The position numbers were made by a program, and so were the translations under genes. Source: Aureispira anguillae (GTDB lineage: Bacteria > Bacteroidota > Bacteroidia > Chitinophagales > Saprospiraceae). From it: a stretch of 64,000 bases of DNA. Below the pieces are notes generated by a model, which did not search any database, was not told the origin of the DNA, and worked only from the letters and a program-made list of their open reading frames with translations. This document shows, in pieces, positions 1 to 64,000 of this stretch (position 1 is the first letter of the stretch; each line of letters opens with the position of its first letter). The stretch is from assembly GCF_026000115.1 (NCBI RefSeq), contig NZ_AP026867.1, positions 6,611,001 to 6,675,000 on the forward strand, in the 5' to 3' direction.

Positions 1-1375
1 ATTCTTTCAACTGATTATTGAGTGGTTGATTTTCTTCTATGGTACGAATTAATTGGTTGTTTTGGGTTTTGTATACCTTATACGAAGGAGGAGTAGTAGC
101 GTTGGAATAGGTGTTGACATAATAATCAAAGGTACTGCTAAATTGTGCGCTATTTACCCCTTTTTGATGATGCAAGGTTTTGATTGCTCCGCCAGCAAGT
201 GGGGCGTGGTAAATCCCTCTGTGCATAGCGCCTTCTTTGGCTGCCTGAAAGTAGAGCATTTTCTTTTGAGCATCTAAACCATAAAAACGAATGACATCAA
301 AGTTACCTTTTGTTAGTTGGCGAACCTTTTTGCCCTTCATATTGTAAAGGTAAATATGATTGTAACCATCTTCATCACTTGTCCAAATAAATTCTCCATT
401 ATCCAAAAACGTCAAATTATCATGGATGTCAATGAAGTATTTATTCTCTTCTTTTAGTAAGACCTTGGTACTTCCATTTTTAGGATTAGCAAGCAATAAG
501 GCAAGGTTGTTTTGGTGACGATTCAGACGAGTAACACAAAGTTGATTGTCGTCCACCCATTTGATTCGTGGAATGTATTGATCTTTATCTCCCTTTACCT
601 GTACTTGCACGGTTTTTTTAGTGGTCAAATCATAAATATGTACCGTAACATCTGAATTTTTTTCTCCAGCCTTGGGGTATTTGAACGTATTGTAAATAGG
701 ATATAACTCATTGTTATAAGAGGTATAAGTAAATTCTTTTACCATTGTTTCATCAAAGCGCAAAAAGGCTATTTTGGTTCCTTCAGGAGACCAAGCAAAA
801 GCTTTTGACATCGAAAATTCTTCTTCGTATACCCAATCTGTTGCTCCATTAATAATTTTGTTGTGGGCACCATCTGTTGTAATTTGAATTTCTTTATCAC
901 TATTTACTTCTTTGTAAAAAAGATTATTGGAACGAACAAAAGCAATCTTATTTCCTTGGGCATCGAGCGTAGCATAACGTTGTTTGCCTGTTTTAGAAAC
1001 CGCCGTAAGTTTTTCAGATTTGCGATCCCAAACATAAAAATTAGCTTTAGAAGAACGACGGTAAATCTGTTCTCTTTCGGTTTCTAGTACCAGTTTGTTT
1101 TCATCAGCACTAAAGGTATAACTAGAAAAATTCAGATCCGAAGAACTATAAATTACAGATGTTTTTTTTCCAGAAGTCAAATCATATTGAATAATCTCAT
1201 TACTTTCTTGTACCGAATAATGCTTACCATCTTTCATAAAGTTAAACCCTGGAACCATTTTGGGATAAAACCTGTAATCTTCCCAGATTTGTGGGATGCT
1301 AATGTCTTTTAGTTGTGCAGATGCTGAGTTAAGGCAAATGCTCAAAAAAGCAATTATGAAAAAGCTATTTTTCAT
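1..1375 (-). CDS. Dipeptidyl peptidase IV-type S9 peptidase, N-terminal part (cut by window edge)
   Basis: The frame is open from the ATG at 1375 to the left edge, about 458 codons. The N-terminus is a signal peptide (MKNSFFIIAFLSICLNSASA), so the product is exported. The body reads as the eight-bladed beta-propeller of DPP IV (Pfam DPPIV_N): a DWVYEEEF segment, which in DPP IV carries the paired glutamates that bind the substrate N-terminus, is followed by an AWSPEGTKIAFLRFDE-like strand. The C-terminal alpha/beta-hydrolase domain with the catalytic Ser-Asp-His lies outside the window, so activity cannot be judged. DPP IV enzymes remove X-Pro dipeptides from peptides in the periplasm or at the surface. 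The gene stands alone, with repeat-rich DNA upstream. The family call is firm; the exact subtype (DPP IV versus a related prolyl tripeptidyl peptidase) is open. Confidence 0.88.
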   Translation of the reverse strand, partial: MKNSFFIIAFLSICLNSASAQLKDISIPQIWEDYRFYPKMVPGFNFMKDGKHYSVQESNEIIQYDLTSGKKTSVIYSSSDLNFSSYTFSADENKLVLETEREQIYRRSSKANFYVWDRKSEKLTAVSKTGKQRYATLDAQGNKIAFVRSNNLFYKEVNSDKEIQITTDGAHNKIINGATDWVYEEEFSMSKAFAWSPEGTKIAFLRFDETMVKEFTYTSYNNELYPIYNTFKYPKAGEKNSDVTVHIYDLTTKKTVQVQVKGDKDQYIPRIKWVDDNQLCVTRLNRHQNNLALLLANPKNGSTKVLLKEENKYFIDIHDNLTFLDNGEFIWTSDEDGYNHIYLYNMKGKKVRQLTKGNFDVIRFYGLDAQKKMLYFQAAKEGAMHRGIYHAPLAGGAIKTLHHQKGVNSAQFSSTFDYYVNTYSNATTPPSYKVYKTQNNQLIRTIEENQPLNNQLKE

Positions 1376-1488
1376 TGGATAAATTTTCTGTTTGAAATAA
1401 TTAGGAATGTATCAGACCAATTCATTAGATATAGCAGCAGTACTTATCAACGAATGTGAGTTATTTATTAGAACAATAAAAATCTTAG

Positions 1489-1684
1489 TTCTTTGATGAA
1501 TCATGTGACAAACACTAACAAAGGGTAAGCTTTCCACTACTTTTTTTAGAAGAAAGTCATCGGTAGTAAGTCGTAAGTCCTGCATTAACAGAGACTAAAC
1601 ATACGACTTACTACCGATGACTTACAACAAAAGTAGTCATAAGAGAGCAGGGCTGTTTAATATTTTACATGATTTGTCAAAGAA
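1489..1684. repeat. MITE-like element, copy 1
   Basis: The element is bounded by imperfect inverted repeats of 18 bp (1489-1506 and 1667-1684, two mismatches, TTCTTTGA..AATCATGT). At its centre is a perfect 20-bp palindrome (1556-1575 with 1602-1621) around a 26-base loop. The same layout recurs near 8.1 and 58.7 kb. It has no coding capacity, so any movement would need a transposase encoded elsewhere. Confidence 0.65.
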
Positions 1685-1710
1685 CGAAAATCTTTAAATA
1701 ACACATTAAC

Positions 1711-1718
1711 CAAAGATA
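1711..1718 (-). promoter_or_regulatory. Possible -7 box upstream of the DPP IV gene
   Basis: On the minus strand this reads TATCTTTG, a match to the Bacteroidota -7 consensus TAnnTTTG. It lies about 340 nt upstream of the peptidase start, with MITE copy 1 in between. No properly spaced TTTG -33 box is visible, so this is weak. Confidence 0.22.
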
Positions 1719-1815
1719 CAAACTAAATACCAGATTTAAATCCAATTTCTACCAAAGTGTACAATTTATGGACTTGGAGAAGGAGAGGCGTTTGTTAAGT
1801 TGACCATAGAATAAA

Positions 1816-2094
1816 GATTTAAACAATACCTTTTTGCTATGTACAGGGCAAACTAAAAACAAAGTGCTCACGAGCAAAGCGAGCTAACGTTTTTTCCTAT
1901 AAAATATAGGACCTTTGCTTAATGATGATTTGGATTTTAGAGCTTAGACTCCAATTGAACTGTTATTGGAGTCTAAGCTCTAAAATCTCACAGCGAAGCG
2001 GTCTAAAAAATAGTGATAAGCCTCCTAATAGTTCGCTTTGCTCGTGAGCCAGCAAGCTGGTTTTGTCCTGTACTCAAATCTTATTGTTTAAATC
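1816..2094. repeat. Foldback element of four concentric inverted repeats
   Basis: Four nested inverted repeats share one axis near 1957: a 13-bp pair (1816-1828/2082-2094), a 12-bp pair with one mismatch (1841-1852/2062-2073), a 17-bp perfect pair (1866-1882/2033-2049) and a 23-bp perfect pair with a 9-base loop (1933-1955/1965-1987). There is no ORF inside. The sequence differs from the MITE family next to it. A short relative of the stretch after the right 17-bp arm (TGAGCCAGCA) recurs near 4584. Confidence 0.6.
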
Positions 2095-2104
2095 CTCCGT
2101 ACAG

Positions 2105-2818
2105 CTAATTCTGACACAATCGATCGATCAATAACGCTTCTTCTACATGGGCTCGTTGTTGGGGGCTGGTCATTTTTTCTAATAAATCAAGAGAAGCAAG
2201 GTAACTGACTAAATTGCCATTGGATGAGATGAGTTTGCCATCTGTCATTACAGAAATAGTGCGATCATTGGCCACTTTTAAGGTTGGATAATTGGCCTTT
2301 AAACTTTCTCCACCGCTAACATAAGTTACTATATTTTTATGATCAGCTACTCCTGCTGCTCCAATTAGAAATGCTCCAGCACAATGACTCGCCATATAAT
2401 TGACAGATTGATGCTGTTTTTGAATAAACTGAACGAGTGCTTTGTCTTCGGTTTGCTGGTTGGGATGATACGAGCTAGGAACAACTAAAACCTCTAATTT
2501 AGGGACTTGATCAATGCTTATATCGGGTATGATTTTTAATCCTTGCGCACTGTTATAGGTCTGAATTGTTTTGGCAATGGTAATGACATTAAACAGTTTT
2601 TCTCCATTGGCAGTTGTTTTTGAAAAAACATCCATTGGTGCAATTACTTCATTCATAATCACCCCTTCAAAAACTAAAATTCCTATGGTCGGCAAATTGC
2701 TATCAAGAACTTTTGATATAGGTTGTTTCATTGTATTAAGATTGTTTGAATCAGCTGTGTTTTTAGTACAACTATAACTCATACTAAAAAGCAAACAGTA
2801 TAAAATTAATTTTTTCAT
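2105..2818 (-). CDS. DJ-1/PfpI family lipoprotein
   Basis: The 237-residue product starts with a lipoprotein signal (MKKLILYCLLFSMSYSC, lipid-modified Cys17), so it should be membrane-anchored and face the periplasm. Residues 43-215 form a class I glutamine-amidotransferase-like fold of the DJ-1/PfpI/ThiJ group. Glu51 lies in the early IGILVFEGV strand, and the nucleophile elbow ASHCAGAF contains Cys146 followed by an alpha-helical LIGAAG. Family members act as glyoxalases, isonitrile hydratases, chaperones or peptidases, or as ligand-sensing modules of AraC regulators; which applies cannot be read from sequence. A lipid-anchored member is less common than the cytosolic type. It lies 73 bp downstream of the Crp/Fnr-type gene on the same strand and may be part of that unit. 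Confidence 0.82.
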   Translation of the reverse strand: MKKLILYCLLFSMSYSCTKNTADSNNLNTMKQPISKVLDSNLPTIGILVFEGVIMNEVIAPMDVFSKTTANGEKLFNVITIAKTIQTYNSAQGLKIIPDISIDQVPKLEVLVVPSSYHPNQQTEDKALVQFIQKQHQSVNYMASHCAGAFLIGAAGVADHKNIVTYVSGGESLKANYPTLKVANDRTISVMTDGKLISSNGNLVSYLASLDLLEKMTSPQQRAHVEEALLIDRLCQN

Positions 2819-2839
2819 AACTTGTGGTTTTGTTTAGAA

Positions 2840-2847
2840 CAAAAGTA
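2840..2847 (-). promoter_or_regulatory. Possible -7 box for the DJ-1/PfpI gene
   Basis: The minus strand reads TACTTTTG, fitting TAnnTTTG, about 22 nt before the start codon and in the gap after the Crp/Fnr-type gene. It suggests the lipoprotein could have its own promoter. No -33 element at the usual distance is seen. Confidence 0.3.
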
Positions 2848-2891
2848 GCGCAAGGAAATGAAAGAAATCTTAATCAAGATTAAGAAATGAC

Positions 2892-3464
2892 CTATTTTTT
2901 CTTAGCTCGGATTTTGCTTAGAAATTCAGGCGTAAAGCCCAAATAAGAGGCTAACATGTATTGGGGAATTCGTTGGGCAAAAGTAGGATTTGCAGCAATA
3001 AAAGTGCGGTACAGTTCTTCGCCAGAGAGACTAAACATAAATTCTAATCTTCGTTGAGCCGCAACATAAGATCGCTCCATAATAATTCGAAAAAGGCGTT
3101 CTATCTTAGGGAGTTGCTGGCACAGCTTTTCAAAAGAAGCGATATTTAATGCCAATATTTCTGTTGGCTCAATTGCCTGTATGTATAATTTAGACGGGAT
3201 TTGATGAATTAGGCTTTCATAATCTGTAATCCACCAATTGTCAAGCCCAAAATGAACAATTTGATTGTTTCCCTTGGTGTTAATATAATACAACTGCAAA
3301 CAACCCTTTGTTATAAAATACCTTGAAGTACAAATTCTTCCTGCTTGCAATAGGTATTCTTTTGCGGCTAATTTTTTGGGACTCAAAGCAGCATTAAATA
3401 ATTCCAATTCTGAGTCAGAAATCGTAATATAACGTCTTATGTAATGGCTTAATTGAGTGTTCAT
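2892..3464 (-). CDS. Crp/Fnr-family transcriptional regulator
   Basis: The 190-residue protein has an N-terminal cyclic-nucleotide-binding-type beta-roll (about residues 25-120, including an AGRICTSRYFITKGCLQ stretch). A dimer helix follows, then a short C-terminal helix-turn-helix (about 148-188; YMLASYLGFTPEFLSKIRAKK fits the recognition part). This is the compact Bacteroidota form in which cAMP contacts are usually not conserved, so the ligand is unknown. Its ATG overlaps the stop codon of the preceding gene (TAATG), which indicates translational coupling to the kinase-like protein. Likely targets are nearby genes such as the DJ-1/PfpI lipoprotein, but that is inference. Confidence 0.85.
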   Translation of the reverse strand: MNTQLSHYIRRYITISDSELELFNAALSPKKLAAKEYLLQAGRICTSRYFITKGCLQLYYINTKGNNQIVHFGLDNWWITDYESLIHQIPSKLYIQAIEPTEILALNIASFEKLCQQLPKIERLFRIIMERSYVAAQRRLEFMFSLSGEELYRTFIAANPTFAQRIPQYMLASYLGFTPEFLSKIRAKKK

Positions 3465-4528
3465 TATAGCTTTTTATAACTAATGGTTCCATTGTGGGTT
3501 TTGGGCATGGGTTTTCCCAACATTAATTCCAAATGCAGGGTTAGTATTTCCCCCATAGAAGATAGAGAAGAAAATTGTTGGGTAGTATGATACGAATTTA
3601 GATCTTTGATTAGCGAAGCACGTTTTTCATGAGTAGACAGGGTATCCATACTCATGCTGTTCAATAGATGCTTGATGCGCTCTTGATCTAAATTGTAACG
3701 TTTTTTCATTAAAATACGTTCTTCATATTTATACTGTTCGACAGTAATGGGAGGCAATACTTCCATGCAGAACTTGACAATTTTATAATTCTCTTTATAA
3801 AACTGTGGAAGGTAGTGGTTTTTACGTCCTTCATAACACAACTGATCAAAATCAATTGCCCGAACCCGATATTGCTCTTTGTCAAAGTCAGGGGTGACAT
3901 CTACCACATAGTTATAAGAACGCATATCGCCTAGTAGCATTACAAAACATCGCTCATTGAACTTGACAAATTCTTTGGCAGCATAACTTTTTAGAAAATT
4001 CGGTGTTTCTATATAATAATCTAAAAAGGCATCGCCTGGAATTCCTGGGATATGTTCTTCCACCAACGTTTCTTTATCGACAATAAACGCTAAGCGATTG
4101 GGGCTAAGAATGTCCTCTAGTTCCAAGCCATAAACCCTAGAAGCATCTGCTTTTTTGATGTAGAAATAATCGTGGTTGTCATTTAAGCTATTGATGATTC
4201 GAATACGAAAAGGTTTGGAATTTCCAAAAAGGCAATAATCTATACGGCTTACTCGAAGGTGCTCAATCACCTCCATATTGCCATCTGTTTTGAGCATGCC
4301 ATAGATATAGGTTAATGCTGCTTCAATTTCATCCTGAAAGGTAGGGTGATAAATAATAGCTTCCCAAAGCGTGTCATTACCATTTTGATCATAAATAGCA
4401 GCCGATTCATACCAGTTGGTTAGGTCTTGATACTGGATAGGCAGCGCATCTGAACGACCATAGTCTTTTAAGTACTTTCTTAAATTATCAGAGATAGGAA
4501 AGGAAGGCTTCTTTTTGGATATTTCCAT
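3464..4528 (-). CDS. Uncharacterised protein with kinase-like catalytic motifs
   Basis: I do not recognise a named family for this 354-residue protein. Several features resemble the eukaryotic-like/aminoglycoside-phosphotransferase fold: a YIKKAD segment (Lys125/126) that could be the ATP-binding lysine strand, a hinge-like VEEHIPGIPG (157-166), a catalytic-loop-like LLGDMRSYN (Asp201, Asn206), and a metal-binding-like AIDFD (Asp226, Asp228). The order and spacing fit such a kinase, though the catalytic loop has Gly-Asp in place of His-Gly-Asp or His-Arg-Asp. No signal peptide or TM segment is visible, so it is probably cytosolic. The stop codon overlaps the start of the Crp/Fnr-type gene, so the two are probably co-expressed. 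Substrate unknown. Confidence 0.6.
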   Translation of the reverse strand: MEISKKKPSFPISDNLRKYLKDYGRSDALPIQYQDLTNWYESAAIYDQNGNDTLWEAIIYHPTFQDEIEAALTYIYGMLKTDGNMEVIEHLRVSRIDYCLFGNSKPFRIRIINSLNDNHDYFYIKKADASRVYGLELEDILSPNRLAFIVDKETLVEEHIPGIPGDAFLDYYIETPNFLKSYAAKEFVKFNERCFVMLLGDMRSYNYVVDVTPDFDKEQYRVRAIDFDQLCYEGRKNHYLPQFYKENYKIVKFCMEVLPPITVEQYKYEERILMKKRYNLDQERIKHLLNSMSMDTLSTHEKRASLIKDLNSYHTTQQFSSLSSMGEILTLHLELMLGKPMPKTHNGTISYKKL

Positions 4529-4689
4529 AAGGACTTAAGAGATTAATACAATACTCCGCTGATTCGTTAGTACGCTATCGCTTATGAGCCAGCATAGCTG
4601 GGTTCGGGGTTCTAGCGGAGTGATGAAGTAATTAAATCGGTTTAATATTGGTGGTTGATGCAGTAGGGAAGCAGACAGTGCTTTAGATG

Positions 4690-4728
4690 TTAAGAAGCCC
4701 ATTTTAAAATCTAAAATGGGCTTCTTAA
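4690..4728 (-). terminator. Hairpin downstream of tpx
   Basis: A perfect 17-bp inverted repeat (4690-4706 with 4712-4728, 5-base loop) lies 15 nt past the end of tpx on the minus strand. There is no T-run after it. It probably ends or stabilises the tpx transcript. Confidence 0.6.
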
Positions 4729-4742
4729 GAGCAGCTTATTGG

Positions 4743-5240
4743 TTAAAGACTAGCCAATGCTGCTTCATAATTGGGCTCTTGCACAATTTCAGGAACGAGC
4801 TCTGTATAGATAACGGTTCCTTCTTCATCTACTATAACAACCGCTCTTGCTGCTAAATGATGCAAGGGACCATCTAACATTAGTAAACCATAGTCCTTGC
4901 AGAAAGCACTAGTGGCATAATCGGATAAATTAATAACATCCTTAATGCCTTCAGAACCACAAAAACGGCTTTGAGCAAAAGGCAAATCTCTTGAAATGCA
5001 CAATACTTGCGTGTGTTCCAAACTAGCAGCTTTTTCATTAAATTTTTTGACAGACATGGCACAAATGCCTGTGTCTATGCTTGGGAATATATTTAGAATG
5101 ACCTTAGATCCTTTAAAATCGGATAAGGTAGCCGTTGATAAGTCATTTTTTACTAATACAAAATCAGGAGCTTTGCTTCCTACGAGTGGAAGTTCGCCTG
5201 CGGTTTGGATTGGGTTGCCTTTAAATGTAATCGTTGCCAT
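4743..5240 (-). CDS. tpx: Thiol peroxidase (atypical 2-Cys peroxiredoxin)
   Basis: The 165-residue length matches Tpx. The peroxidatic cysteine is Cys60 in PSIDTGICAMSVKKFN, and the resolving cysteine is Cys94 in SRFCGSEG; positions and contexts fit E. coli Tpx (Cys61/Cys95). The enzyme reduces hydrogen peroxide and alkyl hydroperoxides with electrons from thioredoxin. There is no signal peptide, so it is cytosolic in the absence of other evidence. The gene appears to be a single transcription unit ending in a strong hairpin about 15 nt downstream. Family and function are well supported. Confidence 0.95.
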   Translation of the reverse strand: MATITFKGNPIQTAGELPLVGSKAPDFVLVKNDLSTATLSDFKGSKVILNIFPSIDTGICAMSVKKFNEKAASLEHTQVLCISRDLPFAQSRFCGSEGIKDVINLSDYATSAFCKDYGLLMLDGPLHHLAARAVVIVDEEGTVIYTELVPEIVQEPNYEAALASL

Positions 5241-5482
5241 TGTTTATTATTTTAAGATATGAGTTGTTTAAAAATGGAGTAATGGTTGATAACTAATTAA
5301 AAAAAGTGCTTAGGTTATCCTTTTTAAAACAGCTAAAAACTCAATTTAAGCAATAAAATAGGCATGTAAAAGTTTATACAGACCTTTATTTTTGTGAAGT
5401 TAAAATGATAAGAAAAAACGATCTGTTCTAGGAAAACAAAACGCATAAGCAGTGCTTTGTTAAGAGCATTGCCATTGATAAA

Positions 5483-6082
5483 CTATAAATCTTTCCATTG
5501 CCATAAATATCGGCAAGCAATGGTTCTATAAGGGCTCCAATTTGCTGCAATTTTATCCATTTGGCTAATCAATACTTTGCCCTTGCCTTCTATGTTGTAC
5601 AACTTTTGCATGGCTTGTTGTATCCCCAAATCTGCACTAGGAAAAACATCACTGCGTTGTAGAGTAAACATCAACATCATTTGAACGGTCCAAGTCCCTA
5701 CACCTTTTATCTGAGTTAAAAATGTTACCAGTTCTTTGTCTGTATAATCGTCCCAATTAATTTGATCAAATTGATGCTCAAGAGCGAAGGCGGCAATATT
5801 TTGCATATAACCAGCTTTTTGCCTTGATAAACCAGCTGCTCTTAGTTCTTCTAAACTTTTTTCTAAAAGCAAATGAGGCAAGGGATCTTGATGATCAAAT
5901 AAGTCTAAAAAACGTTGATGGATGGTAGCAGCAGCTTTTACGGAAAGTTGTTGAGAGACAATAGATCTTAATAAACTGCGATAAACATCTTTGGAAGAAG
6001 ATAGTTCTGGAAGTTGAATCTTAGAAATGATTGCTTTTAATGAAGGATCTTTTGATAAAACTTGGATGGCTTTTGAATGCAT
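5483..6082 (-). CDS. DNA-3-methyladenine glycosylase, AlkA/HhH-GPD family
   Basis: The 199-residue protein is a compact HhH-GPD glycosylase. The helix-hairpin-helix is QIKGVGTWTVQMM (about 124-136). The catalytic aspartate is Asp151 in VFPSADLGIQQ, and the C-terminal WSPYRTIACRYLW motif is typical of the AlkA/MAG branch. It should excise alkylated purines such as 3-methyladenine to start base excision repair. It lacks the N-terminal TBP-like domain of E. coli AlkA, which is usual for short bacterial and yeast MAG-type enzymes. No Fe-S cysteine cluster is present at the C-terminus, which argues against MutY/Nth. It is flanked by unrelated genes and appears monocistronic. Confidence 0.9.
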   Translation of the reverse strand: MHSKAIQVLSKDPSLKAIISKIQLPELSSSKDVYRSLLRSIVSQQLSVKAAATIHQRFLDLFDHQDPLPHLLLEKSLEELRAAGLSRQKAGYMQNIAAFALEHQFDQINWDDYTDKELVTFLTQIKGVGTWTVQMMLMFTLQRSDVFPSADLGIQQAMQKLYNIEGKGKVLISQMDKIAANWSPYRTIACRYLWQWKDL

Positions 6083-6218
6083 TGGAATGATTTTAAAAAT
6101 GGATAAATAAGCAAAATAAAAAATCCAACAAGCAGCAGCAGCTAAATGTTGGACTTTTTATAAAATATTACTCCGTTGATTTTTCAGCAAAGTATTAATA
6201 GAACAAAGAAAAAATAAA

Positions 6219-6425
6219 TTAGTTGTAATTCACTTCTTCTGAATTGGCTAAGACATAAATTTCTTGTGGACTTGTTTTTTGATGCTCGATAGCTCCCAAA
6301 TTACGTTTTCCATACCAACCACCATTACCTTTGCATCCTTTACGCTTTTTGTAGGGGCTACTGCCACAAGAGGCTAATGCTGTAATGACAAATACAAGTA
6401 TTAATAGTAGGGATAAATTTTTCAT
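6219..6425 (-). CDS. Small conserved-type lipoprotein (68 aa)
   Basis: The N-terminus is a clear lipoprotein signal (lipobox LASC, Cys20), leaving about 48 residues after processing. The mature part is basic and glycine-rich at first (KKRKGCKGNGGWYGKRNL), then ends acidic. The GGWYGKRNL-type motif looks like that of a small lipoprotein seen in marine Bacteroidota, but I cannot assign a role. It sits between the glycosylase and malic enzyme on the same strand with gaps of more than 100 bp, so it probably has its own promoter. The signal peptide and a plausible start support it as a real gene. Confidence 0.7.
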   Translation of the reverse strand: MKNLSLLLILVFVITALASCGSSPYKKRKGCKGNGGWYGKRNLGAIEHQKTSPQEIYVLANSEEVNYN

Positions 6426-6536
6426 AATAAATTTTTAAAATTATAAAGTTATAGAATGATGTTTTTGCTATTCTAATATAACGATAAAAACAGAAAAATG
6501 TGATTTAAAATCTTTATTATTAATACTTTATTGCGC

Positions 6537-7721
6537 TTATTGCATGTCTTTTAAGGCTGCTTCTTTAACAGCTTTGGCAACTTTATAAGCAACAACTTCG
6601 TCTAATGCAGGCGGAATAATCATATCTTTAGATGGATTGGAAATACTCTCTGCAATAGCATAAGCCGCAGCTAATTTCATATTCGGTGTAATTTGCTTGG
6701 CACGAGCATCCAAGGCACCTCTAAAAATACCAGGAAAACCCAATACATTATTAACTTGGTTCGGCAAGTCGCTTCGGCCAGTACCTACAATTGCGGCTCC
6801 TCCTTTATAGGCTTCTTCAGGCATGATTTCAGGGGTTGGATTTGCCAGCGCAAAAATAATAGAATCCTTAGCCATGGTTTTAATATCTTCAGTCGTTAGC
6901 AAGTTGCCCATACTTACCCCAATAAAGACGTCAGCATCAACAAGGGCATCTTTTAGGCTTCCTTTCTTATTGTTAAGATTGGTGAAGCCCAAAGCTCTCT
7001 TTTTGGCCTCATTTAGGTTGTCTCTATCCCTATGAACAATCCCCTTGCTGTCGCAAATAATCATTTCTTTAACAGGCGTACAAACACTATCTTGCTCGCC
7101 ATGATCTACACAACGAAGCAGCTTGGCAATAGCGATCCCCGCAGCACCAGCTCCATTGATAACAACGGATAGATCTTCTAAACGTTTTCCTACTAATTTT
7201 GCAGCGTTGATTAAAGCACCTAAAACAACAATTGCTGTTCCGTGTTGGTCGTCATGAAAAACGGGAATGCCTAAATCTTGCAAGCGTTCTTCTACTTCAA
7301 AGCTTCTAGGAGCGGCAATATCCTCTAGGTTAACTCCTCCAAATACTGGAGCAATGCGACGAACTGTTTCTACAATTTCATCTACATTTTGTGTGTCTAG
7401 ACAAATTGGAAATGCATTGATTCGTCCAAAACGACGAAAAAGCATAGCCTTTCCTTCCATAACAGGAATAGAGGCCTCTGCTCCAAGGTTTCCAAGTCCC
7501 AAAACAGCAGATCCATCGGTAACAATTGCCACCGAGTTGCTTTTCATGGTATATTCCCAAACTGATTCGGGATTTTTTTGTATTTCTAAACATGGAGCAG
7601 CAACACCTGGTGAATAAACCAAAGAAAGGTGCTCTTGTGTGCGAACATCCATTTTGTTACGAACCCCAATTTTTCCTTTTAAATAACTATGTAGATGAAG
7701 AGATTCTTCGAAATAATCCAT
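6537..7721 (-). CDS. Malic enzyme, short form without phosphotransacetylase domain
   Basis: The 394-residue protein carries the malic enzyme signature: YSPGVAAPC (Tyr36), EGKAMLFRRFG (Lys91), a divalent-metal site in NLEDI (Glu133, Asp134) and HDDQHGTA (157-162). A Rossmann domain begins at about 187 (NGAGAAGIA). It oxidatively decarboxylates L-malate to pyruvate, yielding NAD(P)H and linking the TCA cycle to pyruvate. The C-terminal phosphotransacetylase-like domain of the 760-residue MaeB type is missing, so this is the short (MaeA/YtsJ-like) form. Cofactor preference cannot be fixed by eye. The gene stands alone, with a large repeat-bearing intergenic region upstream. Confidence 0.93.
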   Translation of the reverse strand: MDYFEESLHLHSYLKGKIGVRNKMDVRTQEHLSLVYSPGVAAPCLEIQKNPESVWEYTMKSNSVAIVTDGSAVLGLGNLGAEASIPVMEGKAMLFRRFGRINAFPICLDTQNVDEIVETVRRIAPVFGGVNLEDIAAPRSFEVEERLQDLGIPVFHDDQHGTAIVVLGALINAAKLVGKRLEDLSVVINGAGAAGIAIAKLLRCVDHGEQDSVCTPVKEMIICDSKGIVHRDRDNLNEAKKRALGFTNLNNKKGSLKDALVDADVFIGVSMGNLLTTEDIKTMAKDSIIFALANPTPEIMPEEAYKGGAAIVGTGRSDLPNQVNNVLGFPGIFRGALDARAKQITPNMKLAAAYAIAESISNPSKDMIIPPALDEVVAYKVAKAVKEAALKDMQ

Positions 7722-7892
7722 AATTGTAAGTGTTTTTTTGGTTAAAATAAGGTCAGAGTTTAGTGCTAATAGGCATGAAATTGTTTGAATGTAAAAGGTT
7801 TAAACGATACAAACAATCACCTATTATTGATGTCTAATTGTATAAACCTAGCAAAAAAGTATATTTTATACTATGGTCTGTTTTATAATGAA

Positions 7893-7938
7893 AAAATAAA
7901 TATGAACTAAAAACAAAAACATAGTTCATATTTATTTT
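7893..7938. repeat. AT-rich perfect hairpin
   Basis: A 16-bp perfect inverted repeat (7893-7908 with 7923-7938, 14-base loop) lies about 170 bp upstream of the malic enzyme start, between it and the MITE copy. Role unknown; it could be an operator or a terminator for the transporter transcript that comes from the right. Confidence 0.45.
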
Positions 7939-8055
7939 AACAAACCTAGATTAAAATGTGGAATTTGCAAAACAAAAAGTCATTATATCTTTTCTAAGCA
8001 TAGAAATGCTAGTAAACATTGACCTCACTCCAATAGGCATAGGATGATTTATAGG

Positions 8056-8318
8056 TTCTTTGGCAAATTGTGTGGAATCGTAAACTACCTTGCCTTCTTA
8101 TTACTACTTTTGTTATAAGTAATAGGTCGTAAGTCGTATGCTTAGTTCCTGTAAATACAGGACATACGACTTACGACCTATTACTTTCTTCTAAACCACA
8201 TAAACGTAGTGCACGAGCAGTTTGGTATGGTGTACCAACGGGGATGCCTAGCAGCGAAGCTAAAAAGTAGTTAAAAGCTTGCCCTTTTTTAGAGTTTACC
8301 ACACGATTTGTCAAAGAA
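8056..8318. repeat. MITE-like element, copy 2 (inverted orientation, with insert)
   Basis: Terminal inverted repeats of 20 bp (8056-8075 and 8299-8318) match those of the copy near 1.5 kb. The central palindrome is a perfect 23-bp repeat (8118-8140 with 8163-8185). Its loop contains a second small palindrome (TCCTGTAAATACAGGA). Relative to copies 1 and 3 the unit is reversed. The right half has about 65 extra bases (roughly 8195-8260), which shifts the palindrome off-centre. Confidence 0.65.
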
Positions 8319-8379
8319 CGATCTTTTTTAATGTTAGAATCTCTTTTGGGGGTGCAGTATATTTAATAGCTCCTTAGAG

Positions 8380-9936
8380 CTAGTTTTTGTACTCCTCTAA
8401 TTGCATTAACTTAGCCATAAAGGGAGCGATAAAAAAGGCCAATAAACCAATGGATAACGTGATGATCCCAAAGCTAACATAGACAGAAACATAAGCGTAT
8501 AATTGTTCAAACGCTTTGCCTTTTTCAGCGGCAATACTTGGATTGAGTTGGGTGATAATTTCGATGAAAGTACCAAAGCTGTCCGTCAGTATATTTTTAT
8601 CTCCATTGTTGACAGTTAGTTGTGCAATTTTACCTGCAAAATAATGCCCATAAAAATAAGAAGAAAACCAAACCCCCATTATAAATGCAATGTATCGAGT
8701 GGGGGATAGTTCGGTTACTTTTGATAAACCAATGGGCGATAAGAATAATTCACCTACAGTTAGCACAAAATAACCAATGACCAGATACACCATAGAGGTT
8801 TGGGCCATGGCATCGGCACTAACGGCAGAACGTCCAAATATAATTGCTGCTAACCCCAGTAAGATTAGCCCAATGCTAAATTTGTAAGGGGCGCTGGGAT
8901 TTTTATTAATTTTGTTAAGCCAGCCCCAAAGCATAGAAAAAGGGATGGCCAGTAAGACAATAAAACTAGCATTAATACTATTGGTTTGAGCCGCAGTGAT
9001 GCCAATTAAATTTACATTTCGATCCGCAAAAAGCACAACCGAGCTTCCTGTTTGTTCAAATAAAGCAGCAAATAAAGTGGAGAGTAAGGTGAAATAAATG
9101 ACAACAATTAAACGCCCTCGCTCAAGGGGGCTAACACGACTTAAAATATAAAGAACGTAAAGCACCAAAAATAGGGTAGCCGCAAAAATTAAGTAGTGCT
9201 CGTATTGATGCAAATATATAATGGCTGCAAAAATTGGAACAACGGCAAAAGCTCCCAATGAAATCCATTGCCCTTGGTTTAATCCGCCCTTTTTTTGGTA
9301 ATAATTGGTTGAGTTGGGCAATTTTCCAGCAGCACCAAAAACATCACTATTGAGCCCTCGTTGAAAGAAAAATAAGCCCAATAACATACCAATTCCTGCT
9401 AACATAAAGCCATAATGCCAACCATAAAGATCGGCAACCCAAGCACAGATAAGGGGGGCTATAGCGGCTCCTAAATTAATACCCAAATAAAAAATCGTAA
9501 AACCAGCATCTCGTTGAGTAGGATTGTTTTTATACAATGCGCCAACAAAAGAAGAAATATTGGGCTTAAAAAATCCATTTCCAACAATAATGAGCCCTAG
9601 AGAGCCATAAAAGAAAAGAGGGGTTTCAAAAGAAAGAAAAAAGTGTCCCAAAGCCATTAGTATACCGCCTAATAAAATGGATTTGCGGTAACCTAGAATT
9701 TTGTCGGCAATAATTCCTCCCCATAAAGGAGTTATATAGACCAGAGACATGTAAGCCGATAAAATCCCAAAGGATACATCGTCTGAATACAATAAGTGTT
9801 GCGTCATATATAGGAGCAAAAGCGCTTTCATTCCATAGAAGGAAAAGCGCTCCCATAATTCTGCAAAAAATAAATAAAAGAGACCTTTGGGGTGCCCAAA
9901 TAAAGTAGTCGTTGGGGCAATTTCTGATGTTTTCAT
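8380..9936 (-). CDS. POT/PTR-family proton-coupled oligopeptide transporter
   Basis: The 518-residue polytopic membrane protein has the POT hallmark ExxERFxxYG near the N-terminus (AELWERFSFYG, residues 25-35), whose charged residues couple proton and peptide binding. About 12-14 hydrophobic helices follow. FLSPIGLSKVTELSPTRY, late in the protein, fits the conserved helix 10-11 region of DtpA/PepT relatives. It should import di- and tripeptides into the cytoplasm using the proton gradient, consistent with a protein-degrading lifestyle (a DPP IV-type peptidase lies in the same window). It is monocistronic as far as can be seen, with no regulatory element recognised. Confidence 0.92.
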   Translation of the reverse strand: MKTSEIAPTTTLFGHPKGLFYLFFAELWERFSFYGMKALLLLYMTQHLLYSDDVSFGILSAYMSLVYITPLWGGIIADKILGYRKSILLGGILMALGHFFLSFETPLFFYGSLGLIIVGNGFFKPNISSFVGALYKNNPTQRDAGFTIFYLGINLGAAIAPLICAWVADLYGWHYGFMLAGIGMLLGLFFFQRGLNSDVFGAAGKLPNSTNYYQKKGGLNQGQWISLGAFAVVPIFAAIIYLHQYEHYLIFAATLFLVLYVLYILSRVSPLERGRLIVVIYFTLLSTLFAALFEQTGSSVVLFADRNVNLIGITAAQTNSINASFIVLLAIPFSMLWGWLNKINKNPSAPYKFSIGLILLGLAAIIFGRSAVSADAMAQTSMVYLVIGYFVLTVGELFLSPIGLSKVTELSPTRYIAFIMGVWFSSYFYGHYFAGKIAQLTVNNGDKNILTDSFGTFIEIITQLNPSIAAEKGKAFEQLYAYVSVYVSFGIITLSIGLLAFFIAPFMAKLMQLEEYKN

Positions 9937-10062
9937 AACAATATTGATTGTGGTTTAAATCTTGTTCAAACGCAAAATCAAACAAAGTTTAGAGAAGCCC
10001 TTGCCTTATTTCAAACTATAGCAAATAATAGTTGTTTGTTGCTTTTTGAAATTGAATAACAA

Positions 10063-11196
10063 TTAATTACAAAAGGTTTTATAGTTTTGATTATCAGGGT
10101 GTTTTGAAAATTCTTCTAGCAAGCCATTTTCAATTAGGATATGTTGGGGGAGCATCCGAAGACGGTATTGACCATTGCCAATAAAGGTGAAAATATCTCT
10201 CCGCTCTAGTTTTTCGTCCTCTGGCAAATTAAGTATGCGGTTACAATTTTCTATAATTCTGCTGAGGTAAGTTTGGTTTTTGAGTTCTCCTGCTCCGCCA
10301 ACAAGAATACATTGTTCTTGTCCCTCTCCCCATTTTCTACGTAGGGCGAATTTTAGTAGATTTTTATATTGAGTAGTTTTAGAACCAAAATCAATTGTTT
10401 TGGCATAAATACCTTTGGATGGAATGGTGATTTTGATCAAAGACCAATCTAAAAACTCCAACATCATTTCACTTGGTCGAGGGGTGTTGGCTAGTTCTAT
10501 TACCCAACTGGTTGCTAGTACTAAAAAAATGGCAATCAAAGATGTTTTTGCAATAATTTTGATGAGCTTATTGGCAAAGCCATTGTTGAGCTGAACAAAA
10601 ACCTCAGGCAGTTGGGAGGCAAACATTAAGGCAACGGCAAGAACGGCAATATAAGCAACGATTTTTAGGTCCCGATCAACAAACGTTTTGTACAGAGAAT
10701 AAGACAATAAATAACAGACAAAACTAGACGCTAATAAATCTGGAATGGCAGGAATGTTAAGCAGCGAATGTTTGGACGAAACACTTAGATTTAATCCAAT
10801 TGTTAATAAGGTAACGAACAAAATCAGTGCAATAATTTTGCTGATGTTTTTCTCATTGTTATAAATAAAATGAGGGGCGTGAGAAAAATAAAAGAGGGCT
10901 AATAATATAAATAGATTGTTGAGGGTAGAAAACAAATTTACTCCTAACAAATAAACTGCACTGCCCTCAAAATCCCAATTATTGCCCAAGTAACCCCATA
11001 TTCCAGAACCAACCCAAACGAATAAGGCCAAACTCAAATAAACTAAGCCTTTGTCGACTCGTTGTTGAGAATTGTCTTCTTCAAATCTAGTATTAAAGCG
11101 TTTGCGGATATTATACCAAATGGCTAATAATAATACTGCTCCAGTAAACGCAATAAACACATGGGCAAGGGTATGGAATATGGCTACTTCTTTCAT
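10063..11196 (-). CDS. Seven-TM membrane protein with cytosolic C-terminal domain
   Basis: I do not recognise this 377-residue protein. The first 235 residues hold about seven hydrophobic helices, starting HTLAHVFIAFTGAVLLL. The last 130 or so are soluble and probably cytosolic. The C-terminal part ends in RRDIFTFIGNGQYRLR, which looks loosely like the wing of an OmpR-type winged helix (the GYRL pattern); this is only a resemblance. Its ATG directly follows the stop codon of the FG-GAP/UnbV gene (TAAATG), so the two are translationally coupled. A membrane sensor or partner for the secreted protein is possible but unproven. Confidence 0.6.
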   Translation of the reverse strand: MKEVAIFHTLAHVFIAFTGAVLLLAIWYNIRKRFNTRFEEDNSQQRVDKGLVYLSLALFVWVGSGIWGYLGNNWDFEGSAVYLLGVNLFSTLNNLFILLALFYFSHAPHFIYNNEKNISKIIALILFVTLLTIGLNLSVSSKHSLLNIPAIPDLLASSFVCYLLSYSLYKTFVDRDLKIVAYIAVLAVALMFASQLPEVFVQLNNGFANKLIKIIAKTSLIAIFLVLATSWVIELANTPRPSEMMLEFLDWSLIKITIPSKGIYAKTIDFGSKTTQYKNLLKFALRRKWGEGQEQCILVGGAGELKNQTYLSRIIENCNRILNLPEDEKLERRDIFTFIGNGQYRLRMLPQHILIENGLLEEFSKHPDNQNYKTFCN

Positions 11197-13083
11197 TTAA
11201 TGTTGTATAATTATTTTATGCGTGGAAGCTTTGTTTTTATTGGCGAACTCTATGCAATAAATTCCACTGTTTAAGGCCTGAATTGGGATGGTCAAATTGT
11301 ATTGACCAGCTTGTTGACGACCATTGTGTTGTTGCCAAACAATTTGCCCAAGTGCATTGATTAGTTTTAATTCGGTGGCTTGTTCTTGAGACAAGCGATA
11401 GCGAATATTAAGCTGTTCATGTGCAGGATTGGGAAAAGCTATAAAATTAAGCGTATTTTGAGAAGGAGAATTTATAGTAGAAATTAAGCCTTCTGTTAGA
11501 TACAGCGTTTGATTGGAGTTGATATTGGCAAGCCGCTCAGTGATACCATTGGGCCAATTGATAACCAAACTGTCTACCAAATTAGCAGTCCCCAATCCAA
11601 AGTGGGCAATAGAACTGTGTTGCGAGCAATGACTACCCCCCGCCGAAATTTCGTGCACCCAAGATTTTCCATTGACATAAATTAAAATTTGAGCGCCAAA
11701 AGCATCTCGATTGCTAACGGTACCTGTTAAAGATACTTTGAGCCAGTTGTTATTGTTGTTGAGATCATTGCGAAGCACAAGTACTTTAATCGTGTCATGC
11801 GTGTGATCGGTTAAGCTAGGAAGTGGGAATAAATCAATGTCCCCGTCATTATCATAATCTCCATAAGCAAACCCACGGCTAGTCGCTAAAGAGTCTACAG
11901 GAATCAATGCACTGATGTCTGAAAAAGTACCATCGCCATTATTGTGATATAATTTATCAGGATCTATATGACTAGTCAACAATTCAGGAATGGCATTAAT
12001 TAAGCCATTGGCAACATACAAATCAAGATAACTGTCATTGTCTATGTCCATAAAACCCGTTCCCCAACCTGTCGCATGTAAGGAGTCTTGAAATATCCAT
12101 TGATTGGTGACACCTGCGGCATTGGTTGTATCGGTAAAAGTACCATCGCCATTATTTTTGTTCAATACATTTCTGCCAATATTAGTAACATAGTAATCTA
12201 AGTCCAAATCTTGGTCATAATCGCCAATGGCAATTCCCATCCCAAACATTTTAGAATTGATATTAGAAGGCATGCTAACATCGCTAAATGAACCAGGATA
12301 GTTATTTTGGTATAAGGCATTGGGAACGATCCATTGCCCAAAGTCATTGGCTGTAAAAATATCAACATCTCGGTCGCTGTCATAATCGGTAAATACTGTA
12401 GCAAGGGTACAACCCAAATCGGCAACATCCATATTGGTCGTAACATCGGTAAAGGTGTTGTCGCCGTTATTCATAAAAAGAATATTTCGGTGGCAAATGT
12501 GTGTAAAACCAATAAAGTTTCCTAGGGAATCAAAAGCCACATCAGCTGTGTCTACATAATTACTAACATACAAATCTAAATAACTGTCTTTGTTATAATC
12601 GCCAAAAGTGACACTTAGTGTCCAAGAACTATCGCCTGCAACGCCAGCGGATGTCGTAATATCCGAAAAAGTGCCATTCCCATTATTTCGGAGCAAATAA
12701 TTAGGGTCCTTTCCTTCCGTTCCTAGATAAATATCTCGATAGCCATCGTTATCAATGTCTCCAGTTACAATGGCAATAAACGCAACGGAATCGGTAAATC
12801 CTAATCCTGCCGCTAAGGTGACATCTGTAAAAGTGCCATCTCCGTTGTTTTTGTATAGAGCAGCTCGTTGAAAACCCCCAGTGTAAAAAATATCAGGAAA
12901 GGTATCGTTGTTATAATCAAAAATAGCAAGTCCGCCTCCCATATCATCGGTTTGATGGTAATGGTCAATCCCTATGCTTGAAGTGACATCACTAAAGGTG
13001 GTTTGGGAATAACTAACGGTTGAGTAGGTTAGGAGTAACAATAAAAATCCCATGAAGGGAAGGGTAAATAATTTTGGGAACAT
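11197..13083 (-). CDS. Secreted FG-GAP/VCBS-repeat, ASPIC/UnbV-domain protein with T9SS sorting domain
   Basis: This 628-residue exported protein begins with a signal peptide (about 1-27, ending TVSYSQ). From about 30 to 430 it has a run of FG-GAP/VCBS repeats with calcium-binding loops of the type DYNNDTFPDIF and NNGDGTFTDVT, predicting a beta-propeller. Around 445-515 is an ASPIC/UnbV domain (DAFGAQILIYVNG ... HFGLGTANLVDSLVINWPNG). The last 85 residues are a type A T9SS C-terminal domain (FPNPAHEQLNIRY ... GIYCIEF). This is the CRTAC1-like architecture common in Bacteroidota. It should cross the outer membrane by the T9SS and be processed by PorU. It is coupled to the 7-TM gene immediately downstream. 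Ligand unknown. Confidence 0.9.
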   Translation of the reverse strand: MFPKLFTLPFMGFLLLLLTYSTVSYSQTTFSDVTSSIGIDHYHQTDDMGGGLAIFDYNNDTFPDIFYTGGFQRAALYKNNGDGTFTDVTLAAGLGFTDSVAFIAIVTGDIDNDGYRDIYLGTEGKDPNYLLRNNGNGTFSDITTSAGVAGDSSWTLSVTFGDYNKDSYLDLYVSNYVDTADVAFDSLGNFIGFTHICHRNILFMNNGDNTFTDVTTNMDVADLGCTLATVFTDYDSDRDVDIFTANDFGQWIVPNALYQNNYPGSFSDVSMPSNINSKMFGMGIAIGDYDQDLDLDYYVTNIGRNVLNKNNGDGTFTDTTNAAGVTNQWIFQDSLHATGWGTGFMDIDNDSYLDLYVANGLINAIPELLTSHIDPDKLYHNNGDGTFSDISALIPVDSLATSRGFAYGDYDNDGDIDLFPLPSLTDHTHDTIKVLVLRNDLNNNNNWLKVSLTGTVSNRDAFGAQILIYVNGKSWVHEISAGGSHCSQHSSIAHFGLGTANLVDSLVINWPNGITERLANINSNQTLYLTEGLISTINSPSQNTLNFIAFPNPAHEQLNIRYRLSQEQATELKLINALGQIVWQQHNGRQQAGQYNLTIPIQALNSGIYCIEFANKNKASTHKIIIQH

Positions 13084-13205
13084 AATAAAATAGTTTTGGC
13101 TCTTTTACATCCCGAACAGCGTTTGCCGTGCGGCTTATGCTGATAGCATAAAGACTAAAGCCACGGACAGCATGCATAGCAAGACATAAAGTAAACCATG
13201 GACTA

Positions 13206-13301
13206 AACGCTAACAAAGGTTAAGCTTTTATTGCTTCTCTTTAGAAAAAATATAGCTCGTAAGTCCTTATATTACATGATTTATAATAATAGAAAAGAAC
13301 G
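13206..13301. repeat. Decayed MITE-like fragment
   Basis: This stretch aligns by eye with the flank (AACACTAACAAAGG-type, TTTAGAA) and the right terminal repeat (ACATGATTT..AAAGAACG) of the copy near 1.5 kb. The central palindrome is reduced to one short arm (CTCGTAAGTCC). The rest of 13084-13534 holds a 9-bp inverted repeat (13414-13422/13439-13447) and nothing else I can name. Confidence 0.4.
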
Positions 13302-13534
13302 TTTAGGAGTGCACAGGATTAATTGCGTTGCTACTGCGTGAGCTTGTGGGATCAAAGAACAATTGTTTTTAGAATTGGGTTAAGTGTTTGGTTAGAATGT
13401 TGTCTTTGGGGAATGGAATGCCTTTTTAGAATAAATGGGGCATTCCAAAACAACAACAAAACTATTTTATCAAAAGTAGCTTAGTATCGTGTACTTAGTT
13501 AGCTTCATGGAATATTTAACTCTAATATAATAAA

Positions 13535-15439
13535 TTATTGCCAATCCCAAGCAGATCCGTATGCCCCTTTAGCATCCACATAGTCCAAAAAATGACTATA
13601 GAATGGAAAACTAGCCAAAGTAGCACTATCTCCTATAATAATCAGCTTCTTTTTGGCCCTAGTCATGGCAACATTCATCCGACGAGTATCCTTCAAAAAT
13701 CCAATTTCCCCTGCATCATTAGAACGCACCATAGAGATATAAATAACATCTCGTTCTTGCCCTTGAAAGGCATCAATGGTGTTGACTTCTATGTTGGCAT
13801 CAGGAAAATGATCAAAATCCTTAACAATGGCATCTTGGATAGCGACAACCTGTTCCCTATAAGGAGATATAATGCCAATAGAAATCGGTTGATCCCCAAC
13901 AATTACTAATAGATTGTCCAGATGTTGTCGCAATACAAAATATTCTTCTGGATTGTAATAACTTTGAGATTCAGGATTAACTTTTTCTTCAAAACCACAG
14001 CCTGCTGTGTCAATGAATTCCATAGGGGCGGAGGGGCTTCCATCCGAAAGCAGCAATTGCCAAGTTGCGACGGCTGTATCTGCCTTTAGTTGAAGGTCAT
14101 AAAATTGCTGATTGGAAAAGCCCATGATGGTATTGTGCATTCGATACTGGGTATCGAGCAAGTTAACGTTTTCTAGGCGTTGAACGCCTTTTTCGAGCAG
14201 TGTTGTGCTAAATCCATTTTTGGCAGCAGTTATACTTTTGACCGTAGGAGGGAGCTGAAACGGGTCGCCAGCAAGAACAACTTTTTGGGCCTTACAAATA
14301 GGAATCCAAGTGGCAGGTTCCAGTGCCTGAGCAGCCTCATCAATAATAATTGTATTAAAGGTCATTTTTTCGATGTGACGACTGACAGCACCAACCAACG
14401 TACTGCAAATAACATCTGCTTCTCGTAACGTTTTGTCAATAATATAGTCTTCCAACATTTTGGCTTGATACATCAAATCCTTTGCTTCTCTATAATTATC
14501 TCTACGATCTTGGCGTTCTTTTGCGCCAAATTTTCGTTTAAATTTTTCGGCATTGCGTCGTACTTTTGCTGCTTCAATTTTCATCTTTTTGACCTCCTGT
14601 ATTTCAGGAAGTGCTTGCAGGATGCCTTCCATGGTGTGCTGCAAAAGACTTTCGTCTACTCTAGAAACATTGCCAATACGAACAACATTAAGACCAGTTT
14701 GAGCTAATTTCTCCGTTAACAAATCTGTGGCAGAATTGGAGGGGGCGCAAACAAGGATAGGCGACTCTCGCTTGACGAGTTGCTGAATAGCCGCCACAAT
14801 AGTGGTAGTTTTGCCTGTGCCAGGAGGACCATGAATGATGGCAACATCTTCGGCAGCAAGGATGTTTTGTACGGCATCATTTTGAGATTTATTGAGGTGT
14901 GGGATTTCGAAATAATGATGCTCTCGATCAAACAAAGGGGGCGTTTTGCCCAATAAAACCTCTCTCAATTCTGCCAAACGATCATTCTTTGCCGCTTTAA
15001 CCATCTTGACGGCACGTTCCATTTCTTGATAACTACGTTCATCAAAATTGAGTTGGATGCCAATTTTTCCCCCTAAAATCCATCGAGGAAGCTGAGTACC
15101 ATATAAAATAATTTTCATACGGTTCCGTTTGATGAAATAAATAACGCCCTTCTCTTCTGTATTATCGCCAAGCACTTTTTCAGAAAAGATACTCACCACT
15201 TGTCCAGAACGAAATTTATGCGGTTTGTCTATGTGTTTGGTTCGCTCTACGACAATAAAAGGATGTTCTCCCAAACTCCAACCAGAACTTTCTATTTGTA
15301 CAGGATACCAACAAGCTCCTTTTTGAATCCGTTGTTGGATACTTAACTCTTTGAGCAGTTCATCAAATTGTCTGCTTTCTTCCTCTTTTTCTTGTTTTAA
15401 TAAATCTAGTAAGTGGTCAAGTTCTTCTTGTGTTGTCAT
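13535..15439 (-). CDS. UPF1/IGHMBP2-like superfamily 1B DNA/RNA helicase
   Basis: The 634-residue protein has a full SF1 helicase set: Walker A GPPGTGKT (204-211), the Walker B variant DEAA (367-370), motif III GDPFQLPPTV (about 391-400), motif V-like DAFQGQERDVIYIS, and motif VI MNVAMTRAKKKLII near the end. The DEAA box and the N-terminal 'stalk/1B' region place it with the UPF1/SMUBP-2 (IGHMBP2) group, which moves 5' to 3' on single-stranded nucleic acid using ATP. Acidic helical residues 1-35 may be a coiled coil. The physiological role of bacterial members is poorly known. It is a single gene with no obvious partners. Confidence 0.9.
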   Translation of the reverse strand: MTTQEELDHLLDLLKQEKEEESRQFDELLKELSIQQRIQKGACWYPVQIESSGWSLGEHPFIVVERTKHIDKPHKFRSGQVVSIFSEKVLGDNTEEKGVIYFIKRNRMKIILYGTQLPRWILGGKIGIQLNFDERSYQEMERAVKMVKAAKNDRLAELREVLLGKTPPLFDREHHYFEIPHLNKSQNDAVQNILAAEDVAIIHGPPGTGKTTTIVAAIQQLVKRESPILVCAPSNSATDLLTEKLAQTGLNVVRIGNVSRVDESLLQHTMEGILQALPEIQEVKKMKIEAAKVRRNAEKFKRKFGAKERQDRRDNYREAKDLMYQAKMLEDYIIDKTLREADVICSTLVGAVSRHIEKMTFNTIIIDEAAQALEPATWIPICKAQKVVLAGDPFQLPPTVKSITAAKNGFSTTLLEKGVQRLENVNLLDTQYRMHNTIMGFSNQQFYDLQLKADTAVATWQLLLSDGSPSAPMEFIDTAGCGFEEKVNPESQSYYNPEEYFVLRQHLDNLLVIVGDQPISIGIISPYREQVVAIQDAIVKDFDHFPDANIEVNTIDAFQGQERDVIYISMVRSNDAGEIGFLKDTRRMNVAMTRAKKKLIIIGDSATLASFPFYSHFLDYVDAKGAYGSAWDWQ

Positions 15440-15645
15440 AAATTAAGCGATTCGTTATTGGTGTTGGTAATCGGGTATCTTTTGTCCCAAGTTAAGGAGT
15501 TTTATCCTTTTTCTTGATTTTTGTGGTAATAAGCTTGTTGTCGCTATCAATTTGCAAAAAGGACAAGTTTTCTATGTTTTGGTGTAAAGAATGTAAATAT
15601 TGAGACAAAACAGGCGTTAAAGACCTGTTTTATCAAGCCCTTTTA

Positions 15646-15653
15646 TATCTTTG
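15646..15653 (+). promoter_or_regulatory. Possible -7 box for the MBOAT/AlgJ pair
   Basis: TATCTTTG fits the Bacteroidota -7 consensus and lies 70 nt before the start of the MBOAT gene. No TTTG box at -33 is visible, so support is moderate at best. Confidence 0.35.
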
Positions 15654-15722
15654 AACGAATTTACTTTTCGCTAGAAATGACCATAATTCTTGTAACCATC
15701 CATTTATAGATCAGTTTTTATT

Positions 15723-17135
15723 ATGATTTTTAGTAGTGCAATTTTTTTGTTTTCTTTTTTGCCAATCGCATTAGGGCTCTATTATTTAGCCCCTCATAAG
15801 CTCAAAAATCTAGTTTTATTGATTGTAAGTTTGATCTTTTATACTTGGGGGGAGGATAAAATTGTAGTAGTAATGCTGCTATCTGCAATGGTTGATTTTT
15901 CTTGTGGGTTATTAATTGAGCGAGGCAACCGCAAGACAGGATTGGCAATTTCTATAGCGACCAATTTGTCGTTTCTATTGTTTTTTAAGTATTTCAATTT
16001 TGCTTTTGACAATTTTAACTACGTTATTGAAACCCTAGGATTCACGAATGCTACCATTCAAAACCTTCCACAAATAGCATTGCCAATCGGCATTAGTTTT
16101 TATACTTTTCAGACCTTGTCTTATACCATAGATGTTTATCGGGGAACGGTTAAAGCCAATAAAAATTTTATCAATTTTGCCACCTATGTAACGATGTTCC
16201 CACAATTGGTAGCAGGACCCATTGTTCGTTATGCCGATATTAATGAGCAATTGGAAGCTAAACAACTTTCTATTGATGATTTTTCTATCGGGGTAGAACG
16301 ATTTATTGTGGGCTTGGCCAAGAAAGTATTGTTGGCGAATACCTTTGCTGCTATTGCAGATAGTATTTTTGCCCTTAATACAGCGGATGTTTCAACGCCT
16401 TTTGCTTGGTTGGGAATAATCGCTTATGCCTTTCAAATCTATTTTGATTTTTCAGGCTATTCTGATATGGCAATAGGATTGGGAAGAATGTTTGGATTTC
16501 GATTTTTAGAAAACTTTAATTACCCTTATATCTCAACCAGTATCAAAGAGTTTTGGCGGCGTTGGCACATCTCCCTTTCGTCGTGGTTTAGAGATTATCT
16601 ATATATATCTTTGGGAGGGAGTAGAGTCGGAAAAATAAAGCTTTATCGAAATCTTTTTATTGTGTTTTTTGTAACGGGCTTGTGGCATGGAGCCAGTTGG
16701 AGTTTTGTTATTTGGGGCTTGTTCCATGGATTGTTTATTGTGATAGAACGGATCGGTTTTGATCAGGTTTTAAGCAAACTATGGAAACCTTTGCAGCATT
16801 TATATACCTTGGTGGTTGTTTTAGTGGGGTGGGTCTTTTTTAGGGCAGAAACCCTGCCTGATGCAATGCGATATCTCCAACAAATGTTTGTTCCATCCCT
16901 AGGCGAAGCAGCAACAAATAGCTATTTGAGCTTTTTATATCTCAATAGTTACACCTTTATCGTTTCCTTATTAGCAATCGTATTTTCTTTCCCTGTTTAC
17001 CATTATTTTGATAAAAAAACTCAGGAACCAGCAGGAGCAATGATACGTATAGTTATGCTATTTGCCTTGTTTGTTTTGTCGATCATTCATTTAGGGGCAG
17101 ATTCCTATAATCCATTTATTTATTTTAGATTTTAA
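15723..17135 (+). CDS. MBOAT-family O-acyltransferase (AlgI-like)
   Basis: The 470-residue multi-pass membrane protein carries the AlgI/DltB-type MBOAT pattern: PQLVAGPIVRYADI, EFWRRWHISLSSWFRDYLYI, and the active-site histidine His322 in TGLWHGASWSF followed by WGLFHG. AlgI-type proteins pass acetyl groups across the inner membrane to a periplasmic transferase that O-acetylates an exopolysaccharide or peptidoglycan. The next gene, 5 bp downstream, encodes an AlgJ/AlgX-like SGNH protein, so the two form an acetylation module. No polymer synthase is encoded nearby, so the acceptor is unknown. The start is well placed, 70 nt after a promoter-like box. Confidence 0.92.
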   Translation: MIFSSAIFLFSFLPIALGLYYLAPHKLKNLVLLIVSLIFYTWGEDKIVVVMLLSAMVDFSCGLLIERGNRKTGLAISIATNLSFLLFFKYFNFAFDNFNYVIETLGFTNATIQNLPQIALPIGISFYTFQTLSYTIDVYRGTVKANKNFINFATYVTMFPQLVAGPIVRYADINEQLEAKQLSIDDFSIGVERFIVGLAKKVLLANTFAAIADSIFALNTADVSTPFAWLGIIAYAFQIYFDFSGYSDMAIGLGRMFGFRFLENFNYPYISTSIKEFWRRWHISLSSWFRDYLYISLGGSRVGKIKLYRNLFIVFFVTGLWHGASWSFVIWGLFHGLFIVIERIGFDQVLSKLWKPLQHLYTLVVVLVGWVFFRAETLPDAMRYLQQMFVPSLGEAATNSYLSFLYLNSYTFIVSLLAIVFSFPVYHYFDKKTQEPAGAMIRIVMLFALFVLSIIHLGADSYNPFIYFRF

Positions 17136-17140
17136 GAGCA

Positions 17141-18289
17141 ATGAGAAAAATAAAAATAGGAACGATAATCATTTTTGCTTTAATTATTAGTTTGCCTTTA
17201 TTTTTTCAATGGATAGGCGTATCATTTAATGATAGTAAGGCAGAAAATAGAAGATTAAAAGCACGACCAACATTCTCGTTGGAGCAGAGTAGGGCAGGTA
17301 AAGGGAGTTTGCGTACTGCATTGGGGTTTTATCGAGATGTTATTGGTTTTAAGGATGCCTATGATAAATATTATAGCGATAACTTTGTGCTGAAAGCCAG
17401 TTTGTTTAAGAGCTATTATGCTATTCAAACCAATCTATTTGGAGTGAATGCGCTTCCACGTAAAGTAGTCAAAGGAAATAATGGGTGGTTCTTTTTGGGG
17501 AATAGCTATTCGAATGTGATTACAGAATCAAAAGGTATAGATGCTTTTAAGGAGGAAGAGTTGCAAAAGATAAAGAAAAAGTTGTTGCAAAAAAAGGCAT
17601 GGCTAAAAGCAAGGAATATTGATTTTTATGTCGCCGTAGCGCCCAACAAACATTCGATCTATGGCGAAGAATTACCCATTCAAAAAAGCCAGCAATTGAC
17701 AAAATTGGAACAATTAAAGGCCCTCTTCAATCCAGAAGAACTAAATTTTATAGATCTGTCAGATTCTTTTCCCAAAACACCTATCCAACGACTTTATCAT
17801 AAGACGAATACGCACTGGAATGATTATGGAGCTTATTGGGGGTATAAGGCATTAGCGTCAAGTATAAAACAACAATACCCTAAGCTTTTAATACCGACTT
17901 TGGATAGTTTTGAATTATTAACGGAAATTAGCGACCAAGAAGATTTGACAGGAATGCTAAACATCAAAGTAAAGGAGGAAAGAATTGTACTCCAACCTAA
18001 AAATAGCATTGCTCAAGAGAAAAAATCTACGCTTGCTGTACCTAAGAATACCAAAAACTATGTGTTTAATTATACCTCAACAGCTAATAAAATAAAGGTA
18101 TTGGCCTTTAGGGATTCCTTTTTTACCAATTTAATGAAGTTTATGAACGAGACGTTTGGCGAAACGGTGTATATCTGGAGGCTGTTTGATGAGGAGGTAA
18201 TAAAGATAGAACAGCCCGATATTGTAATTTTAGAAATTATAGAAAGGGATTTGGACAACCTTTTATTATTAGAAGATTCTATCCACTAG
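17141..18289 (+). CDS. AlgJ/AlgX-like SGNH O-acetyltransferase
   Basis: The 382-residue protein has an N-terminal membrane anchor or signal (about 5-25) and a periplasmic SGNH-like domain. The block FYVAVAPNKHSIYGEELP (162-179), the conserved THWNDYG (224-230, Asp/His candidates) and RDSF (nucleophile Ser326) match the AlgJ/AlgX DHHW-type family. It should take the acetyl group delivered by the MBOAT partner and attach it to a polymer. The C-terminus (DIVILEIIERDLDNLL) is the usual end of this family. It is in an operon with the MBOAT gene (5-bp gap). Acceptor identity cannot be told. Confidence 0.87.
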   Translation: MRKIKIGTIIIFALIISLPLFFQWIGVSFNDSKAENRRLKARPTFSLEQSRAGKGSLRTALGFYRDVIGFKDAYDKYYSDNFVLKASLFKSYYAIQTNLFGVNALPRKVVKGNNGWFFLGNSYSNVITESKGIDAFKEEELQKIKKKLLQKKAWLKARNIDFYVAVAPNKHSIYGEELPIQKSQQLTKLEQLKALFNPEELNFIDLSDSFPKTPIQRLYHKTNTHWNDYGAYWGYKALASSIKQQYPKLLIPTLDSFELLTEISDQEDLTGMLNIKVKEERIVLQPKNSIAQEKKSTLAVPKNTKNYVFNYTSTANKIKVLAFRDSFFTNLMKFMNETFGETVYIWRLFDEEVIKIEQPDIVILEIIERDLDNLLLLEDSIH

Positions 18290-18489
18290 TTTTCTGTCTT
18301 TTCTTAACAAAGAACGAGGAAGTGGATTGATGTTTGATGGAGAATTGAGGATTTTATTATAGAAAGTAGGAGTTTTTCTTAAAAAAGTGCGAGTTTTGTT
18401 GCAACTTAACAAGTTGTGGGATCAACTGTGATTTATCAGTTAGATCATAAACTCACAAGGAAGTTTTATTTAACAAAAATACTAGAACA

Positions 18490-19227
18490 TTGAACTTGTT
18501 TTTCCATTTCGGACGCTACCTGTTATTCATTAAGAATATGTTTGCCCGTCCAGAGAAGTTGTCCATGTATTGGAAAGAAACGACCCGCCAAATGATAGAT
18601 ATTGGTATTGGATCATTGGTTATTATTGGTTTAGTTTCTGTTTTTATTGGGGCGGTAACAGCCATTCAATTTGCCTACCAACTGGGATCTTCCTCTATTC
18701 CCAAATATTACATTGGTTATATTGTACGAGATATTATGATCATAGAATTGGCTCCAACATTTACTTGTTTGGCTTTAGCGGGTAAAGTTGGGTCAAATAT
18801 TGCAGCAGAGTTGGGTGGAATGCGCCAAAAGGAACAAATAGATGCCTTGGAGGTAATGGGAGTTGATACAACTGCTTATTTAGTGATGCCCAAAATTATT
18901 GCTGCCATAACCGTTATCCCAATGTTGGTTGTGTTGTCTGCTTTTATGGGAATGGCGGGTGGATATGTTGCTTGTACCGTAGGAAATTTAGTTTCTGAAG
19001 CAGAGTTTATGCAAGGACTAAGAGCCTTTTTTGATCCTTATAATATTTGGATGATGGAAATTAAAGCGATTGTTTTTGCCTTTTTGTTAACTTCTATTTC
19101 ATGTTATCAAGGCTTCTTTGTAACAGGGGGTAGCATCGAACTGGGACGGGCTAGTACTAGTGCGGTTGTTATTAGTAATATTTTAATCCTACTAGCAGAT
19201 TATATATTGGCCTTGTTGTTGACCTAA
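18490..19227 (+). CDS. MlaE-family ABC transporter permease
   Basis: The 245-residue permease of the MlaE/YrbE family (lipid transport between inner and outer membrane) has five or so TM helices and the conserved blocks SVFIGAVTAIQFAYQLG and LAGKVGSNIAAELGGMR. The chosen start is a TTG at 18490, because family members have residues matching GRYLLFIKNMFARPEKLSMYWKE upstream of the first in-frame ATG at 18538. With the ATPase gene 48 bp downstream it forms the core of a phospholipid transporter. No MCE/MlaD substrate-binding gene follows in the window, though it is often adjacent in Bacteroidota. Direction of transport is not decidable from sequence. Confidence 0.93.
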   Translation: MNLFFHFGRYLLFIKNMFARPEKLSMYWKETTRQMIDIGIGSLVIIGLVSVFIGAVTAIQFAYQLGSSSIPKYYIGYIVRDIMIIELAPTFTCLALAGKVGSNIAAELGGMRQKEQIDALEVMGVDTTAYLVMPKIIAAITVIPMLVVLSAFMGMAGGYVACTVGNLVSEAEFMQGLRAFFDPYNIWMMEIKAIVFAFLLTSISCYQGFFVTGGSIELGRASTSAVVISNILILLADYILALLLT

Positions 19228-19275
19228 TCGTTAGACTTGGCAATAATATCTCCCTTCAAAATTTAAGTATTTAGC

Positions 19276-20040
19276 ATGATTCGTATTGAAAATATAAAAA
19301 AGGAATTTGGTGAACAGAAAGTTCTAAAAGGAATTTCAACTGTTTTTGAGCAAGGAAAGACCAATTTGATTATTGGAAAGTCTGGTGCTGGAAAGACGGT
19401 AATGCTTAAAATCTTGGTTGGTTTGATTCAACCTACTTCTGGTACTGTTTGGTATGGTAATACTGATTTTACGGCTTTGAGTACAAAAGAACGAAAAGCC
19501 ATTCGGACAGAAATGGGGATGCTTTTTCAAGGTTCTGCTTTGTTTGACTCTATGACAGTAGAAGAAAATGTGCGTTTCCCTTTGGATATGTTTACGAATC
19601 TGACGTGGAAAGAAAAGGCCGATAAGGTAAACCAAACACTGGATCGGGTAGAATTAACGGGAAGTAATAATAAGTATCCCTCTGAAGTGAGTGGTGGAAT
19701 GCAAAAACGAGTAGGAATTGCTAGAGCAATTATCCTTGACCCTAAATATCTTTTTTGCGATGAACCTAATTCGGGGCTAGATCCTACTACTTCTATGAAA
19801 ATAGACGAACTCATTCGAACCATTACAACCGAAAACCAAATAACAACGGTTATCAATACGCATGATATGAATTCGGTGATGGAAATAGGAGATAATATCA
19901 ACTTGGTTCACTTGGGCGAGTTGGCATGGGTTGGCAATCGACATGAAGTCATGTCTAGTGATAATGAATTGCTGCAAGACTTTATTTTTGCATCTCCATT
20001 TTTACAACGTTTACGAGATGCAGCGAATAACAAGGTGTAA
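19276..20040 (+). CDS. MlaF-like ABC transporter ATP-binding protein
   Basis: The 254-residue ABC ATPase has Walker A GKSGAGKT (34-41), the signature VSGGMQKRVGIARAI typical of the MlaF branch (GGMQKR rather than GGQQQR), Walker B YLFCDEPNSGLDP, and the switch histidine in NTHDMNSVM. It drives the MlaE-type permease encoded just upstream to move glycerophospholipids between membranes. The C-terminal tail is short. No coiled-coil or regulatory extension is seen. The pair is probably one transcription unit, and the following small gene is nearly 300 bp away. Confidence 0.93.
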   Translation: MIRIENIKKEFGEQKVLKGISTVFEQGKTNLIIGKSGAGKTVMLKILVGLIQPTSGTVWYGNTDFTALSTKERKAIRTEMGMLFQGSALFDSMTVEENVRFPLDMFTNLTWKEKADKVNQTLDRVELTGSNNKYPSEVSGGMQKRVGIARAIILDPKYLFCDEPNSGLDPTTSMKIDELIRTITTENQITTVINTHDMNSVMEIGDNINLVHLGELAWVGNRHEVMSSDNELLQDFIFASPFLQRLRDAANNKV

Positions 20041-20332
20041 ACCTTCTGCTAAATATGCGCCTATTTGCTTTTTTTAGAATAGCGTTTTTTTTATATGTGT
20101 GTAGGCTAAGGGATGATAAATAATTACTTAGATTAATGCTAATTGAGTTAAAAGAAGCTTTTTGTTTCAAATTGAGAGATCGACTAAAATAGGAATAACT
20201 ATTTCAAAATAGGAATATATTATATTTAGGGAAATATGTATATCTTTAGTTATTAGCGTTTTTTGATTTTGGATTGATTTTGACATTATTATAGGCAAAT
20301 CCCCTATTGATAAACACCACATTGTTACAAAA

Positions 20333-20713
20333 ATGGAAACACCACAGAGAATACTTCTTGTCATTACTATTCTATTTTCTACACTTATTTATGGAGGACA
20401 AATTTCGGCTCATACGATAGCTCCTTCTACTTCTTCTAATTTAGTAGAACAAAAGCCTTTACGATTCATTATTTACTACAACGGAGATTTAACAGAGATC
20501 ATGAAGGATAACGATAGTTATTTAAAGACATTCATGGCTGTATATGACTTAGAGCTAATCAATACTTTTGAGATTGATGAACTAAACAAAGGATTTACCT
20601 TAGAATCTAAGGAAATGATAGAGTTTCCGAATGAAGTTGCTAGAGAATTATCGCTAATCAATAATGTTTTGATGGTAGAGGTTGTGAATCCTGATTTAAT
20701 AAGCGAAACATAA
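20333..20713 (+). CDS. Small exported protein of unknown function
   Basis: The 126-residue product has an N-terminal hydrophobic stretch (ILLVITILFSTLIYGG) with a possible signal-peptidase site after ISAH or ISAHT, leaving about 100 residues. The mature part is mixed alpha/beta with several acidic segments (YYNGDLTEIMKDND, FEIDELNKG) and a hydrophobic end (NNVLMVEVVNPDL). No cysteines are present after the signal. I do not recognise a family. It is isolated between the lipid transporter and a stretch of about 500 bp without a gene. Confidence 0.6.
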   Translation: METPQRILLVITILFSTLIYGGQISAHTIAPSTSSNLVEQKPLRFIIYYNGDLTEIMKDNDSYLKTFMAVYDLELINTFEIDELNKGFTLESKEMIEFPNEVARELSLINNVLMVEVVNPDLISET

Positions 20714-20947
20714 TAAAGATAGTTTATTACTCCATCTAGCTTAATTTCAATCTACTGTGGTGTAGTAGGTTGTTATGCTCCTCCTTGTCCATAGAACTCT
20801 TTTCTCCAAAACAATCGTTCATTTATTTTATGGATTACACTAAGCATTTGCAAGGTCATTGATTGCAGAAGGGGGCTTAAATTTACAATCGCTCGTTTGG
20901 CTCAGTTTCTTATTATTCTAAATAATATAGCCTTAGATTTTACCTGA

Positions 20948-21088
20948 AGTCTTGAACAACTAGGAAAAAGGCAAATCAACAGACTGCTTACCCACAACCA
21001 TTTGAGCGAAAGATTATATCAAGGAAAAGTTATCGTAGATTTGTCGGTTTTGGACCCCAGTTTATACACTATTAAAAGCTCACCATAG
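20948..21088 (+). pseudogene. Possible decayed ORF remnant (47 codons)
   Basis: Within the 526-bp gap 20714-21239 a frame reads SLEQLGKRQINRLLTHNHL and on to a stop at 21086-21088. It is preceded in frame by LDFT and a TGA that could derive from TGG. A further open stretch in another frame (about 20862-20920, GLNLQSLVWLSFLLF) suggests a frameshifted, degenerate gene, perhaps of a mobile element. No family can be assigned. The remainder of the gap shows nothing recognisable. Confidence 0.25.
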
Positions 21089-21239
21089 TGATTACAAAAT
21101 ATATTGGCAATGATCAATAATGCGTTGAAGTTTTCTTATCTTACCTATGCATAACGTTACAATTGAGTTAGTTTATATTCCTGACCCATTGAGGGGGGAG
21201 GAATGGAATAGATAAGAATTTTCAATAATTAGAGGTCAA

Positions 21240-22067
21240 ATGCATATTAGTAATCTTAGTAATACCAATTTAGAAGATATTGTTTTTGCCATTCTAATGG
21301 CTTTTGATGGTTACTTTGTAACCATGCCTTCAGATGTTGCCTATTGGAGCAATCGGTTTCAGTGTGCTAGAGTTGACTGGGAATATTCTTATGGAATGTT
21401 TGATAAAGACAATAATTTGATTGGTTTTATTATTAATGGTATTGATTATATTGGAGGCGACTTAGTTGCTTTTAATACAGGAACAGGAGTCATTTCTAAA
21501 TATAGAGGGCAGCGAATTGTGGATCAATTGTATCAATATGCACTACCTTTATTAAAAATAAGAGGGATAAGTATTTGCGCTTTGGAGGTGATCCAAAAAA
21601 ATGATCGAGCTGTTCATGTCTATAAACGAATTGGCTTTTCCATTGCTAAATCGTATCGCTGTTTTAAAGGGAAACTACCCCTATCGCTTTATCAAACATC
21701 AATAAAAGCTGTTGATTTGGAAACGATTAAAACCGCTCCACAACATTTCTACGCTTGGGATAATGTTAACGCTGCTCTTTTGAAAGCTTCAAAGGGAATT
21801 TATGAATGTTATGAAGTATTGAATAAAGGGGAAACGGTTGGTTTTTTTGTTGTGAATCCTATCTCAGGGCATCTTCCTCAGTTTGAAATTTACAATACTC
21901 AAGAACCCAAACATTGGGCATTGATATTTGATGGCATCGCACAATGCACTAGAAATGTAAGCATTAATAATGTTAATGCTCAACGAACGGTTTTGGTTGA
22001 GCAGTTGGAAGCATTGAATTTGACAAATTCTATTAATCAATATGAAATGGAGTTAAGAATTGGATAA
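21240..22067 (+). CDS. GNAT-family N-acetyltransferase
   Basis: The 275-residue protein has an N-terminal GNAT domain. The acetyl-CoA-binding motif A is GTGVISKYRGQRIVDQLYQ (about 79-97), and the C-terminal motif NDRAVHVYKRIGFSIAKSYRCF (about 119-140) is typical. A second, less conserved half (about 150-275) may be a degenerate GNAT-like domain or a substrate-binding extension. Substrate unknown. It is the first gene of a plus-strand run with uracil-DNA glycosylase, an SPFH protein and an M23 lipoprotein, with a 20-bp gap to the next gene. Confidence 0.85.
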   Translation: MHISNLSNTNLEDIVFAILMAFDGYFVTMPSDVAYWSNRFQCARVDWEYSYGMFDKDNNLIGFIINGIDYIGGDLVAFNTGTGVISKYRGQRIVDQLYQYALPLLKIRGISICALEVIQKNDRAVHVYKRIGFSIAKSYRCFKGKLPLSLYQTSIKAVDLETIKTAPQHFYAWDNVNAALLKASKGIYECYEVLNKGETVGFFVVNPISGHLPQFEIYNTQEPKHWALIFDGIAQCTRNVSINNVNAQRTVLVEQLEALNLTNSINQYEMELRIG

Positions 22068-22087
22068 TTAATTTATAGATTGGAGTT

Positions 22088-22666
22088 GTGGAAAAATTAC
22101 TAAAAGACATAAAAGCTTGCACACACTGTGCTGCCAACTTAGCTTTGGGGCCTAACCCTGTTGTTGCCGCAGACCCCAAAAGTAGAATTCTCATAGTGGG
22201 GCAGGCACCAGGTACAAAAGTGCATCAATCGGGGATACCTTGGGATGATCCAAGTGGGGTACAATTGAGAAAATGGATGGGGATTACAACAGAAGCATTT
22301 TACAATAAAGAAGAAATTGCGATTGTTCCAATGGGATTTTGTTATCCAGGAAAGGGCAAAACAGGGGATCTGCCACCTCGACCTGAATGTGCTCCATTAT
22401 GGCATCAAGCTTTGTTGGAAAAAATGCCCGAACTAAAATTAACCTTACTGATAGGGCAATATGCCCAAAAGTATTATCTAGCCCAAGATAGAAAGAAAAA
22501 CCTAACAGAAACAGTTCGATCTTTTGAAGAATATCTTCCTGCATTTATTCCGCTTCCACATCCCTCACCTAGAAACCGATTTTGGCTCTCAAAGAACCCT
22601 TGGTTCGAAAAAAATGTCGTACCGCTATTGCAAGAACGTATTCATGAGATATTAAAAAAGAGTTGA
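22088..22666 (+). CDS. Uracil-DNA glycosylase superfamily protein with Fe-S type cysteines
   Basis: This 192-residue protein is translated from a GTG start. It has motif I VGQAPGTKVHQSGIPW (about 37-52) and motif II LPHPSPRNRFW near the C-terminus, as in COG1573 uracil-DNA glycosylases. Four cysteines, Cys11 and Cys14 (CTHC) and Cys85 and Cys101 (C-X15-C), match the 4Fe-4S ligand pattern of family 4/5 enzymes. It should remove uracil from DNA, although motif I has GQAPG where family 4 has GEAPG, so activity or specificity may differ. It ends directly against the next ATG (TGAATG), indicating co-translation with the SPFH gene. Confidence 0.85.
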   Translation: MEKLLKDIKACTHCAANLALGPNPVVAADPKSRILIVGQAPGTKVHQSGIPWDDPSGVQLRKWMGITTEAFYNKEEIAIVPMGFCYPGKGKTGDLPPRPECAPLWHQALLEKMPELKLTLLIGQYAQKYYLAQDRKKNLTETVRSFEEYLPAFIPLPHPSPRNRFWLSKNPWFEKNVVPLLQERIHEILKKS

Positions 22667-23281
22667 ATGATAGGACTATTAATTGCATTAATAAGTGTTT
22701 TTGGTTGGTTAATTTGGACAAATGCTTTTTATCAAGTAAAAGAAGGTTTTGCCATGATACGCTCTGGTTTAGGGGGGCAAAAAGTTTATTTTAGAGGAAG
22801 CTTTTTGGCTTACCCAATTGTTCATCAAGTTACAAAAATTAGCATCTCTGAACAACGAGTCTTGGTCAATCAGACAGGAGCATTTAGTGTACGAGCAAAA
22901 GACCATATACGTATCAATATACAATTGACTTTTTGGGTTCAAATTAAGCACACTAGCTGGGATGTCCTAAAAGCAGCTCAAATGATAGATCAAGAGGAAG
23001 CGAGTTTCAAAGATATGTTACAAAATTCCTTTGAACCTAAATTAAAAGAGGCGATTACGCAGGTTGTTAAAACATTTGATTATCAAGAATTGTATGAACA
23101 GCAGGAGCGATTCAAAATGGGACTAATTCAATATTTGGATGAAGACTTAGGATCATATCAATTAAATCGTATTAATGTGGTGGAATTTAAACATTTACCC
23201 TTAGATGCCTATGATGTTGATTATGACGTTTTGGATGCAAAGGGGTATCAGAATCTAAAAAAAATACTGAATCAACCCTAG
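22667..23281 (+). CDS. SPFH/Band 7 (flotillin-like) membrane protein, short form
   Basis: The 204-residue protein has one N-terminal TM helix (about 2-19) followed by an SPFH domain. NAFYQVKEGFAMIRSGLGG and RGSFLAYPIVHQVTKISIS are the flotillin-type start, and a Band 7 core (AKDHIRINIQLTFWVQI ... FKDMLQNSFEPKLKEAI) follows. The long coiled-coil tail of full-size flotillins is missing. Such proteins scaffold membrane microdomains or regulate proteases. Translation is probably coupled to the glycosylase gene. A specific role is not evident. Confidence 0.78.
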   Translation: MIGLLIALISVFGWLIWTNAFYQVKEGFAMIRSGLGGQKVYFRGSFLAYPIVHQVTKISISEQRVLVNQTGAFSVRAKDHIRINIQLTFWVQIKHTSWDVLKAAQMIDQEEASFKDMLQNSFEPKLKEAITQVVKTFDYQELYEQQERFKMGLIQYLDEDLGSYQLNRINVVEFKHLPLDAYDVDYDVLDAKGYQNLKKILNQP

Positions 23282-23310
23282 CTTATAATCGTATACTAAA
23301 GTAGAATGAA

Positions 23311-23949
23311 ATGATAAAAGAATGGGTATGGAGCATTGGTTTTTGGGCTGTGTTATTTGCCTGTCAAAGCCCAACAACATCCAATTCAATTGATGATGGA
23401 GATACCACTGAGCCAACAGCTGTTCAAGTGCGTTTAGATAGTCTGAGCAAGTGGGAGCGTTATTTTCTTAAGCATCCCGATTACCTTTGTGATGGGTTTG
23501 ATTTTCCTGTAGGCAAACCAGATGCTAAGGGCTACTATAATGCTCAACCCTTTCAAGTCAATAACCATTTAGGCGATGACTGGAATGCTGTTACTGGGGG
23601 GAATTCAGACCTAGGAGATCCTATTTATGTTATTGCAAATGGCTATGTGGTCTTTGCCGAAGATATCGGTGGGGGATGGGGAAAAGTAGTTCGAGTGATG
23701 CACAAGTTGAATGATACAAGCTATGTCGAATCTATTTATGCACATTGTGATAGCATTCTAATTCAATCTAAGGAGGGAGTCAAACGAGGGCAAAAAATTG
23801 CAACAATAGGAAATGCAGGAGGCATATATTATGCTCATTTGCATTTGGAAATTAGAGACAGCGTAGAAATGGAAATAGGTGGAGGCTATTCAAGCTATTA
23901 CGATGGTTTTTTAGATCCAACGGTATTTATTAAAGAGCATCGTCCTTGA
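23311..23949 (+). CDS. M23-family (LytM) peptidase lipoprotein
   Basis: The 212-residue product begins with a lipoprotein signal (lipobox LFAC, Cys18). The LytM domain has the zinc ligands His86 and Asp90 in NHLGDDW and His178 in AHLHLE (176-180), plus the catalytic His145 in YAHC. All key residues are present, so it is probably an active endopeptidase cutting peptidoglycan cross-links or a related Gly-rich target in the periplasm. It is the last gene of the GNAT/UDG/SPFH run and ends 3 bp from the convergent histidine kinase gene. Confidence 0.88.
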   Translation: MIKEWVWSIGFWAVLFACQSPTTSNSIDDGDTTEPTAVQVRLDSLSKWERYFLKHPDYLCDGFDFPVGKPDAKGYYNAQPFQVNNHLGDDWNAVTGGNSDLGDPIYVIANGYVVFAEDIGGGWGKVVRVMHKLNDTSYVESIYAHCDSILIQSKEGVKRGQKIATIGNAGGIYYAHLHLEIRDSVEMEIGGGYSSYYDGFLDPTVFIKEHRP

Positions 23950-23952
23950 TGC

Positions 23953-25677
23953 TTAAGTGACAAGGTGTTTTTTGATGATTTGTAGCAAATGCTTAGGGTC
24001 AAATGGTTTGGTAATATAATCATTAACCCCCGCTGTTTTTGCTCGTTGTTTTTCATGCGTAGTGGCAGAGGCTGTTAATGCTATAATGGGAATCGCATCA
24101 TCATCTTTTCTAATTTCTTGTGTTGCCTCAAAACCATCCATTTTGGGCATCTGCATATCCATTAAGATCAGCTCAAAGGATTGTTTTCTAAATGCCTTTA
24201 ATGCTTCAAGTCCATCTGTTGCTACTTCATAAGAAATTCCCCATTTTTTTAAGAAGTGTGTCAAAACTAAAACATTGGTTTTGTTGTCTTCAACTAGCAA
24301 TATTTTGGAGGAAGGAATCGCTGTTTCTTCTGCTTTATCTTTAGTAGGTACAAGGGGGCATTTTAAGGTAAAATAAAAACGAGCGCCACCTTCTGGAGTA
24401 TTTTCTACTTGGATATCACTATCCATAAGTTTTAGCAAACCTGCTGTAATTGTTAGCCCCAAACCAATACCGCTAGGAGTGCTTTTTTTATTGGGAATGG
24501 GAGTAAATTCTTTGAATATACTATGGTGATAATCTGGAGGAATACCAATTCCTGTATCAATTACCTCAAAGAGCAAGCTAGATACATTTTCCTCTACATG
24601 TGTATTTTGAACTTTGATGGTTGCACTTCCTTTAGGAGTAAATTTAATGGCATTGGAAATCAAATTGCTAAAAATCTGTTGGAGTTTAATGCCATCCACT
24701 AAAACACTATCAGGGACGTTAGAAGCAATATCTAAAATTAGGTCAATGCCTTTTTCTTCTGCTTTGGGGGTATGAGCATGTTGTATGTTTTGAAGAAAAG
24801 ATTTTAGATCTAGGACGGTAGGGGTAATAACCGTTTGCCCTGTTTCTAATTGATTAAAATCTAAAACATCATTGAGTAAGCTTAGCAATTCTTGTGTAGA
24901 GCTACTTAATGCATCTACCAATTTTTTCTTTTCTTGATTATCGTATTGATATTGATTGAGCAAGTTGGATATTCCCAAAATAGCATTGAGCGGTGTTCTA
25001 ACTTCGTGGCTCATGACGGATAAAAAATCAGACTTGATACGATTCGCTTTTTCAGCTCGTTCTTTCGCAACTTGTAAGGCTGTTTGTGAAGCTTCTAGCT
25101 TTAAGTTTTTTTGTTCAAGCCTAGTTTGTTTTTTTGTGCTCTCCATCTTGAAAAACACAATCGCAATATTAGAAAGTAAAATCGTTACAAATGTAAAAAA
25201 GGTAATGTCTAATTTTTGTATTGTAATATCAGAATATTGAAGAATGGTTTGTGGGTAGTAATATTGAATGAGCACTAATATTAAAACATTCGTGATGACT
25301 AAAAATAAAAAGTGAATGTAATTTTTTAGTGCTATAGTGGTGACTACGGTAGAAAAAATAATGAACATAAAAGGAACCGACCCCATAACGCCATTGGTTT
25401 GAAACCAAGCGAAATTGATAGATGCTAAGGTGATAAGTAGGTATAGATAGATGCCTAGCTTTAAATTTTTAGCATTGGTAAGATAATAAATAACGGCCAG
25501 TAGTATGCCTGAAACGGCTGCTAGTAGCGCAATCGAAAAGTTGTTGAGCACTAGACTATTTGTCAAAAAGCCAATCAAACATAAAGATATGCTGATATAG
25601 CAAGTATTCCTGAAAATTATCTGTTGATGCCTATCAGGTACATTGTTTTTTTTGTGCATGGTTTGTTGTTCAAGCAA
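23953..25677 (-). CDS. Hybrid sensor histidine kinase with receiver domain
   Basis: The 574-residue protein has six hydrophobic helices (about 25-178) and no large periplasmic domain. A short coiled coil (180-215) leads to HisKA with phospho-acceptor His224 (SVMSHEVRTPLN). The HATPase domain follows (about 325-440; N box LISNAIKFTPKG, G boxes DTGIGIP and GIGLGLTI). A receiver domain fills 456-574 with phospho-acceptor Asp507 (LILMDMQMPKMDG). The MHKKNN at residue 7 is an alternative start. Signal and output are unknown: no separate response regulator or Hpt gene is adjacent, so the phosphate may go to a distant partner. It converges with the M23 gene. Confidence 0.93.
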   Translation of the reverse strand: MLEQQTMHKKNNVPDRHQQIIFRNTCYISISLCLIGFLTNSLVLNNFSIALLAAVSGILLAVIYYLTNAKNLKLGIYLYLLITLASINFAWFQTNGVMGSVPFMFIIFSTVVTTIALKNYIHFLFLVITNVLILVLIQYYYPQTILQYSDITIQKLDITFFTFVTILLSNIAIVFFKMESTKKQTRLEQKNLKLEASQTALQVAKERAEKANRIKSDFLSVMSHEVRTPLNAILGISNLLNQYQYDNQEKKKLVDALSSSTQELLSLLNDVLDFNQLETGQTVITPTVLDLKSFLQNIQHAHTPKAEEKGIDLILDIASNVPDSVLVDGIKLQQIFSNLISNAIKFTPKGSATIKVQNTHVEENVSSLLFEVIDTGIGIPPDYHHSIFKEFTPIPNKKSTPSGIGLGLTITAGLLKLMDSDIQVENTPEGGARFYFTLKCPLVPTKDKAEETAIPSSKILLVEDNKTNVLVLTHFLKKWGISYEVATDGLEALKAFRKQSFELILMDMQMPKMDGFEATQEIRKDDDAIPIIALTASATTHEKQRAKTAGVNDYITKPFDPKHLLQIIKKHLVT

Positions 25678-26122
25678 TATTGCTGTGTATTAACGCTGTC
25701 GGTTTCATTTTTGGGATATTGATTAGGGTGGGAATGGTTTAAACTATTTAAATAAGTAAGTAGATGGATAAAATTAATACCCTATTAATTGATTCAGTCT
25801 TTTGTCTATAAAACAACAACACTTACTCTTACAAACAAATTGTAAGAGCAATGATTAATATAGTTAGACGAATAGAACCAATTAATACTTAATTAATTAA
25901 ACTTAGAGAAAAATTTGGATGATTTATATATTAAGGTATAATGAAAAAACGAAAAAACAAAATCCTCATATAATAATTTTTTTTTTTCATTTTTTATCCA
26001 AATAAAATTGGTGCATAAAGTAATTCTTCCAATAAATTTTAATTTACCTCTAAGCTTGGAGTTATCCCTTGAGCATCCTTTGTTGACAGCTATAAAAGAA
26101 GTGATGAAGTGACCAACAAAAT
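25678..26122. other. Gene-free stretch with a small hairpin
   Basis: No ORF of note. An 8-bp inverted repeat (25826-25833/25841-25848) and a T-rich tract near 25977 are all I can see. The region separates the minus-strand kinase from the CotH-type gene and should hold the kinase promoter. Confidence 0.4.
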
Positions 26123-28462
26123 TTATTCTTCTTTAATTTTTAATTGTTTACGCACCATAATATAAGCCATAACAATAAGCACAAAAATGGCAGTTGTAAT
26201 GCCTCCAATTTTTACATAATTAAGAAAACGTTCCCAATCTTTTTGTTGTTTGAGCTGGATATAATCAGGGTTAACAGAAGCAGGACTGCCTGCTCGTTTT
26301 AATTTTTTCCAACTATCAATTACATTATTGTCAAGGTCAAAATCCCGTAAAACAATGGTTTGTATATTGTGAACAGAATCTTTCGAAAAGTTAAACCCAA
26401 TACTGTCTACAGGGTTAGCTTTGTTATCATAAATCATGATAACCTCTTTTTTGGAACTCAATCCAAAATTTAAACCACCTATAAAGTTTTTACAAGAGGG
26501 AAATGCTTGTTGAAAACGCTCTTTGTTTTTACAAACAACGATATAGTCTTTTGCTTTTATCGTTGCATTAGGAAATTCAAAACTATTGTTATTGGTACTG
26601 ATAATTTTCCAATTCTTAAGATCTAGATCATTATTAGAATCATTGTAAAATTCAATCCAATCTCCTGATAGACTATCGGCAAAACTAATTTCATTGATAA
26701 TCATTTGACGAGTTGCTGGATGATCTCCTTTGATAAAGATTGCCTTGAGTTGATGCGTTGTATCTGAAAAACGCAGGGTTAGCTCTTTGTTATTAATCCG
26801 TTCTCCATCCATTTCCCAATGCGAAAATTGACAACCAAAATACGGTTTTGCTTTTACCGTTACAGGGAGCTTCTGAAAATACACTCCTTCAAATTTTGTA
26901 TGAATGTTGATCGTATTATTTAATTCAACAACGCCATTGCTATCTGCATGGATTACCAGTGTGATTTCTTTACCAAACTGTGGGAATTGCTGATGCAAGA
27001 ACGTTCGCATATAACTAGGGCGTTTTCTTGAAAATTCTTTCATTCTATCAACCTCTTTGTGCCAACGTTTGGGGCTGAGCTTCCAGCGATTCCAATGTCT
27101 AGGCAATTCAGGCATAATAACAGCAGCCATTTTATCAATTCTAGGTATAATATTAGTAGAATCAAAAGTAGAGTTAAGACGATCTAGAAATCGATTAACA
27201 AATTGCCCTTGAAAATCTTTATTTTGTAATAACGCTCGTAAATTTAAGGTACTCCAGGGTGGGTTGGGCCAAGCAGGACCATTGGGGCGAGTATGAAAGT
27301 CCAGACTATTATTGCGAAAGCCAAAACGTCCATAATGCCCTAACCCAAAATCAGTATCAAATAGAATCCAACGCCATTTTCCACCTTCTTGCATTGGGCG
27401 CCAAAACTTGATGTTTCCACCTGCATCTTGATTGTCAATGTAAATCTGAAGAATTTGATACTCCATAAAATTCTCGACGTCCATTTGAGTAGCTACATGA
27501 TCAAAATTTTCTTGGATTGCTAAACTGTTTTTGCGCATAAATGTACGCATGGCATCATAGGTTTTGCGGCTACCAGCTTGTACATCTTTTCGATGTTCGA
27601 TCAAATTGACACTGTCTTTATGATACCCGAAATTTTCAACCAAATAATGTCGAGTTAGTTTTTCTCTAAAATTATATATCCCCCAATATTCACCATTGAT
27701 AAAAACAATAGCAGGGCGATAGGCTTGTACCTCTAAACCAATATCTTTGCCAAAGCTAGTAATGAGAGCATCTCGAAAATGGGTCTCTCCAAAATCACTA
27801 CCAGAGTTCCTCAACACGATGCGTTTGTATTTTTTTTGTTTTTTTTCTGGAAAAATTTGATGACGAATGTATTTATTGCCATACCTAGATTTGCTGGCAT
27901 AGAGAGAGAATGATTTTTGAGGAAAGATACGACTCATTCCACCAAAAATTTTAAACCCAATCTCATGGTGAAAAACACGCTTCTTGTTCGTCTCAAAAAT
28001 TTCTACATGACAGGGATATTCTTTTCGAGAATAATAATTTGCTCCTTTGTGTGGGAATTTAGAGGCAGCATGGGGACCTCGTTTAAATACACCTTTGACA
28101 GGATCAAATAAAATATAGGGGGCTATAGAAATCGAAACAACAGGCAGGGTGATAGAGTCTTCTCCAATAAAATAGCTATTGGTGAGTACTTCACTATGCA
28201 AAGTATTGCTTACTGCAATTGCCTTGATTACAGCAGTAGAATCTACCATAATCGGCCCCTGATAACGCTTAGATTTTCGGCTAGGTCGGCTACCATTCGT
28301 CGTATAATAAATTGTAGCATTGGGCTTGCTTGCCTGTAACTGAACTGCTGTTCCTGTTGTGTAGAAGCCTGCTTTGGGGCTTGCTTTTAGTAGGATGGTA
28401 TCCTGCCCCCAAATAATAGGAGAAAATAATAAACCTAGAAGCAATAAGTAAAATACTTTCAT
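26123..28462 (-). CDS. CotH-kinase-fold protein with lamin-tail domain and C-terminal membrane anchor
   Basis: The 779-residue exported protein has a signal peptide (1-19, ending IIWGQ), then a chitobiase/FN3-like domain (about 28-95, with PNATIYYTTNGSRPS). A CotH domain follows (about 140-480: RNSGSDFGETHFRDAL, YWGIYNFREKLTRHYL, WRWILFDTDFGLG). Around 605-720 is a lamin-tail-type beta domain (INEISFADSLSGDWIEFYN), and at about 750-770 a TM helix followed by a basic tail. CotH proteins are atypical kinases known to phosphorylate spore-coat protein in Bacillus. Here the protein would sit in a membrane with its domains outside the cytoplasm. It has no T9SS sorting domain. Target unknown. Confidence 0.88.
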   Translation of the reverse strand: MKVFYLLLLGLLFSPIIWGQDTILLKASPKAGFYTTGTAVQLQASKPNATIYYTTNGSRPSRKSKRYQGPIMVDSTAVIKAIAVSNTLHSEVLTNSYFIGEDSITLPVVSISIAPYILFDPVKGVFKRGPHAASKFPHKGANYYSRKEYPCHVEIFETNKKRVFHHEIGFKIFGGMSRIFPQKSFSLYASKSRYGNKYIRHQIFPEKKQKKYKRIVLRNSGSDFGETHFRDALITSFGKDIGLEVQAYRPAIVFINGEYWGIYNFREKLTRHYLVENFGYHKDSVNLIEHRKDVQAGSRKTYDAMRTFMRKNSLAIQENFDHVATQMDVENFMEYQILQIYIDNQDAGGNIKFWRPMQEGGKWRWILFDTDFGLGHYGRFGFRNNSLDFHTRPNGPAWPNPPWSTLNLRALLQNKDFQGQFVNRFLDRLNSTFDSTNIIPRIDKMAAVIMPELPRHWNRWKLSPKRWHKEVDRMKEFSRKRPSYMRTFLHQQFPQFGKEITLVIHADSNGVVELNNTINIHTKFEGVYFQKLPVTVKAKPYFGCQFSHWEMDGERINNKELTLRFSDTTHQLKAIFIKGDHPATRQMIINEISFADSLSGDWIEFYNDSNNDLDLKNWKIISTNNNSFEFPNATIKAKDYIVVCKNKERFQQAFPSCKNFIGGLNFGLSSKKEVIMIYDNKANPVDSIGFNFSKDSVHNIQTIVLRDFDLDNNVIDSWKKLKRAGSPASVNPDYIQLKQQKDWERFLNYVKIGGITTAIFVLIVMAYIMVRKQLKIKEE

Positions 28463-28816
28463 TTTTTTTTCGAATAGTTATTTTTTAGAGTCTATAAGAC
28501 TCTAGTCTAAAGGAGCCCATCTTATAGCTTTTTTGAAACCAACATTTTAGAATAATCTCCGTAAAACGCTCCAGAAAGAAGACAAAAATACTAAGATTTC
28601 CGAAAACCCAAGGACGGATACCATCTATTATCAAGCTTATATTGATTATTAGGCGGTTTTATTGAGTAATTGACACCATTATTTATGATTCTTTGATAAA
28701 TCGAATGGCAGATTGTAAACGATAAGGCTAGTCGCTCTATTTAAACTCAAAAAGCAACTTTTTTTATTATTTGTCATACGGTTGATCAAGTTATTTTATG
28801 GATAAAAAAAATCCCA
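28463..28816. other. Intergenic region between divergent CotH and radC genes
   Basis: It holds a short MITE relic: the left terminal repeat only, TTCTTTGATAAATCG at 28689-28703. A minus-strand TATTTTTG (28583-28590) fits the -7 consensus about 120 nt before the CotH gene. The promoter of radC should also be here but is not recognisable. Confidence 0.35.
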
Positions 28817-29524
28817 ATGCACTATTCTAACACTACCAAGTTATCATCTATTAAGTCATGGGCAGAGGAAGATCGCCCTAGAGAAAAAATGTTACAAAGA
28901 GGTCGGAAACATTTATCCAATGCAGAGTTAATTGCTATTTTGATTGGCTCTGGTTCCGCAACAGAATCTGCTGTAGGTTTGGCACAACGGATTCTCAATT
29001 CAAGCAAAAATAACCTACAAGAATTAGGAAAAAAGAGTATTCAAGAATTGCAATTATTTAAAGGAGTGGGACCTGCCAAGGCTGTTTCTATAGCTGCTGC
29101 CTTAGAATTGGGGATTCGCAGACAAGCAACCCCTATTGTACAAAAACCTCAGATTACTCAAAGCTCGGATGCTTACAACATACTAGTCGCTGACTTGATG
29201 GATTTACCACATGAAGAATTTATTGTCTTGCTACTCAATCAATCTAATCGAGTTATGAAGCGCATTTATATTAGTGTGGGTGGGGTAGCAGGCACGGTGG
29301 TAGATGTCAAAAAAATATTTCGAGCAGTTTTAGAAAATCCCTTAGTTTCCGCAATTATTTTAGGTCATAATCATCCTTCTGATAATCTTCATCCAAGCAA
29401 GGCAGATATTGATATTACTCAAAAAATAAAACAAGCAGGTAAGTACTTAGATATTGCTGTATTGGATCATCTTATTATTGCGGGAAATAGCTATACAAGC
29501 CTTGCAGACGAAGGTTTGATGTAA
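28817..29524 (+). CDS. radC: RadC-family MPN/JAB1-domain protein
   Basis: The 235-residue length and architecture are standard. An N-terminal UPF0758/RuvA-like helix-hairpin-helix region (LSNAELIAILIGSG, FKGVGPAKAVSIAAALELG) is followed by the MPN(+)/JAMM metalloprotease-like domain, with the motif HNHPS (about 188-192) and the downstream aspartate in KADID. Despite the name, a direct role of RadC proteins in DNA repair is not established. The gene is followed by a hairpin terminator and stands alone. Confidence 0.93.
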   Translation: MHYSNTTKLSSIKSWAEEDRPREKMLQRGRKHLSNAELIAILIGSGSATESAVGLAQRILNSSKNNLQELGKKSIQELQLFKGVGPAKAVSIAAALELGIRRQATPIVQKPQITQSSDAYNILVADLMDLPHEEFIVLLLNQSNRVMKRIYISVGGVAGTVVDVKKIFRAVLENPLVSAIILGHNHPSDNLHPSKADIDITQKIKQAGKYLDIAVLDHLIIAGNSYTSLADEGLM

Positions 29525-29582
29525 AAAAAAAAGAACATTAATTGTTTTAAATTAAAAAGTGTAAATCATTGTAAATCAGTTT

Positions 29583-29609
29583 AAAATGACTTTGTTTTGT
29601 CATTTTTTT
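29583..29609 (+). terminator. Terminator after radC
   Basis: An 8-bp stem (29583-29590 with 29599-29606) ends in a run of T residues, about 60 nt after the radC stop. It fits an intrinsic terminator. Confidence 0.55.
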
Positions 29610-29666
29610 GTGTTAAAATAGTGCTTGGTAAACGTGCTATATTATTGAATTCAAAAATAAAATGAC

Positions 29667-30083
29667 ATGAAAACAATTTTTCTTTTGCTTTTTTTTACTC
29701 AAGCGTCTTTTGCTTGTTTGTTATCTGATAATTCTTACTTATTGGAAGACAATATATTATTAGATATAAAGGTTGAAAGCCATTTAATAACATGGTCTCC
29801 TTGCGAAGGTGGGGGAATTTCGGCTACTGTACAGGTTAGTATTTATATTAACAATCCACTTAATCCTTCCGTTTATTTATTGGCAGCACAGCAGGTTGTA
29901 GAAATTCCTTGTGGAACAGTACATAAGATGACTCGTTCTGAATTAGATAGATATGTATTATCTAAGAAAACGAAAGGTATCCCATTTATTGTCGATTATT
30001 TAAAAGAAGAAGATCATGATGGCAGTATATTTAAGCAGGTGGCATCAAGTATTTATAAAAGAATACGGACACTAGAGGATTAA
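29667..30083 (+). CDS. Small secreted protein of unknown function
   Basis: The 138-residue product starts with a signal peptide (MKTIFLLLFFTQASFA). The mature protein has a cysteine close to its N-terminus and two more (SPCEGGG and EIPCGTV) that could form a disulfide. A beta-rich middle and a basic helical end (SSIYKRIRTLED) are visible. I cannot place it in a family. It lies between radC and the calpain-type protease with gaps over 100 bp on both sides. Confidence 0.6.
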   Translation: MKTIFLLLFFTQASFACLLSDNSYLLEDNILLDIKVESHLITWSPCEGGGISATVQVSIYINNPLNPSVYLLAAQQVVEIPCGTVHKMTRSELDRYVLSKKTKGIPFIVDYLKEEDHDGSIFKQVASSIYKRIRTLED

Positions 30084-30105
30084 TCTTTTGGATGCGATTT
30101 TTTAG

Positions 30106-30155
30106 ATTATAAGCCATTATAGATTGACTTTTAGTTGTGAATAATAGCTTATAAT
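30106..30155 (+). terminator. Hairpin downstream of the small secreted-protein gene
   Basis: A 15-bp inverted repeat with one G-T pair (30106-30120 with 30141-30155) lies 23 nt after the stop codon and has no long T-run. It may be a terminator or a regulatory structure ahead of the calpain gene. Confidence 0.35.
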
Positions 30156-30199
30156 TTAAAACATTACAATTTTTATAATGTTTTGATTATAGGTGATTT

Positions 30200-32716
30200 A
30201 TGTTAGGTAGAAATGAAAAAGTACTAAAAAAAAAATTATCTTTCGAAGATTATAAACCCTACAAACATTTTATCATGGCTTTTCTAAAAAAGATCACTGA
30301 ATTAAAAGAACAAATCAAGTATTTTGAAGAATTAACAGCAAATTTAGAGCATAGTTCTAATCATAAACAATTTGCAATACAATTATCAGCACTGAAAAAA
30401 TTATTGGATCAGCATTTAATGTCTAATAAATGGCAAGTGAAATGGTGGACAAATACCCCTATAGAAGTTGAAAAGGATCAGATAAAAGTTCGAGTACAAG
30501 TAGGCGGTTTTAAGTTTACTGAAGCAGATAAAACAACTCCTATTACGGTTTTAATTCGAGTATCTTTTGACTCCACAGAGGTATCGACAACTCTAAATCA
30601 ACCTACTAAATCCAATGATGGTTGGCATGCCTTTAGGGGAGAAGTTCAGATTCCTATAGATTTTTTAAGTGGCTCCTTTACGATTAATGTTACCACAACT
30701 GTAGGTGGAAAAACACATTCACTTTCAGATCAGCGAAGCCTACCAGAAATAGATCCAGAAGGGCAAGAAGTGTTGGCTTATCTGAATGGGTTGAATTTAG
30801 AAAAAGATTCTTTAACGATCTATGCTAAGCTAAAAACAGAAACTGTAGAAGGCAAAAGCCTTCGGGAGTTAGATGCTTTTAAGGCAGAAATAGAAGCAGC
30901 TATTGCGGACATCCAAAACAATATGCTTAGCCCTGCGCAAAATATGTCTGGAGCTGGAAAGGCTTTGTTTGAAAAACTATTAAAAGAACAGCCTATTAAT
31001 TGCAAAAGCTATTTTCATCGGCATTATGAATCGGAGTGGAAAGATGGAACCACAGCTTATTATAACATCATGCATTTTGTGGTCAATTTGCACACACATA
31101 AAATTTCAGATTTTACTACTGAATATATCCAGCCTTTACAAACTAAGCTAGCAGAGGTTGTCCAAGAAATGGATCAAATAAAAACGGCCAATGCTAAAAT
31201 AGAAGCAGCTTATCATAATAATTTGATAGAGATAGCGGAAAAAACAGCAATAGGGGGCATTATTGTTCGTAAAATAAAGGAAATTTGTGGGCTAATTGCT
31301 GATTATGAAGCACTAAAAGAAGATCATGCTTTTTTGAATGAGCCAGAGGGGACTGATGCTTTTAAGTTGGTGGTTAAAGATAGAGATACGGTTATACAAC
31401 CTATTTTTCAGACCTTAGAGGGACTCAAAGCTAAGCATGTTGCACTTGGTAAAACGATTGTTGAAAATTACGATTTATTGTATCGACCCAATGGCAGTCT
31501 TAGAGGAGGAAAGGAGACCAAAGCACTTCGGAAGGAGCTTAAAAAAGAAGAAAATGAAGCAACTTTTTCGCTGAGCATTTTTACAACAGAGGAAGAAGTA
31601 TTGATATTGCACGAACATATATTTGGCAAGATAAAGCTTTTTGCAACTAGGGCAACGGATTTTTACAAAGACTATCACAGGATTTGGTTGGACTTTTCTA
31701 GAATTGACCAGTCTACTCCTGAAATGAGCATCAAGGCTTATGATCCTATTTTAGATAAAGAATTTAAAGAGAAATTTGAAAAGAGTATTGAAACTTTTGA
31801 TGACGGAGAGAAAGCTAGAAGTGGACTTAGTTTGGGAGAGGTGAACAACACATTAACTGATGAACAAGGAATTAATCCAGAAGATGTGCAGCAGGGGAGC
31901 ATAGGCGATTGCTATTTTTTGTCAGGCGTAGAAGCGTTGGCTCGTTTTGATGCCAATCAGATTTACGGAGGACCTGATTCCATTATATCAGAACCAGATT
32001 CAGACGGTAATTATACGGTTCAATTGTATATTCCTGATCCACTGCCAACAGATGCTAAGCACTTGAGAAGAGTTCGAATTAAGGTTAAACCAACGTTTGT
32101 TGAGGCAAAAATTGTTCTAAAAAACACTAAGCAGGTAAAAACAAGTACAGATCCAGAATATTTAAAACCAGAAAAAACGCCCTTTTTTGCCAAAAGTGGG
32201 AAAGAAGAAAAAAAAGGAGAAAAAGGCGAAATGTGGGTACAACTGTTGGAAAAAGCAATCGCAGAGTTGGAAGGTTCTTATGGTGAAATCACAGGAGATA
32301 AAAATGAAATTCCTCTTTCGGGGCTAGAAATGTTAACAGGACAGCGTTCTACCAATTATAGTCTTCCAGTTGACCTAGATACAGCAATTAATGCCTTGAT
32401 TACTGCCCAAACGACCAATCAGCAAACACCAATGGCAAAGTTTGCGACCAAAAGCATTCTTCCAGCAATGGGAAGCTCCGCAATAGGATCGGGCGAAAAA
32501 CATACCTTATATCGCCCCAATACAAGACTATATGCCAAGCATGCCTATTCATTGGTTCGTATCATCAATACAACTGTTAATAATGAAGTTTTTCAATTGC
32601 AAAATCCGCATAACCATGATATTGTAGAAGAGGGGCAAGCCATTGATGGAGGGCGTTTGATTGAGGTTACTAGAGCAGAATTAAGCACCTATTTCTCTTC
32701 CATAGAGATTAACTAA
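30200..32716 (+). CDS. Calpain-type (C2) cysteine protease
   Basis: The last third of this 838-residue protein is a calpain catalytic domain. QQGSIGDCYFLSGVEAL contains Cys571, KHAYSLVRI contains His781 and LQNPHNHD contains Asn802, in the order and spacing of the calpain Cys-His-Asn triad. Upstream are a predicted immunoglobulin-like or C2-like beta region (about 70-180) and a long helical, partly coiled-coil region (about 200-540). There is no signal peptide or TM helix; export, if any, would be by another route. An alternative start is ATG at 30275 (MAFLKKI). Calpains cleave proteins at a limited number of sites, so a regulatory or effector role is plausible. An LRR lipoprotein gene follows after 14 bp. 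Substrate unknown. Confidence 0.82.
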   Translation: MLGRNEKVLKKKLSFEDYKPYKHFIMAFLKKITELKEQIKYFEELTANLEHSSNHKQFAIQLSALKKLLDQHLMSNKWQVKWWTNTPIEVEKDQIKVRVQVGGFKFTEADKTTPITVLIRVSFDSTEVSTTLNQPTKSNDGWHAFRGEVQIPIDFLSGSFTINVTTTVGGKTHSLSDQRSLPEIDPEGQEVLAYLNGLNLEKDSLTIYAKLKTETVEGKSLRELDAFKAEIEAAIADIQNNMLSPAQNMSGAGKALFEKLLKEQPINCKSYFHRHYESEWKDGTTAYYNIMHFVVNLHTHKISDFTTEYIQPLQTKLAEVVQEMDQIKTANAKIEAAYHNNLIEIAEKTAIGGIIVRKIKEICGLIADYEALKEDHAFLNEPEGTDAFKLVVKDRDTVIQPIFQTLEGLKAKHVALGKTIVENYDLLYRPNGSLRGGKETKALRKELKKEENEATFSLSIFTTEEEVLILHEHIFGKIKLFATRATDFYKDYHRIWLDFSRIDQSTPEMSIKAYDPILDKEFKEKFEKSIETFDDGEKARSGLSLGEVNNTLTDEQGINPEDVQQGSIGDCYFLSGVEALARFDANQIYGGPDSIISEPDSDGNYTVQLYIPDPLPTDAKHLRRVRIKVKPTFVEAKIVLKNTKQVKTSTDPEYLKPEKTPFFAKSGKEEKKGEKGEMWVQLLEKAIAELEGSYGEITGDKNEIPLSGLEMLTGQRSTNYSLPVDLDTAINALITAQTTNQQTPMAKFATKSILPAMGSSAIGSGEKHTLYRPNTRLYAKHAYSLVRIINTTVNNEVFQLQNPHNHDIVEEGQAIDGGRLIEVTRAELSTYFSSIEIN

Positions 32717-32730
32717 TACCGATCTGAACC

Positions 32731-34065
32731 ATGAAATATAGCCTACTGATACTTTTAGTGATAAGTTTAGGGAGTTGTACGCACAAACTAATTTGGGAAT
32801 GTCCTTATGGAGAAGATTTAAGTACTTGCTCCTTTAATAAGGAACATGTTGTTTATGAAAAACTACAAAAAAAGTATTGGACTAAAATCGTTTTTGATGG
32901 ATTAGAAATGGATACACTTCCCCTTTCTATTTTTTACTTAAAAAAGTTGAATACTTTTTCTGCATGGGGAAGTGGAGTTCGATTTATTCCTCAACGTTTT
33001 TTTGATTTACAAAATCTCAAAGTGTTTAGATTGGATGGCAATCATCTTAGCTATCTTTCTGAGGATATTAATAAACTACAGAAGCTTAAACATCTCTTTC
33101 TTGGAGGGGGGACTTTGCAGAAACTTCCTACTGAACTGCCCCCCAATTTAAAGGGCTTAGGGCTTGGGAATAATTCTTTTGGAACAATACCTACTGTTGT
33201 TTATGGTTTAAAAAAATTGGAATTTTTGTACTTGGATGGGAATTGGCTAGACTCTATCCCCGCTAAAATTATGGAACTGCGCCAACTAAAAGTATTAAGT
33301 ATAGGGAGCAATCGATTCCTAGAAAAATTACCAAAGTTCGATAATTTTCCCTCTTTATTGCATTTGGACATTTCTGATTTGCCCTTAATCAAGGAGCTGC
33401 CCGATGATTTTTTTGCAGGGATAAGCCACCTAACGGGCTTGAGAATTTCTAAGTTTAAAGGAAAGATTCCGAGTAGTTTTGATCAGTTGATCCATTTAGA
33501 CTATTTAGCCGCAGAAAAAACGAATATGGGGAAGCAAAAAATGGAGCAAATATGCCATCTATTGAACTTGCGCTATTTATCGTTAGAAGATAATTGGGTA
33601 AAAACAATCCCCAAAGAATTTGCCCAATTAAAAAAGCTAGAAAGGCTTGATTTAAAGGGCAATTTATTGAATGCCTTTCCTAAGGAAATTTGTGCGTTAT
33701 CAAAGCTAAAAAGGCTAAATTTGAGTGATAATTCTATAAAAAAACTCCCCATAGCAATAGAACAATTAAAACAATTAAAGTATTTGTTCCTCCATGATTG
33801 TGAACTAGAGGAATTGCCAGAAAGTTTTGCTAAGTTGCCCAAATTGGAAGAATTGGTACTTAGCAAAAATCCTATCCAAAAGCTGCCTGCTACTATAGGG
33901 CAGCTCAAAAACTTGCGCTATTTAAATATTCGTAAAACAGGGATCAAAGTACTTCCACCAAGCATCAAGAAATTAAAAAATCTCAAGAAAATTACGGTTT
34001 CTAAACATCAAATTCAAAATCTTAAAGAGCAGCTTCCACCCAATTGTAAAATTGAAGCGTATTAA
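32731..34065 (+). CDS. Leucine-rich-repeat lipoprotein
   Basis: The 444-residue product has a lipoprotein signal (MKYSLLILLVISLGSC, Cys16). A solenoid of roughly 14-16 leucine-rich repeats of about 23 residues follows. The pattern is LxxLxxLxLxxNxLxxLP (for example LKRLNLSDNSIKKLPIAI), the bacterial/plant-like type found in intracellular Ras-group LRRs and secreted bacterial LRRs. The end (KITVSKHQIQNLKEQLPPNC) is a short cap. It should be anchored in a membrane as a binding protein. The 14-bp gap to the calpain gene suggests co-expression and perhaps a shared task. Partner unknown. Confidence 0.87.
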   Translation: MKYSLLILLVISLGSCTHKLIWECPYGEDLSTCSFNKEHVVYEKLQKKYWTKIVFDGLEMDTLPLSIFYLKKLNTFSAWGSGVRFIPQRFFDLQNLKVFRLDGNHLSYLSEDINKLQKLKHLFLGGGTLQKLPTELPPNLKGLGLGNNSFGTIPTVVYGLKKLEFLYLDGNWLDSIPAKIMELRQLKVLSIGSNRFLEKLPKFDNFPSLLHLDISDLPLIKELPDDFFAGISHLTGLRISKFKGKIPSSFDQLIHLDYLAAEKTNMGKQKMEQICHLLNLRYLSLEDNWVKTIPKEFAQLKKLERLDLKGNLLNAFPKEICALSKLKRLNLSDNSIKKLPIAIEQLKQLKYLFLHDCELEELPESFAKLPKLEELVLSKNPIQKLPATIGQLKNLRYLNIRKTGIKVLPPSIKKLKNLKKITVSKHQIQNLKEQLPPNCKIEAY

Positions 34066-34214
34066 AGGAAGTGGATAATGCCTAATAGAAATAACTTAAT
34101 CTTAGTTCAGCCAGTATGTCATTTTTGTATCTTTGATTTTAGAATTTAGTGCGTACAAATCCATGACTTGTCTAAGAACCAAAATTTTAACGAGCGATTA
34201 TGGAGATAATATTG

Positions 34215-34222
34215 TATCTTTG
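34215..34222 (+). promoter_or_regulatory. Possible -7 box for rlmN
   Basis: TATCTTTG at 30 nt before the rlmN start matches the Bacteroidota -7 consensus; a second identical octamer is at 34128-34135. Neither has a clear TTTG -33 box. Confidence 0.4.
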
Positions 34223-34251
34223 TACTAAAATATTGCGGTTAAAATAAGAAA

Positions 34252-35298
34252 ATGGAAAAAAAAGATATTAGAGAATTGGGCTTGGATGACTTGGTTCGTT
34301 TTTTTGTCTCAATAGGAGAATCAAAGTTTAGAGCCAAGCAGGTGTACGAGTGGCTGTGGAAAAAGAGTGCTTATTCTTTTGAGGATATGACCAACTTGTC
34401 TAAAAAATTAAGGGAAACGCTAAAGGAGACGTTTGTTATTTTGCCAATTGTTGAAGACTTGTCACAAGTTAGTGCAGATGGGACGATTAAATCTCGGTTC
34501 AAATTGCACGATGGGCATTTGGTAGAATCTGTTTTGATTCCTGTTCCTAACCAAAACCGTTATACCGTTTGTATTTCTTCTCAAGTAGGTTGTAGTTTGA
34601 GTTGCAAGTTTTGTGCAACGGGGCAAATGGATAGAATTCGCAATCTAACAGCTGCGGAAATTTATGATCAGGTGGTTAAGGTTAATGTTAAGTGTGAAGC
34701 ACACTATGGTCATCCCATTACTAATATTGTATACATGGGAATGGGGGAGCCTTTGTTGGCTTATAAGCCCGTTATGCGCAGTGTAGAAATGTTGACGTCA
34801 GAGGCAGGCTTGAATATGGCTCCTCGACGCATTACCTTAAGTACTGCAGGGATTGCTAAAATGATTAAAAAACTAGCAGACGATGGTACCCGTGTCAATT
34901 TAGCGTTGTCTTTGCATGCCGCAGACGATGTTAAACGGAATTCGATCATGGCCATCAATGAAAGCAACAATCTGAAAACGTTGACAGAAGCTTTGCGTTA
35001 TTTTTATAGTAAAACAAAGGACAGCAAAATAACCTTTGAATACATTGCTTTTGATGGCTTTAATGATACGATAGAAGATGCTAAAAATTTGTTGCAATTA
35101 TGCAGGCAAGTCCCAACCGCAAAGGTAAATGTTATAGAGTACAACCCTGTTAATGGCGTTGAGTTTACCAAGTCCAAAGAGGACAAAATGGATAAATTTG
35201 CTCAATATTTAAGAAAAAATAATGTTGCCATTACCTTGCGTCGCTCTCGTGGAAAAGATATAGATGCGGCTTGTGGGCAATTGGCCAATAAAGAATAA
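34252..35298 (+). CDS. rlmN: Dual-specificity 23S rRNA/tRNA methyltransferase RlmN
   Basis: The 348-residue length is usual. The radical-SAM cluster motif CxxxCxxC is VGCSLSCKFCATG (Cys114, Cys118, Cys121). The C-terminal catalytic cysteine is Cys341 in DAACGQLA, and YNPVNGVEF is the conserved SAM/substrate loop region. RlmN makes 2-methyladenosine at A2503 of 23S rRNA and A37 of some tRNAs, using two SAM molecules and a methyl-Cys intermediate. It is cytosolic. A promoter-like box is 30 nt upstream. The ABC-2 permease gene begins about 16 nt after the stop and may be co-transcribed. Confidence 0.96.
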   Translation: MEKKDIRELGLDDLVRFFVSIGESKFRAKQVYEWLWKKSAYSFEDMTNLSKKLRETLKETFVILPIVEDLSQVSADGTIKSRFKLHDGHLVESVLIPVPNQNRYTVCISSQVGCSLSCKFCATGQMDRIRNLTAAEIYDQVVKVNVKCEAHYGHPITNIVYMGMGEPLLAYKPVMRSVEMLTSEAGLNMAPRRITLSTAGIAKMIKKLADDGTRVNLALSLHAADDVKRNSIMAINESNNLKTLTEALRYFYSKTKDSKITFEYIAFDGFNDTIEDAKNLLQLCRQVPTAKVNVIEYNPVNGVEFTKSKEDKMDKFAQYLRKNNVAITLRRSRGKDIDAACGQLANKE

Positions 35299-35314
35299 CC
35301 CTAAACTCAAAAAG

Positions 35315-36121
35315 ATGTTGCATCTATTACAACTGGAGTGGAAAAAAGTGGCTCCTAATCGTTCTTTTCGATTGGCAATGGGCATGTATGTGATTTTATT
35401 GCCACTGTTATATTTAACCGTTAAGTCAATGACTTCCTCTGGCAAGGGAGCACCAGCGGAAATGGTACAGTCTTTTTATGTATTTCCTAATATTTGGGAC
35501 ACCATTGCTTATTGGGCAAGTTGGTTAACTTTTTTCTTGTTGGTATATATCTCTATATGGATGGTTACTTCAGAGCATTCCTTCAAGACAATGCGACAGA
35601 ATTTGATTACGGGAATGGAGCGCCGATCTTTTTTATTGGGCAAGGTAATGATGATGACCCTATTGGCACTTTTTGCTACCTTATATATGGCAATTGTTGC
35701 GTATATCTATGGCTCTTTTGCTGGAGGCTATGGCAATCCTTGGGGGCATGAAATCAATGCTGTTTGGCGTTTTTTTGTTCAAAATATGTTCTATATGAGT
35801 TTCGCCTTTATGTTAGCGGTACTCTTTAATAGAAGCGGTTTGGCAATGATTGTGTTCTTTGCTTATTTATTAATTGTAGAACGAATTATTCGCTATTTAG
35901 TTTTTCTCAATTTATTAGACCAGCTCAAGTGGGGGAGTTATTTCCCAGGTAGTGCAGCTTGGGATGTTGTTCCTTTTTATATGGCAAAAAAAGCTCCTTC
36001 TTTTAATCAAGAAATTGCAGAACTTATTTTGCCTTATAATGTTGCAACGGGGCTTACTATTGTGTATACTATTCTTTTCTTAGGAATTGCTTATCGTGTA
36101 TTCATGACTAGAGATTTATAG
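35315..36121 (+). CDS. ABC-2-type transporter permease
   Basis: I place the start at ATG 35315 (MLHLLQLEWKKVAPNRSF), which is typical for ABC-2 permeases; a longer reading from 35264 would overlap rlmN by 35 nt. The 268-residue protein has about six TM helices: the first near 25-45, then after a loop SEHSFKTMRQNLITGMERRSFLLGK-like (the coupling region), helices 3-6. The final pair ends in VFMTRDL. It would need an ATPase, which is not adjacent here, so the substrate and pump partner are unknown. It converges with the M23 gene, with a 3-bp gap between stops. Confidence 0.85.
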   Translation: MLHLLQLEWKKVAPNRSFRLAMGMYVILLPLLYLTVKSMTSSGKGAPAEMVQSFYVFPNIWDTIAYWASWLTFFLLVYISIWMVTSEHSFKTMRQNLITGMERRSFLLGKVMMMTLLALFATLYMAIVAYIYGSFAGGYGNPWGHEINAVWRFFVQNMFYMSFAFMLAVLFNRSGLAMIVFFAYLLIVERIIRYLVFLNLLDQLKWGSYFPGSAAWDVVPFYMAKKAPSFNQEIAELILPYNVATGLTIVYTILFLGIAYRVFMTRDL

Positions 36122-36130
36122 CCTCTAGTC
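36106..36130. terminator. Short symmetrical hairpin between convergent genes
   Basis: An 8-bp inverted repeat (36106-36113/36123-36130) spans the ends of the ABC permease and M23 genes. It could terminate both, but there are no T-runs. Confidence 0.3.
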
Positions 36131-36976
36131 TTTAAATTGAATATAACGTTGTGCATTAATGGGTTGACCATTGAACCACATCTCAAAATGCAAATGCGGA
36201 CCATCTGTCATTTCTCCTGTATTGCCAATAATTGCGATACCTTCTCCTGCATGAACAATGTCTCCTGCTTTTTTGAGCAAAGAAGAGTTGTGTTTGTAGA
36301 ACGAAATGATATTATTATCGTGCTGAATAGCTAACATATGTCCAGTATCTGCCGACCAAGTTGCTACAATTACGGTTCCTTTTTGAGTGGCTTTGATGAC
36401 TTCGCCTTTGGGGGCAACAATGTCCGTTCCATAATGCCCACGGCTAGGAGCAAAGGTGTCAGATATAATTCCTTTTAGTGGTGCGGTAAAAATCATAGCG
36501 CTAATATCTGTATTTGTCTGTAGGGTGTTTTCTATTAAATTACCCAACTCTGTTTCGCTATCTACACTTTCCATCAAGACTTTTAACTCATCCGATTTTT
36601 GTGGTACAACAACTTCTTTCCCTGATTTTTGGGCAGAGGGATCTTTTATATCATTGGCATATTCAAACTTTTCATAGACCAAATCTTTGATTTTTAGAAT
36701 AAATAAATCCCGATCAGCCACAGCTTGCTCTAACGAGTCAATATGAACATAGATCTTACTGATTTGTGAACGAATATTTTGATTGCTATGCTCTGGTACA
36801 ATCCGTCCCATTGGAGTAAAAACCAGCAATAGAATGGTAAATAAGCTAATGACCATAACAATGGCACCAATAATTGCAATTACATTAAAAGGAATCAACC
36901 TAAAAGAGCGTTCTTCTTGAAATGTTTCATCATTAATAAGTACCAACCGATATTTTTCATCTATCCACTTGAACAT
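36125..36976 (-). CDS. M23-family (LytM) peptidase with N-terminal TM anchor
   Basis: The start is set at ATG 36976 (MFKWIDEKYRLVLINDETF), which matches the usual N-terminus of this Bacteroidota family; a 14-codon longer form starts at 37018. A TM helix (about 32-54) leads to a periplasmic linker with helical stretches, then the LytM domain. Zinc ligands His181 and Asp185 (RGHYGTDIVAPKG) are present, with GPHLHFE further on. It should be a membrane-bound peptidoglycan endopeptidase or, in this family, a cell-shape or division regulator. A minus-strand TACTTTTGC (37090-37097 region) is a likely promoter box. Confidence 0.9.
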   Translation of the reverse strand: MFKWIDEKYRLVLINDETFQEERSFRLIPFNVIAIIGAIVMVISLFTILLLVFTPMGRIVPEHSNQNIRSQISKIYVHIDSLEQAVADRDLFILKIKDLVYEKFEYANDIKDPSAQKSGKEVVVPQKSDELKVLMESVDSETELGNLIENTLQTNTDISAMIFTAPLKGIISDTFAPSRGHYGTDIVAPKGEVIKATQKGTVIVATWSADTGHMLAIQHDNNIISFYKHNSSLLKKAGDIVHAGEGIAIIGNTGEMTDGPHLHFEMWFNGQPINAQRYIQFKD

Positions 36977-37089
36977 GAGAACCTTTTTATTTAGCAAGAC
37001 CAAGCTTAAATTAAACACTTGTAGTTTGGATTTCTGAATATAAAGTGCTTTTTTAAACGGTCAAAAATTCAAATTAAAAACATAGAGGG

Positions 37090-37097
37090 CAAAAGTA
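37090..37097 (-). promoter_or_regulatory. Possible -7 box for the membrane M23 peptidase gene
   Basis: The minus strand reads TACTTTTG followed by C, fitting TAnnTTTGY, about 115 nt before the start codon. The same octamer context (TTTGTACTTTTG) recurs upstream of porV. Confidence 0.38.
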
Positions 37098-37183
37098 CAA
37101 AAAGAATAGGGGGATTTATCACATAAACTCTTACACTTTCGTTAAAAAATTGACACAAGGCAGCAAAAGTTAAATAAAGAGCG

Positions 37184-37191
37184 TATTTTTG
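37184..37191 (+). promoter_or_regulatory. Possible -7 box for the sprE/porW gene
   Basis: TATTTTTG fits TAnnTTTG, 95 nt before the chosen start of the SprE-like gene. No -33 box at 19-21 nt is seen. Confidence 0.33.
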
Positions 37192-37285
37192 TAGATAGCA
37201 CGCTCTTCTTTTTATGCTTGTTGTTCTAATAATTGTAAAACAAGAGCTTTTGACCCAAAATTATAGTAGCAAAACGATTCATTGC

Positions 37286-40099
37286 ATGAAAAGTCTATTC
37301 ATATTCTTTAGTACCATCGGGCTAACCATCATTATGTTGGTAGGATGTGCTAAACAAACTCTTGTTACCAAGCCTTATCACAACTTAACAGGGCGTTACA
37401 ATGCTTATTATAATGCCAATTTGCGTGTTGTAGAGAGCTTTGATTTGTTGAACAAGCAACATCAGGACAATTACAATAAGTACTTGGAAATGTATCCTTA
37501 TGCGGCAGTAGCCGATGCAGGGGCGGTCAAGCAACCATTGGATGAAGCCATTACTAAATGCGCTCGAAATATTAAATTACATACGGTTGGGAATTGGACC
37601 GATGATAGCTATCATTTGATGGGAAAGGCTGAGTTTTTACAAAAGGAGTATGAACGTGCTGCTAATACTTTTAAATTTATTGTCGATAAATACCATCCAG
37701 AAAATGTTGCCAAAGAGTTAGAAAAACTCAAAAAGAAAAAGAAGAAAAAAAAGAGAAAGAAAAAGCGTAGAAAACGCAAAAAGAGAAAGAAAAAGAAGAA
37801 GTCCCAAAAGAAAAAAACGAAGCAAGAGGCTGAGGATGAAGAGGACGAAAAACCAATCAAATATGGCATCAAACATCGTCCTGTACGATATCGTTCTATG
37901 CTTTGGTTGGCTAAAACGTACATTGAATTGGGACAATTTGATGAGGCGGGGTATTATCTGCGACAATTAGAAAATGATAAAAAGGTTCCTAAAAAACTTT
38001 ATCCAAGAATTCAAGCTGTTATTGCTTATAGTTGGATCAAACAGAAAGAGTACGAAAAGGCTATAGAGCCTTTAGAATTGGCTGTAGCGCATACAAAAAA
38101 GAAAACGATCAAAAATCGTTACGTCTATTTATTGGGGCAAATCTATCAGATGCAAGGAAATAGCCAATTGGCAATGGAGCGTTTTCATCATATTTTGCGT
38201 TTACGCCCTAGTTATGAGATGGAATTTAATGCTCGTCTTAATATGGCAAAAAATGCAGCTGGTGCAACGGGCAAAAAGGTAGTCGATCCTGAAATCGCTT
38301 TGAAACGCATGTTGCGTGATTCAAAGAATGAAGAATACAAAGATCAAATCTATTTTGCTTTAGCCGAAATTAAATTAAAATCAGGTAATAAAGAGGATGG
38401 AATTCTTGCTTTACAGCAATCCTTAAATTATAGCAGTAATAATGCGCAACGTACTGAAGGCTGCCTACTATTGGCTCAATTGTTTTATGAAAAGGATGAC
38501 TTTGTTCAGTCCTATGCTTATTACGATAGTACCATCCAAGTAATGGATAAAAAGGATGAGCGCTTTGCAACCACAGATCTGTATAAACATCGATTAAAAG
38601 GCGTGGCTACTCATTTAGCAGCAAAGATAGATAAAGATAGTATGTTAGTGGTTGGTTCTTGGGAGCGATTAAAACAAGAACGTTGGGCGATTAATGGAAT
38701 GGAAATGGAAGAAGCGATGGCAAAAAATCGTGCAGCAAAAGGACCTAATAACCCGTTGCCTACTAAAAAAGGATTTCGTGAAATGGAACTGAGTTCTATG
38801 AATGCTGCTACAGATCGACCATTACCTAGCCGAACAGGATCTAGAGGTGCAACAGGGACGGTAACGATTTCGGATGCAGCATTACAAAAATCAAAATTTC
38901 CATTGTATAATGCCACCCTCAAAAAGAAGGGAGAACGTGAGTTTGAAAAGCGTTGGAATAAACGTTCTTGGGTGGATAATTGGAGACGTTCAGATCGAGA
39001 AGAGGACATTACAATAAATGATGAAGAAATTGCTGCTGCTGTTCCTAAAACACAAGCAGAGATTGATGCCTACCTGAAGAAAAAGGGAGTGCCTAAGAGC
39101 GATCAAGAAAAAGAAGCATTGGCGCTAAAAGTTGGTGAGGCTATGTTTAAAGCGGCAGAACATTATAGAGAGGATTTAGGTAGAAATGACAAAGCGCTCC
39201 AATTGGTTAAACAATTGGTTGCTAAGTATCCTGATAATCCTTATGCTGTAGAGGCGATGTTTTTGGCTTACAATATCTATTCGGAAAAAAACAATGCTAC
39301 CCAAGCCAATTATTATAAAAATGAAATTCTTAAAAAGTATCCAGAATCAAATATTGCAAAAGTGTTGAGCGATCCTGAATTTGCTAATTCTGAAAAAATT
39401 AAGTATCAAAAAATTAACCAATATTATGACGATACTTATGCTATGATCCAAGATGGAAAAGCAGAGCAGGCTTTGAGTAGAGTTCGTGCCGTTCCAACGG
39501 AGTTTGGGAGCAATTATGAAATGAAAGCACGTTTTGCCATATTGGAAGCTATGTGTGTAGGGGGAATGAAAGGAGAACAGGATTATATCAAAGCATTAAG
39601 AATTATTGTTACTAGTTTTCCCAACACCAAAGAAGAAAAGCAGGCTAAGGCAATGATCGCTATTTTAGGTGGCAATAAAGCAAAAAATAAAGGAGGAGCA
39701 GTAAATAATAATAAGGGGGGAGCCAAAGACTTAGTGCCTTATCGAGTAAATATGAAAACCAAGCATCTTATCTTGGTTGTGTTTGACAATAAAAAGACAA
39801 AAATTAATCAGTATAGAGCAGGATTAACGGAGTTTAACAACAAGTTCTATTTAAACAACCGTTTGAGTGTTTCTTCTATTTTGGTAGATGGAGGAACGCC
39901 TAGTTTGACGATTCGTGGTGCTTTTACGAGCGGAGAGCAGGCAATGAAGTACGTAACAGATGCTAGAGCTAATCCAGAATTTTTACCAGGTGTAAAAGGC
40001 TATACCATTTATGCGATTTCTCAAGAAAATTATGGGCTAGCAATGACTACACAAAAGTTCTATCAGTACCGTGCATTTTTTGAGAAACATTACCGATAA
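37286..40099 (+). CDS. sprE: T9SS/gliding TPR lipoprotein SprE/PorW-like
   Basis: The start is ATG 37286, because it opens a proper lipoprotein signal (MLVGC, Cys21); an upstream ATG at 37214 adds residues without purpose. The 937-residue protein has the SprE/PorW opening (KPYHNLTGRYNAYYNAN), then several TPR-like helical repeats in two blocks (about 100-430 and 600-800) and a C-terminal domain repeating YRAGLTEFNNKFY-like segments. SprE/PorW is needed for T9SS secretion and gliding, probably linking the outer-membrane translocon to the PorKN ring. Residues 147-179 are an almost unbroken Lys/Arg run (29 of 33), followed by a Glu/Asp-rich patch, inside a TPR region; this is unusual. It is probably monocistronic, with a terminator downstream. 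Confidence 0.88.
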   Translation: MKSLFIFFSTIGLTIIMLVGCAKQTLVTKPYHNLTGRYNAYYNANLRVVESFDLLNKQHQDNYNKYLEMYPYAAVADAGAVKQPLDEAITKCARNIKLHTVGNWTDDSYHLMGKAEFLQKEYERAANTFKFIVDKYHPENVAKELEKLKKKKKKKKRKKKRRKRKKRKKKKKSQKKKTKQEAEDEEDEKPIKYGIKHRPVRYRSMLWLAKTYIELGQFDEAGYYLRQLENDKKVPKKLYPRIQAVIAYSWIKQKEYEKAIEPLELAVAHTKKKTIKNRYVYLLGQIYQMQGNSQLAMERFHHILRLRPSYEMEFNARLNMAKNAAGATGKKVVDPEIALKRMLRDSKNEEYKDQIYFALAEIKLKSGNKEDGILALQQSLNYSSNNAQRTEGCLLLAQLFYEKDDFVQSYAYYDSTIQVMDKKDERFATTDLYKHRLKGVATHLAAKIDKDSMLVVGSWERLKQERWAINGMEMEEAMAKNRAAKGPNNPLPTKKGFREMELSSMNAATDRPLPSRTGSRGATGTVTISDAALQKSKFPLYNATLKKKGEREFEKRWNKRSWVDNWRRSDREEDITINDEEIAAAVPKTQAEIDAYLKKKGVPKSDQEKEALALKVGEAMFKAAEHYREDLGRNDKALQLVKQLVAKYPDNPYAVEAMFLAYNIYSEKNNATQANYYKNEILKKYPESNIAKVLSDPEFANSEKIKYQKINQYYDDTYAMIQDGKAEQALSRVRAVPTEFGSNYEMKARFAILEAMCVGGMKGEQDYIKALRIIVTSFPNTKEEKQAKAMIAILGGNKAKNKGGAVNNNKGGAKDLVPYRVNMKTKHLILVVFDNKKTKINQYRAGLTEFNNKFYLNNRLSVSSILVDGGTPSLTIRGAFTSGEQAMKYVTDARANPEFLPGVKGYTIYAISQENYGLAMTTQKFYQYRAFFEKHYR

Positions 40100-40133
40100 A
40101 TAAGAGAATCAACCTATTGATAAAATTGGCATT

Positions 40134-40164
40134 TCTTCTAGAAAGAGATGCCAATTCTTTTTTT
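40134..40164 (+). terminator. Terminator after the SprE/PorW-like gene
   Basis: A stem of about 14 bp with one mismatch, starting AATTGGCAT and closing ATGCCAATT, is followed by CTTTTTTT. It lies 35 nt after the stop: a good intrinsic terminator. Confidence 0.75.
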
Positions 40165-40326
40165 ATCTTTGTACTGATTCAAGTTGAAAACCTTGGTGCT
40201 ATAGGAGGTTTATAAAATATATAGCGTTTTACAAAAATTGTTACTCCGTGCAATCCATTGGATACAAATTGCTTTTGCCTTGTAGTTTTGTTGCACTTAT
40301 GAAACAGTTAATGAAAAAATAACAGT

Positions 40327-43005
40327 ATGCCTAAATATATAGAAGATTTGTCAGAACAGTCCAACCCCTCAGATGTTCGTTTGATTGAAAGAGAAAAAAG
40401 AGTTGCCAAGTATCAAAATTTCATTAAATGGATGTGGCGATTGTACGCATTGGGAATTTTATTGGCGATAGGAATTTTTGTAATGCTTTCTTTTGATTTA
40501 CCTTCTTTTGAAGAATTGGAGAATCCTAGGAGTCGTATTGCTTCTAATATTTATTCGTCTGATCATGCCATTCTAGGGAAGTATTATATAGAAAATAGAA
40601 CACCTGTAGAATACGATAGTTTGTCTCCGCACTTGATTAATGCCTTGATTGCGACAGAGGATGCTCGTTATTTGGAGCATTCTGGAATCGATGCGGAAGC
40701 TCTAGGGAGGGTGTTTGTAAAAACGTTGATTCTTCAGCAAAGTGGTGCTGGTGGAGGTAGTACAATTTCTCAACAATTGGCTAAATTATTAGTAGGGCGT
40801 CCTAATACTAAAAATAAGGGTACCATTAAACGAGCTTGGTTATTGGTTTCTACCAAACTAAAAGAATGGTTGACAGCAGTTCGTTTGGAACGCTCCTATA
40901 CCAAACAAGAGATTATTGCCTTGTATTTTAATGAATTTGACTTTTTGTATGGAGCCAATGGAATCAAATCAGCGGCAGAAATTTATTACGACAAGCATCC
41001 TTATGATCTGAGCATTACGGAAGCTGCTATGTTGGTGCGCATGCTAAAAAATCCGTCCTTGTATAATCCCAGACGACATGTTGAACGAGCTAGCAAGGGT
41101 AGAGAACAGGTGTTAAAAAATATGCAAATCAAAGGGCATATTACAGAGGCAGAATATCATAAACTGCGTGTGACTCCCGTTGAAATGTCTAAATTTAGAG
41201 TTAAAGATCACAACGATGGGATTGCAACTTATTTTCGGATGTATCTGAGAGATTATCTCAAAAAACTATTGGTGCAATTGGCAAAGGATAATCCGCAGTT
41301 TCAGAAACCAGATGGTACTCCTTATGACATTTATAGAGATGGCTTAAAAATCTACACAACAATTGATTCTAGAGTGCAAAGGCATGCCGAAAAGGCTGCT
41401 TTAGACCACTTAAAAGAGCATCAAACTCGCTTATTTAAAACATGGTCAGATTGGAATCATCCTAATCCTCCTATTAATTCAAAAATCAAAAACCCTTGGA
41501 CACGAAAAACCTCAAAAAATACAGATGCAGAGATGAATTTGCGTCGTTTGGGTTTGTTAAAACAAGTTTGGGGATCACCTCGTTATCAAAAGGTACGATC
41601 TAAATTTATGCCTACAGCAGTTGCCCATAAATTAAGAGATATTGATATTGATAGATTGTTCCAAATTGTTGAGTACGACAAAAAACCGAAACGAAAAAAT
41701 CGCTATTCTCCTTGGGTAGATGGAAAAGCCTTGCTGAAAAAATGGGAAGAAACGGGATTCATTTCCTCCAAACAAGCGCAGAATTACAAAGATATTTTGA
41801 CCAGCAAAGCAATTGATTCGCTCCAAAAGCAAAATAAAGCGATCATGGATTATATGAAAACGCCTGTTCAAACAACGGTGTTTGCTTATAACAAAAGAGG
41901 AGAAAAAGATACCTTAATGAGCCCGTTTGATTCGATCCGTTATCATAGAATGCATCTGCAAACAGGAATGTTGGCCTTGGAACCCACAACTGGAGCGATT
42001 AAGGCTTGGGTAGGAGGAATTAACCACAAATACTTTAAGTTTGATCATGTTAATAAAGATCAGGCTGCTCGCCAAGTAGGCTCAACGATTAAACCATTTT
42101 TGTATGCTTTGACAGTAGATCTAAAAGGCTATTCTCCTTGTTTTAAGGTGTGGGATCAACCTACCACTATTTCAAAAGGAGAGGGGCAATTTGGATTATT
42201 AAAAGATTGGACACCTAAGAACGCAGGTGGTTTTAGCGGGGACGAAATTACCTTAACAGAGGCTTTAAATCGTTCTTTGAACTCGGTTTCTGCTTATTTG
42301 ATGAAGGAGCTAAAAGGTCCAGAACCTTTCCGAAATTTTTTGGCTGATGTTGGGATTGATACTTCTAATGGTCGAGTGCCAACTTCGGCGGCACTTTGTT
42401 TGGGAGTGCCTAACTTATCACCTTTTGAAATGGCAGGAGGATATACCATTTTTGCAAATAAAGGGACTTACACGGAGCCAATCTTTATTGATCGAATTGA
42501 AGATAAAAATGGCAATCTCATTTATTCGGCGGGGCAGGATCAACGTTCAGAAGCTATTTTGTCTGAACAGGGGGCTTATGTGATGAATCAGATGTTGCAA
42601 CGCATACAGAGAGGGCGTTTGAGAGGGGTGAAATCTTCTTACGGAGGAAAAACAGGAACGACGAATTTTCAAGCAGATGGTTGGTTTATGGGAATAACGC
42701 CAGATTTGGTAGTCGGAACTTGGGTTGGATGCGACGATCGTTATATTCGTTTTAGAAGTTTGACCTATGGGCAGGGAGCAAAAATGGCTCGACCTATTTT
42801 TAGAAATGTTTTATTAAATATGGAGGCAGATTCAACCCTTCGAGAAGATAATGTTTTTAATCCCAATTCAAGATTCCCCATTCCCGAAATTATAGAACGA
42901 GAGATGGACTGTTTAAAATACAATCAGTTTACGGAGGAAAGCATTAAGGATAAAGGCAATGATGCAACCAATACCGATGTTTATGGAACAGATGAAGATT
43001 TTTAA
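40327..43005 (+). CDS. Class A penicillin-binding protein (PBP1A-type transglycosylase/transpeptidase)
   Basis: The 892-residue protein has an N-terminal cytosolic segment and one TM helix (about 36-56). The GT51 glycosyltransferase domain carries catalytic Glu111 in ATEDARYLEH and GGGSTISQQLAK (about 138-149). The transpeptidase domain has Ser586 in SxxK (GSTIKPF), an SLN motif in NRSLNSVSAYL, and KTG at 775-777 (GGKTGTT). All catalytic elements for glycan polymerisation and DD-cross-linking are intact. It acts in the periplasmic face of the inner membrane in cell-wall synthesis. A helical insert (about 350-520) between domains is longer than in short PBPs. A strong terminator follows. Confidence 0.95.
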   Translation: MPKYIEDLSEQSNPSDVRLIEREKRVAKYQNFIKWMWRLYALGILLAIGIFVMLSFDLPSFEELENPRSRIASNIYSSDHAILGKYYIENRTPVEYDSLSPHLINALIATEDARYLEHSGIDAEALGRVFVKTLILQQSGAGGGSTISQQLAKLLVGRPNTKNKGTIKRAWLLVSTKLKEWLTAVRLERSYTKQEIIALYFNEFDFLYGANGIKSAAEIYYDKHPYDLSITEAAMLVRMLKNPSLYNPRRHVERASKGREQVLKNMQIKGHITEAEYHKLRVTPVEMSKFRVKDHNDGIATYFRMYLRDYLKKLLVQLAKDNPQFQKPDGTPYDIYRDGLKIYTTIDSRVQRHAEKAALDHLKEHQTRLFKTWSDWNHPNPPINSKIKNPWTRKTSKNTDAEMNLRRLGLLKQVWGSPRYQKVRSKFMPTAVAHKLRDIDIDRLFQIVEYDKKPKRKNRYSPWVDGKALLKKWEETGFISSKQAQNYKDILTSKAIDSLQKQNKAIMDYMKTPVQTTVFAYNKRGEKDTLMSPFDSIRYHRMHLQTGMLALEPTTGAIKAWVGGINHKYFKFDHVNKDQAARQVGSTIKPFLYALTVDLKGYSPCFKVWDQPTTISKGEGQFGLLKDWTPKNAGGFSGDEITLTEALNRSLNSVSAYLMKELKGPEPFRNFLADVGIDTSNGRVPTSAALCLGVPNLSPFEMAGGYTIFANKGTYTEPIFIDRIEDKNGNLIYSAGQDQRSEAILSEQGAYVMNQMLQRIQRGRLRGVKSSYGGKTGTTNFQADGWFMGITPDLVVGTWVGCDDRYIRFRSLTYGQGAKMARPIFRNVLLNMEADSTLREDNVFNPNSRFPIPEIIEREMDCLKYNQFTEESIKDKGNDATNTDVYGTDEDF

Positions 43006-43036
43006 ATTGAAAAAATCAAGTTAAGTTCAATTATAG

Positions 43037-43079
43037 AAGCCGCTTGCAGATCTAAGATTTGTAAGTGGCTTTTTTTTTG
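43037..43079 (+). terminator. Terminator after the class A PBP gene
   Basis: A 17-bp stem (43037-43053 with 43055-43071, three G-U pairs) is followed by a run of T. It starts 32 nt after the stop. Confidence 0.78.
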
Positions 43080-43422
43080 TAACCTTTAGTTTATTGACCA
43101 TTATAAAGAAACAGAGGAAGTTGTTAAACCTTAACAAAATGTTATTTATACCCACTTAAGTAACGGTTATAGATAATAAATTCAAAACGATCAACGTTTG
43201 AAAAATAATTAAGGAAGCCTTGCCTTTATCTATTTTCTTTGATCTTAAACCAATCGCTTATTGTAGATTTTTACATTTTAACATTACTCCGTTAATTTTA
43301 AATAACTAGCGTCTTAATTCTAATGTGCCCATAACGCAGAAAAAAGATAGAATAGCGACTAAGAATTAGTATTAAACGGATTACTGCTAGTAAAAACTTT
43401 GCAATAAAAAAAATCAAAGAAA
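43080..43422. other. Leader region upstream of gldN
   Basis: No ORF. An imperfect inverted arrangement of CCGTTAAT / ATTAAACGG-like segments flanks 43287-43380, but no consensus promoter box is seen. The gldN promoter must lie here. Confidence 0.3.
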
Positions 43423-44304
43423 ATGAATTCAATCACAAAAATTACCAGCTTGTTGGTAGCTGGATTATTGGTTGTTACCAATTCGATAGATGCTCAAAAT
43501 ACTTACATGACCGAAGCAGGCGTTCGTGTTACAGAGGACAAAAAAGCCTGTAAGAAACCTAGGGATGGTTTTTATGATCGTTATCTGCACAAAGAAAAAA
43601 TGCCACTGCCTTATGACTATATCCATGAAAAAGATGTTTTTTGGGAAAAAAGAATATGGAGAGAAGTTGATACACGTGAAAAAATGAATCATACTTTTGT
43701 TAGTCCGCATGGTCCTTTGATTACGACCCTCTTAGATGCTGCAAAAGAAGGAAACATTACACTTTATAGCTCTTGGGATGAGAAATTCTCTATTGCATTA
43801 AGTCAAGATGAAATCCAAAACCTAATGTCTTACGCTGATACCATTAGTATTTATGATCCAGAAACCCTTCGAGATAGCATTGTTGTTGTCACCAATGAAT
43901 TTAATTGGGAGAATGTACAGAAGTATCGCATCAAGGAAGTTTGGTATTTTGATGAAGAAACCTCTACATTAGGCGTTCGAATATTGGGCATTGCCCCTAT
44001 TATTAATCGCTATGATGATAACGGCGAATTTCTGAATTCTGGTCCCATGTTTTGGGCTTATTATCCAGAATTGAGAAAAACATTTGCGCAAACGGAGACG
44101 TTTAATCCATTGAATGATGGTGCTAGGTTGAGTTGGGATGATTTGTTTGAGGCTCGTCTTTTTTCTTCTTATATTATCAAAGAAAATAATATCCACGATC
44201 GACGTATTAAAGATTATGCAAAGAATGGCACCAATGCTTTATTAGAATCCGAAAGAATTCATTCTGAAATTTTTAATTTTGAACATGACCTTTGGTCTTA
44301 TTAA
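43423..44304 (+). CDS. gldN: Type IX secretion/gliding protein GldN (PorN)
   Basis: The 293-residue exported protein has a signal peptide cut near IDAQ (residue 25). The mature part has the GldN/PorN blocks RDGFYDRYLHKEKMPLPYDY, FWEKRIWREVDTREKMN and PLITTLLDAAKEGNITLY. GldN forms, with the lipoprotein GldK, the large periplasmic rings of the T9SS that touch the outer membrane. In most genomes gldN is the last gene of gldKLMN, but here it stands alone with porV convergent behind it. It could be the only copy or a GldO-like paralogue. A bidirectional terminator follows. Confidence 0.9.
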   Translation: MNSITKITSLLVAGLLVVTNSIDAQNTYMTEAGVRVTEDKKACKKPRDGFYDRYLHKEKMPLPYDYIHEKDVFWEKRIWREVDTREKMNHTFVSPHGPLITTLLDAAKEGNITLYSSWDEKFSIALSQDEIQNLMSYADTISIYDPETLRDSIVVVTNEFNWENVQKYRIKEVWYFDEETSTLGVRILGIAPIINRYDDNGEFLNSGPMFWAYYPELRKTFAQTETFNPLNDGARLSWDDLFEARLFSSYIIKENNIHDRRIKDYAKNGTNALLESERIHSEIFNFEHDLWSY

Positions 44305-44325
44305 AAACATTCCTAAAAAAAAAAT

Positions 44326-44349
44326 GAAGAATGTAAATTTACATTCTTC
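44326..44349. terminator. Bidirectional terminator between gldN and porV
   Basis: A perfect 24-bp palindrome (12-bp arms) has an A-run on its left and a T-run on its right. It can end both the plus-strand gldN and the minus-strand porV transcripts. Confidence 0.85.
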
Positions 44350-44384
44350 GTTTTTTTTGTTTTACTAAGAAGCGACTAATTAGC

Positions 44385-45701
44385 CTATCTTTTTTTACCT
44401 TTTTTCTTGTCTGGAGCTTTTCCAAAATCGAACATAATAGAGAAACGTAAGGTGTTGTCCAAAGGATTACGTTGCCCTGCTTGAGAAGGAATTAGATACG
44501 AAAAGTTGATGTTGAAAATTTTATAACGAATACCTAATCCAACTGTAAAGAATTTTCGATTTCCTTTAAATTTATGCTCATTGTAGTGTCCAAAACGAAC
44601 AGCAAATTGTTTGTTGTACCAATATTCTAAACCTACAGACCACATCAATTCAGAGAATTCTTCTCCAGCACCACCTGGTGCATCTCCAAAGGAAGAAAAG
44701 ATAGAAGCAGGAACAGATTGTTGCTTGTAATCTGCTACATCATCATTATTGGCATCGTAATCAGGATTGATAACTGGATCACCATTACTATCCTTGATTA
44801 TTTCTCCATCTTCGTCATATTGAAGTTTACGAACAGGAGTAGGTACTAACAGTTTATTAATATCTAAGCCTACAACAATAGAGTTGTGTTTGTCAAATTG
44901 ATACTCAAATGAGAACCCTAAGCCTAAATTAGCAGGAATGTAATCACGGTTAGCAGATTGAGTATAAGATATTTTTGTACCAATGTTAGAGAACACTAGT
45001 CCAGCAGAGAAAATAGCATTTTTTCTATCTTTTAGATCTTCTCTTTTTTTGCCAATTTGCAACTCTTTGCGAAAAGTAAAGGATAAATCAGTAGCAAAAC
45101 CATGTGCTGGAGTCATTGTTTGTCCTCCAGAAACGGCCCCAGTTCCCAAATTAGAAAAAATGTATTTTGGAGTGAAACCAACTGAAAAATCTTTACCTAG
45201 TTTACGAGCATAAGCAAAAGCCAATTCAAATTCGTTTGGACGAACCGTTTGCAACGGATTCCCTTGATCATCTGTATATTGAATTTGTCCCAAAGAGAAA
45301 AAGCGAAGGCTAACCCCGATGGTTTGGAAATAATCAACGTGTTTGTAAGCCGACAAATAGGCTAAAAATACATCGTTTAACCCCAAGGCACGTAACCAAG
45401 GAGTAAACGTAGCTGAAATACTAAAGTCCTTTGGTGCAAATGTTAAGTTGGATGCATTAAAATGCATAGAGTTGGGATCTGAAGGCATTGCAATTCCTAC
45501 ATCGCCCATACCGCCAAAACGAGCATCTGGAACAATGCGTAAGAATGGGACAGCTGTAATAATTGTATTGTTGCAATCAGAACCATCGGCAGAAGCACCA
45601 TTAAAAGGGCAATCTATAGAGCCTTGTGCAATTGTTTTTGTCTGAGAAAGAGTAAGGGTTGCAATAAGAATAAGGCAACTTCTTAGAATCGTCATCTTCA
45701 T
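44385..45701 (-). CDS. porV: Type IX secretion outer-membrane protein PorV
   Basis: The start is set at ATG 45701 (MKMTILRSCLILIATLTLSQ), giving a clean signal peptide; an in-frame ATG at 45722 adds seven residues. The mature protein is a FadL-like outer-membrane beta-barrel with the PorV/LptO opening (VPFLRIVPDARFGGMGDVGIA, about 40-60) and alternating hydrophobic strands to a terminal aromatic-rich strand (LRFSIMFDFG). PorV forms the attachment complex with PorU and shuttles cargo from the SprA translocon. The tail after the last strand is lysine-rich (KAPDKKKGKKR). It is followed upstream on the same strand by two porU copies, as in Flavobacterium where porU and porV adjoin. Confidence 0.93.
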   Translation of the reverse strand: MKMTILRSCLILIATLTLSQTKTIAQGSIDCPFNGASADGSDCNNTIITAVPFLRIVPDARFGGMGDVGIAMPSDPNSMHFNASNLTFAPKDFSISATFTPWLRALGLNDVFLAYLSAYKHVDYFQTIGVSLRFFSLGQIQYTDDQGNPLQTVRPNEFELAFAYARKLGKDFSVGFTPKYIFSNLGTGAVSGGQTMTPAHGFATDLSFTFRKELQIGKKREDLKDRKNAIFSAGLVFSNIGTKISYTQSANRDYIPANLGLGFSFEYQFDKHNSIVVGLDINKLLVPTPVRKLQYDEDGEIIKDSNGDPVINPDYDANNDDVADYKQQSVPASIFSSFGDAPGGAGEEFSELMWSVGLEYWYNKQFAVRFGHYNEHKFKGNRKFFTVGLGIRYKIFNINFSYLIPSQAGQRNPLDNTLRFSIMFDFGKAPDKKKGKKR

Positions 45702-45890
45702 ATAAAAAATATTGTTTGTCATTACTGTTTTGGTTTGTAATCGTTCGTTCAGGTTGCTCTATCTTTATCCAATAAACAATACTTTATTATTGGGGTAGAT
45801 AAATGATAAAAAAACCATTGACGTTTTACTAAAAAAATGATTCCTAGAAGTAAAGTTTTTACATATATTCGAAGTTTTGAATTCTACGGT

Positions 45891-45898
45891 CAAAAGTA
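45891..45898 (-). promoter_or_regulatory. Possible -7 box for porV
   Basis: The minus strand reads TACTTTTG, about 190 nt before the porV start, in a TTTGTACTTTTG context shared with the M23 gene upstream region. The rest of 45702-46090 holds two hairpins, 45964-45981 and 46009-46070. Confidence 0.35.
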
Positions 45899-46008
45899 CA
45901 AATAAAATAGTACTTTCTCACTTCAATGCTATTTAATTTTATCTAAAACTAAGTGTTTTTAGCAGGACAATCAGTTGTCCTCAAAAATTATGCAGAAACA
46001 CATTTTAT

Positions 46009-46070
46009 CAAGTAAGAAATAAGAAGTTTTATATTTGAAAAAACAATATAAGCTCCCTGTTTCTTACTTG
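46009..46070 (-). terminator. Hairpin downstream of porU copy A
   Basis: An 11-bp perfect inverted repeat (46009-46019 with 46060-46070) with a 40-base A/T-rich loop lies 20 nt after the porU stop. A compact 7-bp hairpin (45964-45981) follows. They may separate porU from porV transcription. Confidence 0.4.
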
Positions 46071-46090
46071 AGTTGTTTTATTTTATGAGG

Positions 46091-49000
46091 TTATTTTAGA
46101 ATGACGAGTTTTTGAAATTCACTGCTTTGTTTTGTTTTGTCAGCCGCCCCTTCTGTTTGTACAAAAATCTTGTAAATATAAACGCCTTTGCCAATTCTAT
46201 CGCCATAATCATCAAGACCATCCCAATGAATGTTATCCACCCGATAGCCATTGTTGGCTTCTGCATTAACATCGTGATCGATGGTTTTTATTAGTCGTCC
46301 AGAAACGGTATATATTTGAACCTGAACCTCTAGCGATTGATAAGGGAAATTGTGTTCAAATTGAAAATTAGTGCTGGTGGTAAATGGATTGGGATAGTTG
46401 AGGACATGCGCCAATGCCATATCTGCTGATTCTGCAACGACAAACTCTGTAGATCCCTCCCCCGGATTGTTGTAAACATCCCAAGCCTTTACTTTTACAG
46501 TATGCAAGCCAGGAGCAAGGTCTTTTAGCGGATAGATAGCCGTTCCTCTAGTATAATCATCTTTGGTAGATTCATAAAAATCATTAAGAATATACTCTTC
46601 TACCTCTTGTTTAGGAGTGGTTAACTTAGCCGTCAAGTCATGCCCAATGCTATTTCCAACGGTATTAATACCATTTTCATCGTATAATTTGACCAATAAC
46701 TTAGGATTATTATCTGTAATTCCTCCTCTTGCAAACTCCTCTGTATTCATGTAAACCAACACTTCAGGACCCTGATTATCAACAGCGGCATTAGGATTAG
46801 ATCCGCCAACAACCAATTTACTATAATGCCCATGAGCATCCATTTTGCTGCCATCTTCGGCATAATAAGACAACTTACCATAGCCTAAGGTGTAGTTAAT
46901 ATCTTTGGGAACAACAAAGGAGAAGGTAAAGTCTCCATCTTTGACGCTTGCTTGCCCTTTGAATATAATTTTCTTGCGCAAGAAAAAATCATCAGGGAAG
47001 CTCCCCGCATCATTACCTAAGGTAAACAGACGATCTTGTTTGTCAAAAACAGTAGGGTAGATGGTACCATCAAAATCTACTTTAACACCATTGTCGTCTA
47101 CGACTTCTCCCGAAATAGTCACCAATTCTAAAGCTTTGATGGTATCTTGACTGCTGGCAGTAATAGGACGACCATTGATGCTCGTGCTTCTGATGGTGTG
47201 TTTGGGATAGGCTAATTTCATAGTAGGATCTCCCAACAGTGCATACTTTCTAGAATTGACTGGAGGAGTAATCGCTGCTTTATTTTTTGCCATTTTAAGA
47301 ACTTCGCCAGTCGTAGGCATTTGACCATTGGTCTTTTTTTCAAAAATGACATTAAATGTATTTTTCACCAAACGTTCATTGTGAGAAGCGATAACAACTC
47401 GTACCGTTGTTAAAATAGAAATAGCACCACCATAAGGATTTAAAAGCAATAGTTCTCCTGCCGAAACAGTATTTGGGTCATCGTGAGGACCAAAAGAGCA
47501 AGTTGCAGTAATAAATAGTGGCAGCTTATTTTGGTTCGATAAATTATTGATGTCATTACTCGTAAAGACTCGTTCTTGTGTCCATCCGTCATCTCCTCCA
47601 TGCCCTAGATAATTCACAATAAAACTACCTTTAAAAAGAATGTCTAAAAGAGAGTTTTTAGCATCGGGATAACGTTCTCCGCCAGAAGTGCTCACCTGTT
47701 TGTAGGCATCCAAATAGACCTTTTCGATGTTGTAAGTACTATCTTCATGCCCAGAAGCGATTGCAATACCCTCAGCATCGTAAAAATGTAAATTACTGTC
47801 TCCATCATCGGCTACAAAACAAAGTCGGTTTTTCCAGTCTTTGAGTACAGTAGGATTGGTTTCGTAATCTATGATTTTATCAACAAAGATCGTCGCTTCT
47901 TTTATATCAGCAGCAGGCAATCTTCCAACAGCAATGTCGAGTAAGCTAAAGGTAGACATTCTTTCTTGGGGATCCAACAACGCAAAATAATCGTCAGAAG
48001 TATAGGTGTTGATGGGATGCATGGACTCTTGGGTTTCATAGACAGGAACCAAGTTGGGGTTGTTCTCCGTAGTGCGATTTTCACCAATCGATTTGTAATC
48101 AAAAGAACCAATACCAAAGAGCAATAGATGTGTAAATTTGTGCGTTGGAGTTTCTCTTTCATAAAGCATTCTACAAAAATCACGAATAGCGGTAACATCA
48201 GGTTTTCCAGCAGCAAATTCATTATAAATATCAGCGACATCAATGACATCTACAGTCATATTATCTTGTGTACGTCGATGAGCAGCTAAACGCTCTGCTT
48301 GTGCTTTTAAGCTAGCGTGAACAACAAAAACAGCATCTGGAGGAGAAGTAATGGCATGCAAGTTTTGATTGTTAACAGGTCCTCTATCCAATGGGCGATA
48401 AAATTGATTGTTGTCAAAAGCAACAAATTCACGAAGGATAGAAGCATCAGCACCAAAACTAATGGTATTAGAGCCCGTATATTCTTGAATCACAACATGA
48501 CTAGGATCACTGACATCCCATAAGGTAATGTTATTGGCGTTGGCAATTTGATAAGTCGCACTGTTTTGACCAAGCGAACGACTATCTCTAAAAGGGAGTT
48601 GACCACCAGCGAAATTTAATTGGCAACGAGCTTGAACCGATAGGTAATTCAGCCACATATCCGCAGCAGAACTAACATGATTAAGGTTAATTTGCACCTC
48701 AACATCTTGACCCGCTAAGACAGTGGGGGTACAAGGAAAGGTTAAACGTTTGGCATAGTCAGAATAAATATAAACAGTTGTAATAGCTGTGTTAATAGGA
48801 GGCCCCATAGAGCGCCCATTGGCTGCTAGGGTAGCGGTTCCAGGAGTAAATACACGAACGGCTAAATCAGATTGGATAGCAACTGGTTCACTTTCAATTC
48901 TATTTTTGAAATCAAATTTAAAGTCCCTAGTCCGAGTAATTCTAAAGGATTCACCATACCATTCTCTTCCTGAAGGAGGGAGTGCAAATTCCTGCTCCAT

Positions 49001-49978
49001 CAAATTGGTTTGATCGACTTCGTGGTGGGCTAATGCATCATAAGCATCGGTTGTATAGCTAGAAGCACCCGTAGATGCTCGATTGCTCATGCGAAGCCCA
49101 TTCGTTGAAGCGATTTTTATAAAATAATAGCTTTCGTTGGTATAAGGATTGATGCTGTGTTTAAATTTAGCACAGGTTGCAGTAGCATTATATTCCCAAT
49201 TTTGAGTGCTGACACCATAGAATAAGATATAGTCATTTTGTCCAAAATTGCCATCGGCTTCTCCCGCTACAAAGATGTGATTTTCGACCAAATCATCGGC
49301 AATGGTAACATCCATTCGTTCAGGCAAGGCTTTACCACCATTACCTAAGAGTTGAATTTTTCTAGGATCAATATTGTCAACATCAATACCAATGCTTTTT
49401 AAGAAATCATAGTCCAATTTTTGTACACCAGTATTGGTGACGGCAATTTTGTAAATTTGTCCATCAGCGAATTTAGAAGTAGTAGCAAAATTTCTGGCAT
49501 TTCTAGAACTATTATAAGGAGAAGGCTTGCTTAAGAGGTTAAGTTGTAAATCTGCCTTCACTAATTTTTCATATTGCCCCGTGGTCGGATTTTTTCGAAT
49601 GGGATTAAAATGGATCATTCCAACAGGCTTTCTGCGCTCAAAAGAAACAGCAGTTTCTACCTTTATATCCCCAATCTGGCTCAAATCTAAATGGGTTGTA
49701 TTCACAAGCGGTGTATATTGCTCATTGACCAACCTAGCCTTCAGCTCGCCATAATTCGTTAGTTCGATTTGTTTAGAATAAATAGGAAATTGTGGATTAG
49801 CCTCATCGTAACTAGCCTCTTCAAAATACATATAATGTAGGATATGATCTTGAGCGATTTTGTATTGTCGAGGTTGTTCCTCCCATTGAATAAGAATGGG
49901 CTCAGTAATAAGTTGAGCATAAACATTCGTACTAATTAATAAGGATAGGAGCAATGCCTTTAATGTTGTTTGAAGCAT
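46091..49978 (-). CDS. porU: Type IX secretion sortase PorU, copy A
   Basis: The 1295-residue protein has a signal peptide (about 1-22, ending NVYAQ). After a large beta-rich N-terminal region comes a gingipain-type C25 peptidase domain with His793 in VNYLGHGGDDGW and Cys827 in TATCSFGPHDDP. The 34-residue spacing matches the catalytic dyad of PorU. A C-terminal beta domain (about 1200-1295; LNYPNPFTTSTNF ... GVYIYKI) resembles a T9SS sorting domain. PorU sits on the cell surface with PorV, cuts the sorting signal from cargo and joins it to anionic lipopolysaccharide. It is a near duplicate of the gene 4453 bp to the right. A minus-strand TATCTTTG lies 72 nt upstream. Confidence 0.93.
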   Translation of the reverse strand: MLQTTLKALLLSLLISTNVYAQLITEPILIQWEEQPRQYKIAQDHILHYMYFEEASYDEANPQFPIYSKQIELTNYGELKARLVNEQYTPLVNTTHLDLSQIGDIKVETAVSFERRKPVGMIHFNPIRKNPTTGQYEKLVKADLQLNLLSKPSPYNSSRNARNFATTSKFADGQIYKIAVTNTGVQKLDYDFLKSIGIDVDNIDPRKIQLLGNGGKALPERMDVTIADDLVENHIFVAGEADGNFGQNDYILFYGVSTQNWEYNATATCAKFKHSINPYTNESYYFIKIASTNGLRMSNRASTGASSYTTDAYDALAHHEVDQTNLMEQEFALPPSGREWYGESFRITRTRDFKFDFKNRIESEPVAIQSDLAVRVFTPGTATLAANGRSMGPPINTAITTVYIYSDYAKRLTFPCTPTVLAGQDVEVQINLNHVSSAADMWLNYLSVQARCQLNFAGGQLPFRDSRSLGQNSATYQIANANNITLWDVSDPSHVVIQEYTGSNTISFGADASILREFVAFDNNQFYRPLDRGPVNNQNLHAITSPPDAVFVVHASLKAQAERLAAHRRTQDNMTVDVIDVADIYNEFAAGKPDVTAIRDFCRMLYERETPTHKFTHLLLFGIGSFDYKSIGENRTTENNPNLVPVYETQESMHPINTYTSDDYFALLDPQERMSTFSLLDIAVGRLPAADIKEATIFVDKIIDYETNPTVLKDWKNRLCFVADDGDSNLHFYDAEGIAIASGHEDSTYNIEKVYLDAYKQVSTSGGERYPDAKNSLLDILFKGSFIVNYLGHGGDDGWTQERVFTSNDINNLSNQNKLPLFITATCSFGPHDDPNTVSAGELLLLNPYGGAISILTTVRVVIASHNERLVKNTFNVIFEKKTNGQMPTTGEVLKMAKNKAAITPPVNSRKYALLGDPTMKLAYPKHTIRSTSINGRPITASSQDTIKALELVTISGEVVDDNGVKVDFDGTIYPTVFDKQDRLFTLGNDAGSFPDDFFLRKKIIFKGQASVKDGDFTFSFVVPKDINYTLGYGKLSYYAEDGSKMDAHGHYSKLVVGGSNPNAAVDNQGPEVLVYMNTEEFARGGITDNNPKLLVKLYDENGINTVGNSIGHDLTAKLTTPKQEVEEYILNDFYESTKDDYTRGTAIYPLKDLAPGLHTVKVKAWDVYNNPGEGSTEFVVAESADMALAHVLNYPNPFTTSTNFQFEHNFPYQSLEVQVQIYTVSGRLIKTIDHDVNAEANNGYRVDNIHWDGLDDYGDRIGKGVYIYKIFVQTEGAADKTKQSSEFQKLVILK

Positions 49979-50049
49979 TATGTTTTGTGTTTTTAGAATT
50001 ACTATATAGCAAACAACTATGGGTACATTGCTACATAAGATATAATTAC

Positions 50050-50057
50050 CAAAGATA
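50050..50057 (-). promoter_or_regulatory. Possible -7 box for porU copy A
   Basis: The minus strand reads TATCTTTG at 72 nt before the start codon. The site lies beyond the 43-bp leader shared with copy B and has no counterpart there, so the copies may be expressed differently. Confidence 0.4.
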
Positions 50058-50477
50058 AAGAATCTATATCAAACTAATAATTATTAATATACTAGGCTTT
50101 ATTATTAGGACAAACAAACTTCTTAAAAAGTTGGGATGTTTGAAAAAATTACAAATCCTTGATTCTTTTTCTTACAAAAATCAATGAACCAATGGGCTCA
50201 TGGTTTGATTTATTTAGTTGTTAATGTAAAATTATATCATAGATGGTATTAAAACAGTTGTTCTGGAATTCTAAAAACTAGATCACTTATTTATGACCCA
50301 TGTTTCTATAGAACGTGGAAAACTTGGAATGTGTTGATGCTTTTTTTGAAAAAAATGATTTTTATAGAGATTAGCTGTGGATCAATTAAGCCCTTAATTA
50401 GCAAATGGCGGGTAAATGAACAAAAGAGTAGGTTGAAAATGAGAATACCATTAGCAATTGTATCATTATATAACATT

Positions 50478-50517
50478 GTTTGTAACCTGTATCTATATAG
50501 TAGTACAGGTTACAAAC
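50478..50517 (-). terminator. Hairpin downstream of porU copy B
   Basis: A perfect 14-bp inverted repeat (50478-50491 with 50504-50517, 12-base loop) lies 27 nt after the stop codon. No T-run, but it is well placed to end the copy B transcript. The sequence after copy A is different. Confidence 0.55.
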
Positions 50518-50543
50518 CAATAGAATTAATACCTAATAGTATC

Positions 50544-53500
50544 CTATTTTAGAATGACGAGTTTTTGAAATTCGCTGCTTTGTTTTGTTTTGTCAGCAGC
50601 CCCTTCTGTTTGTACAAAAATCTTGTAAATATAAACGCCTTTGCCAATTCTATCGCCATAATCATCAAGACCATCCCAATGAATGCCATCCACCCGATAG
50701 CCATTGTTGGCTTCTGCATTAACATCATGATCGATGGTTTTTATTAGCCGCCCAGAAATGGTATATATTTGAACTTGAACCTCTAGCGATTGATAAGGGA
50801 AGTTGTGTTCAAATTGAAAATTAGTGCTGGTGGTAAATGGATTGGGATAGTTGAGGACGTGCGCTAATGCCATATCTGCTGATTCTGCAACGACAAACTC
50901 TGTAGATCCCTCCCCTGGATTGTTGTAAACATCCCAAGCCTTTACTTTTACGGTATGCAAGCCAGGAGCAAGGTCTTTTAGCGGATAAATAGCCGTTCCT
51001 CTAGTATAATCATCTTTAGTAGCTTCATAAAAATCATTAAGAATATACTCTTCTACCTCCTGTTTAGGAGTGGTTAACTTAGCCGTCAAGTCATGCCCAA
51101 TGCTATTTCCAACGGTATTAATACCATTTTCATCGTATAATTTGACCAATAACTTAGGATTATTATCTGTAATTCCTCCTCTTGCAAACTCCTCTGTATT
51201 CATATAAACCAATACTTCAGGACCCTGATTATCAACAGCGGGATTAGGGTTAGATCCACCAACAACCAATTTACTATAATGTCCATGAGCATCCATTTTG
51301 CTGCCATCTTCGGCATAATAAGACAACTTACCATAGCCTAAGGTGTAGTTAATATCTTTGGGAACAACGAAGGAGAAGGTAAAGTCTCCATCTTCGACGC
51401 TTGCTTGTCCTTTGAATATAATTTTCTTGCGCAAGAAAAAATCATCAGGGGTACTCTCTCTATCATTACCTAAGGTAAACAGACGATCTTGTTTGTCAAA
51501 AACAGTAGGGTAAATGGTGCCGTCAAAATCTACTTTAACGCCATTGTCGTCTACGACTTCTCCAGAAATAGTCACGAATTCTAAAGCTTTGATGGTATCT
51601 TGGCTATTGGCTGTAATAGGACGACCATTGATGCTCGTGCTTCTGATGGTGTATTTAGGATAGGCTAATTTCATAGTAGGATCTCCCAACAGTGCATACT
51701 TTCTAGAATTGAGTGGAGGAGAAATTGCTGCTTTATTTTTTGCCATTTTAAGAACTTCGCCAGTCGTAGGCATTTGACCATTGGCCTTTTTTTCAAAAAT
51801 GACATTAAATGTATTTTTCACCAAACGTTCATTGTGAGAGGCGATAACAACCCGTACTGTTGTTAAAATAGAAATGGCACCACCATAAGGATTTAAAAGC
51901 AATAGTTCTCCTGCCGAAACAATATTGGGGTCATCGTGAGGACCAAAAGAGCAAGTTGCAGTAATAAATAGTGGCAACTTATTTTGGTTCGATAGATTAC
52001 GAATATCTCGACTTGTAAAGACTCGTTCTTGTGCCCATCCATCATCTCCTCCATGCCCTAGATAATTCACAATAAAACTACCTTTAAAAAGAATGTCTAA
52101 AAGAGAATTTTTAGCATCGGGATAACGTTCTCCGCCAGAAGTGCTCACCTGTTTGTAGGCATCCAAATAGACCTTTTCGATGTTGTAAGTACTATCTTCA
52201 TGCCCAGAAGTGATTGCAATACCCTCAGCATCGTAAAAATGTAAATTACTGTCTCCATCATCGGCTACAAAACAAAGTCGGTTTTTCCAGTCTTTGAGTA
52301 CAGTAGGATTGGTTTCGTAATCTATTATTTTATCAACAAAGATAGTCGCTTCTTTTATATCAGCAGCAGGCAATCTTCCAACAGCAATGTCGAGTAAGCT
52401 AAAGGTAGACATTCTTTCTTGGGGATCCAACAACGCAAAATAATCGTCAGAAGTATAGGTATTGATGGGATGCATGGACTCTTGGGTTTCATAGACAGGA
52501 ACCAAGTTGGGACTGTTCTCCGTAGTGCGATTTTCACCAATCGATTTGTAATCAAAAGAACCAATACCAAAGAGCAATAGATGTGTAAATTTGTGCGTTG
52601 GAGTTTCTCTTTCATAAAGCATTCTACAAAAATCACGAATAGCGGTAACATCAGGTTTTCCAGCAGCAAATTCATTATAAATATCAGCGACATCAATGAC
52701 ATCTACAGTCATATTATCTTGTGTACGTCGATGAGCAGCTAAACGCTCTGCTTGTGCTTTTAAGCTAGCGTGAACAACAAAAACAGCATCTGGAGGAGAA
52801 GTAATGGCATGTAAGTTTTGATTGTTAACAGGTCCTCTATCCAATGGGCGATAAAATTGATTGTTGTCAAAAGCAACAAATTCACGAAGGATAGAAGCAT
52901 CAGCACCAAAACTAATGGTATTAGAGCCCGTATATTCTTGGATCACAACATGACTAGGATCACTGACATCCCATAAGGTAATGTTATTGGCGTTGGCAAT
53001 TTGATAAGTCGCACTGTTTTGACCAAGCGAACGACTATCTCTAAAAGGGAGTTGACCGCCAGCGAAATTTAATTGGCAACGAGCTTGAACCGATAGGTAA
53101 TTCAGCCACATATCCGCAGCAGAACTAACATGATTAAGGTTAATTTGCACCTCAACATCTTGACCCGCTAAGACAGTGGGGGTACAAGGAAAGGTTAAAC
53201 GTTTGGCATAAGCAACATAGGGGTCAACACTGGTCGTAACAGCATTGATCGGAGGCCCCATAGAGCGCCCATTGGCTGCTAGAGTAGCAGTTCCAGGAGT
53301 AAATACACGAACGGCTAAATCGGATTGGATAGCAACTGGTTCACTTTCAATTCTATTTTTGAAATCAAACTTAAAGTCCCTAGTCCGAGTAATTCTAAAG
53401 GATTCACCATACCATTCTCGACCTGAAGGAGGGAGTGCAGATTCCTCCTCCATCAAATTGGTTTGATCGACTTCGTGGTGGGCTAATGCATCATAAGCAT

Positions 53501-54431
53501 CGGTTGTATAGCTAGAAGCACCCGTAGATGCTCGATTGCTCATGCGAAGCCCGTTCGTTGAAGCGATTTTTATAAAATAATAGCTTTCGTTGGTATAAGG
53601 ATTGATGCTGTGTTTAAATTTAGCACAGGTTGCAGTAGTATTATATTCCCAATTTTGAGTGCTGACACCATAGAATAAGATATAGTCATTTTGTCCAAAA
53701 TTGCCATCGGCTTCTCCTGCTACAAAGATGTGATTTTCGACCAAATCATCGGCAATGGTAACATCCATTCGTTCAGGCAAGGCTTTGCCACCATTACCTA
53801 AGAGTTGAATTTTTCTAGGATCAATATTGTCAACATCAATACCAATGCTTTTTAAGAAATCATAGTTCAATTTTTGTACGCCAGTATTGGTGACGGCAAT
53901 TTTGTAAATTTGTCCATCAGCGAATTTAGAAGTAGTAGCAAAATTTCTAGCATTTCTAGAACTATTATAAGGAGAAGGCTTGCTTAAGAGATTAAGTTGT
54001 AAATCTGCCTTCACTAGTTTTTCATATTGCCCCGTGGTTGGATTTTTTCGAATGGGATTAAAATGGATCATTCCAACAGGCTTTCTACGCTCAAAAGAAA
54101 CAGCAGTTTCTACCTTTATATCCCCAATCTGGCTCAAATCTAAATGGGTTGTATTCACAAGCGGTGTATATTGCTCATTGACCAACCTAGCCTTCAGCTC
54201 GCCATAATTCGTTAGTTCGATTTGTTTAGAATAAATAGGAAATTGTGGATTAGCCTCATCGTAACTAGCCTCTTCAAAATACATATAATGTAGGATATGA
54301 TCTTGAGCGATTTTGTATTGTCGAGGTTGTTCCTCCCATTGAATAAGAATGGGCTCAGTAATAAGTTGAGCATAAACATTCGTACTAATTAATAAGGATA
54401 GGAGCAATGCCTTTAATGTTGTTTGAAGCAT
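50544..54431 (-). CDS. porU: Type IX secretion sortase PorU, copy B (tandem duplicate)
   Basis: The start is ATG 54431, giving 1295 residues, exactly the length of copy A; an upstream in-frame ATG (54518) would add 29 residues lying mostly outside the duplicated DNA. The signal peptide, C25 dyad (His793, Cys827) and C-terminal domain are all present, so it looks functional. By eye about 32 residues differ from copy A. Eight of them fall in a 12-residue block (NAVTTSVDPYVA here against NTAITTVYIYSD) and others near GGDDGWAQERVFTSRDIRN, close to the active site. T9SS-bearing genomes normally have one PorU. A second could widen cargo range or simply be a recent duplication. Confidence 0.92.
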   Translation of the reverse strand: MLQTTLKALLLSLLISTNVYAQLITEPILIQWEEQPRQYKIAQDHILHYMYFEEASYDEANPQFPIYSKQIELTNYGELKARLVNEQYTPLVNTTHLDLSQIGDIKVETAVSFERRKPVGMIHFNPIRKNPTTGQYEKLVKADLQLNLLSKPSPYNSSRNARNFATTSKFADGQIYKIAVTNTGVQKLNYDFLKSIGIDVDNIDPRKIQLLGNGGKALPERMDVTIADDLVENHIFVAGEADGNFGQNDYILFYGVSTQNWEYNTTATCAKFKHSINPYTNESYYFIKIASTNGLRMSNRASTGASSYTTDAYDALAHHEVDQTNLMEEESALPPSGREWYGESFRITRTRDFKFDFKNRIESEPVAIQSDLAVRVFTPGTATLAANGRSMGPPINAVTTSVDPYVAYAKRLTFPCTPTVLAGQDVEVQINLNHVSSAADMWLNYLSVQARCQLNFAGGQLPFRDSRSLGQNSATYQIANANNITLWDVSDPSHVVIQEYTGSNTISFGADASILREFVAFDNNQFYRPLDRGPVNNQNLHAITSPPDAVFVVHASLKAQAERLAAHRRTQDNMTVDVIDVADIYNEFAAGKPDVTAIRDFCRMLYERETPTHKFTHLLLFGIGSFDYKSIGENRTTENSPNLVPVYETQESMHPINTYTSDDYFALLDPQERMSTFSLLDIAVGRLPAADIKEATIFVDKIIDYETNPTVLKDWKNRLCFVADDGDSNLHFYDAEGIAITSGHEDSTYNIEKVYLDAYKQVSTSGGERYPDAKNSLLDILFKGSFIVNYLGHGGDDGWAQERVFTSRDIRNLSNQNKLPLFITATCSFGPHDDPNIVSAGELLLLNPYGGAISILTTVRVVIASHNERLVKNTFNVIFEKKANGQMPTTGEVLKMAKNKAAISPPLNSRKYALLGDPTMKLAYPKYTIRSTSINGRPITANSQDTIKALEFVTISGEVVDDNGVKVDFDGTIYPTVFDKQDRLFTLGNDRESTPDDFFLRKKIIFKGQASVEDGDFTFSFVVPKDINYTLGYGKLSYYAEDGSKMDAHGHYSKLVVGGSNPNPAVDNQGPEVLVYMNTEEFARGGITDNNPKLLVKLYDENGINTVGNSIGHDLTAKLTTPKQEVEEYILNDFYEATKDDYTRGTAIYPLKDLAPGLHTVKVKAWDVYNNPGEGSTEFVVAESADMALAHVLNYPNPFTTSTNFQFEHNFPYQSLEVQVQIYTISGRLIKTIDHDVNAEANNGYRVDGIHWDGLDDYGDRIGKGVYIYKIFVQTEGAADKTKQSSEFQKLVILK

Positions 54432-55187
54432 TATGTTTTGTGTTTTTAGAATTACTATATAGCAAACAACTATGAACGCATTGTAGAGTAGGTATATGCC
54501 TATACTAGTGTAGACCATCTATCACAATTTGCTTGCTAAAACAGTGTTTAAGGAATGTGATTGTAACTATTTTCCTCTATAGAAAACCAGAATTATAAGC
54601 TACCTAGGTTATATTCGTAACATAGACCAAGGAATAGCAGTATAATTATCTCGTAAGACAAAATGTCATTAATCTATCGAGTATAAAAAGTAGAACTACA
54701 GCATAAAACAATGTTAAAGGATGTATTTTGAAATTCTAAAAACATAGCCGATTAGTAGGGCTAATGTGTTGATCACACAAAAGTAATTAATGGACTACTA
54801 ATTGATAAAACGTATACAAGTTGAGATATGTTGATGCCATAAAAAAACAATTTTTGTAAGAACGGCTATTTTGTAAAAGGCAGGGCTTTGTTGGTTGGTT
54901 AAATTTTTAGTAGTAATTGCAAAAACGAGGTAGTTGAAGGATTGTGAGCAGCGTCAGCTTGTAGGTTTATAATAAAGGAGGTAAGTAACTTCCTTAATTA
55001 TTATTGCCAATTATTAAATTAAGGCAACTTTTTAGCAGCTATTGTCTGTAAATAGTTTGTTTTAATAAAAAGGAATTCGATAGAATCAAAAATAAGTGTA
55101 CATTTATTACCGTTAATAGATTATTAAGATAAGTGCCCCAACTACTTATTTATTTTTTGATGCATATGATTTTAACCCATCTACATT
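54432..55187. other. Gene-free region between divergent porU copy B and porP/sprF
   Basis: 756 bp without a supported ORF. The first 43 bp (54432-54474) are the leader shared with porU copy A. A minus-strand TACTTTTG (54778-54785) and a TATTTTTG (near 55083) are the only promoter-like words. The region must hold promoters for both flanking genes. Confidence 0.4.
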
Positions 55188-56195
55188 ATGAAATATAAAC
55201 TTCTTATACTTTTGGGGATGACACTATTTTCTGCAAGATTAGTCGCACAAGATCCCGTTTATAGTCAGTTTTTTGCAGCACCAATGCAACTTAATCCCGC
55301 TTTGACTGGTTTGGTAGAAGCTCCTGTTATAACCTTAAACTATAGAAATCAATGGCCTAACATACCCAATGCTTATTCTACTTATGCGGTAGGTATTAGT
55401 CATTATCTTCCTAAAGCTAACAGTGGTTTAGGGGCTTTAGTGGAAGCGGATGTTGCGGGAGGAGGTATTTATTCAACTTATAGAGTTGGGTTATTTTATG
55501 CTTATGACATTCGCTTTTCAAAAAAGTTCTATATTCGTGCTGGAATAGAAGCCAATTTTGTCAATTCTCGCTTAGCGTGGAATAAGTTGGTGTTTTTGGA
55601 TCAATTGAATTTAGCCACAGGAGCGGTTGACATCAATGGAAATGCAAACCCGACCAATGAGATACAGGGGAGTCAAAGTATTAATTATTTTGATTTAGGA
55701 ACTGGATTGTTATTGAACACCCCCTATTTTTATGGTGGAATTTCTCTAAAGCATTTAACAGCACCTAAAGAACGATTCTTAAAAGAATACGAAGATGGTT
55801 CTGACGAATTGCCTTTGAGGTATACAATTCATATTGGAAGCGAAATTCGTTTGTCTAAACGCAATAAATTAGGAAATAAAGCGTTTTTATCTCCAAATGC
55901 TATGTTTGTTAAACAACAAACGTTTCATCAGTTAAATCTTGGTGCCTACCTTAGATATGGAATATTTTTAGGAGGAATTTGGTTTCGGCATACTTTTACA
56001 AATGCTGATGCCGTTATATTTATGGTAGGTATTCAAAAAGGTGTTTTCAAACTTGGGTACAGTTACGATTGGACTGTGTCTAAATTAGGAGCAGAATCAG
56101 GAGGAGCACATGAGATCTCTTTGACGCTGAACTTTGAAAATAAAAAACGAAAACATCGAAATAGATACAATGATTGCCTAGAAATATTTAGGTAA
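55188..56195 (+). CDS. PorP/SprF-family type IX secretion outer-membrane protein
   Basis: The 335-residue protein has a signal peptide (1-20, ending RLVAQ). It then has the PorP/SprF start DPVYSQFFAAPMQLNPALTG and repeated LNYRNQWP / YSTYAVGISHY-like segments, and ends as a beta-barrel with aromatic strands (FKLGYSYDWTVSKLG ... HEISLTLNFE). PorP/SprF proteins are outer-membrane partners that help secrete specific type B cargo or bind the GldK-N ring. The basic tail (KKRKHRNRY) is long for the family. gldJ follows 61 bp downstream on the same strand, with a TAAATTTG box between, so it may be separately started. Confidence 0.9.
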   Translation: MKYKLLILLGMTLFSARLVAQDPVYSQFFAAPMQLNPALTGLVEAPVITLNYRNQWPNIPNAYSTYAVGISHYLPKANSGLGALVEADVAGGGIYSTYRVGLFYAYDIRFSKKFYIRAGIEANFVNSRLAWNKLVFLDQLNLATGAVDINGNANPTNEIQGSQSINYFDLGTGLLLNTPYFYGGISLKHLTAPKERFLKEYEDGSDELPLRYTIHIGSEIRLSKRNKLGNKAFLSPNAMFVKQQTFHQLNLGAYLRYGIFLGGIWFRHTFTNADAVIFMVGIQKGVFKLGYSYDWTVSKLGAESGGAHEISLTLNFENKKRKHRNRYNDCLEIFR

Positions 56196-56209
56196 TTTAA
56201 AAAATTTAC

Positions 56210-56217
56210 TAAATTTG
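56210..56217 (+). promoter_or_regulatory. Possible -7 box for gldJ
   Basis: TAAATTTG fits TAnnTTTG and is 40 nt before the gldJ ATG. The -33 box is not clear. Confidence 0.33.
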
Positions 56218-56256
56218 TTAGCCTTTTATTTAGATCATAAAAAATCTTAGCTCGTA

Positions 56257-57765
56257 ATGAAGAAAATATTTTTATTAGGACTGCTTGGTATGTTGGTAGC
56301 AATGTCTTCTTGTAAGAAGGAAGAACGCTCTAGTACTACAGGGTGGGCGTACAATTCCCAAGAATGGGGAGGTTTTGAAAAGCCCATGGACTATCAAGGT
56401 CAAGCAACTGGTCCGAACCTTGTTTTTATTGAAGGGGGTACCTTCAATATGGGGCAAACAGAAGAGGACGTTATGAAAGATTACCGTGGGATTCCTCGTC
56501 GTGTAACGGTATCTTCTTTTTATATGGATGAAACGGAAGTTTCTAATATAGATTATTTAGAATATTTGTTTTGGTTGAATCGGGTACATTCTTCTATGCC
56601 TCAATTGCATAGAAAAGCATTGCCTGATACATTGGTTTGGTTAGAAGAACTTTCTTATAACGAGCCTTACGTTGAAACTTATTTGCGTCACCCTGCCTAC
56701 ATGGATTATCCATTGGTTGGTGTTTCTTGGTTGCAAGCTCAAGAATATTGCAAATGGAGAACGGACCGTGTTAATGAAATGATTCTTATTGAAACGGGCA
56801 AGATTAGTGCTGATATGGAAGGACAGCAAGGTGCTAACAATTTTGTTACAGATTCTTACCTAGCAGGTTTGTATGAAGCTGAACCAGGAGAAAAACCAAT
56901 GGTGGCTGCTTCTACTGGCGAAGAGCGTCCTGTAAAGTTTGAAGATGGTATTATCTTACCTGACTACCGTTTGCCTTCGGAAGCAGAGTGGGAATATGCA
57001 GCTTTGGCTTTAGTGGGGAATCAAGCTTATGCTAGAGATGAACGTATTTCTGATCGTAGAATTTATCCTTGGGATGGTACTACTGTACGTTATCCTCAAC
57101 ATGGAAAATACCAAGGTATGATTGTTGCTAACTTTAAGCGTGGACGTGGTGACTATATGGGGATGGCTGGTGCATTAAATGATAATGCATCTATTACTGC
57201 TCCTGTTCGTTCTTATGTGCCTAACGATTATGGTTTGTATAATATGGCTGGTAATGTTAACGAATGGGTACAAGATGTTTATCGTCCTATGACAAGTACT
57301 ACATTAAGAGATGTTGAAACGCAGGATTTGAATCCTTATCGTGGTAATGTCTTTATGGAAGTAGAGCTAGATGCAGATGGTAAGCCTCAATTGGACAATG
57401 ATTCTATTGCGCCAGGTCGTTTAAAATATAAAGAGTTAGATGCGGATGAAATCGCTACTAGAAGAAACTTCCAGTTCTCTAACGTTATTAACCATTTAGA
57501 TGGTGATGCTCAATCTGAAGCTACTTACGAATATGGAAAGCACAGTTTGGTTTCTGACAAATCTCGTGTTTATAAAGGTGGTGCTTGGAATGATAGAGCT
57601 TATTGGATGTCTCCAGGTACTAGACGTTTCTTAGAAGAAGATAAATCATCTGCTTACTTAGGTTTCCGTTGTGCGATGACTCGTACAGGATCTCCAAAAG
57701 GAAATGGTGCTCCTGGTGGAAATCAAATTAGAACGACTAAACGTCAAACGAAGAGAAGATATTAA
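56257..57765 (+). CDS. gldJ: Gliding motility lipoprotein GldJ
   Basis: The 502-residue lipoprotein (Cys19 after LVAMSS) has the GldJ N-terminus (TTGWAYNSQEWGGFEKP) and a formylglycine-generating-enzyme (SUMF1)-like fold: FIEGGTFNMGQTEEDVM (57-73), YMDETEVSNIDYLEYL, GVSWLQAQEYCKWRTDRVNE, YRLPSEAEWEYAA, YNMAGNVNEWVQD and LGFRCAMTR at the end. This order and the end match GldJ rather than the shorter GldK. The fold is used as a scaffold and is not thought to be catalytic. GldJ is needed for gliding and stabilises other Gld proteins, and its C-terminal part matters for T9SS function. In Flavobacterium it adjoins porU and porV, as it broadly does here. Confidence 0.92.
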   Translation: MKKIFLLGLLGMLVAMSSCKKEERSSTTGWAYNSQEWGGFEKPMDYQGQATGPNLVFIEGGTFNMGQTEEDVMKDYRGIPRRVTVSSFYMDETEVSNIDYLEYLFWLNRVHSSMPQLHRKALPDTLVWLEELSYNEPYVETYLRHPAYMDYPLVGVSWLQAQEYCKWRTDRVNEMILIETGKISADMEGQQGANNFVTDSYLAGLYEAEPGEKPMVAASTGEERPVKFEDGIILPDYRLPSEAEWEYAALALVGNQAYARDERISDRRIYPWDGTTVRYPQHGKYQGMIVANFKRGRGDYMGMAGALNDNASITAPVRSYVPNDYGLYNMAGNVNEWVQDVYRPMTSTTLRDVETQDLNPYRGNVFMEVELDADGKPQLDNDSIAPGRLKYKELDADEIATRRNFQFSNVINHLDGDAQSEATYEYGKHSLVSDKSRVYKGGAWNDRAYWMSPGTRRFLEEDKSSAYLGFRCAMTRTGSPKGNGAPGGNQIRTTKRQTKRRY

Positions 57766-57789
57766 AATATACCGAATTCTTAGAATTCT

Positions 57790-57826
57790 AAAAAGCGTTT
57801 CAATCTTTAGATTGAAACGCTTTTTT
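57790..57826 (+). terminator. Intrinsic terminator after gldJ
   Basis: A strong stem (17-bp arms, 57790-57806 with 57809-57825, including the closing loop) contains AAGCGTTTCAATC and ends in TTTTTT. It begins 24 nt after the stop. Confidence 0.85.
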
Positions 57827-57901
57827 ATTAGGTGGATCGGATTAGAGGTTTGTGATTGGAATGTTAAATAAATAACAAATGTAACTTAAATGTTTATTTT
57901 G

Positions 57902-57933
57902 TTTGATTTTGTAAGTTATTTGGTTTAATTTTG
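57902..57933 (+). promoter_or_regulatory. Bacteroidota-type promoter TTTG-N20-TAATTTTG
   Basis: TTTG (57902-57905) and TAATTTTG (57926-57933) are separated by 20 nt, the full primary-sigma pattern of this phylum. It lies about 220 nt before the next annotated gene (the lipoprotein at 58152) and 37 nt before a 31-codon ORF (57970-58065). Confidence 0.5.
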
Positions 57934-58151
57934 CAGTCCTATAATTTTCCTTAAAACTAAATAGTTTGAATGCCACAATTAGTAGTGTTTAATGCCTTGT
58001 TTAGTAGATGGTTAAGTGGAAAATTGGGGTTTGAATATTGGAGAAAGTGCTGTTTTTTGATTTGATAGTATATAATTAAGAAAATAGATTTGCTCAATAA
58101 TTAGAACCTTTTAAGTACTTAAATTTATCATATTATTTAATATCCCTTATT

Positions 58152-58664
58152 ATGAACCAAAAATCTACCACATTATTTTTTGTATCTTTATTAATTGTTG
58201 CAATTTCATTCTCATGTACCAGAATACACAAAGAAGTAGAATTTGATTTAGAAGAATTTGGACTGAAGTTAATACTGCCCGCTAATTCAATCCTTGAATA
58301 CGATGCTCCTTCCCATAGTGGTGATAATTCAGGATATCAGATCTCATATAATGATGGAAATAGCAGCCATTCTAGTGTTCAAGCTACTTTTGATAAAGTA
58401 AGACTCAAAATGCCCATTTCTTTGCCTCAATTAATTGAGCAAATAGAAAAAGAAGGAGGTGTTATTTTAGAGCAATATACTTATCCAAATGGTTTTATGG
58501 GTTGTTCTTACCAGAAAGAAGGCAATAAACTATATCAGTTTATTAAGACGAATCAAAACAATGAGACTTATATTATCCTGCCGAATGAAATTTACAACAA
58601 TCAGCACAAATATTTAGAAGTGATACTTAAAGCGATCGCTTCAATAGAGTTTGCAGGAGTGTAA
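58152..58664 (+). CDS. Uncharacterised lipoprotein
   Basis: The 170-residue product has a lipoprotein signal (SFSC, Cys22 or so) and a mature domain of about 148 residues, acidic with a beta-strand-rich pattern (FGLKLILPANSILEYDAP, VRLKMPISLPQLIEQIEKEGG). I do not recognise a family. A short helical end (YLEVILKAIASIEF) closes it. It stands between gldJ and parE, about 220 nt after a good promoter match, and a partial MITE starts just beyond its stop. Confidence 0.65.
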   Translation: MNQKSTTLFFVSLLIVAISFSCTRIHKEVEFDLEEFGLKLILPANSILEYDAPSHSGDNSGYQISYNDGNSSHSSVQATFDKVRLKMPISLPQLIEQIEKEGGVILEQYTYPNGFMGCSYQKEGNKLYQFIKTNQNNETYIILPNEIYNNQHKYLEVILKAIASIEFAGV

Positions 58665-58675
58665 AGGTTTATTGG

Positions 58676-58800
58676 TTCTTTGACAACTCTATTACGTAGT
58701 TTAGAAGAAAGTTTATAGGTCGTAAGTCGTATGTCCTGTATTAACAGAGACTAAACATACGACTTACGACCTATAACTTATAATAAAATTAGTAAGAAAC
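58676..58800. repeat. MITE-like element, copy 3 (right end incomplete)
   Basis: It begins with the family terminal repeat (TTCTTTGACAA at 58676), contains TTTAGAAGAAAG and a perfect 21-bp palindrome (58713-58733 with 58756-58776). Its loop TCCTGTATTAACAGAGACTA is nearly the same as in the copy near 1.5 kb. The right terminal repeat is missing or degraded. Confidence 0.6.
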
Positions 58801-58825
58801 CTATATTATTATATTTTTGAAACAA

Positions 58826-58857
58826 TTTGTTTTTTCTTCTAAGATATCTTATATTTG
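58826..58857 (+). promoter_or_regulatory. Bacteroidota-type promoter for parE
   Basis: TTTG (58826-58829) and TATATTTG (58850-58857) are separated by 20 nt, matching the phylum consensus. They lie 156 nt before the chosen parE start. Confidence 0.55.
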
Positions 58858-59012
58858 TTTTGTGGGCTTTTTCATTTAGAAGGAGCGTTCTTCAAGTATA
58901 AGCCCCAAGCAGTTAGAAATATAACCTTGTGATCCTCTAATTTTTGCATTTTGGATACAATTTTTTATATTTCTACTCCCCAAAACCTATTTGAAATCAC
59001 TAAATGTTACAA

Positions 59013-60863
59013 ATGGCAACAACAAAATATACAGAAGATAATATTCGGTCACTTGATTGGAAAGAACACATTCGTTTACGTCCTGGTATGTATATTGGGA
59101 AATTGGGGAATGGTACTGCTCCAGATGATGGTATCTATATTTTATTCAAAGAGGTTATTGATAACTCTATTGATGAATATATGATGGGGGCTGGAAAAAA
59201 GATAGAGATCAAACTTACAGAGGATGGGATGATGACCTTACGTGATTATGGTAGGGGAATACCTTTGGGGAAAGTAGTGGATTGTGTTTCTAAAATCAAT
59301 ACAGGTGGAAAATATGATTCTAATGCTTTTCAAAAAGCAGTAGGTTTGAATGGAGTAGGAACAAAGGCAGTTAATGCGTTGTCTACTTATTTTAAGGTTT
59401 GTTCTTATCGAGAAGGTAAGATGAAAACGGCTATTTTTGAGCAGGGAAATTTGCAAGAAGATAACAAGCTCCAAGCAACAGAAGAACCCAATGGTACATA
59501 CATTGAATTTAGACCTGATAATTCTATCTTTAAAAATTATAAATTTAATCAACAGTATATTGAAGATAGAATCTGGGACTATGCCTATTTGAATGCAGGT
59601 TTAAGATTGACATTTAATAGAAAGTCATTTGTATCTAAAAATGGATTGCTCGACCTGTTGACCAAACGTGTTGATATTGAAAAAATTCGTTATCCTATTA
59701 TCCACTTAAAGGGAGAGGACATCGAATTGGCGATGACACATGGCAATCATTATGGAGAGCAATACAGTTCTTTTGTTAATGGCCAAAATACAACGCAGGG
59801 AGGAACGCACCTAAATGCATTGAGAGCAGCTTTGGTAAAGACAATTCGTGATTTTTATGGCAAAAATTATGACGCTTCGGATATTCGTACGGCAATTGTT
59901 GCTGCGATTAGCGTAAGGGTTCAAGAACCTGTTTTTGAATCGCAAACAAAAACTAAACTGGGGTCTATCAATGTAGGACCTGAAGGACCTAGTCTAAATG
60001 TTTTTGTCGGAGATTTTATAAAAGAAAAGCTAGATAACTTTTTGCACAAAAATCCTGAAGTAGCAACAGCTATACAAAAACGAATCATTCAATCGGAACG
60101 AGAGCGGAAAGAAATAGCAGGAATAAAAAAGTTGGCAAATACTAGAGCTAAGAAAGCAAATTTGCACAATAAAAAATTGAGAGATTGTCGTTTGCATTAT
60201 AATACCAATAAGGAAGGGGCAAATGAAACAATGTTATTTATAACAGAGGGGGATTCTGCTAGTGGTTCTATCACTAAAGCTAGAAATGTACAGACGCAAG
60301 CCGTTTTTAGTTTGCGTGGAAAACCTTTAAATTGTTATAATCTGAGCAAAAAGGTAGTGTACGAAAATGAAGAGTTTAATCTTTTGCAACATGCCCTAAA
60401 TATAGAAAATGGCTTGGATGACTTAAGGTATAGTAAGGTCATTATTGCAACAGATGCAGATGTTGATGGTATGCATATTCGTTTGTTATTGTTAACTTTT
60501 TTCTTGCAATTTTTTCCAGAGTTGGTGACAAATGGGCACTTGTATATTTTGGAGACACCCTTGTTTCGTGTGAGGAACAAAAAGAAAACCTTTTACTGTT
60601 ATAGTGAAGAAGAGAAACAACGTGCAATGAGTCAATTGGGGAAAACAGCTGAGGTAACCCGATTTAAGGGATTGGGTGAGATCTCTCCAAGTGAATTTGG
60701 TCAATTTATTGGCGAGGATATTCATTTAGAACCTGTACAAATGAGTCCTTCCGCAGATATTGAAAAATTATTGTCTTATTACATGGGTAAAAACACAGCA
60801 AGTAGACAACAGGACATCATTGAGAATTTAAGGATAGAAAAGGACGCAGTGGTGGTGGAATAA
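59013..60863 (+). CDS. parE: DNA topoisomerase IV subunit B
   Basis: The start at ATG 59013 ([20 protein letters not shown]) matches the usual Bacteroidota ParE N-terminus; an ATG three codons earlier is possible. The 616-residue protein has the GHKL ATPase motifs (Glu47 and Asn51 in [18 protein letters not shown] at 78-84, [13 protein letters not shown] at 111-123), a transducer domain, then the TOPRIM motifs ([22 protein letters not shown]). With ParC it decatenates daughter chromosomes. The length fits ParE rather than the longer GyrB. No parC gene follows: the next gene is convergent, so the partner must be elsewhere. A consensus-like promoter precedes it. Confidence 0.93.
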
Positions 60864-60918
60864 TTTTAGATCTCCTAAAAACAATATTGTTGTAAACAAC
60901 TTCATCGTATTAAAATAG

Positions 60919-60951
60919 AGAGGTGGCAATTATCAAATAATTGCCACCTCT
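60919..60951. terminator. Terminator between parE and the convergent cargo gene
   Basis: A perfect 15-bp stem (60919-60933 with 60937-60951) with a 3-base loop lies between the two convergent stops, 55 nt after parE. It probably serves both directions. Confidence 0.78.
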
Positions 60952-60976
60952 TTGATTTTAATAGGCTAACATTAGT

Positions 60977-63900
60977 TTAGTTCTTAACTAATTTTATCAT
61001 TTTTCCTTCCGTGTGTAATAAATAAACTCCTTGTGGTAAATCGCTCATTGGTAGGGTAAATGTATTTAACCCTCTAACAGCCTTTACGTTTCCTTGTATA
61101 AGGTTTTGACCTAATAAATTGGTAATACGAAACGGTAAGGAAGCCGCTATTTCGGAGTGGAATTGCAAGGAAATTTCATCCTTAAATGGATTTGGGAAAA
61201 CAACAAAACTATAAACGTCAATTTCACAATTGGTAACGGTTGCATTGCTATATATTTTTGTTCCGTTCTGATTGAGGATCGCTAAACGATATAGGTTCTC
61301 TCCCAAGAACGGATTGGGATCTGCAAATTCATAGCTTACTCCTTGTGCCTTGCTGTTTAGCGTGGCAATTGAAACCCATTGTTCTTGGATGTACTTTTCT
61401 ACAGAAAAATTACCAGTGAATTGGTCGTCAGACATTTTCCAGTTTAGTAGATTACTCCCTGTGCCTAAACATTCAGCAGAGAAGCTTTCTAATTGCGTTG
61501 ATAAGAGAACAATAGGAACTAGACGAATATCGTCAATGGCGATGTCTGATTCAAACCCATTTCCTGTAATTCCTCTAATGCGTAGTTTTATAGTTTGTCC
61601 TGTGTAAGCAGTTAAATTAGCAGTACTAGTTTGCCAACTGTTTCCTTGGTTGCCAACGATAGCAGGTATAATGTCAAGCGTCCATACACCATTTACATTA
61701 ATGTCTAAATGAAGACTTCCTATGTTAGTGCCCAATAAATGATGCCCAAAAACAAAATTGTAATTTTGATCTAACATCATACAAGATGATTGTAAAATAG
61801 CCGTTTGTCCATCACATCCTGAAGAAGCTTCAAGGTAAGCATAGTTGCCAGCAGTGGTGCCTGGGTTAAAATCCACACTAGGTCCCGTTCCTGCCGAAGC
61901 TGTACCGTTTTCATCTACTCGCCAATCAATGTTGTCATCCGTACCATTGGTCAAGTTAGTCCAAAGTACTCCTGTTAAAGGGCAGGTTGTTGCGCCACAA
62001 TCATTGGCTGTTCCACATAGTGGTTCTCCTTCAAAATCTTCGTTGAAAGCAGAAGCAACCGTTGCTGCACTTACTGTAATATAACTATTTTTGGTTTCTA
62101 TATCATTTCCTGTTGCATTTCCTGCTGTCAATTGAATGTTATACGTTCCAGCAGCAGTAAAGCTTATTTGTGGATTTTGAGAATTTGCATTTGTTCCTCC
62201 TACAAATGTAAAAGTTGCAGGGGTAATGGACCAAACCCAAGATGTTGGAGTATAGGAAGACTGATCCGTAAACGTTACAGGTTCGCCCATGCAGACATTA
62301 GTTAAAGATGCTTCAAAACAGGCAACAGCGGCAACAACTCCTGGATCTTTGAGATCGCTTTTCCACAATCCTTGACCGTAGGTTGCAGCATAAATCATGC
62401 TTTTGCATTCCGCAGCATTATAGTGAATCTCTAATTCTGTAACTTCCACGTTGGGGATCCCTGTAGAATAAGCAACCCAGTCTGCTAGTGAATTATCCTT
62501 ATAATATACTCCAACATCCATTCCAACATACATGGCATCCACAGGGCTATCGCTGTCAATAATAATTGTATTTAATGAAATATTGGGCAAAGAACCAGAA
62601 ACATCTACCCAGTTTGCACCACTATTCGTAGATTCGTAAATGTTACTTCCTATTGCTACAAATAAATGGGTAGGATCTGTTGGGTCAATTTCTATATCTG
62701 CAGGCTCATTTGCTACAGGCAAATTAGCTGTTAGATCAGTCCAAGCAGGAGCCCCTGCTGTTGCATTGTTTGATCGATAGAATGTATTGTTACTTCTAGA
62801 GGCATAAACAACATCGCTATTGGAAGGAGCAATTGCTATATCCACTATATTTTGAGTGCCTCCAAAATTAGAAATTTGCGTCCAAGCAGTTCCTGCTCTA
62901 ACGGCATCATTTCGCCAGATATTGTCATAACCAGCAAACATACGATTCGCATTATTAGGATCAAGTTTGTAAGGAGTAACCCATCCCCCTTGCTCGCCAA
63001 TACTACCAGTGATTGAACCAAAGGTTGTACCTCCATTGGTAGAACGACGAATATCACCATAATAAAGTGCACCATACATATAGGTGTCATCGGTAGGGTC
63101 AATGATACATTCCATTCCATCTCCGCCAATTTCAGTAGAGAAAACCGTGCCCGTACTGACTGCTGTCCCATTGTCCTGATAACCATTGATGGCTCGATCC
63201 AGTGTTTGTTGAGAAATACCAAGTTTGTAAAGTTGAGCAATAACCAGACCGTCACTTAAATCTGTCCAATTAGTACCACCATCAACCGTAAAATAAAGCC
63301 CTCCGTCATTACCATTGTATAAATTATTGTTATGAGGGGAAAATTCTAGCGCATGTTGATCGGCATGAACGCCGTCAATTCCTCCAGAGGGACCAACCCA
63401 ATAAGAAACGCAATTCATGGTCGCCCCACCATCTGTAGATTTCCATAAATTGACACCACCTGTAAAAATAGTATTAGCATCGGTTGGATCGGCAACAATT
63501 ACGAGGTCATACCAAGCTTGGCTAGCATTTCCAGAGCCATTGGTTTCATACCCTAAAATATTTGGCACGGTAGTTCTAGTAGAAAAGGATACACCACTAT
63601 TGGTAGAACGATAAATACCAACTAACCCATTGCCATCTCCAGCTAATAAATAAACCCAGTCGGGTTGATTAGGAGATACTGCAAGTGCAATTCGCTGAAC
63701 AGCGGCTGGTACGCCACTAACAATTTGCGTCCAAGTTGCGCCTCCATCTGTTGATCGATGAAATTCATCACCAGAAGCATAAACAATACTAGAGTTGGTA
63801 GGATGATAAGCAATATCTTTGGGGTTAAAACCTAAAAACGTAGATGGCGTCCAATTGGCACCCCCATCTATTGTTCTGTAGACAAATCCATTAGAACTTG

Positions 63901-64000
63901 CTGCTACCATAATGTTGGGATTCGTAGGATCCATGAGTAGTTCATTGATTGTTCGGTTTCCCATACCTGTATTATGGCTGTTCCAAGTAAGACCGCCATC
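60977..64000 (-). CDS. Large secreted BNR/sortilin-repeat protein with PKD and T9SS sorting domains (cut by window edge)
   Basis: The frame is open through the right edge (the first visible codons read DGGLTWNSHNTG), so the true start and signal peptide lie outside; more than 1000 residues are seen. Order of domains: many BNR/VPS10-type beta-propeller repeats with the motif STDGGATW or TIDGGANW; a PKD-like domain (CMGEPVTFTDQSSYTPTSWVW); a MAM/jelly-roll-like domain (FNEDFEGEPLC ... IAIDDIRLV); and a type A T9SS C-terminal domain (VFPNPFKDEISLQF ... GVYLLHTEGKMIKLVK). It is a T9SS cargo that PorU should process. Large surface adhesins or glycan-active enzymes have this plan; the activity cannot be told from the part visible. 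Confidence 0.88.
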   Translation of the reverse strand, partial: DGGLTWNSHNTGMGNRTINELLMDPTNPNIMVAASSNGFVYRTIDGGANWTPSTFLGFNPKDIAYHPTNSSIVYASGDEFHRSTDGGATWTQIVSGVPAAVQRIALAVSPNQPDWVYLLAGDGNGLVGIYRSTNSGVSFSTRTTVPNILGYETNGSGNASQAWYDLVIVADPTDANTIFTGGVNLWKSTDGGATMNCVSYWVGPSGGIDGVHADQHALEFSPHNNNLYNGNDGGLYFTVDGGTNWTDLSDGLVIAQLYKLGISQQTLDRAINGYQDNGTAVSTGTVFSTEIGGDGMECIIDPTDDTYMYGALYYGDIRRSTNGGTTFGSITGSIGEQGGWVTPYKLDPNNANRMFAGYDNIWRNDAVRAGTAWTQISNFGGTQNIVDIAIAPSNSDVVYASRSNNTFYRSNNATAGAPAWTDLTANLPVANEPADIEIDPTDPTHLFVAIGSNIYESTNSGANWVDVSGSLPNISLNTIIIDSDSPVDAMYVGMDVGVYYKDNSLADWVAYSTGIPNVEVTELEIHYNAAECKSMIYAATYGQGLWKSDLKDPGVVAAVACFEASLTNVCMGEPVTFTDQSSYTPTSWVWSITPATFTFVGGTNANSQNPQISFTAAGTYNIQLTAGNATGNDIETKNSYITVSAATVASAFNEDFEGEPLCGTANDCGATTCPLTGVLWTNLTNGTDDNIDWRVDENGTASAGTGPSVDFNPGTTAGNYAYLEASSGCDGQTAILQSSCMMLDQNYNFVFGHHLLGTNIGSLHLDINVNGVWTLDIIPAIVGNQGNSWQTSTANLTAYTGQTIKLRIRGITGNGFESDIAIDDIRLVPIVLLSTQLESFSAECLGTGSNLLNWKMSDDQFTGNFSVEKYIQEQWVSIATLNSKAQGVSYEFADPNPFLGENLYRLAILNQNGTKIYSNATVTNCEIDVYSFVVFPNPFKDEISLQFHSEIAASLPFRITNLLGQNLIQGNVKAVRGLNTFTLPMSDLPQGVYLLHTEGKMIKLVKN

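Follow-up and report, generated by a model that had tools for sequence, protein, structure and literature searches.

Here we describe a tandem pair of genes for the T9SS sortase PorU in Aureispira anguillae. The two copies are so alike that the pair would seem young, but it is probably much older. The account we favour, with moderate confidence, is that an old tandem duplication of porU has been held near-identical by gene conversion, one copy overwriting the other while the flanks drifted; that the copies are kept alike by overwriting is the most likely explanation of their resemblance. The window, that is, the whole stretch of DNA analysed, comprises 64,000 nucleotides of contig NZ_AP026867.1. 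Throughout, G000 denotes the A. anguillae genome, copy A the porU on the porV side and copy B the porU on the porP side. High identity between A and B need not date the duplication, since their flanks have diverged and relatives carry tandem pairs at the same place. Taken together, the discordance between coding and flanking divergence and the varied A/B identity among relatives point to an older pair homogenised by conversion.

Results

Two PorU genes between porP and porV

Between porP and porV lie two intact porU genes, head to tail and 1295 codons each (Table 1), as a preliminary description had reported; the 4453 bp that it gave as their distance is the start-to-start offset, and the actual gap is 565 bp. 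The list of open reading frames puts the start of copy B 29 codons further upstream, and we used the start common with copy A. Both products score far above the cut-off of the PorU family model NF033707 (420 bits), match Peptidase_C25 (PF01364) at 348 and 343 bits, and pass the CTD model TIGR04183 at 28.0 and 26.7 bits (cut-off 23). The previously described dyad is likewise present in both, with His793 within LGHGG and Cys827 within TATCS; signal peptides were judged by eye on the sequence. The P. gingivalis PorU structure (PDB 6za2) matches copy A over residues 164-1279 (E 1.3e-145). The pair is like known PorU in family score, C25 domain, Cys/His dyad, CTD and porV neighbour, and differs in that two adjacent genes stand here where one stands there.

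The idea that the pair consists of PorU and PorU2 was ruled out, since the two proteins score only 191 and 189 bits with the PorU2 model NF052324 (cut-off 450). G000 has a separate C25 sortase-like protein of PorU2 type (708 bits, L045:6151-11211), and just upstream of its gene is a weaker member of the PorV family (match C1:5022900-5023883). That family comprises one strong gene in G000, the porV beside the pair, and three weaker ones. SprA is single in nine of nine genomes of the genus, and this together with the one strong porV rules out a doubling of the whole T9SS, SprA and PorV being the components counted.

Table 1. Features of the porU locus (window positions).
Feature	Position	Strand	Evidence
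PorN/GldN gene	43423..44304	+	TIGR03523 198 bits
porV	44385..45722	-	NF033710 423.6 bits
porU copy A (porV side), 1295 codons, stop TAA	46091..49978	-	NF033707 1251 bits; Peptidase_C25 residues 551-922
565-bp spacer, copy A upstream flank, orthologous to relatives' A-copy or single-copy flank	49979..50543	-	Flank alignment z
43-bp leader 5' of copy A, same as copy B leader	49979..50021	-	Exact identity to -43, then break
14-bp perfect inverted repeat, loop 12, 26 bp past copy B stop; putative transcript end	50478..50517	-	Repeat search
porU copy B (porP side), 1295 codons, stop TAG	50544..54431	-	NF033707 1250.7 bits; 97.5% identical to copy A
Divergent island, copy B codons 394-407	53211..53252	-	Densest 42-nt window, 19 differences
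43-bp leader 5' of copy B, same as copy A leader	54432..54474	-	Exact identity over 43 bp
Copy B upstream flank, reaching porP	54432..55187	-	porP-side part aligns with G122, G126_B, G121_B flanks
PorP/SprF-family gene, opposite side of pair	55188..56195	+	TIGR03519 221 bits
GldJ-type lipoprotein gene	56257..57765	+	TIGR03530 398 bits (cut-off 383); under TIGR03524 cut-off (434 of 458)

The first 70 nt past the copy B stop fold at -24.4 kcal/mol, and the inverted repeat there is absent from the output of the terminator scan. Scans for sigma-70 promoters and terminators found about as many hits as in shuffles (34 vs 33.7 and 6 vs 5.9, respectively). The Bacteroidota promoter pattern, TTG followed after 17-24 bases by TAnnTTTG, has no match in either G000 flank and matched one of eight flanks (G021), and Rfam gave nothing at gathering scores.

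Near-identical genes in unlike flanks

Of 3888 nt, 117 differ between copies A and B, including one in the stop codon (TAA/TAG). The proteins differ at 32 of 1295 residues, in agreement with the earlier estimate by eye, and their first 188 residues are identical. The codon-level comparison gives a dS of 0.096 and a dN of 0.013. Identity ends 43 bp 5' of the ATG and at the stop codon, and the differences are clustered, with 19 in a single 42-nt window against at most nine in 5000 random draws. This island and the breakpoints at the gene ends are the only signs of a mosaic in G000: the longest run without a synonymous difference (350 nt) is within chance (P 0.089), and a relic-site test for a tie between copy B and the G126 B lineage found six sites for it and eight in reverse.

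The flanks were compared by z-scores against 100 shuffles keeping base composition only. The upstream flank of copy A in G000 aligns strongly with those of relatives (G121_A z 15.2, G126_A z 24.3, the single copy of G122 z 21.3), in the case of G121 even though the A genes have reached a dS of 2.11. Beyond -60, the two upstream flanks within G000 align at a z of only 4.2, and the same comparison within G121 (z 0.9) and within G126 (z 3.0) is no better. The upstream flank of copy B is roughly collinear with A-type flanks generally, reaching z 4.5 against G126_A, 5.1 against G122 and 2.3 against G121_A, a weak similarity as expected of an old duplicated flank; in its promoter-proximal part the alignment is weak or absent.

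Between G121 and G126, the flanks of copy B are orthologous (upstream z 16.6, downstream z 31.3). Those of copy B in G000 match neither genome (against G121, z 2.0 upstream and -0.7 downstream; against G126, z 0.0 and -1.2), as would be expected if the duplication were separate or the flank had been replaced. The downstream flanks of orthologous A copies are often unmatched too (G126_A with G121_A and with G122, z 0.6 each). Copy B of G000 may descend from the duplication that gave G121 and G126 their B copies, or a separate event at this site may have produced it.

Tandem pairs and conversion mosaics in relatives

A search of relatives for a second PorU at the same place found two complete copies in the same synteny in G121 (92.4% identical) and G126 (76.1%), so relatives are not all single-copy; several carry two. 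Paralogs are more alike than orthologs in G000 (97.5% vs at most 78.7%) and in G121 (92.4% vs 87.3%), and the opposite holds in G126, where A and B share 76.1% and the ortholog 90.0%. The G126 copies differ at 24% of positions, and their dN of 0.154 against a dS of 1.39 (dN/dS ~0.11) indicates that both are under purifying selection.

A mosaic conversion tract is clear in G121 from windowed A/B dS. Eight successive 40-column windows (residues ~80-393, ~314 codons) hold zero differences between its copies, while dS reaches 0.93 and 0.98 in the two windows that precede this tract, 1.01 at 714-753 and 1.99 at 993-1032. Inside the tract, in six 50-column windows, identity is 82-85% between G121_A and G126_A and 63-83% between G121_B and G126_B, which makes copy A the donor in G121. 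Segment trees are weak, grouping G121_B with G126_B at 88/84 (residues 1-79) and 77/84 (690-765). This grouping was recovered in all four shorter or hand-chosen segments drawn and in none of 13 windows of up to 150 residues, and an AU test on short segments did not reject the grouping of G121_A with G121_B (p 0.08 and 0.36). In the whole-gene tree, computed with G104_A, G104_B and L041 left out, the G000 copies pair at 100/100 and stand outside G126_B (96/95).

Could the G000 pair simply be young? A fragment from -43 to the stop would then have been copied beside the original and have diverged by 3% since, with no conversion. The synonymous differences, which are not significantly uneven, the lack of a relic-site signal, the B flanks unlike those of relatives and the close pairing in the tree all agree with such an event. 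We nevertheless regard it as unlikely, because breakpoints at gene ends are unexpected for tandem duplication, the island of 19 differences in 42 nt is left unexplained, and the flank of copy B is still weakly and collinearly similar to A-type flanks.

Faster change in copy B of four Aureispira genomes

Judged from site counts, copy B is the faster-evolving copy in four Aureispira genomes. Tajima counts of A-unique against B-unique sites are 1 vs 19 in G000, 14 vs 70 in G121, 70 vs 144 in G126, and 75 vs 135 and 16 vs 48 in G123. Copy B alone departs from otherwise invariant residues five, seven and 18 times in G000, G121 and G126, and copy A zero, one and two times. G076 shows no or marginal asymmetry (p 0.26 and 0.05) and G206 none, and in G104 it runs the other way (p 0.02).

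The faster rate invites the reading that copy B is becoming a sortase with a different cargo, partner or timing. The strongly diverged G126 copies under purifying selection would suit it, as would the dyad, which is intact in all five B copies compared (G000, G121, G126, G123 and G076), and the porV-side copies of G104 and G206, which are without the N-terminal extension. Conversion, however, erases divergence, and the CTD is the least divergent domain between copies in G126 (10.9%) and G121 (0%). In G000 the near-identity of the proteins, including their identical first 188 residues, leaves the earlier suggestion of different cargo unsupported, and division of labour seems to us improbable.

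Less likely still is slow decay, with copy B a redundant duplicate that chance conversion has rescued. Its losses at otherwise invariant residues would suit this, as would codon 1161 of G123_B, an in-frame TAA that precedes the CTD, although that stop may be a metagenome error. Upstream of the single copy in G122, part of the sequence aligns with the G126 B flank and another part with its A flank, which may reflect loss of a second copy there, unless none was ever gained. Against decay, G000_B, G121_B and G126_B have no internal stop, and the dN/dS between the G126 copies is low. An assembly artefact is very improbable given the 117 differences and unlike flanks, the same arrangement in the 2-contig assembly of G121, and the two contigs of G120 that break off within porU, the pattern that a true repeat gives in a short-read assembly.

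A single PorU is the normal state

One PorU is normal, as the preliminary description had held. Among genomes drawn from the phylum (at least 97% complete), 134 of the 135 that bear PorU have one, in one case matched in two pieces of one ORF, and G000 alone has two complete genes. The family survey found two complete porU genes in 7 of 379 genomes; both surveys scored the best two or three candidates per genome. Short-read assemblies can break at this locus, as in G120, so PorU copy number may be undercounted. The literature searched, in which most subscription papers were beyond reach, contained no description of a doubled PorU, and the available content of PMC4936053 and PMC11354047 is unrelated to it.

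CTD cargo and dosage

Strong CTD matches (E<=1e-11, among the best 125 candidates per genome) number 111, 80, 84 and 67 in two-copy Aureispira and 55, 58, 38 and 51 in single-copy ones (4 vs 4 genomes, exact p 0.014); the genome with the broken locus, G120, was left out of this test and added in a second (p 0.008). At E<=1e-8 the two-copy genomes have 149 or at least 150 matches and the single-copy genomes 145, 104, 117 and 95. Genome size and relatedness confound the trend, and counts per Mb overlap between the groups. Outside the genus, against 20 size-matched single-copy genomes hand-picked from the family survey, it was not seen (p 0.19). The dosage idea put forward earlier thus has weak support, confined to Aureispira; a higher or separately controlled dose of sortase would be the likeliest benefit of the pair.

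Discussion

In the model that we propose, one or more old tandem duplications of porU would have arisen between porP and porV. Gene conversion from copy A would then overwrite the coding sequence of copy B together with the 43 bp leader, and outside the converted region the flanks of the two genes would drift apart. Copy A would be the donor in G000 as in G121. Each copy would have its own promoter, with both expressed and active, and the benefit to a cell with a large load of type A CTD cargo would be more, or separately controlled, sortase of the same kind.

Prokaryotic paralogs in concerted evolution are described in PMC6053082, as far as its available text goes, as more alike than orthologs and often belonging to a single complex or pathway; the paper discusses gene conversion and dosage and names the tandem pairs fla and mtrA, with independent tandem duplication as an alternative for fla. 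The words secretion, sortase and Bacteroidetes are absent from its main text. The porU pairs of G000 and G121 are likewise more alike than orthologs, and that of G126 is not. Compared with the paralogs in the available text, homogenisation of porU varies by species, and the common origin of the pairs is putative, their B flanks being common to G121 and G126 and not visibly to G000.

A further reading, which we consider quite doubtful, is that the pair serves as a device of divergence and reset, in which copy B drifts, copy A resets it and hybrid sortases recur. Since dimerisation is reported to inhibit P. gingivalis PorU (PMC10202324, available text), A/B heterodimers could tune sortase latency, and if true this would be a controllable switch that single-copy genomes lack.

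The arrangement is rare in the phylum draw and present in several large Saprospiraceae genomes. Under the favoured model of an old pair kept alike by conversion, it would point to a limit of dose or control at the sortase step, with the translocon SprA staying single, and the pairs of 97.5, 92.4 and 76.1% identity form a natural series for telling dosage from division of labour.

Two porU genes at one locus

Two porU genes, as the preliminary description had it, are present in the Aureispira anguillae genome (here G000; 7.79 Mb in 3 contigs), offset by 4453 nt with 565 bp between them. The coding-strand order is porU copy B (the porP-side copy), porU copy A (the porV-side copy) and porV, with porN/gldN located past porV, and a porP/sprF-family gene and a gldJ-type gene divergent from copy B. 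The copies differ at 117 of 3888 nucleotides and 32 of 1295 residues. Both are PorU by the NCBIfam profile NF033707 (1251 bits) and both have the C25 domain, His793 and Cys827, and the type A sorting domain; the closest solved structure in a sequence search is P. gingivalis PorU, 6za2.

Near these T9SS genes stands a TPR protein of 961 aa whose first 200 residues hold a long stretch of lysine and arginine; we take it to be possibly a PorW/SprE-type component. Judged by its domain matches and tail, the 995-aa ORF listed below is likely a T9SS cargo protein. In another Aureispira genome, G021, a C25 match stands within about 5 kb of a strong PorV-family gene (397 bits), away from porU-porV, a neighbourhood that is possibly a further sortase-shuttle module; a second PorV of similar strength lies on contig C399 of a third, G123.

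Coordinates of porU copies and related features (window positions unless a genome, contig or locus is named)
Feature	Position	Strand	Remarks
porU copy B	50544-54431	-	complete, 1295 codons
porU copy A	46091-49978	-	complete, 1295 codons
TPR protein	37214-40099	+	961 aa
ORF, 995 aa	60977-63964	-	Sortilin-Vps10, PKD and MAM matches; T9SS sorting tail
ORF	30200-34065	+	calpain-family cysteine protease match; leucine-rich-repeat ORF starts 14 bp after
PorU2-type gene, elsewhere in G000	L045:6151-11211		NF052324, 708 bits
PorV-family match, weaker, G000	C1:5022900-5023883		upstream neighbour; about 0.3 kb between its end and the PorU2-type gene
C25 match with PorV-family gene	G021:C23:172193-177208
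G123_B, porP-side porU	L061:1488-5363		in-frame TAA at codon 1161, ahead of the C-terminal sorting domain (CTD)

Distribution of doubled porU

In a phylum-wide draw of 198 genomes, with PorU counted at E<=1e-100 and the best 2 or 3 candidates per genome scored, PorU was found in 135 and two complete genes only in G000; the two matches in G444 are pieces of a single ORF. Within the family Saprospiraceae, 379 of 398 genomes had PorU and 22 had two matches (again among the best 2 or 3 candidates), of which 16 were searched again and G000, G121, G123, G126, G076 and G104 were inspected at the locus. Two complete genes occur in seven family genomes (G000, G121, G126, G076, G104, G206 and G379), in tandem in all except G379, where they lie on separate contigs and a porV-like gene adjoins each. 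The PorU proteins of these two G379 pairs (L069, L070) are only 38% identical, and the second pair may represent either another system or contamination. Matches in G322, G320, G331 and G019 are overlapping pieces that may come from one gene or from two, and the ten remaining two-match genomes look like single porU genes split by assembly.

A second PorU at this place in related genomes, which the preliminary description proposed to look for, was found in part of the nine Aureispira genomes examined: G121 and G126 have tandem pairs like that of G000, whereas one copy was found in G021, G122, G124 and G125. G123 probably has two, one full-length with a stop that is either decay or a metagenome error, the other divided between two contigs. 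The locus is broken in G120, whose N-terminal piece matches G121_B at 92 of 93 residues. No description of a doubled PorU was found in the literature searched; the G000 pair is real and uncommon.

Probable gene conversion and the age of the pair

The preliminary description took the near-identity of the copies at face value, a reading that is probably too simple: the G000 pair does not look like a plain recent duplication. Coding dS between A and B is 0.096, and the identity ends 43 bp upstream of the ATG and at the stop codon. Past -60, the upstream flanks of A and B align at z 4.2 (against 100 shuffles, base composition kept), while the A flank aligns with those of G121_A, G126_A and G122 at z 15.2-24.3, even though the G000_A and G121_A genes stand at dS 2.11. 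Diverged flanks around young coding sequence are a mark of gene conversion. The chief divergent island covers codons 394-407, with 19 differences in 42 nt.

Identity between A and B is 97.5% in G000, 92.4% in G121 and 76.1% in G126, whose A copy is 90.0% identical to the porU of G122 and 87.3% to G121_A. The G121 pair is a mosaic of about 314 codons without differences, followed by stretches at dS near 1 or more. Because this identical tract is closer to G126_A (82-85% over six windows) than to G126_B (63-83%), A was the donor. Concerted evolution of prokaryotic paralogs is already known, and PMC6053082 names repeated tandem duplication as an alternative for a tandem pair, the same point that is at issue here. 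For G000, an old pair homogenised by conversion is the better reading.

Copy B of G000 may nevertheless stem from a duplication event of its own at this position and have been homogenised afterwards, a possibility raised by three observations together: differing sites give no signal for the G126 B lineage (6 for, 8 against), the flanks of G000_B match neither B flank of G121 and G126, which match one another (z 16.6 upstream, 31.3 downstream), and in the tree of whole genes the G000 pair falls outside G126_B (96/95). Little weight can be put on the downstream comparison, since orthologous A copies also fail it (G126_A against G121_A and G122, z 0.6 each). Short-segment trees favour joining G121_B with G126_B (seen in all four segments of one set, and at 88/84 and 77/84 in two segment trees of another), but AU topology tests did not reject G121_A with G121_B (p 0.08, 0.36), and the G121_B-G126_B grouping was absent from 13 of 13 window trees with windows up to 150 residues.

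Rates and form of the two copies

By Tajima-type counts of A-unique against B-unique changes, copy B evolves faster in G000 (1 vs 19, outgroup G021), G121 (14 vs 70, outgroup G122), G126 (70 vs 144, outgroup G000_A) and, in two parts, G123 (75 vs 135 and 16 vs 48, outgroup G021). The pattern breaks down beyond the genus (134 vs 154 in G076, 80 vs 66 in G206, 142 vs 104 in G104), with another outgroup giving 104 vs 135 in G076 (p 0.05). In G126, A and B compare at a dN/dS of about 0.11, and therefore purifying selection acts on both copies; the dyad residues are kept in the five B copies aligned. In the tandem pairs of G104 (L043) and G206 (L068), the porP-side copy has an N-terminal extension and the porV-side copy has none, a different split of form.

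Possible dosage benefit, control and cargo

All nine Aureispira genomes carry a single SprA, and one strong PorV is present in G000, which leaves the sortase as the only one of these components to be doubled. The dosage idea of the preliminary description finds weak support, and within the genus only: two-copy Aureispira have 111, 80, 84 and 67 strong CTD matches (E<=1e-11, best 125 candidates per genome), and those with a single copy have 55, 58, 38 and 51 (p 0.014 in an exact test, with species related, genome size confounding and per-Mb values overlapping). Beyond the genus, four two-copy genomes (93, 46, 13 and 24; best 125 candidates per genome) show no difference (p 0.19) from a hand-picked set of 20 large genomes with one copy, whose median is 20.5. 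A perfect inverted repeat of 14 bp follows copy B, which may mean that the two genes have separate transcripts, but promoter and terminator scans did no better than shuffles. A review (PMC10202324) describes inhibition of PorU by dimerisation, which would make mixed A/B dimers a testable idea. Dosage is the likeliest benefit of the pair, and we infer that the doubled porU would supply one and the same sortase in two doses, each under its own control.
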